From a virus: DNA of 42,224 bases. The translations under genes and the position numbers were made by a program. This document shows, in pieces, positions 1-42,224 of this stretch. The number at the start of each line of letters is the position of its first letter. Positions within the stretch are counted from its first letter, which is position 1. The notes beneath the pieces were generated by a model. It saw nothing but the letters and a program-made list of their open reading frames with translations, made no database searches and was not told the DNA's origin. The stretch spans positions 1-42,224 of IMG/VR virus record IMGVR_UViG_3300030107_004345; one strand, written 5' to 3'.

Positions 1-1
1 A

Positions 2-175
2 ACATTAGATGATGAACGTAGACTTAAAATGAAAGGTCTTCAAAAGTATTTAAATGATATTCAAGAAGAGTTAATGGACGCTGTGCTATACATACAGGCG
101 GCACGTGATGAGTTACAAGACTTATCTGAAGAAGCTTTGATTGATAAAATCAAATATGATGAAGAAGAAATATAA
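2..175 (+). CDS. MazG-like nucleotide pyrophosphohydrolase, C-terminal fragment (5' partial)
   Basis: An open frame enters from the left edge and ends with TAA at 173-175; the start lies outside the window. The 57 visible residues are helical and acidic, and contain EELMDAVLYI. This fits the ExxD half of the MazG/all-alpha NTP pyrophosphohydrolase motif, where acidic residues bind Mg2+ in enzymes that hydrolyse dNTPs or alarmone-like nucleotides. The expected upstream EExxE half is not visible, so the assignment rests on one short motif. It overlaps the next gene by about 20 bases in another frame, as expected in a compact phage operon, and sits beside a ribonucleotide reductase, which suits a dNTP-pool role. 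It could also be an unrelated helical phage protein. Confidence 0.4.
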   Translation, partial: TLDDERRLKMKGLQKYLNDIQEELMDAVLYIQAARDELQDLSEEALIDKIKYDEEEI

Positions 176-605
176 AAGAAAGAAAGGCCCTGTTAGAAGT
201 AAAAAAGTTACTTTTGATGGGATAACTTTCGCTTCAGGTTTAGAACGTTATATGTATCAAGTTTTAAAGAAAAACAAAATACACGCGATTTACGAAGGAG
301 CTACATTTGTTTTGCAAGAGGATTTTATGTTTGATAACGAGAGTTTTGAAAGACAAAGCAATGGAAAAGGTGATATGGTTAATAGAGGCCAAAAAAAGAT
401 ACAAAATATTAAGTATACACCTGATTTTGTAAACGACTCATTCATAATAGAATGCAAAGGTAGAGCAAATGAAAGTTTCCCAATCCGTTGGAAAATGTTT
501 AAAAAGTATGTAAAAGAAAACCTAAAACATGTAACTTTATATAAACCTCAGAACCAAAAAGAATGCGATAAAGTAATAGAATTAATAAATGAAAGAAATA
601 AATAA
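156..605 (+). CDS. PD-(D/E)XK endonuclease, DUF1064 / endonuclease I-like
   Basis: The protein has 149 residues if the ATG at 156 is used; a second ATG follows at 159 and an upstream TTG at 141 is less plausible. After a lysine/arginine-rich N-terminus it shows VTFDGITFASGLER with an early acidic residue (E30), then KYTPDFV (D90) and FIIECKG (E99, K101). The pattern E-(x)n-PD-(x)8-ExK is the catalytic signature of the PD-(D/E)XK nuclease fold. The layout matches the phage DUF1064 family, which is compared with T7 endonuclease I-type, Holliday junction or branched-DNA nucleases. The likely role is resolving recombination intermediates or debranching DNA before packaging. It overlaps the 3' end of the preceding frame and the start of the RNR gene, so it is probably co-transcribed. 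The fold is well supported; the exact substrate is inferred. Confidence 0.75.
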   Translation: MMKKKYKRKKGPVRSKKVTFDGITFASGLERYMYQVLKKNKIHAIYEGATFVLQEDFMFDNESFERQSNGKGDMVNRGQKKIQNIKYTPDFVNDSFIIECKGRANESFPIRWKMFKKYVKENLKHVTLYKPQNQKECDKVIELINERNK

Positions 606-2460
606 AAAAATACTCTCGGATATAACAGTACATATGAAATATGCTAAATATATCCCTGAGTTACAACGTAGAGAAACTTGGGAAGAGTTAGTTGATCGTA
701 ACAAAGAGATGCATATAAGAAAATATCCAAGTTTAAAAAATGATATAGAAACCTATTATAAATATGTATATGAAAAAAAAGTTTTACCGTCTATGCGTAG
801 TCTTCAATTCGGTGGTAAACCAATTGAAATCTCCCCAAATAGATTATACAATTGCGCTTACTTACCTATCGATCATATTGATAGTTTTAGCGAATGTATG
901 TTTCTTCTTCTTTCTGGCTGTGGGGTAGGATATTCAGTACAGCTACATAACATAAAAAAATTACCAGAAATAATAAAGCCTCATAATATAAGAAAACGTA
1001 GGTTTGTTATTGGTGATAGTATTGAGGGTTGGTCAGATGCAATAAAAGTTTTAATCAAGTCTTATTTGGGCTCTAAGAGATCATCTAAGATCAAATTTGA
1101 TTATTCTGATATTAGGCCTAAAGGAGCACGTCTCGTGACCTCTGGAGGAAAAGCACCTGGACCACAACCTTTAAAAGAATGTATTGTAAAAATTAAAGGA
1201 ATATTAGAAAGTAAAGAAGATGGGGAAAAATTATCGTCAGTGGAAGTCCACGATATTGTATGCCATATTGCCGACGCAGTACTGGCAGGTGGTATCAGGC
1301 GTGCGGCACTTATATCGTTGTTTTCGGCTTATGATGAAGAGATGATAGCATGTAAATCTGGTTCTTGGTGGGAAACAAATCCACAGAGAGGTAGAGCTAA
1401 TAACTCTGCTGTATTGATGAGACATAAGGTTACTAAAGAGTTCTTTATGGGTTTATGGAAACGAATTGAATTGTCTGGCTCTGGCGAACCTGGTATATAT
1501 TTTAACAACGATAAAGATTGGGGAACTAATCCGTGTTGTGAAATAGCGTTAAGACCTTTTCAATTTTGTAATTTGTGTGAAGTAAACGTATCTAACGTAG
1601 ACACACAAGAAGAACTAAACGATAGAGTTGCTGCGGCTGCTTTTATAGGAACATTACAAGCTGGTTACACAGAATTTCATTATTTAAGAGAAATATGGCA
1701 AGAAACAACAGAAAAAGACGCACTTATCGGTGTGTCAATGACAGGAATAGGGAGTGCCGCTGTGCTCCAGCTGGATATGAAGGAAGCTGCAAATATAGTA
1801 AAAGCAGAAAACAAAAAAATATCAAAAATTATAGGAATAAACCAAGCAGCTAGAACAACATGTGTTAAACCTGCTGGTACGACATCTCTAGTACTTGGAA
1901 CATCTTCAGGTATACACGCTTGGCATAACAAGTATTATATTCGTAGAATGCGTGTGGGTAAAAACGAGGCTATTTATAACTACTTAATTAATAATCATCC
2001 GGAATTAGTACAAGATGAGTATTTTAGGCCTCATGATACTGCTGTTATAGAAATACCACAAGCAGCACCCAAAGGTTCTATTGTAAGAACTGAATCTGCT
2101 TTTGATCTTTTAGAACGTGTTAAAAGAGTAGCTACAGAATGGGTTGCTACTGGCCATAAAACTGGTAGTAATACTCATAACGTTTCAGCTACAATAAGTT
2201 TAAAAGAAAAAGAATGGGATAAAGCTGGTGAATGGATGTGGAAAAATAGAAATAATTACAACGGTTTATCTGTTTTACCTTATGACGGTGGTACATATAC
2301 TCAGGCTCCATTTGAGGATATAACTAAAAAAGAATACGATAAAATGACTAAAACTTTACGCGATATAAATTTAACTAAAATCGTAGAAGAGTTTGATGAT
2401 ACAGATCTCTCCAGTGAATTGGCTTGTGCTGGTGGGTCTTGCGAAATAACAAGCCTTTAA
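589..2460 (+). CDS. nrdJ: Class II (adenosylcobalamin-dependent) ribonucleoside-triphosphate reductase
   Basis: This 623-residue protein reduces ribonucleotides to deoxyribonucleotides for phage DNA synthesis. It matches the monomeric B12-dependent RTPR family typified by Lactobacillus leichmannii. The active-site segment NPCCEI places N314, C316 (thiyl radical position) and E318. C327 lies 11 residues after C316, as C419 does after C408 in the reference enzyme, and C89 (in RLYNCAYLP) fits its redox partner. The C-terminal CAGGSC (C613 and C618) supplies the shuttle cysteines with the family's five-residue spacing. A glycine-rich SGSGEPGIYFN segment precedes the active site. No small subunit or NrdG-type activase gene is visible, as expected for class II. 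It is about 115 residues shorter than the 739-residue L. leichmannii enzyme. The gene overlaps the nuclease gene by 17 bases. Function would depend on cobalamin in the host. Confidence 0.95.
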   Translation: MKEINKKILSDITVHMKYAKYIPELQRRETWEELVDRNKEMHIRKYPSLKNDIETYYKYVYEKKVLPSMRSLQFGGKPIEISPNRLYNCAYLPIDHIDSFSECMFLLLSGCGVGYSVQLHNIKKLPEIIKPHNIRKRRFVIGDSIEGWSDAIKVLIKSYLGSKRSSKIKFDYSDIRPKGARLVTSGGKAPGPQPLKECIVKIKGILESKEDGEKLSSVEVHDIVCHIADAVLAGGIRRAALISLFSAYDEEMIACKSGSWWETNPQRGRANNSAVLMRHKVTKEFFMGLWKRIELSGSGEPGIYFNNDKDWGTNPCCEIALRPFQFCNLCEVNVSNVDTQEELNDRVAAAAFIGTLQAGYTEFHYLREIWQETTEKDALIGVSMTGIGSAAVLQLDMKEAANIVKAENKKISKIIGINQAARTTCVKPAGTTSLVLGTSSGIHAWHNKYYIRRMRVGKNEAIYNYLINNHPELVQDEYFRPHDTAVIEIPQAAPKGSIVRTESAFDLLERVKRVATEWVATGHKTGSNTHNVSATISLKEKEWDKAGEWMWKNRNNYNGLSVLPYDGGTYTQAPFEDITKKEYDKMTKTLRDINLTKIVEEFDDTDLSSELACAGGSCEITSL

Positions 2461-2474
2461 CTAAAACAATTATT

Positions 2475-2873
2475 ATGAAAAAAATGTTTTTAACAATGGC
2501 ATTAGCCTTAACTACAATGTTTGCTTCTGCTCAATTTATGGTTATGACAACTATGACTGAGCCAGCAGATGGAGAAGAATGGGGAATGTCAAACATCACT
2601 GATAATATGGGAGTTGGATACGTGTTTAATAACAACATGGTACTAGGTCTTGTAAAAAACGGTGAGGAGTACGACGTGTGGGGTAGATACTATTTTAGTA
2701 ACTGTTACGCAGCCGTACAAGCTCCAACTGAGGAAATGTCTGAAAATATGACTTTTGGGGTTGGATACTCTTTGAGTGTTTGGAACAATCTATATGTTGA
2801 ACCAAGCTACATGATGTCTATGAAAGAAGACTCAGAGGGTAAATTTAAATTAGGAATATCTTATAAATTTTAA
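2475..2873 (+). CDS. Small secreted outer-membrane-barrel-like protein
   Basis: The 132-residue product starts at ATG 2475. An in-frame upstream ATG at 2424 lies inside the RNR gene and would place the signal peptide internally, so it was not used. The N-terminus MKKMFLTMALALTTMFASAQ is a clear Sec signal peptide with an ASA-Q cleavage site, typical of Bacteroidota exported proteins. The mature part has alternating aromatic/hydrophobic strands (GVGYVF, VWGRYYF, FGVGYSL, LYVEPSYM) and ends in KLGISYKF with a terminal aromatic residue, a common outer-membrane beta-barrel feature. At about 112 mature residues it could make only a very small barrel, so it may insert as an oligomer or be periplasmic. 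It lies 14 bases after the RNR stop. Function is unknown; host-surface modification is a guess. Confidence 0.7.
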   Translation: MKKMFLTMALALTTMFASAQFMVMTTMTEPADGEEWGMSNITDNMGVGYVFNNNMVLGLVKNGEEYDVWGRYYFSNCYAAVQAPTEEMSENMTFGVGYSLSVWNNLYVEPSYMMSMKEDSEGKFKLGISYKF

Positions 2874-2883
2874 ATAAATAACT

Positions 2884-3081
2884 ATGTACGATAATAATGT
2901 AATTAAATTGTTTCAAGCAATGGAAAAAGAGTTTGAAAAATGTATACCTGATACAGAGAAGTTTGTAGAAGGTAATAACTCTGCGGGAACGCGAGTTAGA
3001 AAATCTATGCAAATTGTTAAGGGTTTAGCTCAAGATATTAGAGTCGAAATTCAAAAACAAAAAAATGCCGTAGTTGCATAA
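2884..3081 (+). CDS. Histone H1-like DNA-binding protein (Hc1 family)
   Basis: This 65-residue protein has the hallmark of the bacterial Hc1-type histone H1-like family of Bacteroidota: GNNSAGTRVRKSMQIVKGL, corresponding to the family core GxxxAGTRxRK followed by a helix. The N-terminal part is an acidic/amphipathic helix, whereas cellular relatives often continue into a lysine-rich tail; here the tail is short (EIQKQKNAVVA). Family members bind and condense DNA. In a phage it could compact replicated DNA, alter host nucleoid structure or affect transcription. It is the last gene of the rightward unit, 10 bases after the barrel-like gene and directly before a hairpin terminator. Confidence 0.75.
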   Translation: MYDNNVIKLFQAMEKEFEKCIPDTEKFVEGNNSAGTRVRKSMQIVKGLAQDIRVEIQKQKNAVVA

Positions 3082-3085
3082 AATT

Positions 3086-3115
3086 AAAGGGAGCTTAATT
3101 GCTCCCTTTTTTTTT
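3086..3115. terminator. Intrinsic terminator between convergent units
   Basis: A nine-base-pair stem, AAAGGGAGC (3086-3094) and GCTCCCTTT (3101-3109), encloses the loop TTAATT. A run of T extends to 3115 on the plus strand, and the A run on the left gives U residues for minus-strand transcripts. It lies 5 bases after the histone-like gene and abuts the stop codon of the minus-strand metalloprotease-like gene, so it can end transcription from both sides. Confidence 0.85.
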
Positions 3116-4121
3116 AAGTTATACGGTATGAACCTCCAAAATCATCTTGAACTTCAAAACCGCCTATTCCGGGTTCTTGGGCCACGTTGTTGAAAATATT
3201 TTTCATATCTTTTTTATCTAACTTTTTGTTAAACCCATGAGGATGATCTTTATCATCTCCAAAAAATGTGAATACCTCATAAGGTATACCTTTTTCTTTA
3301 AAGTTATCAGCTGTAACACCGTCCATCAACTGTTGAATTTGATTATAATGTTTGTTTGTAAAAGTCTCACCAGAAAACGCATCAAATATACCTCTATCTT
3401 GTAAAAATTTTTGTGTTACTTTATATCTAGCATAAACCTCTTGTGGTTTGGCTAGTTCGTTATCATCAAATTGATTACTTTCTCCACTACCTCCTTTCGC
3501 TTTATTTAAAATCGATTTTGTTCCTTCTAACATTCCATGAACACCAGCTGTAATACCGTGTTCTCCTTCATGAATACCTAAGTCAAGTAATCTTTTCTTT
3601 TGACCACCTTGCCAATCATATCTATCAGAAAAATAAACATTAGAAGATTCCATTAATCTGTTAGTCTTATAAGAGTCACCCTTTCTAATATGGTCAGCGT
3701 GAGCGTAATCAATAAACTTACCTTCTTTATCATACATCATTGGCTTGTTCCATATTATATTTTTAAGCCTATTAGTTCTTACATCCATTATATTTTCAGA
3801 CGTGGGATTATATTCCGTAACAAATGACACGTCTGGGTTTAATTTAATTTCTTCTTCAGTAGGCGCTCTTTTGTATTTAACATTACCCTTTAATTTAAGT
3901 TCGTTTTCTAGTCTTTTTAAATAACCTTCAGATTTTAAATCAGCATCCATCCAACTAATCGCATCCGAAACATCTATATCCCCCTCATTTGTTTCTTCTT
4001 TCCATATAATGTCATCTTTTTCACGATCTTCACCAGTTATAATTTCATCTTGTTTGAAAGGAGCTTTACTTCCCATCATTTTAAAAGACGTTTTATTTCC
4101 TGATTTCAATTTAAATCCCAT
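3114..4121 (-). CDS. HExxH zinc metallopeptidase-like late protein
   Basis: The 335-residue protein contains LGIHEGEHGI, a full HExxH zinc-binding motif (H184, E185, H188). A later PQEVYARY supplies E228 as a candidate third ligand. The rest is hydrophilic with no signal peptide or membrane segment, so it would act in the cytoplasm or in the virion. The N-terminus GFKLKSGNKTSFKMMGSKAP continues into FKQ. This FKMxGxxxPFxQ pattern recurs in other late proteins of the window. It is the last gene of the leftward unit; its ATG overlaps the TAA of the preceding gene by one base (TAATG), suggesting translational coupling. Possible roles are processing of virion proteins or a lysis-related activity. 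The family is not recognised beyond the motif. Confidence 0.55.
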   Translation of the reverse strand: MGFKLKSGNKTSFKMMGSKAPFKQDEIITGEDREKDDIIWKEETNEGDIDVSDAISWMDADLKSEGYLKRLENELKLKGNVKYKRAPTEEEIKLNPDVSFVTEYNPTSENIMDVRTNRLKNIIWNKPMMYDKEGKFIDYAHADHIRKGDSYKTNRLMESSNVYFSDRYDWQGGQKKRLLDLGIHEGEHGITAGVHGMLEGTKSILNKAKGGSGESNQFDDNELAKPQEVYARYKVTQKFLQDRGIFDAFSGETFTNKHYNQIQQLMDGVTADNFKEKGIPYEVFTFFGDDKDHPHGFNKKLDKKDMKNIFNNVAQEPGIGGFEVQDDFGGSYRIT

Positions 4122-4738
4122 TATCCTATGTTTTTACTCTCTATTAACGTATATGAAAATGAATTACCCCAAATCTCTCTAGCTGTTTGACAAATCTCTA
4201 AAAATGCAAACCAATCATCATTAGATGCTATTACTTGACAACCAGCACTCCATTTGTTTACATAAGTAGATGTCTTACCTTCTAACGCGGTTGCTCTATG
4301 TATATTAATACCAAACACACCTGTGTCACAAGTGGATTCATCAAACTCATATTTATCATTTCTATTATTGTCTCTATAAACCGTTACATCTTTCTTTTGA
4401 CCTAAAGCCAAATATTTACCTCCATGTAATCTAAGTTTGTGAGAACCTCTATATTGCCCAGGTTTTAATACAGCACAACCTATTTTATCTATCCAAGGGT
4501 TTTCCATCCAATCATCTCCCGGATCTGTAGTGCAATTATACTCGTAGTATTTCCAGTCTCCATTTTCATCTTTAAACGATATAGTTATTATATCATCAAA
4601 TAAATTTGTAACTTTACCTTTAGTGTCAGAATTTCTAATACCAATAATGTTTACGTCGTAGTTATCTCCTGTAAAGTATTTATATCCTAAACCTTCTACA
4701 GTATCTTTTATTTGTTCTCTAGTATATTTGTTTGTCAT
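4121..4738 (-). CDS. YkuD-like (L,D-transpeptidase fold) protein, candidate endolysin
   Basis: The 205-residue soluble protein has no signal peptide. Near its C-terminus it carries INIHRAT followed by WSAGCQV, giving H147-x16-S164-A-G-C167. This closely fits the YkuD signature H-x(14-17)-(S/T)-H-G-C, in which Cys is the nucleophile and the distant His its partner; the His before Gly is Ala here. Cellular YkuD enzymes form or cut L,D-peptide cross-links in peptidoglycan. In a phage late operon beside a small membrane protein, the simplest role is a cell-wall hydrolase. The 1-base overlaps (TAATG) with both neighbours imply coupled translation. A virion-associated wall-active enzyme, or an inactive fold relative, is also possible. 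Confidence 0.55.
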   Translation of the reverse strand: MTNKYTREQIKDTVEGLGYKYFTGDNYDVNIIGIRNSDTKGKVTNLFDDIITISFKDENGDWKYYEYNCTTDPGDDWMENPWIDKIGCAVLKPGQYRGSHKLRLHGGKYLALGQKKDVTVYRDNNRNDKYEFDESTCDTGVFGINIHRATALEGKTSTYVNKWSAGCQVIASNDDWFAFLEICQTAREIWGNSFSYTLIESKNIG

Positions 4739-4911
4739 TACATTTCAAAGCCTAAATTAAAAATCATAAATCTAAATCTTTTCTTTGAACACCCTTCTTC
4801 GCAGAATAAACAAGCTTTAATTTCTAAAACTGTAAATGTTCCTAATCTAAAATTTAATTCGTATTTTTGTTTTTTGTTTCCGGGTTTAAAACCGTTTATC
4901 CAATTTATCAT
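4738..4911 (-). CDS. Conserved-looking 57-residue CxxC protein
   Basis: A short frame with ATG at 4911 and TAA at 4738-4740 fills the space between two larger genes. The TAA shares one base with the next ATG, and the start lies 2 bases after the upstream gene's stop, which is strong evidence that it is a real coupled gene. The protein is basic, begins MINWINGFKPGNKKQKYEL, and has three cysteines in ACLFCEEGC (C34, C37, C41), then a basic/aromatic stretch KKRFRFMIF. It could bind metal through the cysteines or be a small structural protein. No membrane segment is evident. Function unknown. Confidence 0.65.
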   Translation of the reverse strand: MINWINGFKPGNKKQKYELNFRLGTFTVLEIKACLFCEEGCSKKRFRFMIFNLGFEM

Positions 4912-4913
4912 AA

Positions 4914-5954
4914 TTATCTTATTATATAGTTAATACCTAATTTAAAATCATACCATTCTCTATTCCAATATTTATTATATTTACCTTCTGTGAAAATACC
5001 TAATTGTTTACTAATCTTTTTACCAAATATAATTCCTCCTGAGTAATCATACCACTGCTCTCCATTATTATAGTTATGATAAGAATATTCTTTACCATTA
5101 TCATAATGATATGGCAGCAGGTTACCCCAGCTATGCAACCAATAATTTTTAGTATAGTGATAGTAATCAAATCCTAAAACTAAAGAATAGTTCCATTGTG
5201 ATGGTAGCTCATTTCTTTTTCTATCTGTATAATTAGCTAAAACTTCCGGTATAACTACTTGTTCCCAAACGTCAGCTGATGTAGCTACAATCTCTCCGTC
5301 AGGGTCGTAATACTCACCTTCAAAAACATCTACGTTGTAACCCTCTTGTAAAGCTAAGTAAGTATAATGTATACCACCGTTATCTAATCTCCATTCGTCA
5401 AGCGGATCATATCCGTATGGCTCGGCTATCCGTTGAGCTGCTCCAATATTAAACGATAATTTATCATTATAATTATACCTATATCTTTGAGAGGCCTCAT
5501 AATACTCCACATCAGCAAAACCATCTTTTAAATATTCTACTTTAGCGTTCCAGTTTTTAGCGACATACCTAATAAAATGGTGTTGATCTAAATACTCTAC
5601 GCCCTCTTGTCTTTTGTAGTCTACTTCAAATAGAAACTCTGTACCTTTTATTTTACCTATAGTTGCAGCGTCGCTGTAATTAGATTCCGTACCATCATAA
5701 AACGTTTGAGCTTTATTTTCATATCCAAACCTAGCTATTTTTCTAACTCCTAAAGTTAAGTTATAATCAAAAGGCGTTTTGATATTGGTAGTAGACAATC
5801 CGTCTGTTACAGAAAACGATTCTACGTCAGATATAGAGGTACCGCCATTTACAGCACCATAAAAAGTAGAGAATTTAAATTGTTTCTTAAATTTAGATTC
5901 TTGAGAAAAACAAAGTAAAGGAAATATTAATAATAATATTAATAATTTTCTCAT
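4914..5954 (-). CDS. Secreted outer-membrane beta-barrel-like protein
   Basis: The 346-residue protein opens with MRKLLILLLIFPLLCFSQ, a Sec signal peptide likely cut before or at the glutamine, as often in Flavobacteriia. The mature chain is rich in Tyr, Trp and Asn, and has many alternating strands (FLFEVDYK, WNAKVEYL, WNYSLVLGFDYY, FTEGKYNKYW, WYDFKLGINYI) separated by polar loops. This is characteristic of a 10- to 14-strand outer membrane barrel. It ends KLGINYIIR rather than with a terminal Phe. It lies between a decoration-like gene (2-base gap at 5955) and a 57-aa gene in the late unit. A phage barrel could mask or replace a host receptor (superinfection exclusion) or permeabilise the outer membrane; neither can be seen from sequence. 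Confidence 0.65.
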   Translation of the reverse strand: MRKLLILLLIFPLLCFSQESKFKKQFKFSTFYGAVNGGTSISDVESFSVTDGLSTTNIKTPFDYNLTLGVRKIARFGYENKAQTFYDGTESNYSDAATIGKIKGTEFLFEVDYKRQEGVEYLDQHHFIRYVAKNWNAKVEYLKDGFADVEYYEASQRYRYNYNDKLSFNIGAAQRIAEPYGYDPLDEWRLDNGGIHYTYLALQEGYNVDVFEGEYYDPDGEIVATSADVWEQVVIPEVLANYTDRKRNELPSQWNYSLVLGFDYYHYTKNYWLHSWGNLLPYHYDNGKEYSYHNYNNGEQWYDYSGGIIFGKKISKQLGIFTEGKYNKYWNREWYDFKLGINYIIR

Positions 5955-5955
5955 T

Positions 5956-6402
5956 TTACCCTCTGTTGAATAACCAGTACTCTAATGTAGCTGTTGCATC
6001 TTCAGAATCTACAGTTATATCCATAGTATAATCATACGGTAAGAAACAAAATTCGTTTTGTTTTAAAGTAAAAAGCCTTTGCGCATCTGCGTTGCCTTCT
6101 AACGCTGTTGGACTAGCGCTATCTGCTTCTATACCTATGTAAACATCGTGATCTGACGGGGAAGTATTCTTCATATACAAGAATCCCCCATTTGTACCAG
6201 CTACCTCTGAGCCAGCGTCTTTAGCGCTACCATCAAAAAGCAACGAATGTGTTGTCGAAGGTGTTATAGTAGATGCCTCGACCGTGTCTACAGTTAAAGT
6301 GTCTGTTGCTGACAAAGACAAAGCTACACTTAACGGACCAGGATTAGTAGTCGCGGTAGAAGCATTTGAAGTCAACGTTAATGTTGGTGTTATTACTGCC
6401 AT
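5956..6402 (-). CDS. Small Thr/Ser/Ala-rich virion decoration-like protein
   Basis: The 148-residue protein has no signal peptide and begins MAVITPTLTLTSNAST. It is rich in Ser, Thr and Ala in its first half, then has beta-strand segments (GGFLYMKNTS, HDVYIGIEAD, NEFCFLPYDY, ATLEYWLFNRG). The organisation resembles small phage head-decoration or fibre-accessory proteins with a beta-sandwich fold, including the pattern where a local field (VYIGI) precedes a scale term (LKQNEFCFLPYD). It sits between genes for a secreted repeat protein and an outer-membrane-like protein, so a role outside the virion is also possible. No family is firmly recognised. Confidence 0.5.
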   Translation of the reverse strand: MAVITPTLTLTSNASTATTNPGPLSVALSLSATDTLTVDTVEASTITPSTTHSLLFDGSAKDAGSEVAGTNGGFLYMKNTSPSDHDVYIGIEADSASPTALEGNADAQRLFTLKQNEFCFLPYDYTMDITVDSEDATATLEYWLFNRG

Positions 6403-6414
6403 AATTTTTATTTT

Positions 6415-8475
6415 TTATTTGTTTATTATTAATTTTCTTTCTGTGCTTCCATCATCATATATGAAAAATAGAAGCTCGTTTTTTCTAATATTTGTTATAG
6501 GTCTACCTAATAAATCTGTAACCGCTATAAGTTTTTTATCATATCTCTTTGGTAAAGGGCCTGTCCAGGTTCCTTCACAATAGTTATAAGTTGCTTGACA
6601 TATTTCATCCCATTCGTTTTCACAGCAATAGTCATCTACTGATATTACCCAAGCATAACACGGATCATTTAACCAGTAGGGATTTCCAGGGCCAGTGGCA
6701 CAAGTAGCAGCGAAAAGACAAGAAATGCTATCATGAACATTAGCAAGAATATCGTAATTATAAGCCGATTGGTCCATACAACCCACAATAATTTCCACAC
6801 AAGAACCATTATCTGAATTAGCACTTGGATCGTAATTGTAAGCAGTAGAATCAGTACACCCATAAACATGTGGTATACAATTCCCATCGTCAGTGTTAGC
6901 CGTTTCATCATAATTAAACATTGTTGGATCTGTACAACCATAAATATAAGGTATACAAGTATCAGGCGTATTTGCTAATGGATTGTAATTAAAAGCTAAA
7001 CTCTCCATACATCCCATAATAATTGGTATACAACCGCTATTTACATTTGCACTAGAATCGTAATTAAACATAGTAGAATCCATACACCCGAATACAACTA
7101 AGGTTTGACAACTATCTTGAATGTTATAATCAGTATAATATCCATTTGTAGTGTCTACATGATACTCTAAATATGCTGGGCTAATACAACCCGGATAATA
7201 ATAACAGTTATCAGACGTGTTAGCCAAACTATCATAATTGAATGCTGTTGAATCCATACAACCTTCAATAATCTCAATACACTCCGTTCCACAATACGTG
7301 CTACCTACATAAGTAAAGAAAGGCTGTATAAAAGGTGGTGTCACGCTTAACACTGTGTCACCCATTGGGTTTACTAAAGTAAAACCACATTCTAAAGCAG
7401 TACCAGAAGCTTGAGCGCTTACGAAAAACTTAGCTCTTACTATTTCAGGAGCTTTTAATTGCAAAGTAAATTGCTGAGTAAAACCGGAGCTCAAGAAAAA
7501 TACAGAGGTATCACCTTGATATATTTCTAATCTACTCCCTACCCAACCGTTACCAACTAAATCATGTAATATAAGTGTGTAGTCGCAACTATCTACATAA
7601 TCCATGTAATTAGCTGTTGAGTCATAATTAAACATTGTTGAGTCAGTACAACCTAATATCTTTAAAGTAGCACAGCTACTATCGCTTACGGTAGCTGATG
7701 GATCGTACTCTAAGTAGTTCTCATCCATGCAGCCTGGAATTGGAGGTGGCGGTGTGCAGGTGTCAGAAGTGAACACGTGTGTGGAATCTGTCCCAAAGCT
7801 TGGTACATTACCGTATACTAAGGTATCTCCACATTGCAGCACATAGTAAGAGCCGTCTTGTCCTCCCCACAAACTTCCATTTAAACCATCTCCATAAGAA
7901 TCGTATATCGTAAAAGTTAGATTTCCTAAAGGAGCACAAATTGGAATGAATTGTGGTTCGTAATCAGGAGCGTTTGTATAGGGTCCTCCCGCGAACAGTA
8001 CATTACCCATTGTGTCTTTTATATCCCAACTAGTTTCACTTTGAAATTGATCGAGATTTATATTTACCAACATAGGAACGCATGGTCCCGGTGGTGGGTT
8101 TGCTAAGCAATTAGGAATTGATCTATTCCAATACATACCATTTTGAAAATTAGGAGTAGGAACAGAAATGACAGTATCACTACAAATAGAAATATAAAAA
8201 TTACCAGGGGCCATTATCCCATCGCCGTATGTATCCCTTATTAAAAAGGTTATATCTGTTAAACTGTCTGCCAAAACAACCGTGTCTGTATACGTAGTGT
8301 TTGGAGACGTATAATGACCAGACGATACCTCTGCTATAGTATCCCCATATAAAGAATCCTTCATCAATATCCAGTATGTTTCACCTGGGTATGAGTCTGT
8401 AGTTATATGAACAACTAAGTTTTTTTGCCCAAGTAAAGCAAATGGTAATAATAATAATAATATTAATTTTTTCAT
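6415..8475 (-). CDS. Secreted GC(T/M)D-repeat adhesin with T9SS-type C-terminal sorting signal
   Basis: The 686-residue protein starts at ATG 8475, in an ATGA overlap with the preceding gene; a TTG at 8481 is less likely. MKKLILLLLLPFALLGQ is a Sec signal peptide. Residues about 20-230 contain two similar beta-rich segments with Cys pairs and TYGDGI/SYGDGLNG loops. Residues about 247-590 hold nine degenerate copies of GC(T/M)D-x-(T/A)-x-(F/Y)NYD-x-x-AN ending in Cys. A CENEWDEIC segment follows, then a tail with VTDLLGRPI and FIYDDGSTERKLIIN. That tail resembles the LGR...YDDGT.EK.III sorting region of flavobacterial cargo exported by the Type IX secretion system. The predicted product is displayed on, or released from, the infected cell through the host T9SS. 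Its ligand is unknown. Virion fibre is an alternative, but the signal peptide argues against it. Confidence 0.75.
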   Translation of the reverse strand: MKKLILLLLLPFALLGQKNLVVHITTDSYPGETYWILMKDSLYGDTIAEVSSGHYTSPNTTYTDTVVLADSLTDITFLIRDTYGDGIMAPGNFYISICSDTVISVPTPNFQNGMYWNRSIPNCLANPPPGPCVPMLVNINLDQFQSETSWDIKDTMGNVLFAGGPYTNAPDYEPQFIPICAPLGNLTFTIYDSYGDGLNGSLWGGQDGSYYVLQCGDTLVYGNVPSFGTDSTHVFTSDTCTPPPPIPGCMDENYLEYDPSATVSDSSCATLKILGCTDSTMFNYDSTANYMDYVDSCDYTLILHDLVGNGWVGSRLEIYQGDTSVFFLSSGFTQQFTLQLKAPEIVRAKFFVSAQASGTALECGFTLVNPMGDTVLSVTPPFIQPFFTYVGSTYCGTECIEIIEGCMDSTAFNYDSLANTSDNCYYYPGCISPAYLEYHVDTTNGYYTDYNIQDSCQTLVVFGCMDSTMFNYDSSANVNSGCIPIIMGCMESLAFNYNPLANTPDTCIPYIYGCTDPTMFNYDETANTDDGNCIPHVYGCTDSTAYNYDPSANSDNGSCVEIIVGCMDQSAYNYDILANVHDSISCLFAATCATGPGNPYWLNDPCYAWVISVDDYCCENEWDEICQATYNYCEGTWTGPLPKRYDKKLIAVTDLLGRPITNIRKNELLFFIYDDGSTERKLIINK
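6718..7734 (-). repeat. Nine degenerate GC(T/M)D...NYD...AN coding repeats
   Basis: The segment encodes nine imperfect units of about 20-50 residues, each beginning GCMD, GCTD, GCME or GCIS. Most contain FNYD or YNYD followed by AN and close with a Cys. Examples are GCTDSTMFNYDSTANY and GCTDSTAYNYDPSANS. Two units (the first and the fourth) diverge to YLEY. The acidic and Cys residues suggest disulfide-stabilised, possibly calcium-binding modules, as in bacterial surface proteins of Bacteroidota. Confidence 0.85.
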
Positions 8476-8726
8476 GGCCAATCTATATTTATTTCTTTAG
8501 CATACTCTACCAACTCATCATATTTTACTTTATTAGTAACACCTGAATTATCATCTGGCGTTTCGCCATAATCTAAAGTATGTCCATCAGGATTTGTAGT
8601 AGATAATTCTTTATATTGATTTAGCTTATCTATAGTATCTTCTTTAACTCTTTCATATTCTAAATCACTCCATCCATAAGGGTTTGTTTGTGTAAAAGGT
8701 GTAAAACCTCGCATTTTAAAAGCCAT
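8472..8726 (-). CDS. Small protein with FKMRGFTPFTQ N-terminal motif
   Basis: The 84-residue soluble protein begins MAFKMRGFTPFTQTNPYGW; the remainder is acidic and helical (YERVKEDTIDKLNQYKEL, KYDELVEYAKEINIDWP). It has no signal peptide. The stop TGA overlaps the ATG of the T9SS-type gene (ATGA), and it starts 1 base after the thioredoxin-like gene's stop, so it belongs to the same coupled cluster. The N-terminal motif is shared with the metalloprotease-like protein and, in part, the 874-residue protein. That suggests a virion-associated role, but the family is unknown. Confidence 0.6.
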   Translation of the reverse strand: MAFKMRGFTPFTQTNPYGWSDLEYERVKEDTIDKLNQYKELSTTNPDGHTLDYGETPDDNSGVTNKVKYDELVEYAKEINIDWP

Positions 8727-8727
8727 A

Positions 8728-9093
8728 TTAAAAATCTTCCATTAATTGCTCATCTATTTCTTCTTGCACCTCTTCCCTTGTAGCTAACATCTTAAAACTC
8801 AAATCAGCTTGAAATCTAACAACTTCTTCCCCGTCTTTAAATATAATAATGGTAGGCACAACCACAACACTGTGTTTTTTTTGGGCTTTTGGATTTTCAC
8901 CTATATCCACATAAGACACCTTACAGTCTGTTAGTTGTTTAGAAGTGCACCACTCAACGTTATTAGCAATATTCCATTTAGCATTATATTGAACAACTTC
9001 TACTTGTCCAAAAACTGAACTACCAAACAACATAAACACTATGATTAGTAAATACATGCTGAATAGTTTCCAAGTTATATTTGAATTTTTCAT
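8728..9093 (-). CDS. Membrane-anchored or secreted thioredoxin-fold protein without CXXC
   Basis: The 121-residue protein has a hydrophobic N-terminal segment (about residues 9-29, ending SSVFGQ) that is a signal peptide or anchor. The mature part follows the thioredoxin plan. VVQYNAKWN matches the strand before the usual WCGPC, SYVDIGENP matches the second strand, and VVVVPTIIIFKDGEEVVRF contains the cis-proline (P80) and edge strands. Where WCGPC should be, the sequence is WNIAN (W40-N44), so the redox cysteines are absent; other cysteines (C49, C57) are not in a CXXC. A dithiol-oxidoreductase function is therefore unlikely. It could be a periplasmic binding or chaperone-like protein. The ATG overlaps the preceding gene's stop (positions 9090-9093). 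Confidence 0.65.
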   Translation of the reverse strand: MKNSNITWKLFSMYLLIIVFMLFGSSVFGQVEVVQYNAKWNIANNVEWCTSKQLTDCKVSYVDIGENPKAQKKHSVVVVPTIIIFKDGEEVVRFQADLSFKMLATREEVQEEIDEQLMEDF

Positions 9094-9413
9094 CTGTTAT
9101 AAAGTTTGTCTTCTATTTTTTCAATAGATTTTTTAATTTCTTCAACGTCTTGCTGAGTAGTTATGATACTCTGTCTTATCATTTGATCTTTCATATCAAA
9201 TTCCATTCTAGTAATTTCAGCCTCTGGAATTTCTTTTAAAATCTCTTCTTTAATTATTGTAACGTCTACAGGTACAGGTTGTTCTTTAGCTTCTTGTATT
9301 TCTGCCATTAACGAGTACCAACCCGCTATTAAGGTAGCGATACCAAATCCCAAAGCAACCATAGTTTTGACACTCATTTTAAACGTGGTGTCCTCGTTTA
9401 GTTCTTTTGCCAT
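9090..9413 (-). CDS. Single-pass membrane protein with coiled-coil; holin or spanin-like candidate
   Basis: The 107-residue protein has a short charged N-terminus (MAKELNEDTTFKMSVK), one transmembrane helix (about residues 17-36, TMVALGFGIATLIAGWYSLM), a Pro/Val linker and a long charged coiled coil (about residues 65-105). No cleavable signal is evident. Small late proteins with one membrane helix and a helical tail are often holins or inner-membrane spanin components, and the distal late genes include a peptidoglycan-active candidate, so a lysis role is plausible. It could instead be a virion membrane-penetration protein. Upstream is a 55-base A/T-rich gap after the giant gene; no -35/-10 pair was convincing there. 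Confidence 0.5.
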   Translation of the reverse strand: MAKELNEDTTFKMSVKTMVALGFGIATLIAGWYSLMAEIQEAKEQPVPVDVTIIKEEILKEIPEAEITRMEFDMKDQMIRQSIITTQQDVEEIKKSIEKIEDKLYNR

Positions 9414-9468
9414 TTTTATTTTTATTTACTTAATATAATCACTTAAAACTTTAATTATTTACCAATTA

Positions 9469-12400
9469 TTATTTTATATCATTGTGTAAATAACAACCCG
9501 ATTTTACCATCTTTCCATTTTCCTCATGATAGTTGTTGGTTTCTATCTTACACGTACCACCTCTAGTCTTCTGTGCTCCACAAGTATAATTTTTAGATTG
9601 GTCTGGATCGTGGTAGCTACAGAAGTCCCCAGGATTCTGCACTAAAACTTTACATTGTTTACCATTTTTAAAGTTAGAACATTTAACCTCTTTCTTAGGT
9701 TTACCTTCTTCTTCTCTTTTGTTGGCTTCTATTAACTGTTCTTTCACAGTTGTATTTATATGCTCTTCTTCGTCTTTTTGGTCTTTTAAATTTTCTTTTT
9801 CTTTTTCTTTAGTCTTCTTTAATGCGTCCTTTATTTCATTAGCAACTTTCTTGGATTCGCTGTCAATACCTAAGTCGTAAGTGTTCCAACCTAAGAACAG
9901 TGCTAATTCTTGCCAGAAAGCAAGTTCCATACCCTCTTCTGTTCCATCAGAGTTTTTATACGCCTTTGCAATAATACTGTTTATAGCTGTCTCAACATTA
10001 ACAGTTTTTTGATATAGTCTACTTGTAGGTATATTTGTGAAGGCTTCTATTAAAGAAGCTGTAACCGCCCACTCTGGATTATGTGGATCATACCACTTCA
10101 TCTCATCTATAGCATCACCATATATTTGCTTCGTCTTTATAGCGCTGTATATTTTTCTAAGTTTACTACCTATACTAGGTGACATATTTGCAAATGCTAA
10201 TATCGTATATGTGTGATCAGCGTTCCAACCTTTTTCTTCTTGAATGTTATATGTTATAACACCATTTTTCATAGTGGCTGTGACTACACCACCGAAGCCC
10301 ATACCATTAAGAAGATTATCGATCATACCTTGTACTAGTTTATCTTCTTTCTTTCTCCACTCATCATCTTCCGCATCTAAAGACGCAAATACAGCTTGTT
10401 GTAAAAATGTAAATAAGAAACTCTGTACAACACCATACCAAGCTATATTAGCTATTTCTGCCTTAAAATCACCTTGGCACTTGTATATCTTTTTAAACGA
10501 TAGGTTTATCTCCCTAACATATTGCATAGGTGTGTTTTTGAACGCAAATATAATTTTACCTAAATCTTCATTTTGAAGATTAGATGTCATGTGTTCTTCA
10601 CCTGATTGCTGGTTTCTTTGTGTGGCTTTCACAAAATCTTTATATGCCATACGTTTAGCATCTTCCTGGGTATAACCTTCTTTTAGATAATAATCTATTT
10701 GGTTTAAATAATAAGGTGTACCTCCTAAAAGTATAGCTGTAGCATCAGCTATTTTTGTTGGCGCTATACCTAAGTTAACTAAGTGCGATATTAAAGCCTT
10801 AAATGGATCGCTACTATTTACTATTCTAGCTATATCTTTTTCATTTATACCCATCATGTTACCAAACAATCTTGTTTGAATAAACTCTGAGCGGTATAAT
10901 TCCATCATTCCATTGAAAAATTTCTTTGGATTAGCAAATTGTGCTGCTGCTTTAACAATAGTGTTGTTTTCCATGTCTATGTAGTTAAACGTAGAAAGCA
11001 ACTGTAACGTAGCAGAACGCATATTGGTAAACATAATTGCACCAACTGAGTTGTTTATCCATCTCATAAAATTATTAACCAATCCATCTGTAGTTTTAGA
11101 ACCTTTTCTATAACCATTCTCCATTCTAAACAATATCTTCTCCAGATTGTTTCTAACAGCTGGTCCAAATCTAGCTTCTATGTCTATTAAGTTTTGAGGT
11201 GAAAACAATTCATTTTTCATCTCTATAAAAGGTCCCAGATAATCTTCCCTACCATCAAACTGATGTGCTCTATGCATATCAGTAAGTAAATTGCCAGCTA
11301 GCCAATTTTCAGAAGGCCTAACATATTGATTACCCTTTAAACCGATAACACCAGGCATAGCGTTAGCAAACAGTCTTAATTGCTCGTTACTCTTAACAGC
11401 ATCTGTCAATAACTTTATATCACCGGATGATAAACCGTATTGTGTCATGTCAATACCCATTATCTCGCTCCATATATAAACTCTAACAGCTTGCTCATGA
11501 GTTAATTTTGATCCCGGTACTTTCTTCTTTAATATCTTACGGATTTTAGGCATCATTTTCTTAAGGTCTTTATACCTTTTACCCATTTCAACTCTAGCCT
11601 TATTCAAGCTACTCATGCCATTAACATAAGTGTCTATAAATTCTTCAAAACGTTCTCTAGTTACCTCGTGTTGTCTACCTCTAGGAATAAAATTTTCAAG
11701 TAGACCTCTTAAATCCTGAGCATTTGGTGGTAACATAAATTTAAACCAACCTTTTCTTTTACCAGTTATTTTAGCATTAACTTCTGAGTATTTTTTAAAA
11801 CTAGGTATGCCAGTAACCTCCTCCATAAGATCTCTTAACCAGTTTTCTTTGTCAAACTCCCATTTATCATCTTTTACTATAACTGATTTACCACCGTCCT
11901 TTATAACACCAGGAGGATATAGTTTCATTCTATCACCCACGGCTTGTACATTTTCAGGCATGTCGTCAACAAAATATATATCATTAACACCATTAAATAT
12001 TAGATTGTCTTCTATCCAATCAGCCTTTGCCTCGCCAGTACTATCGCCTAAACCTACTATATTTTCCCTTAACATATGTGGAACGTTAGTTCCGTTCTCT
12101 TCGTTATACTTGTCTATTTCTTTATTTATAAAATCAAACAAAGCTTCTTGCACTTCAGGTGCTCTAGCTGTTAATATGTATACATTTGCTGGTCCATACT
12201 TTATAAGTTGGTTTATTAGTTTAGGCCATAAAGGACCTAAAATACCATTTGTTATATTGTTAAAGTCAGAAAAATCCATTTCCCAACCTTGTTGTATTAA
12301 TGTTAATCCTTCTTCTGCCCATTGAACACCATCCAGTTCTTTTCTAGCACCATCTTTAGTAGCTATAACAACATTGTCACTTTCGCCAACTGTTCCATCA

Positions 12401-15400
12401 AAATCAAATACACTTGCTCCTAAATCTGGAAGCGTAAGTTCTAAAGAATTTTTTATAATAGTATTTCTTTTATTTTGCCTTACAGATCTTTTTGATGACT
12501 CGTTGTTAATATTCTCAACATTTCTAGACACCTCATAATCTATAGCGTTTTCTTTTGGATTATTTTTAAAATCTAAATTATAAATATTTTTTTGATCTGA
12601 AACTGGTAGGCCTTCTTCTATTCTTTGAAGATTTTTATTGCTAGTGTTACCAAGATTTTTATCCATCTTGTCCATAGTTTTCTTATCGCCTAATAGTTGA
12701 GTATGATACCTAAGTATTTCTGCTATTTCAGCGTCTAAATCTATGGTATTATCTACGCTAATAACATTACCGTTTTCATCAAATTTTACATAACGACACA
12801 TTAACTCGGCTATCTTTAACATAGTGTTGCTGTTAACCCCCACATGTTCACCTTTAGCATTATAAGATAACTCTCCATCTTTTAATTCCAAAAAGTCTAA
12901 CCTTGATAAACCTCTAAAACCAGATATTAATCCAGTTTGTATTTGTAAGAAATGAAAAGCGCTAATTGGGCTTACATTACCGTTAGCAACATTATCAAGA
13001 AGGGTTTTTGTTATGTGTGTAGCGAGTTGAATATTAGCTTCATTTGCAGATTGTATTTCAGCGCCGTGTTTAGCCATTATTAAATCGTACTTTTCTTTAG
13101 CCGTCCCAGGTCCTTTTTGTATTTTATCGATAGATTTGAATAATTTGAAGTTTTTATTCATAAGTCTAATAGCCTCTAACTTTATATTAGTAGGAATACT
13201 AGAGGCTGCCACTCTAGCTTTTAACTCTTCTAATTTTCTAAAGTAATCACCCTCAACAGGGTTGCCATTATGGTCAAACAACTGTACTTGTTTTGTTTTA
13301 TCCGTGAACTTCTTACTAGCTGGATCCATAACCCTTAAGCTATAACCGAACCCAGCGTAACCTATCACACCCATTATTTCAGGGCCTAACGAAACTATTA
13401 GATTAGACATGTCTTCGTGTAATCGGTCTAACACCTCATTGTTGTTTCTTAAAACCCCATCTTGTTTATAAAGATCTTTTAAGAAGTCAGGTATAACTTT
13501 ACTTTCTTTAATACCTTGTTTAAACCTTACAGAACTACCACTTTCTACTATACCTCTATTATAAGCATCTACATAATTAGCTACCTCAAACGTGGTAAAA
13601 TCATTTTCTTTACCTATAACAGTCATAGTTGATCTGTTTATAACGTTATCGATATCATCATCTAGTACTAGACTATGTATTTTGGATATTTGTTGTTCAA
13701 ATAGTTTTTTGTTAAAATCTGGTGGGGCTTGATAAATAACACCCTCTATGTCCATTTTTAAGTTAGGATTTCTGTCTATTATTTGGCTTATTTTACTAAT
13801 ATGGTTTTCAAGATTAGGTGGCATAGCTTCCATTACAGCGTCTAAACCTAGTTCTTTCGCTATAGAATCTACTAGAGCTTTGTATTGAGTGTCTGAGTAC
13901 TGACCTTTGTTGTTTCTCTTATGTATCCCATTCTCATCTGGCTTGCCTTTAACGAAAAAGTCAACAAAATTATCGATGTTAACGTCATAATCCTTAACCC
14001 ATATTGTATTACCACCTTTTGTATCAGTAACCCAAGCGCCAGGTGTTTCAACTTGAGCTTTATGGGATTCGTCTACGCTCATTCTACCACCATCGTTAGA
14101 CATTATAGGAAAGCTAGATCTATATTTCACGGCAAGGTAGTCTATCAAAGCTTCTTTTACAGTAATCTTTTGCCCGTCTATTATAACTTCACTTCTTAAC
14201 CAAGCATCAAACTTACCAGAGGCTTGAGTTCCTATTATAGCTCTTATTCTTACTTTAAAAGCTTCTGCGAAATACTTCTGCATTTCGTTTCTCCATTTCT
14301 TAGAACCCTCAGGGATACCTAATTCTCGCATTATCTCTCTAACCTCTTCAATCACCTGTTGTTTCATCTCATCTGTGATGCCCAATATTTGAGACCATTT
14401 TCCTAGCTCTATATCTATACTTGATTCTAACTCCACGTCTTCAGGTTCAACAATTTGCTCGGGAATTACAGGCCCCGCTGGACCTGGATCTGGCCTAACC
14501 ATAGCCCCTTCAAAAGGAAGGTGTCTTTCTGCTATTTCTTTTACTCTGTCTGGTAAAATAGAGAATATATAACCAGAAAGCGGAACTGGATTTACTTGAG
14601 CAATCGGGCCAAAGTTTTTTGTTACGTAGGTTTGTACGTCCATTACATCTTTGCCTTTTAATTGATCTATTTTCTCCCCATTTATTCTAACCCATCCTTT
14701 TTTACTAAATAACACCTTTACGGTAGAACCGTCTTCTAGTACGTAATCAGCACTTCTAGAGTCAAAATTTTGTATTAACGTATATAAACCTCTTTTCTTT
14801 TCAGAGTCAATTCTAAGCTCTTCAAATATAATGTCTTTATGTAAACTAAAGTCTGGCACATAAGAGTAAACATTTATAAGTCCTCTAAGATAACTGTTGT
14901 AGCTTTCCATAATTTCCCAAGTACCAGCAATACCCTTGTCTCTATATATTTGATCCGCTATAGTAACATTGGGTGTTCTATCGTCTTTTGTTAGCTCGGC
15001 ATCGTTTTTGACTTTTTTCTTTGTTTCGTTTTTTAGATCTTTTATTACCTTAGCTGATTTTATAGCGTCAAGGTCTGCCTGTGTAAGTGTTCCATCTTTT
15101 ATTTTATGACCTAATCCTATTAAAAAGTCTAATATATTATCAGCTCCAGAAAAATCAAACTCCGTGAATTTTCCATCTGTAGACTCCTTCATACCGAAGT
15201 TCATTAAAGCTTGTAACGCACCTAAAAACCCTCTGTTTTCCGGTTTGCTTTTTATCCAATCGTTATTTTCCCCTCTCTTAAATTTTTGAGTTCCTCCACC
15301 TGGAATCCTCATTTCAACAAGTTTATCTACGTTACCCTTAGCAACCTCCTCAAAAAACTTCATAACAACTTCTTCCGGTGCGTAATTTGGATGTCCTTTT

Positions 15401-18400
15401 TGTTGTATACCTGGGTTCATACCAAATATTTTCCAGTATAAACCTTTGGTTCCCTCACCATAATTATCAACAACCCATTGATATATAGCCTGTGCCATTG
15501 GGCCAAACTCTTCTGGATTTAAATTTAAAGTAACCCAAAAAGCAGCATGTCCTTCCTCGTGAGTTCTTGTTTCTGTTTTACCGTTCTCAGCTTGATTACG
15601 GAAAAAGTCAAACGTTGTTACTTTACCATCCACGGGAGACTTAAACGTAGTCCCATTTTGTGTCCCGTCTTTAATATTTGAAATAAGTCTACTTTCTTCA
15701 GCTTTTAGTTGATCCTTAATTTCATTAAACTTGTCTTTATTCTCTTTATCTTTATATTTCTTTTTTAGCTTTTTTAGTTCTTTTTTAAAGAAATCTTTAA
15801 CAAGTTGAACACCGTCCTTTTTACTTCTTGCAAATAAACTATCGTAAACATCTTTAGTAATATTACGCTTAACAAAGTAATCCGCTTCGATTAAATCCAT
15901 GTTTTTAAGTATGGCAGCTTCTTCGTTTATTTGTTTTTGCGTTGGGTTTTTTACACCCTGCTCTTTTAGACTTCTTTTAGCTCTTTTCTTTAAATCAGCT
16001 ATTTCAGATTGGTTTTCTTTAGCATTACCCTCTACAAATAATCTACCAACATCCCCAAGATGTGTTTCACTTCTAAACACAGTGGCAGCATCTTGAAGCA
16101 TATTAAACTCTACTTTTAATACTTCTAATAGTTTTTGTTTGTCATCTAAAGATAACTTTGTGTTATTATATATGTTTGTAGCTTCTTCTTGTATTTCCCA
16201 AAGTCTTCTTAAGGTTTTTGTATAATGTCGTCTACCTGCTATAGTTAGTTTTTCATAATTAGCCTCAGCCTCGTTAACTAAAACGCTTAGATCTGTATCT
16301 ATTTCATTTAAGGTTTTCTTTAAACCATCATACTCCTGTTGTTCTTTTGGATTTAAAACTTTACCATTTTTTATTAAGTTATCATACTGCTTTATCTCCA
16401 GTCTAACACTATGTGATTGTTCAAGTTTGGCTCTAATATTCTTTTTTAATTCAGGATTTACGCTGTGTGATTTATACGCGTTTACAGCTAGTGGCACGCC
16501 AAAAAATATAGTAGACACAAAAGTACTACCACCTAACGTCTCTAACGTCTCGTCGCTATTAGCAAATCTACCTTGATCTATAAGTGTTTGCGCGTTTGTT
16601 GTGAATAGTTCACCTACATTCTGCTGAAGAACTACTTTACCATACTCAAGCGCTCCGTGTGTTAATTTTTGAGTTTTAGTTAGATAAACAAATTCGTTTG
16701 GTATATTGTCAAGTTTTCCGGTTATCTTGCTCCTAGTAAGCATTTTTTGTAGCTTATTAATGCCAGGTATTTTAAATAGTTCCCCACAAAATTCAGCAAG
16801 AGCATATCCCGTAGCTTTTAGATATAACTCTCCTTGGTGTAAGTCTGGATTGACTAATAGTTGATCTGCTTTCCAAGTACCACCAACAGATAGACTAGTA
16901 CCACCCATAGCTAGTAGAGCCGGTACAGTTCCAGCTCCACCAGTAGCTACAGACACAGCAACAACCACTAAGATATGTGGAGCTGCCTCAGCTAAAGCAG
17001 AAAATCCAGCTTCTAAAAAGTCCAACACGTCGTTATCTTCTGTTGTGAATGATTTTAGATATTGATTAGATTTTATAGCTTTTTTATAACTACTATATTC
17101 TTTAAAAAGTATACCATCTCCGCCAGCTAAACGATCAACCCAACCAAAACTAAATTCCATTAACCCCGTAAATATATCTAATGTGGCAAAACCTAGATTA
17201 GTAAGAATATTAGTTACAGCATTATAATCAATTAAAGCTAGATCTATAATGTAATCTAAACTCTGTAGTTGATTATATGCAAAGTTTTCTTTTTCGGATA
17301 ATAATGCTATTTCCTTTTCTAATCTTTGAATCGTTGTAACGTCTGATAAAAACTTATTTTGAATCCTTACCGGTATTTCTTTTCTTACTGTTCCTATATC
17401 TCCCTCAAAATCTATTTCTAATATAACGGTCTCTTCACCTGGTATTATTTCAAAGGTAGCGTCTGGATCTTGGAAAGTGTTTACATAGTGCATAACATCT
17501 TTCATTAACACACCCTTCTGGTTCATAAGAGTAAACCTACAAGATTGATAATCAACAACTCTATCTCTCCAGTAGTCATCAGCTACAGCTTCCCCAAAGT
17601 GAGCTATATCTTCAGCGTCACCTCTAGTAAACCAACCACCAGTTTCATCATCGTACTCGTTCATGTTATGCTTGTGGTACTCGTACGTAAGCTCTTGTTT
17701 AGCTATTAATACGGCTACTTCTAAAACATAATCATCCCATGGTATCTCTTCTGTTTGTGCCCATCCATTCTCATTTGGAGTGTGTCTTATAAAACTATTA
17801 GTTTCTTTGTTATAGTCAATAGTACCCTTATCGATCATGTCCTGTAAAAGCTTTTCCGCTTGTGGCACGGCATTTGGATATTCCGCGTCTACAGTCTTCC
17901 AGTAACCTTCGTATCCAGGAATAGTTGTTGTAATACCAAATTCATCTGTCATGGTTCTTGATGGCCTTCCATCAACATATATCCTTCTTTTTTTGACATC
18001 TTCTACATCAATAGCATCAACATTTTCTTGTTGGTCGTCGCTAAGCTCTACAATCTCATTATATGTGTTTTCCCAATCTGCTATTGAAGAGTCCATTTTT
18101 TGCTGCCAACTGTTTCCTATATCATCAGTTGTTATATTTTCTCTAAGAAACTTCATAAATCTATCAAAGTGCTCTTGCTTTTCGCTAGACGTCATATCTT
18201 TCCATCCTACCCAACCACCTTCACCACCGACAATAAGATTAAATTCCGCACCTGTACCTCTATGTGTGAATTTAAGCACATCAAATAAACCGCCAACAGC
18301 AAACTGACCTACCTCGTCCAGATCATCTTGCATGTTATGTTGAGTTATATAAAATATATCTCCAAAAGGAGTGTCCTCAAACACCTCTTCTCCGTCTTCT

Positions 18401-19821
18401 TCGCTGTACTCAAATATTTTATAGTTTCTCTTGTAGCTTTTCGTAGGGATATAACCTTCCTCTTCAGGAAGACGTCCATTTTCATCTTTAATAAGCTCTA
18501 CACTAAAGAACATATCTAAAAAAGGAACCTCATGATCTTCCATTGCTTCTTCTGCTATAGAAACTTCTTTCATAGGTACTATACCAAACATACCGTCTCT
18601 TGTTATATAACCCGGGTGTACACCACCAACTAAAGACATGTATTTTTTTATCTCAAGCTCACTTAATCCCTGATTAAATTCATTATGTAGTTTAGCTCGA
18701 TATATACTCTCTAATAATCGTTTCTCACCGTCAAGTTTTTTCTCGAAAGATGGATCGTATTTTAGTTTTTCTATTAACTCGTCACGTACATCCTCTCCGT
18801 TTAAGAAATCATAATATAAATCATATACCTCCTCTGCTTGCCATCTCTCAACAAAGTTAAACTTTTTCATAAAGAAGTCTATTAGATCCTTTTTAAAATC
18901 TTTTTTATGGGATAAGTGATAACGAGAATTATTAGCGTCTATCGCACCATCAGGCATTTTTCCGTGATTACCTTTTGTTTCATATTCCCTAACCAAACCA
19001 CCTTTTCCATCGTCAACATATAATAGGTTACCCACTTTAGTAAACTGTCTAAAGCCCTCAGGTACCTCTTCTCCAATAAGTTTTAGATTTAGCTCGTTGG
19101 GAGCTGTTCTTCCAGTTAAATCCCCTTCTAAAAAGTCCTCAAAACCGTTTAGTAAAAATTCACCCGTTGTAGAGAGATCTACATTGTAACTATTAGCGCC
19201 TTGTATTTTTCCATCTTTTTCGTTTACAATATTTAAATCAAAAGCCCAAGCCGTCTCATCAAATGCCATTTCGTTTTTATAAATATCATCTAATTGAGTT
19301 CTTGTTTTTTCCCAACTACTTGCTAATACTATATCATCTTTAGTGTAGTTAAAGGCTGGTAAGTTTTCAACTTCTCTTCTAAAACCATCGATATTATATT
19401 CCGGGTAATGTTGTATAAGTGTATTCGGTACAGTTTCAAACGTAGGATTGTAATTAATATCAAACTGTTCTCTATCTGAGTTTCGTACTCCAGAGTTTCT
19501 CTCGTGTACTATATTTTTAACCTGGCCGTCAAAGTCTCCAAATCCGCTTAAAGAAACTTGGCTTGACAACACGGGATCAAATGAAGTTAACACATGTGGA
19601 TTGGTTTTTTCACTTTCTATAAGAACCTCATCTATCTCAATGTGAGGTATCTTGTCATTCTCAATGACAGCGGGGTGAACATTATTAGCTTTCCATTCAG
19701 CTATAACGTTAGCGTAATCTTGCTCTGTATAAGCGCCGTTTTCCCCTGATCCCTGTGGATTGGGATCATCTTTCATTGCTTGAATTATCTTTTCTAGCTC
19801 TTTCTCTTCTGCTACAATCAT
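9469..19821 (-). CDS. Giant 3450-residue multidomain (polyvalent-type) late protein with peptidase, HAD and zinc-finger motifs
   Basis: This 10.35-kb uninterrupted gene is about a quarter of the window. The N-terminal ~900 residues are acidic and mostly soluble. Hydrophobic Ala/Gly/Val-rich segments lie near residues 950-978. A metallopeptidase motif THEEGHAAFW (H1421, E1422, H1425) has a candidate third ligand near E1484. A HAD-phosphatase-like module shows FDFDGT (D2473, D2475), LTAR (T2551) and FVDDMPENV (D2619, D2620). Residues about 2925-3095 contain MRSATLQLLSTFNYI, a segment I associate with large phage polyvalent proteins. The C-terminus has two C-x8/9-C-x10/18-C-x2-H units (C3381 to H3446). 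Position after the tail and ejection genes suggests it is carried in the virion and delivered into the host with DNA, as proposed for polyvalent proteins. The ATG overlaps the previous stop by one base. Confidence 0.75.
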   Translation of the reverse strand: MIVAEEKELEKIIQAMKDDPNPQGSGENGAYTEQDYANVIAEWKANNVHPAVIENDKIPHIEIDEVLIESEKTNPHVLTSFDPVLSSQVSLSGFGDFDGQVKNIVHERNSGVRNSDREQFDINYNPTFETVPNTLIQHYPEYNIDGFRREVENLPAFNYTKDDIVLASSWEKTRTQLDDIYKNEMAFDETAWAFDLNIVNEKDGKIQGANSYNVDLSTTGEFLLNGFEDFLEGDLTGRTAPNELNLKLIGEEVPEGFRQFTKVGNLLYVDDGKGGLVREYETKGNHGKMPDGAIDANNSRYHLSHKKDFKKDLIDFFMKKFNFVERWQAEEVYDLYYDFLNGEDVRDELIEKLKYDPSFEKKLDGEKRLLESIYRAKLHNEFNQGLSELEIKKYMSLVGGVHPGYITRDGMFGIVPMKEVSIAEEAMEDHEVPFLDMFFSVELIKDENGRLPEEEGYIPTKSYKRNYKIFEYSEEDGEEVFEDTPFGDIFYITQHNMQDDLDEVGQFAVGGLFDVLKFTHRGTGAEFNLIVGGEGGWVGWKDMTSSEKQEHFDRFMKFLRENITTDDIGNSWQQKMDSSIADWENTYNEIVELSDDQQENVDAIDVEDVKKRRIYVDGRPSRTMTDEFGITTTIPGYEGYWKTVDAEYPNAVPQAEKLLQDMIDKGTIDYNKETNSFIRHTPNENGWAQTEEIPWDDYVLEVAVLIAKQELTYEYHKHNMNEYDDETGGWFTRGDAEDIAHFGEAVADDYWRDRVVDYQSCRFTLMNQKGVLMKDVMHYVNTFQDPDATFEIIPGEETVILEIDFEGDIGTVRKEIPVRIQNKFLSDVTTIQRLEKEIALLSEKENFAYNQLQSLDYIIDLALIDYNAVTNILTNLGFATLDIFTGLMEFSFGWVDRLAGGDGILFKEYSSYKKAIKSNQYLKSFTTEDNDVLDFLEAGFSALAEAAPHILVVVAVSVATGGAGTVPALLAMGGTSLSVGGTWKADQLLVNPDLHQGELYLKATGYALAEFCGELFKIPGINKLQKMLTRSKITGKLDNIPNEFVYLTKTQKLTHGALEYGKVVLQQNVGELFTTNAQTLIDQGRFANSDETLETLGGSTFVSTIFFGVPLAVNAYKSHSVNPELKKNIRAKLEQSHSVRLEIKQYDNLIKNGKVLNPKEQQEYDGLKKTLNEIDTDLSVLVNEAEANYEKLTIAGRRHYTKTLRRLWEIQEEATNIYNNTKLSLDDKQKLLEVLKVEFNMLQDAATVFRSETHLGDVGRLFVEGNAKENQSEIADLKKRAKRSLKEQGVKNPTQKQINEEAAILKNMDLIEADYFVKRNITKDVYDSLFARSKKDGVQLVKDFFKKELKKLKKKYKDKENKDKFNEIKDQLKAEESRLISNIKDGTQNGTTFKSPVDGKVTTFDFFRNQAENGKTETRTHEEGHAAFWVTLNLNPEEFGPMAQAIYQWVVDNYGEGTKGLYWKIFGMNPGIQQKGHPNYAPEEVVMKFFEEVAKGNVDKLVEMRIPGGGTQKFKRGENNDWIKSKPENRGFLGALQALMNFGMKESTDGKFTEFDFSGADNILDFLIGLGHKIKDGTLTQADLDAIKSAKVIKDLKNETKKKVKNDAELTKDDRTPNVTIADQIYRDKGIAGTWEIMESYNSYLRGLINVYSYVPDFSLHKDIIFEELRIDSEKKRGLYTLIQNFDSRSADYVLEDGSTVKVLFSKKGWVRINGEKIDQLKGKDVMDVQTYVTKNFGPIAQVNPVPLSGYIFSILPDRVKEIAERHLPFEGAMVRPDPGPAGPVIPEQIVEPEDVELESSIDIELGKWSQILGITDEMKQQVIEEVREIMRELGIPEGSKKWRNEMQKYFAEAFKVRIRAIIGTQASGKFDAWLRSEVIIDGQKITVKEALIDYLAVKYRSSFPIMSNDGGRMSVDESHKAQVETPGAWVTDTKGGNTIWVKDYDVNIDNFVDFFVKGKPDENGIHKRNNKGQYSDTQYKALVDSIAKELGLDAVMEAMPPNLENHISKISQIIDRNPNLKMDIEGVIYQAPPDFNKKLFEQQISKIHSLVLDDDIDNVINRSTMTVIGKENDFTTFEVANYVDAYNRGIVESGSSVRFKQGIKESKVIPDFLKDLYKQDGVLRNNNEVLDRLHEDMSNLIVSLGPEIMGVIGYAGFGYSLRVMDPASKKFTDKTKQVQLFDHNGNPVEGDYFRKLEELKARVAASSIPTNIKLEAIRLMNKNFKLFKSIDKIQKGPGTAKEKYDLIMAKHGAEIQSANEANIQLATHITKTLLDNVANGNVSPISAFHFLQIQTGLISGFRGLSRLDFLELKDGELSYNAKGEHVGVNSNTMLKIAELMCRYVKFDENGNVISVDNTIDLDAEIAEILRYHTQLLGDKKTMDKMDKNLGNTSNKNLQRIEEGLPVSDQKNIYNLDFKNNPKENAIDYEVSRNVENINNESSKRSVRQNKRNTIIKNSLELTLPDLGASVFDFDGTVGESDNVVIATKDGARKELDGVQWAEEGLTLIQQGWEMDFSDFNNITNGILGPLWPKLINQLIKYGPANVYILTARAPEVQEALFDFINKEIDKYNEENGTNVPHMLRENIVGLGDSTGEAKADWIEDNLIFNGVNDIYFVDDMPENVQAVGDRMKLYPPGVIKDGGKSVIVKDDKWEFDKENWLRDLMEEVTGIPSFKKYSEVNAKITGKRKGWFKFMLPPNAQDLRGLLENFIPRGRQHEVTRERFEEFIDTYVNGMSSLNKARVEMGKRYKDLKKMMPKIRKILKKKVPGSKLTHEQAVRVYIWSEIMGIDMTQYGLSSGDIKLLTDAVKSNEQLRLFANAMPGVIGLKGNQYVRPSENWLAGNLLTDMHRAHQFDGREDYLGPFIEMKNELFSPQNLIDIEARFGPAVRNNLEKILFRMENGYRKGSKTTDGLVNNFMRWINNSVGAIMFTNMRSATLQLLSTFNYIDMENNTIVKAAAQFANPKKFFNGMMELYRSEFIQTRLFGNMMGINEKDIARIVNSSDPFKALISHLVNLGIAPTKIADATAILLGGTPYYLNQIDYYLKEGYTQEDAKRMAYKDFVKATQRNQQSGEEHMTSNLQNEDLGKIIFAFKNTPMQYVREINLSFKKIYKCQGDFKAEIANIAWYGVVQSFLFTFLQQAVFASLDAEDDEWRKKEDKLVQGMIDNLLNGMGFGGVVTATMKNGVITYNIQEEKGWNADHTYTILAFANMSPSIGSKLRKIYSAIKTKQIYGDAIDEMKWYDPHNPEWAVTASLIEAFTNIPTSRLYQKTVNVETAINSIIAKAYKNSDGTEEGMELAFWQELALFLGWNTYDLGIDSESKKVANEIKDALKKTKEKEKENLKDQKDEEEHINTTVKEQLIEANKREEEGKPKKEVKCSNFKNGKQCKVLVQNPGDFCSYHDPDQSKNYTCGAQKTRGGTCKIETNNYHEENGKMVKSGCYLHNDIK

Positions 19822-22445
19822 TATGATAGTTTGTTAATTATTTCAGCAGCACTCATAGCCGCAGGATTTTCAGTTAGATCTACCTTTGGAACAGATCTCA
19901 TGTGAGCCTCGTTTAGTTTGTAAGCATAATAACCTATAACTTCGTTAATAACTCTTTCCGCGTCAAAATCATTGCTTTCTGGATGCATCCAAGTACCAGC
20001 GTTTGGAGGTAAAGAATCGTATAAAGACTCTCCGTAAAACTGATCAAACATTCCAGATAAAGCGGTGTTTATATTATTACCAAATATTTGTTTAGCTATT
20101 CCTAGATTTTTCTTTTCATTTACAGGTTTACCAGCTATAGCATCCTGTTCATTGATAGCTAAAAAGTCTAGAAAGCTTTTCTTAGCAATAAAGTCTATAG
20201 AGAAAGTGGAACCTATTTCATTTAGTCTCACGGCCGGTGAGTTACCTAATTTTACAGCTAGAGAACCATCCTCCATAACATCTATAACTGGAGAAATATC
20301 ATCTGATAAATCAGAAGACATGAAAAATAAATTGTCTCTCATGGCACTTATTTTATGATTACCAAGAGACATAGTTGGTGCCCCAGAGAGTTCACCTTCT
20401 CCACCACCCATTGCAACGGTCCATGCTTGATATTTAGCTGGCACCTCAACCGTTGCTTGTTGTATAAAGTTTTGAAAAGAAGTATCTATTTTAGCTTGCG
20501 TTTCCTTGTCTTTGTTTTTTATCGCCGCTACTTTTCCTTCTTTAACTTTTTCTAAAAACTTTGTAAAGTTACCAATGGTTGCCCCAGAAAACAGTTTTTT
20601 AGCTTTATCACCTGGAATCCATTTTTCAAAATTAAAAGTAGCTAGCTTAGTATCTATTTCAGCGTGTATCTTTTTCCATATATTCCATAGTTCATTTTCT
20701 GAATTAACCCCGGCTCCTTCTCCAACCTCTACTGTTGGCAACTGACCGCCTTCAACTGGTGGTTCTTCACCGCTGACATCTTGTTTCATTGGCGAATTTA
20801 ATTGATCAGGCGCAATAGTTACATGTGATGGCATCCACGTGTCTCTCGAAACAATTTTATTATCTTGAATATTTTGTTCAAATGGAGATCTAAACTTTTG
20901 GCTTTCATTAACTAAGTATTCCTTAACACGTTTATCTAATGGCGAATCCTGCTCCATTTCCATTGGACCGTCTCCTATGTTTGGTATATAGTTCGCTCTA
21001 GCTTTAGTCTTATTTTGATAGGATTGTATTTCTTTAAATATTCTTTGAAGCTTTTCTTTTTCTTTACGTGTAATTTTTAAGCTCCCGTGTCCTTTAATGC
21101 AAAATTCCTCACCGCCGTTTGGATTAGTCAAACATCCATCGTGTTCTCCAGATTCAAAATCCGCGAGAAAATTACCAACACTACCCCTGTATTTATCATA
21201 CATTTCCAACAACGGTTGCATTATTTTTTGCTCGTTTTCTTGCTCTAATCTTTCGTCTTCTACCTGTGTTTTGCTTTTTGCTGCCCCTTTTTTAACCACG
21301 TTTTTGATAACGTGAATTTTATCACCAACAGTTTGGGTAATATATTTTGGAGTACCATCCTTGTATTTCTCGTTGTATGGAGATTTAAGTTTACCTTTTT
21401 TGTTTATATATTTATTATCTTTTATATTGTCGATATTATAACCGTTTTTCATACCAACTTTATGTTGGAATTTTTTGGTTTGAACCATCATACCGTTTTC
21501 TTGTTCTTCCCACTCAGAAGAACTTTCTAGGTTTACAACACCACCCCTAACGCTAACACCAGTTGTACCAACTTGAGCAAATCCATTTTCCGTCTTCACG
21601 ATTTTACCACCGTCATAAGAGTAGTTTTGTCCATTATATGTTGAACCTTCCGATCTAACACTACTAGGTCCAGAGGTTTTTATATTTAAAACGTCTCCAA
21701 CATTTGCATTTGCAAATTGCTCGCTATTTAACATTTCAGAAGCGTTGCTATAAGGATTTCCTTCTGATCCTATTACGTTTGCAGTTCCATCTCCACCATC
21801 AGTACCTTCTGTGTTTGGACCTGGCTCTGGTTCTGGCTCCGGCTCTGGCTCTGACTCTGATTCTGGCTCTGGTTCACAATCACACGTTTCGTCATTCCAA
21901 ACCCATCCAGGTCCATAGTCTCCGGCAGCACACATTTGTTGTTCTTCTTGAGTATCTGGACATTTGTCTGTATCATCATCGATGCCTTCAGGACAATCTT
22001 CCCAAAAACATGTAGAATAACATGGGTGGCTCTCGTCATTTTTTGCATCTTTGTCCTTACCACAACAGTCGCACTCGCCATCAAACTCTTCGTCTTCGTC
22101 AGTTTTACACTCTTCGTAACACGGATCATTGAATAAATAATTTTCCTCACAATCACATTTAGACTCTTCTTTATTCTTTTTATCTTTATCTGTATCTTTA
22201 TCTTTTAATACACACTTACCATCTTTCAACTCGTAACCTTCAGGACATTTCCCCTTAGAGGAATCCTCCATTTTCTTGTTGAATTGATTAAGTAATGGAT
22301 CCATTGCAGATTTAACATCCCAAGTACCAGCGGTAAGAGAACTTTCACCACCGTAGTTGTAACCTTGTGACCCGTGTTTAGCCTGCTTAAAAGGTGTTAT
22401 CTTTGTAACACCACCTAATATTTTCTTTAAATTATCTTCTGCCAT
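19821..22445 (-). CDS. Cys-rich, acidic internal/ejection-type virion protein
   Basis: The 874-residue protein lacks a signal peptide. The first 25 residues include KITPFKQAK. Residues about 65-190 are strongly Cys- and Asp/Glu-rich with pairs such as CDCEE, CDCCG and CDCEPE, consistent with metal-binding or reduced-cysteine modules. A Glu-Pro/Glu-Ser linker follows (about 190-209), then a Gly/Ser beta-rich part, then a mostly helical C-terminal half. Further motifs SPLDK, KFRSPFEQN and LNSPMKQD lie in the middle. Between the 228-residue ejection-like gene and the giant gene, it is probably a cargo or ejection protein of a podovirus-type particle. The 9-base gap to the upstream gene and TAATG overlap with the next gene suggest one coupled unit. 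No known family is recognised. Confidence 0.6.
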   Translation of the reverse strand: MAEDNLKKILGGVTKITPFKQAKHGSQGYNYGGESSLTAGTWDVKSAMDPLLNQFNKKMEDSSKGKCPEGYELKDGKCVLKDKDTDKDKKNKEESKCDCEENYLFNDPCYEECKTDEDEEFDGECDCCGKDKDAKNDESHPCYSTCFWEDCPEGIDDDTDKCPDTQEEQQMCAAGDYGPGWVWNDETCDCEPEPESESEPEPEPEPEPGPNTEGTDGGDGTANVIGSEGNPYSNASEMLNSEQFANANVGDVLNIKTSGPSSVRSEGSTYNGQNYSYDGGKIVKTENGFAQVGTTGVSVRGGVVNLESSSEWEEQENGMMVQTKKFQHKVGMKNGYNIDNIKDNKYINKKGKLKSPYNEKYKDGTPKYITQTVGDKIHVIKNVVKKGAAKSKTQVEDERLEQENEQKIMQPLLEMYDKYRGSVGNFLADFESGEHDGCLTNPNGGEEFCIKGHGSLKITRKEKEKLQRIFKEIQSYQNKTKARANYIPNIGDGPMEMEQDSPLDKRVKEYLVNESQKFRSPFEQNIQDNKIVSRDTWMPSHVTIAPDQLNSPMKQDVSGEEPPVEGGQLPTVEVGEGAGVNSENELWNIWKKIHAEIDTKLATFNFEKWIPGDKAKKLFSGATIGNFTKFLEKVKEGKVAAIKNKDKETQAKIDTSFQNFIQQATVEVPAKYQAWTVAMGGGEGELSGAPTMSLGNHKISAMRDNLFFMSSDLSDDISPVIDVMEDGSLAVKLGNSPAVRLNEIGSTFSIDFIAKKSFLDFLAINEQDAIAGKPVNEKKNLGIAKQIFGNNINTALSGMFDQFYGESLYDSLPPNAGTWMHPESNDFDAERVINEVIGYYAYKLNEAHMRSVPKVDLTENPAAMSAAEIINKLS
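21820..21876 (-). repeat. Hexanucleotide-type tandem repeat encoding Glu-Pro/Glu-Ser linker
   Basis: On the plus strand, GGCTCT/GGTTCT/GACTCT-like hexamers run in tandem for about 57 bases, encoding EPEPESESEPEPEPEPEPG in the 874-residue protein. Such repeats can change in copy number by slippage, which would alter linker length without breaking the frame. Confidence 0.8.
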
Positions 22446-22453
22446 GTTATTTA

Positions 22454-23140
22454 TTATTTATTCCATTGGAATTGATCCGCTCCAAACTCTGATCCGGGAT
22501 GTTTCATGTTATCCCAGAAACCACCTTGTCCACCTGTCATTCCTTTTCCTATAGCTCCACCTACTCCGCCCATTATAGTACCTATACCAGCGGAAACTTG
22601 ATCTCTAGCCGCTTGTCTCGCAGCGTCTGCTTCAGAACGTCTAGTTTGAGCCATACCAAGTAAACTTGATACTTTACTTCTTTCCATTTGTTGACTCATA
22701 TACTGCCCTTTACCTTGTAGTTGTTGTACTTGAGCCTCGCCCTGTGCCATTAATTTTTGATTTGTGGCTTCTTGTAAACCTATACTAGCAGCTGACTTTT
22801 GAGTAGCTAATTGTCCTTGATTTGCCAAAGCTTGAGCCATACTAGCAACTCCAGATCCTCCTGCCGCTTGATTCATTCCAGACATGATATTGGCTTGGTT
22901 TTGAGCGTTCTGTTGTGCCATAAATTCAGCTTGCTGTGTGTTTACAGTTAAGTCTTCATAAGTATTTTCTAGGTTAGCGTATGGATTACTAGTATCCAAT
23001 CCTTCAAACGCAGCTTTACGCTTAGCTAACTCCATATTAGCTTGACGTTGTTCTTCTTTTCTTTTTCTAGAACCAGCAAGGGCCATTCCTATTTGCGTAG
23101 CTCCTCCTACTACCGCTACTCCTAACATTACAAAACTCAT
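22454..23140 (-). CDS. DNA-ejection / internal virion protein (T7 gp14-like organisation)
   Basis: The 228-residue protein begins with a Gly/Ala-rich hydrophobic helix (MSFVMLGVAVVGGATQIGMALAG). A basic RKRKEEQRQ stretch follows, then a long Gln/Ala-rich helical region (AEFMAQQNAQNQAN, MAQALANQGQLATQ, QVQQLQGKGQYMSQQMER). A second Gly-rich hydrophobic segment (SAGIGTIMGGVGGAIGKGM) lies near the C-terminus. This layout matches short-tailed phage internal/ejection proteins that leave the particle and help form a conduit across the inner membrane. It sits between the cupin-like gene and the 874- and 3450-residue cargo candidates. A direct family match was not possible. Confidence 0.65.
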   Translation of the reverse strand: MSFVMLGVAVVGGATQIGMALAGSRKRKEEQRQANMELAKRKAAFEGLDTSNPYANLENTYEDLTVNTQQAEFMAQQNAQNQANIMSGMNQAAGGSGVASMAQALANQGQLATQKSAASIGLQEATNQKLMAQGEAQVQQLQGKGQYMSQQMERSKVSSLLGMAQTRRSEADAARQAARDQVSAGIGTIMGGVGGAIGKGMTGGQGGFWDNMKHPGSEFGADQFQWNK

Positions 23141-23146
23141 AGTATT

Positions 23147-23605
23147 TTATTTTTCATTGTTAAATTCTTCATAATCTTTAGCTATAATTAATTCCTCTAA
23201 CTCTTTTAAATCTCTAGTGTTAGTAGGGTTAGCATGTACATTTACCCATATAGAATCTTCGTGTGCGTATATCATTCTTTTAGATCCAGCGGGTGCTTCT
23301 ACATAGCAAGGCGCTATATGATCAACTGTATTATTTTCATCAACAACAGATATTTTTCCAGTTAACAAAAACCAAACATGGTTGTGTTTATGTATTTTAC
23401 CTATTACAAACGAATCTTTTTTCATAGACATTTGCCTAATATATATACCGTCTGTAAAGGTATGTTTTAACGGAAAAACCTCTGTATCCCCTTCAACTAC
23501 ATTCTCACCATCTACAAATTGCATTAAGTGCTCTTGTAAATCCATTATACCACCTCTTCTTTGTAGTTTTTGTTCTTTTTTTGTTATTTCGTTTTCACTT
23601 GACAT
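23147..23605 (-). CDS. Cupin-fold protein of the virion module
   Basis: The 152-residue protein shows a cupin-like beta-barrel pattern. VIGKIHKHNHVWFLLTGKIS gives the first cupin block (HxH followed by a Gly at a turn). IAPCYVEAPAGSKRMIYAHE gives the second block (P-x-G-x-x-R and a late His). IWVNVHANP and a helical tail LKELEELIIAKDYEE follow. Cupins often bind a metal or small ligand; here the histidines H72, H74 and H123 could do so. The N-terminus is polar with no signal peptide. It is flanked by a structural-type gene and an ejection-protein gene, so it is probably a virion component or assembly factor rather than a metabolic enzyme. A 40-base A/T-rich gap precedes its ATG. Confidence 0.65.
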   Translation of the reverse strand: MSSENEITKKEQKLQRRGGIMDLQEHLMQFVDGENVVEGDTEVFPLKHTFTDGIYIRQMSMKKDSFVIGKIHKHNHVWFLLTGKISVVDENNTVDHIAPCYVEAPAGSKRMIYAHEDSIWVNVHANPTNTRDLKELEELIIAKDYEEFNNEK

Positions 23606-23645
23606 TTGATTAAATTTATATCAATATAGTCACAGTTTTTAGTGT

Positions 23646-24014
23646 TTATTTACTACTCTCAAAGAAATCCGCTTCTACCGTGAATAATTCAGATTCTAAT
23701 TTTGAATCATTTTTTAATTGTATCTTAGCATAATAGCCCAATAAACTCTTCATATTAGCGGCATTATCCTTACTAAACATGATGAGATCATTAGTATTAC
23801 TATTTGGATTATACGGTGTTGGTGGTACCGTACTAGAATCTATATCACAAGTTATACTCATTATACCAACAGATCTAATTCTACCAATTTTCACTATATC
23901 GTTGTTTTGAGTATCAAAACCTCCTTGAGGAGACACTGGTACATAATAAGCTATGTCGTTGATTTGAACAGAACTTTGTACTACATCACTAAAATTAATT
24001 GTTATTATAGGCAT
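23646..24014 (-). CDS. Small conserved phage structural-type protein
   Basis: The 122-residue protein is mainly beta with IMFSKDNAANMKSLLGYYAK followed by IQLKNDSKLESELFTVEADF. This pattern (FSKDN, SLLGYYA, NDS.....ELF) I have met in many uncultured marine phage late operons, where its function is not established. It has no signal peptide or membrane segment. It lies 1 base after the Ig-like tail gene's stop and 40 bases before the cupin-like gene, within the tail/ejection block. It is probably a minor virion protein. Confidence 0.6.
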   Translation of the reverse strand: MPIITINFSDVVQSSVQINDIAYYVPVSPQGGFDTQNNDIVKIGRIRSVGIMSITCDIDSSTVPPTPYNPNSNTNDLIMFSKDNAANMKSLLGYYAKIQLKNDSKLESELFTVEADFFESSK

Positions 24015-24015
24015 A

Positions 24016-26364
24016 TTAAGTTATCATTATATATACTGTTGCTGGATCACTATCTACAGCTGAGACCGTACCTTTGTACGTGAAAGTTATAATTTTTCCA
24101 ACATCATATTTAGTTACATTTGTATCAGCTGTATATGTTACAGATCCTCCAGAGTGCGATCCAAGACTACCCTTTGTTGTTCCACCGTCATCTGTAGGAC
24201 CAACTACAGTTGCCAAGGTTTTACTAGCTTTATTTGCGTCGTTATCATAAGATCTTAAATCTATAGCTACGCTCTCCCCAGCGACAACAGTGATAATACC
24301 ATCTTCAAGCGATAAACTTCTAACATCCTCTAAGACATAACCTTCTGCGTCACGCTCGGTATTTGCTCTAGTACCAACATCTGGAACTGTTGGTTTAACC
24401 TGTAAAAAACCATCAAAATCTAAAGTTACGGTAGTATCAGACGTTGGTTGTTTAAATACGTTACCAACAACTGTCGCCGTTATAGTAGAGGTACCACTAC
24501 CAGATATTGCGACATCAAGTTCCATTTCAGCGCCGTTCGCAGTCGCGTTTGTAAAACTACCATCACTAGTTCTAGTGGCAGCCTCGCCTGCTCCCGTGTC
24601 GTAAATAACTGGGCTACCTGACTTTGTTATTGTGCCAGTCCAGGTTGCTACAGACCTACCTTTAACTCCAAAATCATAAGCCCCTGGCATAACTATAGTA
24701 GCTGGACTTGTAAAGCTACTTAATACTAAACCAGCTGTTGTAGCGTCAGAAGCGAAAGTTATAGTTTTGTTAACGTATTGAGCTATATGGTATTGACTCG
24801 CTACGCCTGTTGATAAAATTGTAGATTTATCAACGAGAGAATTATCACCACCTAAAGGAACCACATTAACAGTGTAAGTGTAATCAGCGTCACAAGCTGG
24901 AAAAGATATATTTCGTGAGAAAGGTGTTCCGGGATAAGAGTTTTGATTTACTAAAGACTTACCTCCTAGGCTAAAACTATTATTAGAAAAATCATAATAA
25001 GTATTATCAGATCTTTGTATAAACACATTAAAATTCGCCACTCCCTCACTGTTAATCACTATTTTTCTTTCTTGACCATCTGCTGGTAAATTCGATGTAT
25101 CTATATTAACAGACGTTATCATCGGTTGAGCGCCAGGATCATTACCTTCCCACTCTATATTATCAACACCAGCATGCATACCAAAATCTATCACGTGTCC
25201 TTCGCTACAGGGTTCTGGTTGTGTAGATGTTAGTGGCGCTGTGTATTTAACAGTAAATGTTTTTGATAAACAATAGTCGTCTACTGGGCCCCAAACTTGT
25301 CCCGTGTTGGGATTTGTATACGTATATTCGTAAAGACTGGTAAAATTAACCGTATCTCCAACAGATAAAGTTCCGATATAGTATTCTGACAAAGTAACTT
25401 CGTTATTAGTTCTATCTACAGCAGCAACTCTAACGTCTTGGTTCCAGTAAGGAAAACATAAAAAGCTAGCACTAGCAAAAGTTGGTCCCCAAACTTGCAT
25501 TCCAGGATATACGTCTGTAGTATCACATTTTATTTTATAACCATCAGTAGTCGCCGTATGAACTACCCTGTCAACATTATAATGATCAGGCGTTTCTTCT
25601 ACCGTATAATATCCGGAGTTTATAGCAGCTTGATTAAGCACATAAAATGGGCTTGCTATAGGATTAAAAGCAGAGGTGGGTGGTGTCCAAAATGTTTTTT
25701 CAAAAACTGTCACTGTTGTACCCGGGGTTACATTGGCCGTGTGCTGTGTAGCATAAGATGTTCCTATCGGATTTCCACTAGGATAAAGTGTAGAGTAAAC
25801 TCCCACGGTAAATAAAGGATCTACCCAATTTGTGTTGGCAGTACTTGTTGATTGGGAGAAAGATGAGTCTGGAAAAGAAGCATCTTCAAAATGTCCTTGA
25901 CATTGAGCTGTTAATGGAGTTGGTGTTGTAGTTGACACAGACAAAACACTAGTGCCATTAATTGATTTTGGCCACCAAGCATTATTACAAAAACCCTCGT
26001 GCGGAACGTTGTCAACTAAACACATTGCTATTGGACTACCGCTAGATGTCTGTATTATAGCTTCGCCATCTATATCTATTAATATTTCAGTATTGCTAGA
26101 CGGCATTACAAAACCAGTTTGATATGTAACGTTTACATTAACTAAATTTCCAGGCGTATTAGCAGTTGCAGTGTCTGAAAATGTAACATTTAATACTTCT
26201 GGTGGTAGTGGGCTCCCAATAGAAAAACTAGACGCTGATACGTTATAACCCGCGTTAGGTGTTATAACGAGCGTTTCTGTCGCGTTAAGCGTTCCGCCTG
26301 CTACTGAATCACCAGCAGTTTCTGTTGAGGTTATTACCGATACCGTATAATTTGCGTGTGGCAT
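24016..26364 (-). CDS. Beta-sandwich-rich tail or fibre-type protein
   Basis: The 782-residue protein consists of Thr/Ser/Val/Ala-rich beta strands with several Ig-like or fibronectin-like units (for example VNVNVTYQTGF, KTFTVKYTAPL, ATIVMPGAYDFGVKG, GIITVVAGESVAI). The C-terminal unit has GSLGSHSGGSVTYTAD and KIITFTYKG. It has no signal peptide, arguing for a virion rather than exported protein. A DEG-containing C-terminal part (NTERDAEGYVLED) marks a repeated boundary. It follows the 1993-residue tail gene by 12 bases, so it is a likely appendage or receptor-binding/adhesion component. Binding target unknown. Confidence 0.6.
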   Translation of the reverse strand: MPHANYTVSVITSTETAGDSVAGGTLNATETLVITPNAGYNVSASSFSIGSPLPPEVLNVTFSDTATANTPGNLVNVNVTYQTGFVMPSSNTEILIDIDGEAIIQTSSGSPIAMCLVDNVPHEGFCNNAWWPKSINGTSVLSVSTTTPTPLTAQCQGHFEDASFPDSSFSQSTSTANTNWVDPLFTVGVYSTLYPSGNPIGTSYATQHTANVTPGTTVTVFEKTFWTPPTSAFNPIASPFYVLNQAAINSGYYTVEETPDHYNVDRVVHTATTDGYKIKCDTTDVYPGMQVWGPTFASASFLCFPYWNQDVRVAAVDRTNNEVTLSEYYIGTLSVGDTVNFTSLYEYTYTNPNTGQVWGPVDDYCLSKTFTVKYTAPLTSTQPEPCSEGHVIDFGMHAGVDNIEWEGNDPGAQPMITSVNIDTSNLPADGQERKIVINSEGVANFNVFIQRSDNTYYDFSNNSFSLGGKSLVNQNSYPGTPFSRNISFPACDADYTYTVNVVPLGGDNSLVDKSTILSTGVASQYHIAQYVNKTITFASDATTAGLVLSSFTSPATIVMPGAYDFGVKGRSVATWTGTITKSGSPVIYDTGAGEAATRTSDGSFTNATANGAEMELDVAISGSGTSTITATVVGNVFKQPTSDTTVTLDFDGFLQVKPTVPDVGTRANTERDAEGYVLEDVRSLSLEDGIITVVAGESVAIDLRSYDNDANKASKTLATVVGPTDDGGTTKGSLGSHSGGSVTYTADTNVTKYDVGKIITFTYKGTVSAVDSDPATVYIMIT

Positions 26365-26375
26365 ATTGTTTTATT

Positions 26376-29300
26376 TTAATGATCCGAAGGATCGTCTTTT
26401 AGTGTTAAAGTAAAGTCTGATGGTTCTGGATCTGGATCTCCATCGATTAGCACGGTGGACGCGTAAGCTATACCTTGTACAGAAAACTCTTTTTCATCTA
26501 CATTGGTGTCTGAAGCACTGTTAAAATAAGTAGATAAACCCTGCATCGTAGTAAACCATTTACCTTCTTTGGGTTTAAATTCCAATTCTTTACCAGATTG
26601 TAAATCAGTCTCTACGATACTAGCGTACCAACCTGTTTTTCCAATGTTGTTGTAGTACTCAGCGTCAAACTGATTATTACCATCCGCGTTTGTTCCAGTT
26701 AATTTATTTTGTGTTATTCTAGCTTGACTACCCGAATATTTTAGAGTTTGAAAACTTTTAACAGACGCGGGACCTTCGTTTAATAGAACGTCCACTGTTG
26801 AGCTATACTGTGTTCCGTAAAAATTATTTCTAACTAAATTACTTGCATGTTCCCATATATTACCACTACTAAAAGTATAAAACTTACCATTCATACTTAA
26901 TCCAGATTCTTGTAACCAAGATTTAAAACTAACCCAACCGTTTGTTTTTTCAGCAAAACTTAAAGTTGCTTCTATAAAATCATCAGATTTAGCACTATCA
27001 TTTGCTACGCGCTCACATCCCTCTGATGTCCACCAAAAATAAGACGTGTCTATCATCGAGTATTGACCAGAGTGATAACTAACCCTAATATCGTAAGCAC
27101 CAGATGCTAATGTTGATACAGAATTAACTTTAAAGGTTACTATTGGACTAGTTGAATCTACATAATTTGTGCTTGGTTTGTCTCTAGGTGGTGCTCCATT
27201 TTGAGTTTGGTAGTGTAAATAAATATTTCCTTCTGGACAATCATTAAAAGCATTTAAAAATGTTAAAAATAAAGAACTTCTATCTATACCCCAATAATCC
27301 ACAGTTGGTATATGTTGTTGTGTAACCATTGATAAGCTACCTCCTCCAGATATATGAGCATCGTTAACGTCATATTGACCATAGGCATACGATAATGTCC
27401 CGTTATAATTTGTATAAGAAGCTGAAGAACTACCAATAGTACCATACGCGTAAGGTTGCGATATTCCAAAACCACCACCATTATCAAAGTGATAATATCC
27501 CAAACTGTTAGCATCAGCAAAGCTTAGTTCTGAAACTGGCACTTCTATGGATATAGCTTCTTCTTCTTTATCTTTTAAGGTTATATTATAAAGTGATTTT
27601 CTATCGTCATAACTACCAATTATCGTTTGTGCGTGCTTTAAATTATCATTAAACCAATCTTTCATACCATGTTCTGATATAGGTACTAATCCGTTTTGTG
27701 ATAATCTCATGACTACACCTCTAGATTTGTCAGAAAAATAAGCTTGATATGCTTGTACCGCAAAAGATTCTGGATTTTTGGATATCCCATGTTCTCCTTG
27801 AAAAGGAACAACTTGTCCTAGAACTCTATTAGTGGATATTAGTTGAGCGTTTCCATCAGCGTTATAAACAGCATCTTTATTTGCTAAACATCTAACAACT
27901 TTATCTTCACATAGAGTAACTAAATCAGTATCTCTAGCGTGTAATTTCTGAATACAACCAAATCTAGGGCTTAAATCTTTTGTTATTTTTTCACCTTGAA
28001 TAAATTGATTAAGATTATTTATACCAGACGTAGAGTTATATATACCAGAATATATTAAGCCATTACATTTTCTTTCTTCTTCATATGGTATCGCTAAAGT
28101 AGTGGAAACTTTAGGTCCTTTATCTATGGTAACAGCGTTATAATCATCTCTTATTCTATTTGATTCAACTCCATTTCCAAAAGAGAAACAGTTATGCCAA
28201 TCTAAGTAATACTTTTGATTGTGTAATCTTTTTTCTAACTTTATATTAGAGTATGTATTACCAACGTTTACCGGTGCTAAAACAACCGTTCCTGTAACCA
28301 TACTCCCACCTGGTTTTACAAAAGTTATAACATCGCCAACTACTAATGGTGTACCATTACTATCTTCTGGTCTATCGTTTACCGTTATAGTGTCATCATT
28401 AAACGCTGTTACTTTTAAAGTGCTACCAGCTACGTATGTATTGTTCGACGTAGTCCATGTTCTATCTTCTGGTAATATTAAACAAGACGTGACTGGAATG
28501 TAAATTTCATTTGTTTTATAATTTAAGTTTATTGGATTCGCGTTACTTGCCTCGTAATACAACTCTAAACCAATATCTTCCTTAGGTTCTGTTTCCCAAA
28601 TCGCTGGATTTGTACTTGAAAAATCCTCGTCAAAAACTTCTTTTGGCTCTAATATTTCTATAGAATGTGCTGAATTAAAGTGGTTTGCACCCGCTATTTG
28701 AGAACCACCACTAGCTGGAGTCGTGTTAAATCTTGGATCGTAATTACTAGAGGTATTTATACCTATTCCTAAGCCAGGTGAAGTAGGTGTTGGTTTTGGA
28801 GTTCCAGGCGTCCATTGTCCAACAGTAATCTCCCATCTAAGCCTTTGATTAGCTGCTTGTCTACAAACATATCCATTACCGTTATAATTTTGATCAAAGT
28901 TTGTAAGTTCGTCTACTATTGCTGGCGTTTGGTTGTCATTTTGAGTAGAACCAGATAGATAACGCTCCGCGCTTTCTACAACATAAAATATATTATCTGG
29001 GTCTTTAGACCATTTAAATACTGTTCCAGGTTGAGTTATATGGTCATACCAGGTCTTTTCTTCCATAGCGGCATTAACTCCAATGTCCCAATTAGGAGCA
29101 AAATTGTTGTCAAAATTTGGAACATTTGTGTTTCCAGCTGGAGCGCTACCCGCCGCATAAACACCACTTAAAGCTAATTGTATAGTTTTATTGCTATTTG
29201 TTATACCACCCGCCGTTACACCGTTTGGCCCATCATCATCCCCCTGTCCATTGTTGTTTGTTCTCGTTTGAGCGTTGTCTATAAACCAATGGGTACCAAA

Positions 29301-32300
29301 CATTCTCCACCATTTTTCAGCCCTACCCTCTCTAACACCTTGGCTAACAGCGTTCCAAATAGTACCCCAAAAACCAGTACTACCACTAGCATCAGAAGGC
29401 ACCTGCTCATAATAACTCACTCCCCCAAAATCATACCAATTATTAGCATTTAAATAATAAATAGGTTCTGAAAATACAGATATATATCGATCTTCTTCAG
29501 CACCCATGGTATCCATAACATTCTTTTTTAAGGTACCGTCTCTAAATATTTTAACAAAAAATCTTCCTCTATGTTCTGGTTTAACTTCTTCCACGTGTCT
29601 AGATATTTCTAGCACTAAGTCTCTCTCAGAAGATGGTGAGTTATTAGTGTTACCGTTACCTATACGATCTGCCCAAGCGCCAGTACCTATACCAGTAGAA
29701 CTTTCCGTTGTAAAGTTTATATCTTTCTCAAAAGGTTTTACAAGTTTAATCATTAGAGTGTCTGCATAACCCGTATTATTTATTTCTATTTCTGAAAAAC
29801 TACTTATTTCATACCAATGAGATTGAGTATCTGTAGTTTTAAATCTTAAATATTTAGCTCCACTAGCAGTGTCTTCAACCACTGTAGACAAAGAGCTCTC
29901 ATCAAGAACAGTTTTATTAACGTATACAAAATCCACATCTTTTTCTGGATAACCTCCACCAGAATGACCAAATATTTCTCTACTATTATCATTGGTTAAA
30001 GTTCCGTATGGTTTCTTTTCAGTCTTTACAAAATCAGGTACCTCGTTTTCTATAGCTATAACTTTATATCTAGCCTCTTCAGTTACAAAAATATCTGTAT
30101 CATGTTGTTTTTTCAGTATTAGATAAGTGTCTTCATCAACCTTATTTCTTTCTGCTGATGGGAAGCTTAACCATACATTTCCATCTTCCGCCGGGTACCA
30201 CCTATCCATACATAGATTGTAATACTCATTAGAAGTTTCTTTTACAAAAAACTTAAACGTATCAGCAAATTCTGGCGGCTCATGTTGTAGTTGGACTTTT
30301 ATTTTATTTTGCTTATTAGCTGTGTCTTTTTTAAGATTCACCGTTCCAGAACCTTCTACTTTAGAAGATAAAACAGGCGTTTCTCTTCCATACACGTCTC
30401 TGTAAACTAACCCAACTTGATATGTTCTTAAAGATTTTATAGAAGATTTTGGATTATTTTTATTAGCAGAATTATTGCTTTCAATATTTAAAACTGTATC
30501 TAATTTTATTATTCTATTAGATATATTTTTTAAATTATAATTTTGAAGATAATTACCATATATTACCCTATTAGCTGACACTTCTTGAGCTAAAGCTTTT
30601 CTAGGAACATTATCCCAGTGTCTAAATGATTGATTAGATGGGACAACAGCATGTATCAATTCGCTTGTTATAGATATAGAGCCTCTAGTTAAACCTGTAT
30701 TAGCTGAGTTTAGGTTTGTTCCAGCAGCTGTCCACTCTGGATCATCTGTTGTTATATTTTTTACAGTGTATATATTGGGAGAGTTTGACTCCTTATACAA
30801 TATGTCTACAGAAGTAACCCCATGTGGCCTTATTGAGTCCTCTTCTATGAAATCCTTTATTTTAAGATTTCTTAACTGGTTTTTCATTCCTAGATTATAA
30901 CCTTTTTTAGGATTATAATCAAAAGGTCCAGGTAAAAAAGCTACTTCTGACCAAGGTGAAAATGAAGAATATTCATTATCTTGGTATTTATATCTATAAG
31001 CAAATCTAGGAAATTTAAATTCAAAAAGTGGTGCTGATCTCTCTAGCACAAACTTCCAGGGCTCAGCTGTAAAACTTAATTCTTCGGCCGTTATACCTAT
31101 TAGTTCAAAAGTATAACTAGTTCCTGTTATATCTATTAATTTTAATCTAGCTTCCCATGTCTCAAATAAATCAGGAGCGTTTTGATCATTTGTAGCTAAA
31201 ATTATATCATCAACCCACCAATCCGGAACAGGATTCATGTTTGAAGTATCATATATTATAGTTTGTGCGAATGGTAGTAGATTAACTGTACCGTCTGAGA
31301 ATGAAGTTGTTATATTAGTTGTGATTGTACCTCTAGATGCCTCGGTATTGTCCATAACTAATTTTGGTGCTATTAAAGGGGATTTTTTAATAACAGTTAT
31401 GTGTTCTTTTAATATATGCTCGTATAGAGCAAAGTTTTGATTATTATAACTAACAAGCTCGTCATTTAAATCTTTTATTATAAATGATGTATGTGTATTT
31501 ATAGGTGAAAAAGAAGAAGAAGTTACCCAATCTTTTCTAGTACCCTCTATACATTTTGTTATATTTATTTTTTTTGGCTCTGAATGGTTGTCAGTCCAAA
31601 ACATTAAATCGTCTATTATGTTTATACCTGTTATTAGTCTAGACGAATCAAATTGTAAAACTCTATCATCTTCTTGTGATGTAAACGTAATACTATCTCC
31701 AAGTTTACTAGGAAACAAAGTGTATATAGTTCCCCCTATAGTACTAGTCAAATAAACTCTCATTCCCGCTGTTGTTGGAGAATCGTTTCTAACTTTATCA
31801 ACAATCACACCGTCAGCAGCTGTTAAAGTATAGGTTGCTCCATTAGCAACTGTGTTCCCCATTACAGAAAGCGAACCACCACTATTGTTAGTAAAAGTAC
31901 CAGTTACAACCATTCCTTTTCTAACATTTGTTATATTATCTGTAGATTGCCCTAGATTGCTTATTTTTAAATACTCACTTTCATTAGTCCCTCCACCATC
32001 TGCTAGAAGCGATATAGTCGTCTTCCAAACATCTACTAAAACCGGTGTAACAACATTCGTGTTAGTTGTTTTATTTTTATGATACTTTAAAATAGCATCT
32101 TTACCATCAGAACTACTACCTGCCACAAGCCAGTAAATATCATCATTCTTTTCGTCCGCAATAGAAGCCACGCAGGTACCAAATCCAGTACCAACATTGG
32201 TATTACCCATAATAGTTTGTACAGTTCCTACATTGGCACCCTCAGATGTAGAGACCTCTATATTTAAAGCATCTCTATATTCACCATTAGCAACCAATCT

Positions 32301-32357
32301 CTCATCAAGGTCTTTATTCATACGACCCTTTATGAAATTGTTATTCAATTCTGGCAT
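26376..32357 (-). CDS. Large tail protein (crAss-like muzzle/tail-hub type, N-terminal conserved motif)
   Basis: The 1993-residue protein starts MPELNNNFIKGRMNKDLDER, followed by ANGEYRDALNIEVSTSEG, a conserved N-terminal signature of a large structural protein seen next to neck genes in crAss-like and related marine phages. It is mostly beta structure, with recognisable conserved stretches near residues 1460-1620 (FGCIQKLHARDTDLVTLCED, NPESFAVQAYQAYFSDK, GSYDDRKSLYNITLK), consistent with a beta-propeller or ring-type tail component. It ends DFTLTLKDDPSDH. The gene begins 4 bases after the upstream neck gene's stop. The most likely role is the distal tail ring/muzzle through which DNA and cargo pass. 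Structural assignment beyond this is inference. Confidence 0.7.
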   Translation of the reverse strand: MPELNNNFIKGRMNKDLDERLVANGEYRDALNIEVSTSEGANVGTVQTIMGNTNVGTGFGTCVASIADEKNDDIYWLVAGSSSDGKDAILKYHKNKTTNTNVVTPVLVDVWKTTISLLADGGGTNESEYLKISNLGQSTDNITNVRKGMVVTGTFTNNSGGSLSVMGNTVANGATYTLTAADGVIVDKVRNDSPTTAGMRVYLTSTIGGTIYTLFPSKLGDSITFTSQEDDRVLQFDSSRLITGINIIDDLMFWTDNHSEPKKINITKCIEGTRKDWVTSSSFSPINTHTSFIIKDLNDELVSYNNQNFALYEHILKEHITVIKKSPLIAPKLVMDNTEASRGTITTNITTSFSDGTVNLLPFAQTIIYDTSNMNPVPDWWVDDIILATNDQNAPDLFETWEARLKLIDITGTSYTFELIGITAEELSFTAEPWKFVLERSAPLFEFKFPRFAYRYKYQDNEYSSFSPWSEVAFLPGPFDYNPKKGYNLGMKNQLRNLKIKDFIEEDSIRPHGVTSVDILYKESNSPNIYTVKNITTDDPEWTAAGTNLNSANTGLTRGSISITSELIHAVVPSNQSFRHWDNVPRKALAQEVSANRVIYGNYLQNYNLKNISNRIIKLDTVLNIESNNSANKNNPKSSIKSLRTYQVGLVYRDVYGRETPVLSSKVEGSGTVNLKKDTANKQNKIKVQLQHEPPEFADTFKFFVKETSNEYYNLCMDRWYPAEDGNVWLSFPSAERNKVDEDTYLILKKQHDTDIFVTEEARYKVIAIENEVPDFVKTEKKPYGTLTNDNSREIFGHSGGGYPEKDVDFVYVNKTVLDESSLSTVVEDTASGAKYLRFKTTDTQSHWYEISSFSEIEINNTGYADTLMIKLVKPFEKDINFTTESSTGIGTGAWADRIGNGNTNNSPSSERDLVLEISRHVEEVKPEHRGRFFVKIFRDGTLKKNVMDTMGAEEDRYISVFSEPIYYLNANNWYDFGGVSYYEQVPSDASGSTGFWGTIWNAVSQGVREGRAEKWWRMFGTHWFIDNAQTRTNNNGQGDDDGPNGVTAGGITNSNKTIQLALSGVYAAGSAPAGNTNVPNFDNNFAPNWDIGVNAAMEEKTWYDHITQPGTVFKWSKDPDNIFYVVESAERYLSGSTQNDNQTPAIVDELTNFDQNYNGNGYVCRQAANQRLRWEITVGQWTPGTPKPTPTSPGLGIGINTSSNYDPRFNTTPASGGSQIAGANHFNSAHSIEILEPKEVFDEDFSSTNPAIWETEPKEDIGLELYYEASNANPINLNYKTNEIYIPVTSCLILPEDRTWTTSNNTYVAGSTLKVTAFNDDTITVNDRPEDSNGTPLVVGDVITFVKPGGSMVTGTVVLAPVNVGNTYSNIKLEKRLHNQKYYLDWHNCFSFGNGVESNRIRDDYNAVTIDKGPKVSTTLAIPYEEERKCNGLIYSGIYNSTSGINNLNQFIQGEKITKDLSPRFGCIQKLHARDTDLVTLCEDKVVRCLANKDAVYNADGNAQLISTNRVLGQVVPFQGEHGISKNPESFAVQAYQAYFSDKSRGVVMRLSQNGLVPISEHGMKDWFNDNLKHAQTIIGSYDDRKSLYNITLKDKEEEAISIEVPVSELSFADANSLGYYHFDNGGGFGISQPYAYGTIGSSSASYTNYNGTLSYAYGQYDVNDAHISGGGSLSMVTQQHIPTVDYWGIDRSSLFLTFLNAFNDCPEGNIYLHYQTQNGAPPRDKPSTNYVDSTSPIVTFKVNSVSTLASGAYDIRVSYHSGQYSMIDTSYFWWTSEGCERVANDSAKSDDFIEATLSFAEKTNGWVSFKSWLQESGLSMNGKFYTFSSGNIWEHASNLVRNNFYGTQYSSTVDVLLNEGPASVKSFQTLKYSGSQARITQNKLTGTNADGNNQFDAEYYNNIGKTGWYASIVETDLQSGKELEFKPKEGKWFTTMQGLSTYFNSASDTNVDEKEFSVQGIAYASTVLIDGDPDPEPSDFTLTLKDDPSDH

Positions 32358-32361
32358 TTAA

Positions 32362-33264
32362 TTAGTGTTTTATATGTTTAGACTTACCTCTTAATACTTG
32401 GGTTAGTTCTTCAATTTTAAGGTTAGACAATCTTAATTTAGCTGTTCTTACAGCTGCAAATCTTTCTTTTTTAAATCTAGCAACTAAATATTCTTGAGTA
32501 TTAGCTCTAGTGGCTAATATAGCGTGGGCAATCCACTTATACATAGCTTCTTCAGCAAATTTATGCACTTGCATTTCATCATCAGTTCCTAAACTGTCAC
32601 TTATATATTTTAATATTATCGTTTTACCACTTAAATTAGAGCTAAAGTGTATCAATCCAGTATTGTTGTCAATATAGAAAGATCCATTAATTTGAGCTCT
32701 ACTATGATTCAAACCATATCTTTGACCAATATTTAAATCAAATCTATCGTCGTCATAATTATAATCATTTTGTAAATTCTCATTGGGAGTCGATGATTTA
32801 TAACCTTCCCATGTAGTTGACGTTGTATCAGTAACTATTTCATCTCCAGAAAAAGTATATAAACCGTCAGCATCTTGAGTTACGTCAGTGGGATTAGATG
32901 ATTTGAGTTCTGGATATATTGTGTGCTCTATACCAGCGTTATCACTCCAAGTCATTTTTACATAATTCACGTAATCTTGTGGTAGTATCATGTTTAGTGA
33001 GGGTGGTAAAACTATCTCTAAAGCCTTAATAGATTTTAGTGTATCATAACTTAGTTCCTGTAAAGCTCTTTGAGCGTGAAATTGTACGTCTGTTCTTTTT
33101 ATCTTACTTATTATTTTATCTTCTCCAACATACGCAACTATGAAGTTATTTATAATATTTTGTAAAGACACGAATTGATAGTCACCGTAATTTTCATCAC
33201 CACTTATCTGTGTTGTATCGGCGCCCTCGTAATATGTTTTACCCGTCTGTGTTATTAATCCCAT
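32362..33264 (-). CDS. Head-tail neck / tail ring protein (candidate)
   Basis: The 300-residue soluble protein begins MGLITQTGKTYYEGADTTQI and contains IINNFIVAYVGEDK, FHAQRALQELSYDTLKSIKA and LPPSLNMILPQDYVNYVKM. The helical N-terminal part and mixed beta C-terminal part resemble phage connector/ring proteins. It occupies the position between the 241-residue adaptor-like protein and the large tail gene, as expected for a ring that links the portal complex to the tail. The C-terminus is basic (RGKSKHIKH). The gap to the upstream stop is 3 bases. Family name is not certain. Confidence 0.55.
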   Translation of the reverse strand: MGLITQTGKTYYEGADTTQISGDENYGDYQFVSLQNIINNFIVAYVGEDKIISKIKRTDVQFHAQRALQELSYDTLKSIKALEIVLPPSLNMILPQDYVNYVKMTWSDNAGIEHTIYPELKSSNPTDVTQDADGLYTFSGDEIVTDTTSTTWEGYKSSTPNENLQNDYNYDDDRFDLNIGQRYGLNHSRAQINGSFYIDNNTGLIHFSSNLSGKTIILKYISDSLGTDDEMQVHKFAEEAMYKWIAHAILATRANTQEYLVARFKKERFAAVRTAKLRLSNLKIEELTQVLRGKSKHIKH

Positions 33265-33267
33265 TTA

Positions 33268-33993
33268 CTATTGTTTTTGTTGTATTTTTGTTGTATTTTT
33301 TTCGTTTTGGGCTATTTGTACTAATCCAGGTTTATTTATAGTTATACCAGCTAACTCTAATATATGAACAACTAAATTAGATTCTTCTGAAGCATGTAGA
33401 ACAAAATTTGTTGTTTCGTTAGCGTTGTACAAAGCTTGTCCATTAACAACAGCGTATCCCCATTTAGCATCAGTTCCATTTTCTCTTGTAGGAGCTAAAA
33501 TATAAGTGCAAGTAACATCTTCTTGAATTGTTGTGGGTAGAACTTTAACGGTATTAATACCTGTTCTTACGTAAACAGGTCTTTTAGTCACCGGTCTAGC
33601 TATTGGTGAAGCGTTTATATACAATAATTCGTTTTCTTTTACCTGCTCTATTTCTACTGGATAACTGAAAGAAGCTGGACTATATATAATCGTTCCCAAT
33701 CTATAAGAAATCGATGGTATTTGAAACTCAGCATTAATTTGATCGTATCCCATAGTACCAGTTCTTTGGAAGGGAGCTATCTTTTTATTCAATAAATCTA
33801 ACATATCAGAGTATTCAGTATCGTTACCGTGTTGTTCTCCAAATTGTTTTATATCGTAAAAATACTGTTCAAATATAGCCATTTGTGCTTGGTTAGCTAA
33901 TAGATTAAACTCTTGTGGAGTAATATACCCTCTTTGCTCTTTGTTAGCTAAAGCTAAAACTCTTTGATAAACCGTATCTATACTTACCGCCAT
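33268..33993 (-). CDS. Head-tail adaptor-like protein
   Basis: The 241-residue protein begins with a helical region (VYQRVLALANKEQRGYITPQ, NLLANQAQMAIFEQYFYDI), followed by strands (ISYRLGTIIY, GINTVKVLPT, VTCTYILAP). I recognise this N-terminal helical pattern from neck proteins beside portal/MCP blocks of crAss-like and flavobacterial phages. No signal or membrane segment is present. The stop is 3 bases before the next ATG and the C-terminus is polar (NEKNTTKIQQKQ). A portal-proximal ring or adaptor role is inferred from position and fold pattern. Confidence 0.6.
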   Translation of the reverse strand: MAVSIDTVYQRVLALANKEQRGYITPQEFNLLANQAQMAIFEQYFYDIKQFGEQHGNDTEYSDMLDLLNKKIAPFQRTGTMGYDQINAEFQIPSISYRLGTIIYSPASFSYPVEIEQVKENELLYINASPIARPVTKRPVYVRTGINTVKVLPTTIQEDVTCTYILAPTRENGTDAKWGYAVVNGQALYNANETTNFVLHASEESNLVVHILELAGITINKPGLVQIAQNEKNTTKIQQKQ

Positions 33994-34001
33994 AATTATT
34001 T

Positions 34002-34181
34002 TTATTTTTTATAAGGAAACATCTTATTTAATTTCTCCTTTCTTTTTTTACAACCACAATCTTTTCCAGTAACTTTACTAACTTTTTCAACAACTCTTTT
34101 TATTCCAGTTACTTCTGTTATTTTTTCGACTGTATCACCTAGTCCTCTAGATCCTATAAAATCTGAGATATTTAATTTCAT
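34002..34181 (-). CDS. Small basic CGCKKR protein
   Basis: The 59-residue protein uses ATG 34181; an in-frame upstream GTG at 34211 is inside a stable hairpin and was rejected. It contains SRGLGDTVEKITEVTGIKRV and then GKDCGCKKRKEKLNKMFPY. The CxC with a cluster of Lys/Arg suggests metal or nucleic-acid binding. A similar small gene next to capsid/neck genes is familiar from Bacteroidota phages, with no defined function. The gene sits 8 bases before the adaptor gene's ATG. The leader is A-rich with no Shine-Dalgarno sequence. Confidence 0.65.
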   Translation of the reverse strand: MKLNISDFIGSRGLGDTVEKITEVTGIKRVVEKVSKVTGKDCGCKKRKEKLNKMFPYKK

Positions 34182-34203
34182 TTCTTTTATTTTTTGTAGT
34201 ATT

Positions 34204-34230
34204 GCAACCACCCTTTTATTGAGTGGTTGC
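34204..34230 (-). other. Stable hairpin in the gap before the CGCKKR gene
   Basis: GCAACCAC (34204-34211) pairs with GTGGTTGC (34223-34230) around an 11-base loop. On the minus strand, where the genes run, it is not followed by a U-run, so it is not a canonical terminator in that direction; it is followed by T-rich sequence on the plus strand. It may be a transcript-processing or stabilising structure, or a weak terminator. Confidence 0.6.
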
Positions 34231-34238
34231 TTTACTAG

Positions 34239-35051
34239 TTATTTTAATCGTTTTTCAACTTGAGAATAAACCTCTACTCCTTCATCTGTTTTGAACCAAG
34301 CAGCTAAAGCTGAATATGGATTTTCATCAAAAGGAACAGTCATTAATTTTCTACCCGTACTCTTCCAATTAAAAGTTCTTTGATCTTGAGAAAGTTCTAT
34401 AATATCAGCCTCGCAAGCCTTTACAGCTATATTTCTAAGTTGAATATTACTATCTGTAACTAACTCTAAGAACAATCTTGGTTTTCTTTTAGCCATAAGT
34501 AGTAAATCTCGTTTAAGCTCGCTAGAACTCATCTCTGTTACTCTAGAACCAACCTCAACACGTAGAATAGCCTCCATCATGTCTATACTTAGGTTTTTAG
34601 CCGCGTTTAAAGCTGCTATTTCAAACTCTAACCAATTTAATTGATTATCAGCTCTTTTTTCGTGGTTTAATTCTTCGTATAATTTATTTCTATGAGGATG
34701 GTATAAAGATAATAATTTTTGTAAAACTGTTTTATTTTTTGGTACAAATAATTGACCGCTTCTAAAAACTATATGTGATAATCTTTGATCACCCTTCATT
34801 TCATCTACAAAAGGAGTTTGTTGATTTTCACAATATTTTAACTCTCTTTCATATCCTTTTTCTTCATCGAACCAAAATATATTTGCAGCTCTAATAGATT
34901 TACTTAAAGGTGATCTACCATCTTTTAATATATAAACCCTATCTTTTATTTCCCATTCTGGTTTTTTAGGTTCAATTTTTTTTGGTCTTAATGTTTCAAC
35001 TTTTGGAGTTTCCTCCACAGTTTCTTTTTTTGTTTCTTTTTTCTTTGCCAT
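34239..35051 (-). CDS. Post-capsid structural protein (head completion or minor capsid candidate)
   Basis: The 270-residue protein has a Lys/Glu-rich N-terminus (MAKKKETKKETVEETPKVET) and PKKIEPKKPEWEIKDRVYIL, then DGRSPLSKSIRAANIFWFDE, YCENQQTPFVDEMKGDQRLS and LLSLYHPHRNKLYEELN; the C-terminal half is helical. The order RSPLS...ELKYCENQ...PFVDE...IVFRSG is familiar from phage late operons beside capsid genes and may be a head-associated protein. No signal peptide. It follows the capsid gene and its terminator, preceded by an A/T-rich leader (TATATTATATT before ATGGC) also found at the scaffold-like gene. Exact function unknown. Confidence 0.55.
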   Translation of the reverse strand: MAKKKETKKETVEETPKVETLRPKKIEPKKPEWEIKDRVYILKDGRSPLSKSIRAANIFWFDEEKGYERELKYCENQQTPFVDEMKGDQRLSHIVFRSGQLFVPKNKTVLQKLLSLYHPHRNKLYEELNHEKRADNQLNWLEFEIAALNAAKNLSIDMMEAILRVEVGSRVTEMSSSELKRDLLLMAKRKPRLFLELVTDSNIQLRNIAVKACEADIIELSQDQRTFNWKSTGRKLMTVPFDENPYSALAAWFKTDEGVEVYSQVEKRLK

Positions 35052-35062
35052 AATATAATATA
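35052..35062 (-). promoter_or_regulatory. A/T leader TATATTATATT directly before ATGGC
   Basis: The 11 bases TATATTATATT lie directly before the ATG of the 270-residue gene. The same sequence precedes the ATG of the scaffold-like gene (37710-37720). Both genes begin ATGGC. There is no Shine-Dalgarno sequence. It is a candidate ribosome-recruiting or promoter-proximal element; no experiment or strong consensus supports more. Confidence 0.35.
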
Positions 35063-35081
35063 TAATAAAATTAATAAAAAT

Positions 35082-35111
35082 AAAGGGCCGAGGCCGAAGC
35101 CTCGACTCTTT
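35082..35111 (-). terminator. cUUCGg-type terminator after the major capsid gene
   Basis: The inner stem CGAGGC/GCCTCG (35089-35094 with 35099-35104) gives the loop TTCG on the minus strand, closed by C-G: a cUUCGg tetraloop. The outer stem AAAGGG/CTCTTT extends it with one mismatch at 35088/35105. The minus-strand transcript then runs into a T-rich stretch (CCCTTTATTTTTATT). It lies 13 bases after the capsid stop, so it probably limits read-through into downstream genes. Confidence 0.85.
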
Positions 35112-35124
35112 AAAGTATAAATGC

Positions 35125-36582
35125 TTAGTTCATTAACATGAAGTTATTAGCACCTTGTACAATTAAACATCTTTCAGATAAGTAATGTACTTCCATCGCA
35201 TCAAGATCAGATGTAGTAGCTCCAACAGAACCAGTAGTCCATGTTTTTAACTTTCTATCATCAGTTTGAGATGCTCTGTATCTAACGTGTAAGAAAGGTC
35301 TCTTAAGGTTTTTACCTAAGTTTTGATCATACACAGAAGAAACTCCAGCTGGAATCATAACCCCTCTGATAGCACCAACAGTGTTCTCAGCGTTGATTAA
35401 TCCTCTAGTAGCACTATCGTTTAAGTATTTCCAGTCAGATTTGTAGAAGTCATAAGAACCTCTTCTGAAACCAGAGAAACCTAAGTTAAGTGCCATGTCT
35501 TCTTCGTTGTCAAATACACCGTAAGAAGTACCGCCAGAACCGTAAGAGTTCATTGAAGCTAACATGTCATCTATCGCTAAAGCAGTAGATCTGTTTAAGA
35601 ACATCATGTTCTCCTCAATAGCTCCATTCTTATCGAATTCAGCTAGGATTAAATCGAACTCAGCTAAATCAGTAGCAGCGTTAACACCAGTTACACCAGT
35701 AGTTTCGTTACCTCTAGCTTCGATTGCAGCGAATAAACCTTCAGTACCTGTAATAGCACCAGAAGTACCACCAGCAGATAAAGCAGCTAAGTCAGTAAGA
35801 CCATCACCAGTAGCTTTTTCTGATTCAATCATTGCCATTTCTAAATAATCAGTAAATCTAGATCTAGTATCACCTTCAGCTTTTAAGTACCAAAGATATC
35901 CACTTTGTCCATCTTCACCAGAAACTTCAACCCAACCAATTTGAGAAGCGTCAGATCCTGAGATCTCATACTTATCTTTTAATATGATTGGCTTATTGTC
36001 GTAAGACTTGAAGTTTGGTTTGTTAGCTCCGTCTCTACCTGTACCACCTTTAGAGTATTCAGAACCAAATACTAGAACTTTAACAGAACCGTTTGCGATA
36101 CCAGCAGCAGTCATAGTTGCAGCTCCATAAGGTTGAATAGAAGCTGTACCATCAGCAGCTACAGCTGAAACATAAGCTTTAACTGTTTTATCAGCGTCAG
36201 CTACTAATAACATATCTCCAGCTCTCATACCGTGATGACCCGTAGTCATTGGAGCCGTAGTAGCTACAGCTTGACCATCAGCGTCGTGAGTTGCTACTAA
36301 AGTTAAACCATTTGTACCTGCTAACGTACATTTGTACGATAAGTGCAGTCTTGATTGCTCAGACCAAACAACTTGGTCAGAAGTCATAGACTCTTCAGCC
36401 CCAACTTGCGATAAGAATCCTGAAATAGTTCTGTTTCCAAAAATCTCAGCTTCTTTCTCCATTAGGTCTGGTAAATATTGTTGTGCCCAGTCGTTACCAG
36501 CACCAGTAAAATCGATGTAAGCCGAAGCTAACGTTTGTTTAGTAGGTGCAGCAGCTGGCGTCACGTTTGAAGTAATTGCCAT
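35125..36582 (-). CDS. Major capsid protein
   Basis: The 485-residue protein begins MAITSNVTPAAAPTKQTLAS and has a helical N-arm (LMEKEAEIFGNRTISGFLS), then mixed alpha/beta structure with loops rich in Gly/Ala. Its length, its position between an acidic scaffold-like gene and head-completion genes, and a strong terminator just after the stop all fit a major capsid protein of the HK97 fold, as in crAss-like phages (about 490 residues). Key conserved-looking segments are EISGSDASQIGWVEVSGEDG and WYLKAEGDTRSRFTDYLEMA. No protease cleavage site is evident from sequence alone. The high-expression role fits its own terminator and A/T-rich leader without Shine-Dalgarno. The family match is from pattern, not a search. 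Confidence 0.85.
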   Translation of the reverse strand: MAITSNVTPAAAPTKQTLASAYIDFTGAGNDWAQQYLPDLMEKEAEIFGNRTISGFLSQVGAEESMTSDQVVWSEQSRLHLSYKCTLAGTNGLTLVATHDADGQAVATTAPMTTGHHGMRAGDMLLVADADKTVKAYVSAVAADGTASIQPYGAATMTAAGIANGSVKVLVFGSEYSKGGTGRDGANKPNFKSYDNKPIILKDKYEISGSDASQIGWVEVSGEDGQSGYLWYLKAEGDTRSRFTDYLEMAMIESEKATGDGLTDLAALSAGGTSGAITGTEGLFAAIEARGNETTGVTGVNAATDLAEFDLILAEFDKNGAIEENMMFLNRSTALAIDDMLASMNSYGSGGTSYGVFDNEEDMALNLGFSGFRRGSYDFYKSDWKYLNDSATRGLINAENTVGAIRGVMIPAGVSSVYDQNLGKNLKRPFLHVRYRASQTDDRKLKTWTTGSVGATTSDLDAMEVHYLSERCLIVQGANNFMLMN

Positions 36583-36602
36583 TTTTAATAATTTTTAAAT
36601 TG

Positions 36603-37709
36603 TTAATTTTTCTTTTTAATTTTAAATTTAAAGTTATCTCTTTGGTCAGAATCTAACACTTTGAATTTCATTCCACCTTTCTCTACCGCGCCATGTTGTT
36701 GCCTTGGACTCATATCTATGTTTTTAGATTTAGCAATACTATCTTTTAAAGCATCTGCTTTACCTTGTTCATAAAAATGATTCGCAATCGCATCAGCGTT
36801 CATAGCTGTGTAAAGAGATTTGTGGTAACCAGCAGCGTCAGACATTTGATTTTCTTCGTTCAAGAACTTCTTGACAAAATTATTAATATCCGTCTGTGAC
36901 GTTTTGATTTTCTCTGTGTCTTTTACGTTAAATCTATATCTTTTATCACCAACTTTGTATTCAAAACCTTTAAACTCATCGTTAAAAACTTCGTTGGTTT
37001 TTTCCAAGAATAAATTTGTTGCATCTTGACTTTTTTGAGACTCCTCGTTGTACTTATTGAAGAATTCAATAGCGGTCTGTTGCTCTTCAGTGAGCCTTGA
37101 CCCCATCTTTATATCTTCATAATATTTGGATTTTACACCATCCAAGTGTTGCTTTGCTTGAGCAACTTGCTCCTTCAAAGCTAATTTCTTTCTTTTCACC
37201 TCATTTTCATCGTCAACTTTTTGATTGTATCTAAATTGATCTTCTATTAAAAATGATATTTCATCATTATCTAAATGAGGTTTTGTTTTTCCATAATACT
37301 CTCTTAATAAAGTATCGTTATCCCAATTAGAATAATCCTGATTTAAATTTATATAGTCATTTAAATCACCACCAGTATCTTTCATAAACTCTACAACTTT
37401 CTGTAAATTTTCTGGTAAATCTGGTTGTTTTGGAGGAGGAGGAGGTTTTATTTCTTCTGTTATATCTTCCAATACAACTTCTTCTATTTTTTCCTCAACT
37501 TTTTCCTCAACCTTTTCTGTTGTATCAACAACTTCCTCTACTTTTTCTTTTAGATCAACCTTAACCACTTCCTCTACATTTTCTGCTTTTTCCGTTAGTT
37601 CTTTTAGATCTAGCTTAACAGTGTTTTCTGTTGCGTCAACAAATTTTTTGGGTTTCTTTTTAATTTTTAGTTTTTCGACTTTTTCGTCGACTTTTGGTTC
37701 TTCTGCCAT
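36603..37709 (-). CDS. Acidic coiled-coil scaffold-like protein
   Basis: The 368-residue protein opens with Lys/Glu/Val-rich low-complexity sequence (VEEVVKVDLKEKVEEVVDTT, then EEKVEEKIEEVV), a PPPPPK stretch at residues about 92-96, and helical segments (RKKLALKEQVAQAKQHLDGV, LTEEQQTAIEFFNKYNEESQ). It has few aromatic residues in the N-terminal part and lies directly between portal and capsid genes, as expected for a scaffolding protein that organises procapsid assembly. It ends with basic FKFKIKKKN, which could bind capsid or DNA. No protease motif is seen. Start ATG 37709 follows TATATTATATT. Confidence 0.65.
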   Translation of the reverse strand: MAEEPKVDEKVEKLKIKKKPKKFVDATENTVKLDLKELTEKAENVEEVVKVDLKEKVEEVVDTTEKVEEKVEEKIEEVVLEDITEEIKPPPPPKQPDLPENLQKVVEFMKDTGGDLNDYINLNQDYSNWDNDTLLREYYGKTKPHLDNDEISFLIEDQFRYNQKVDDENEVKRKKLALKEQVAQAKQHLDGVKSKYYEDIKMGSRLTEEQQTAIEFFNKYNEESQKSQDATNLFLEKTNEVFNDEFKGFEYKVGDKRYRFNVKDTEKIKTSQTDINNFVKKFLNEENQMSDAAGYHKSLYTAMNADAIANHFYEQGKADALKDSIAKSKNIDMSPRQQHGAVEKGGMKFKVLDSDQRDNFKFKIKKKN

Positions 37710-37739
37710 AATATAATATAATAATAGTTAATAATTTAT

Positions 37740-40154
37740 TTATCTAGGATTAAAAGTGCTCATATCAATTCCTCCTCCTAGTATATCATTACCTGAGGAT
37801 TCAAAATTTTTAGGAGGTTTATCTTTTAATCTTTGATCAATCATCTCTGATTGCTGTGTTGCTTGTATCTTAGTTCTTTGATCTTTACGATCTTCTTTTT
37901 GAGTCTCTTTAGCCATTAATGTTTCAACCTCCATCTTCTTAAGCTGCATATTTATTTGGAACTCATGATCCATCAACTGTTTTTTAAGTTCAGCTTCTTG
38001 CATCATTTTTTGAGATTCCATTTGAGCTTCTATTTGCTTCATTTGAAGATCTGCTTGCATTTCTGCTTGTTTCTTTTGCATTTCCATTTGAGCTGCTTGT
38101 TGTTGAGCTTGCATGTTGGCCTGTGCCTGTGCTTGTATATTTTCTTGTTGTATTCTTTGGTCTTCTTCTACTTTCTTTTTTCTTCTAAGTTTTAAAAGTT
38201 GATTAGCTACTTTTAGATTTTTAACTTCTCTAATGTCGATAGCATCTGAAAGTTCTATACTTTGCTGCGCTAAAGCTACCTGAATATTTTGTTCTAACAT
38301 AGCTTGCTGTTCGTCGTCTGGGGCTAACTCTATGAATATTCCAAAATCATAAAGATGTAGTTGACTCATTTCATTTAGGGTTTCCATATTATGAACTCCA
38401 ACAGCTTGTATGAAAGCGCTTTTTGTTGGAGAATATTCTATAATATCAGATATTCTAAGTGATAATTGTTCAGCTATTTCTTGAGTTAAAAACAAACCAG
38501 CTTGTAATATATGTCTTGTAGCGGTGTTAGAATTTGCCGCTGCCATTTTTTGTACACCAACTAAAGAGTATTTTTCTGGCATACTACCATCGCTGGCTTC
38601 GTTTAGTCCGGTCACATCTCTTATCATTTGTAAATAATAATTGTATGTTTGAATTAAACTAGCCATTTTATTACCACCAGTTCCACTTGTAATTTCTTGA
38701 ATAGGAATTTTACCAGGGTTCATATCGCCTTCTTGTGTCAAAGATCTACCTATAATACTACCGGTTTGAAAGAACATGTTTAAAGCTTCTTGTGGATTGT
38801 AATTAGTACCATTGCCTAAATCTATTTCAGCGAGACCATCTGCGTCTAAATATATTCCATCTGGAACCATTCTAGACATAACTTGTTGCAATTTAAGATG
38901 CGTAAGTTGAATCATGTCTGCAAATCCAGTTATTCTACCAACTAAAGATTCTATTTTGTCGTTATAAATTCTAGGAGCGACTATACTATAGTTCATTTTA
39001 ACTTTAGTGTAATCACTTTTAGGACGTAACATATTTTTAGCTATTTCCCATCTAAGTAACTTATCTGTACCTAAAATCATAGCACCTTCATATAAAACCT
39101 CTAATTTTCTTGAAGTTTTTGAATATTCTCCATTTTTATCTTTTGGTGGGTCAAATGAATCATCTTTTTCTATAGCTTTATCAGCACCAGATGAAGTTTC
39201 CTTCATTTTATATACCTCAGAATTATATGTTTTATAATTAAAATATAATATATCTACTAAATTCTTGTCTTCAGTTGTTGAGCTAGTAGTTCTAAATCTT
39301 CTTCCAGTCGTTTGGTCCGTACATTTTTCTAACTCTTCTTCGGTTAAGTCTGGAAATTGTTTTACTAGCTCGTTAATTGGTATTTGTTTAACTTCTCCAA
39401 CATAATATATATCTTCAAAATAAGGAGATTTACTATAAGAATAAACTAGATTAGCTGGATCAACGTAATCAATAGTTACGCCCTCTGAGGTATTAAAACA
39501 TGTCTTTACGGCGCCAATCCCAAGAACAGCTAAATCATAATAAAATCTCTTTTTAATTAGCTCAAATCTATTTCCCTCAAACAAAGTGTTTATAGCTTGT
39601 TCTTCAGCTATTTCTACAGCCTGTTTATACGTTAATTGCATGAATAAATCTAGTTCCTCTTGTGTTTCTGGAATTTCATCTGGATTATTATCTGCTAAAG
39701 TAATACCTAACGTGTCCTCAACTAAAGCATTTATATCTTTAGTTAACATGTCTGACATTAAAGATTCTCTATAATCGCTTCTTTTACTCATCCCGTAAGG
39801 ATCTTGAGAAACAACTTTAATATCATACATCCTCTCTGCTATACCATTTACAATTATATCTACAAATTTAGGTATAATTGGAACTGGCTTCCAGTCTAAA
39901 TTAAGATATGATAAATCACCATTTATAGATAATTCGTCTTTATATTTTTGTATTGATTGTTCTCCTCTAGCGTATAGTCTTAACTTATGAAAGTCTGCGG
40001 ATCCATTTATGAATCTATTATCGCCAATGTTATTATCAAACCACTCGTTCTCAATAGCCCTAGCAACCTCTAATCCATACTTATGACTGGATTTTTCACT
40101 ATCACTAACAATTTGACTAGGAAAATTATTATGTCTTGAACTTAATTTATACAT
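37740..40154 (-). CDS. Portal protein (crAss-like)
   Basis: The 804-residue protein matches the long portal proteins of crAss-like phages. The N-terminal part has FHKLRLYARGEQSIQKYKDE and LSYLNLDWKPVPIIPKFVDI. The core contains YYDLAVLGIGAVKTCFNTSE and EDIYYVGEVKQIPINELVKQ. A helical crown/barrel part includes LRISDIIEYSP. The C-terminal ~140 residues form an unusually long Gln/Met/Lys-rich coiled coil (MQAQQQAAQMEMQKKQAEMQ and similar), ending GGGIDMSTFNPR. It forms the dodecameric ring for DNA entry and exit and docks the terminase. The gene lies 1 base after the terminase stop and is followed by the scaffold-like gene. Confidence 0.85.
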   Translation of the reverse strand: MYKLSSRHNNFPSQIVSDSEKSSHKYGLEVARAIENEWFDNNIGDNRFINGSADFHKLRLYARGEQSIQKYKDELSINGDLSYLNLDWKPVPIIPKFVDIIVNGIAERMYDIKVVSQDPYGMSKRSDYRESLMSDMLTKDINALVEDTLGITLADNNPDEIPETQEELDLFMQLTYKQAVEIAEEQAINTLFEGNRFELIKKRFYYDLAVLGIGAVKTCFNTSEGVTIDYVDPANLVYSYSKSPYFEDIYYVGEVKQIPINELVKQFPDLTEEELEKCTDQTTGRRFRTTSSTTEDKNLVDILYFNYKTYNSEVYKMKETSSGADKAIEKDDSFDPPKDKNGEYSKTSRKLEVLYEGAMILGTDKLLRWEIAKNMLRPKSDYTKVKMNYSIVAPRIYNDKIESLVGRITGFADMIQLTHLKLQQVMSRMVPDGIYLDADGLAEIDLGNGTNYNPQEALNMFFQTGSIIGRSLTQEGDMNPGKIPIQEITSGTGGNKMASLIQTYNYYLQMIRDVTGLNEASDGSMPEKYSLVGVQKMAAANSNTATRHILQAGLFLTQEIAEQLSLRISDIIEYSPTKSAFIQAVGVHNMETLNEMSQLHLYDFGIFIELAPDDEQQAMLEQNIQVALAQQSIELSDAIDIREVKNLKVANQLLKLRRKKKVEEDQRIQQENIQAQAQANMQAQQQAAQMEMQKKQAEMQADLQMKQIEAQMESQKMMQEAELKKQLMDHEFQINMQLKKMEVETLMAKETQKEDRKDQRTKIQATQQSEMIDQRLKDKPPKNFESSGNDILGGGIDMSTFNPR

Positions 40155-40155
40155 A

Positions 40156-42224
40156 TTAATTCTTTATTAATTTTGATGTACTACCATGTTGCGTATATTT
40201 AGCAATACTTATATTCAACTTTTGCCTTTCTATTTTAGCATTTGGGGCATATCTATGTCTATTACAAGCCATTATTGCTAATCCAGAACTAATTGTTGCG
40301 TCAAACTTAGTTCTTTTAGTTATATCAAATCTACTCCAATCATTTAACGTTTTGTTAAAATAAATATCTCCATATTCTCCATTTGACTTGACACCAACAT
40401 GGTCTTGAATATACATTTCAATAGCAGCTGCGTGCGCTTGTTTTATATCTTCACTTGAATTTGGTATGCCACCAATTTCTTTTTCTGTAACTGAAAGTTT
40501 ATTCCAAACTTTATCTGGTCTGTTCATAGAGTATCCTCTATATCCTCTTCTTCTTAAATAATATAACAATCTAGGTTTATTATTCTCACAAAGTAATGGC
40601 ATTCCGTAAAAAACTAACGCCATCAATACATCTTCAAAAAACATCTCAGCAGTTTGCGGTCTAGCTATATATTCTAAAAAGAAGTGATTTGGTGGTGCGT
40701 CTTCCATGCTAAACTTTGTTAGCCCGTGTAAAGCTCCATTTGATCCTCTACCGTCTACTGTTCCTGAAATATCATAACTATCACAACCAAAAGCACCCAT
40801 GTGTTCATTAGCAGGATATTTTATACCATTTTTAAGAACTATTTTATTTTGCAAATGCTCAGGTGGTGTCCATGAAATTCTAAATCTACCCTTAGGATCT
40901 GGATAAAATACAACCTGTGAATCTTTAATACCATTAACCCATTGGAAATTACCTGTGTTAACAATATTTTTACCAACTTCTTCGTTATAATCTATCTGCT
41001 CGTATAATTTAATTAAATTAAATATAGAGTTTTTAGCTTCGTCTCTAAAAGCGTGTTCTGTAGTCCTTGGAAACTGACGGTAAAACTCATTTAATGCGTC
41101 GTGATCTTGTTTTAAACCCTCAGCCTCATTGTCCCAATGCTCTATTATACCTATGTCTATTAATTCACCATGTGGATCGAAGACATCTGTGTCAGGAGTA
41201 TCAAATACTGGAAATCCGTACTCATCAATAAATCCTTCGTAGTTCCATTCCATTGGGATAAACAAAGAGTATAAACCAGATTTTGTCTGACCATTTCTAT
41301 TTCTTTGTGTGACATCGGATGCGTTATATAATCTTTTAAAGTTATCTCCACCTTTATCTAATGCGTTTGAAGTCGAGCCCATCATACATTTACCAACTAT
41401 TCTACTTCCTAATCGTAAACATGTTTTGGTTACTCTCCAGTTATTTAATATATTATCAGGTCTTTCCCATTTACCACTTTCATCGTGAACTAGTAGATTT
41501 AGTTTTTCACCGTCATAACTATTGTCTCCAGTATTCTTCCAATCAATAGTAGTATCTAGTCCTTGTATATCTTCCATTCCGTCTGTAGCAGACATCTTCT
41601 TTCTAGTAAACTTACTTGCTGGTACTCTATACGCTAATTCTGTTTTAGGTCGATCCATACCATCTTGAATCGGTTTAAAAAAGAAAGGGTAATTTACTGA
41701 TATTGGAACCACTTTGTCTGTAAACATTTTTTTAGCGTCAGCACCTGTTTTAGAAAGTATCCCATATCTACTATCACTTGAAATAGTGGCTAAATTAACT
41801 GTTTCTGCTGATGACATGAAAGAAAATCCAGAACGTCTATTTTTAAGATAACACATTCCATAACATCTTTTGTCTGCCTTGCAAGCCTCCCAGAATATAT
41901 AGAACAATCTATTTGCTTCTCTATAATCTGGAGCGCCAACGTCAATTTTGCTCCATTGTAAATACATATAGTGCGTACCGGTTATCCAGGTTGGTTTACC
42001 ATTGTTCATAAACCAGAAACCCTCTTCTCGACGTTTAAATTCCTCGTCTATATAATCGTACCATTTTTCTTTACTGCTTTCCGGATAACCCCTCCAATCG
42101 AATATGTTTTTGATCCTTTGGAGCTCTTTAGGATATTCCTGCTTAACCCACTTATTCTTTGGATGCGTATATACTTCTTTAGGTGGTTTCGGTAGCGCTA
42201 TAATTAAATTTTGTATCTCTATTA
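40156..42224 (-). CDS. Terminase large subunit (TerL), 5' partial
   Basis: The frame runs from the right edge (42224) to TAA at 40156, about 689 residues, with its N-terminus outside the window; an internal ATG at 42009 should not be taken as the start because coding continues upstream (FKRREEGFWFMNNGKPTWIT). KNRRSGFSF is the atypical Walker A-like loop. LNLLVHDESGKW is Walker B with the catalytic acid. GCDSYDISGTVDGRGSNGAL begins the RNase H-like nuclease with its first Asp. The sequence around FFLEYIARPQTAEMFFEDVL and IGGIPNSSEDIKQAHAAAIE matches crAss-like terminases as I remember them. TerL pumps DNA into the prohead and cuts concatemers. It is the first gene of the leftward late cluster in this window. 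Confidence 0.9.
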   Translation of the reverse strand, partial: IEIQNLIIALPKPPKEVYTHPKNKWVKQEYPKELQRIKNIFDWRGYPESSKEKWYDYIDEEFKRREEGFWFMNNGKPTWITGTHYMYLQWSKIDVGAPDYREANRLFYIFWEACKADKRCYGMCYLKNRRSGFSFMSSAETVNLATISSDSRYGILSKTGADAKKMFTDKVVPISVNYPFFFKPIQDGMDRPKTELAYRVPASKFTRKKMSATDGMEDIQGLDTTIDWKNTGDNSYDGEKLNLLVHDESGKWERPDNILNNWRVTKTCLRLGSRIVGKCMMGSTSNALDKGGDNFKRLYNASDVTQRNRNGQTKSGLYSLFIPMEWNYEGFIDEYGFPVFDTPDTDVFDPHGELIDIGIIEHWDNEAEGLKQDHDALNEFYRQFPRTTEHAFRDEAKNSIFNLIKLYEQIDYNEEVGKNIVNTGNFQWVNGIKDSQVVFYPDPKGRFRISWTPPEHLQNKIVLKNGIKYPANEHMGAFGCDSYDISGTVDGRGSNGALHGLTKFSMEDAPPNHFFLEYIARPQTAEMFFEDVLMALVFYGMPLLCENNKPRLLYYLRRRGYRGYSMNRPDKVWNKLSVTEKEIGGIPNSSEDIKQAHAAAIEMYIQDHVGVKSNGEYGDIYFNKTLNDWSRFDITKRTKFDATISSGLAIMACNRHRYAPNAKIERQKLNISIAKYTQHGSTSKLIKN

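Follow-up and report, generated by a model that had tools for sequence, protein, structure and literature searches.

The window, i.e. the whole stretch of DNA analysed here (42,224 nt), is a 42.2-kb fragment from an uncultured virus. It carries a minus-strand morphogenesis operon in which one very large gene is found downstream of the terminase, portal and capsid genes (Table 1). Further virion proteins are also encoded upstream of this giant gene on the same strand.

Table 1. Features of the late operon and of the giant protein (positions in the window; residue numbers refer to the giant protein)
Feature	Position	Strand	Basis
Giant gene, 3450 aa	9469..19821	minus	Final gene of the minus-strand morphogenesis operon
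CCCH unit 2, residues 3414-3446	9484..9582	minus	Motif
CCCH unit 1, residues 3381-3404	9610..9681	minus	Motif
Conserved helical C-terminal core, residues about 2664-3345	9787..11832	minus	Alignment A2; all-helical model
HAD phosphatase domain, residues about 2465-2635 (D2473, D2475, T2551, K2599, D2619, D2620)	11917..12429	minus	Invariant residues, profile matches
Zincin-like metallopeptidase domain, residues about 1327-1500	15322..15843	minus	AlphaFold model, four invariant columns, family-wide presence
E1484, predicted to be the third ligand of zinc; next helix	15370..15372	minus	Invariance; helix in model
HEEGH, residues 1421-1425	15547..15561	minus	Motif, family conservation
Hydrophobic segment, residues 938-974	16900..17010	minus	Hydropathy scan
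Medium protein, 874 aa, upstream; N4 gp51-like by position only	19821..22445	minus	Synteny
Small A/Q-rich protein, 228 aa; anchor of the small-medium-giant module	22454..23140	minus	Profile matches
Major capsid protein (phrog_13704)	35125..36582	minus	PHROG match
P22/N4-type portal (phrog_6547)	37740..40154	minus	Profile match
Large terminase (phrog_6681)	40156..42009	minus	PHROG match

The plus strand of the window encodes a DUF1064 protein (141-605, E 2.1e-10) and a class II (B12-dependent) ribonucleotide reductase (589-2460) with a PF21995 insertion domain and a PF02867 barrel. Additional minus-strand genes code for a thioredoxin-fold protein of 121 aa with a hydrophobic stretch at its N-terminus (8728-9093) and for a predicted secreted protein of 688 aa (6415-8481). 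The latter contains repeats like GCTDSTAYNYDPSAN, spotted by eye, and ends in a stretch similar to the sorting tails of type IX secretion, with no match in NCBIfam or Pfam. A second HExxH protein (HEGEH, 335 aa) is located among the late genes at 3114-4121 on the minus strand and has no Pfam or NCBIfam match. No relatives of the 874-aa protein next to the giant gene were detected, not even at the syntenic position within the lineage; the adjoining 228-aa protein is conserved.

The giant gene starts with an ATG at position 19821 and contains no internal stop. A preliminary description of this DNA had reported a single uninterrupted reading frame for a 3450-residue protein, a HEEGH motif (H1421, E1422, H1425), a set of HAD residues (D2473, D2475, T2551, D2619, D2620) and two CCCH units at the C-terminus. 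The reading frame was borne out, on the minus strand, which had been left unstated, and all the listed residues were found in place. The CCCH units read C3381-x8-C3390-x10-C3401-x2-H3404 and C3414-x9-C3424-x18-C3443-x2-H3446. Two catalytic residues had been overlooked, namely E1484 of the peptidase and K2599, the motif III lysine of the HAD domain. The N-terminal half of the giant proteins is variable in sequence comparisons. Its hydrophobic segment, a possible site of membrane contact, is not conserved in most relatives. The C-terminal core shares about 35% identity across 13 relatives (alignment A2), and its predicted model is all-helical.

The window protein alone gave no match of useful significance in Pfam, PHROGs, NCBIfam or PDB sequences. 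A tblastn search with its first 2951 residues matched no annotated phage, and a single-sequence scan of viral contigs with the window protein returned no relatives, so that alignments were needed to reach them. Among the records of terminase relatives, 15 contained a giant, aligning chiefly from residue 2060 on. Alignments of the HAD domain and of the C-terminal core, used as queries for contig scans, led to at least 160 loci, with at least about 600 matching stretches in each scan. The sample consists of 129 distinct complete giants from viral contigs, taken from the alignment-scan matches listed and from the first set. The following counts refer to this sample, i.e. to giants among the matches listed. 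Their length ranges from 879 to 4058 aa (median 2856, n=129).

Exactly one HExxH motif is present in 127 of the 129 giants, where composition predicts 1.5 in total. In the remaining two (L143:2077-12181 and L255:4174-12172), the giant gene consists of two slightly overlapping ORFs in the contig; the break lies after the HExxH domain, and the motif is found within the upstream ORF. Sequencing error, decay or a real split could each account for these breaks. The HAD profile was found in 116/129 giants (39/50 in a subset fetched without HAD selection) and is absent without trace in 13. The HExxH motif is located 653-1255 residues upstream of the HAD domain. CCCH units follow the core in 49/129 giants. 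Chance motifs are ruled out by these family counts together with the invariant columns described below. The combination of domains, regarded as unusual in the preliminary description, is the normal arrangement in a large marine lineage, whose members universally have HExxH, frequently a HAD domain and in about 40% of cases CCCH units.

Judged by terminase or capsid, the nearest isolates are MW202828, the Flavobacterium elemo phages, Maribacter phage Panino and the Cellulophaga phages phi38:1 and phi18:3. In every one of them, the final gene of the module encodes a very large protein (1691-3859 aa). The small, medium and giant genes of phi18:3 (gp120, gp121, gp123) are annotated as structural from MS/MS. 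When the isolate records were searched with a profile of the 228-aa protein (97 members), the top matches coincided with the virion proteins found at the syntenic position in phi38:1, phi18:3, Panino and elemo. Their E-values range from 3.5e-8 to 2.4e-6, and a composition bias of 20-25 bits has to be allowed for. The small-medium-giant order is the same as that of gp52-gp51-gp50 in N4, and the giant occupies the last position, as is typical of the N4-type virion RNA polymerase. Neither BLAST nor the HAD and core profiles detected homology to the giants of elemo, phi38:1, phi18:3, Panino or MW202828. The isolate giants were therefore rejected as sequence homologues: the equivalence, also that of the MS/MS-detected phi18:3 gp123, is one of position and not of detectable sequence similarity. 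The MW202828 giant contains two HExxH motifs, HEFGH in both cases (residues 1615 and 2500), and its match to the core profile is not significant. Given the operon position and the small-medium-giant order, the giant is most likely a virion ejection protein. It would be packed in the podovirus head as the third member of the set and would leave the virion together with the DNA, as suggested by its gene position.

A HExxH motif in one protein is weak evidence by itself, as about 0.07 are expected from composition. In an alignment of 81 sequences, H1421, E1422, H1425 and E1484 are the sole invariant columns of the peptidase domain, and E1484 is likewise invariant in 128 segments. The surroundings of the motif are very diverse, with a mean column identity of 12% in the same alignment. 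In the AlphaFold model of residues 1195-1630 (mean pLDDT 80.9), strands precede the active helix, which carries HExxH, and E1484 belongs to a later helix (model residues 288-300). This is the layout of a zincin active site, in which a Glu from the following helix acts as third ligand of the zinc, the role predicted for E1484. Peptidase_M78 was matched by one relative (5.8e-5). A Foldseek search with the model, which has many long extra helices, gave no match at E<=0.001 in PDB or BFVD.

According to Iyer et al. 2017 (PMC5512222), polyvalent proteins of phages are encoded near virion genes, and their metallopeptidases have HEXXH and Glu on two consecutive helices. The helix arrangement of HExxH and E1484 in the window model is the same. 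In that paper, autoproteolysis is also proposed for these metallopeptidases. Because the peptidase is universal in the family, it would serve the giant protein itself: the predicted enzyme may process its own polypeptide during assembly or after entry and thereby release modules. A peptidase that instead cleaves host proteins after injection appears somewhat unlikely. Zincin effectors are known in conflict systems, this option is listed in the main text of PMC5512222, and the diverse surroundings of HExxH resemble those of an arms-race domain. However, every complete relative listed has the motif, at a fairly fixed distance from the HAD domain, and such universality and spacing fit a housekeeping function better than a swappable effector.

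In the HAD domain, D2473, D2475, T2477, T2551, K2599, D2619 and D2620 are invariant across 71 aligned sequences, i.e. motifs I-IV are represented by DxDxT, Thr, Lys and DD. Among 45 HAD segments, 42 match DUF2608, a member of the HAD clan (best 3.8e-6); phrog_415 'polynucleotide kinase' is matched by 37 (best 1.3e-8; 0.008 for the window) and PF12710 HAD by eight. In a DUF2608 search of the window record, none of the controls matched, so that this search carries no information. An hhalign comparison with the phage Pnkp phosphatase yielded E 1.5e-5 and a probability of 80% (mismatched control, E 0.6), and it brings the Lys of motif III and the DD motif into register. A Foldseek search of PDB with the model of HAD domain and core returned the HAD phosphatase 3n07 as top match (E 0.33); other HADs recur, none of them significantly. 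Searches of PDB sequences with the whole protein and with the HAD and peptidase profiles gave no usable match. A significant structural match, as foreseen in the preliminary description, was thus obtained for neither domain, and the fold assignment draws on sequence profiles, on residue invariance and on secondary-structure prediction.

In 6/129 giants among the matches listed, a P-loop domain is located shortly after motif I, i.e. inside the HAD domain. Zeta-toxin/AAA_33 families match 3/16 scanned giants and phrog_505 'polynucleotide kinase' matches 2/16. These similarities make the nested domain a zeta-toxin/polynucleotide-kinase-like candidate, hinting at nucleic-acid-end chemistry. The giant of L117 carries a non-kinase insert with no assigned family at the same insertion site (residues about 1451-1661). 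Since the HAD domain is absent without trace in some giants and accepts insertions in others, it is best read as an optional, insertion-tolerant effector module beside a universal peptidase. As a predicted phosphatase, it would have phosphorylated ends or nucleotides as targets once a new cell is infected; its dispensability and its insertion site point to such a role.

The HAD domain, sometimes with the nested P-loop kinase, could more specifically be an injected Pnkp-like end-healing enzyme for host tRNA or phage DNA whose ends result from cutting by host defences, with the CCCH units binding that nucleic acid. Of the roles suggested in the preliminary description (protection of incoming DNA, processing of host proteins, repair of nucleic-acid ends), the last receives indirect support from the 37/45 phrog_415 matches and the six nested P-loop domains. 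The phrog_415 and Pnkp matches and the nested P-loop domains agree with this, one CCCH unit passed the zf-TRM13_CCCH cut-off, and PKN-HAD phosphatases are known from phage RNA repair (PMC7824862). Nevertheless, it is an unlikely reading. No P-loop kinase was found in the window protein, and its HAD domain has LTAR and VDDMPEN in place of SGR and DDR of Pnkp. The PHROG names are transferred annotation, and a kinase of the zeta-toxin type is an equally good reading of the nested domain. RNA ligase PF09414 was found in 4/26 long relatives, none of them with a kinase insert, and PF09511 matched no sequence, controls included. With RNA ligase this scarce, a complete tRNA-repair pathway is not indicated and was rejected.

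The usual form of the CCCH units in relatives is C-x9-C-x10-C-x2-H, ending at most two residues from the C-terminus. Matches to DUF5763 and zf-primase are below the cut-off, and the one relative that passed the zf-TRM13_CCCH cut-off is that mentioned above. The units may provide zinc-stabilised contacts with nucleic acid or with the virion.

The giant might instead have a chiefly mechanical function in the ejection channel, comparable to that of T7 gp16 or of the N-terminal portion of N4 gp50, with enzyme domains that are relics or have only a regulatory role. This reading is quite unlikely: the conserved helical core and a position like that of the last ejection protein agree with it, as does N4 gp50 with its HExxH subdomain and helical domain of unknown role (PMC12633501), but in both domains the catalytic residues do not vary among dozens of divergent sequences, and relics would not keep such residues.

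The favoured reading, which we hold to be probable, is a polyvalent-type ejection (cargo) protein with an active zincin and an optional HAD phosphatase effector. In line with the preliminary description, the results support a late or virion protein of the polyvalent type, from a flavobacterial podovirus, that combines a metallopeptidase signature with a HAD domain and CCCH ends. Signatures of two unrelated enzymes with invariant catalytic residues, a metallopeptidase and a HAD domain, are combined in one very large polypeptide, and its gene lies among the virion genes. Very common marine phages of flavobacteria-like bacteria make such a protein of 2,000-4,000 residues, which is probably packed in the head and delivered with the DNA. 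More far-reaching, and improbable, is the proposal that virions of this abundant marine lineage pack a self-processing giant with a nucleic-acid 3'-phosphatase, sometimes a nested polynucleotide kinase, and CCCH units that grip nucleic acid. If true, end healing would reach the cell ahead of all phage gene expression and counter RNA- or DNA-cutting host defences from the first minute.

A defined and conserved architecture is now available for a protein that databases list as giant, structural and unknown, and that comes from one of the best-sampled groups of marine phages; this architecture sets the universal peptidase apart from optional effectors. Since the HAD domain of this probable injected protein tolerates the insertion of a P-loop kinase, repair of nucleic acids by virion-delivered enzymes becomes open to direct testing.

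A search of openly licensed papers returned no description of this giant-protein architecture. With the polyvalent proteins, as described in the main text of PMC5512222, the window giant has in common that a very large late protein joins unrelated enzyme domains, including a metallopeptidase of the type described above, and that its gene stands beside virion genes. It differs from them in that no Pfam match to a named polyvalent or LPD domain was found; across the window protein and 16 relatives, no named polyvalent-associated Pfam family was detected. A word search of the main text of PMC5512222 gave no phosphatase or haloacid term, and hence no mention of a HAD phosphatase as a regular component.

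The giants of the isolates, namely phi18:3 gp123, phi38:1 gp101 and the 3694-aa structural protein of elemo, occupy the same operon place after the same small protein and are virion proteins by record annotation (MS/MS for phi18:3). Those of phi18:3 and phi38:1, in contrast, are shorter and contain neither HExxH nor HAD. T4 polynucleotide kinase-phosphatase (pseT) shares the Asp-x-Asp nucleophile, the motif III Lys and the DD motif with the window HAD domain, and the relationship extends at profile level over motifs II-IV. The window protein, however, lacks the kinase and has LTAR as motif II, not SGR, and the P-loop of its relatives is nested inside the HAD domain, whereas that of pseT is N-terminal.

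N4 gp50 and the window giant are both about 3500 aa long, and in both cases three genes stand side by side, the giant coming last behind the genes of a small and a medium virion protein. Unlike N4 gp50, the window giant has no detected RNA polymerase domain: Pfam, PHROG and NCBIfam gave no match, and a short motif search returned isolated matches only. In short relatives, only about 520 residues precede HExxH. An hhalign comparison of the window family with N4-like HExxH domains aligned the active-site helix alone (probability 11-18%), and the helical cores do not align. With no polymerase profile match and with homology limited to the active-site helix, next to the match in position, an RNA polymerase relative of N4 gp50 was rejected. 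Both proteins nonetheless present HExxH and then Glu, followed by a large helical C-terminal region (PMC12633501). The invariant HExxH and Glu of the marine giants therefore offer a second system, beside N4 gp50, for the role of peptidase domains in ejected giants.
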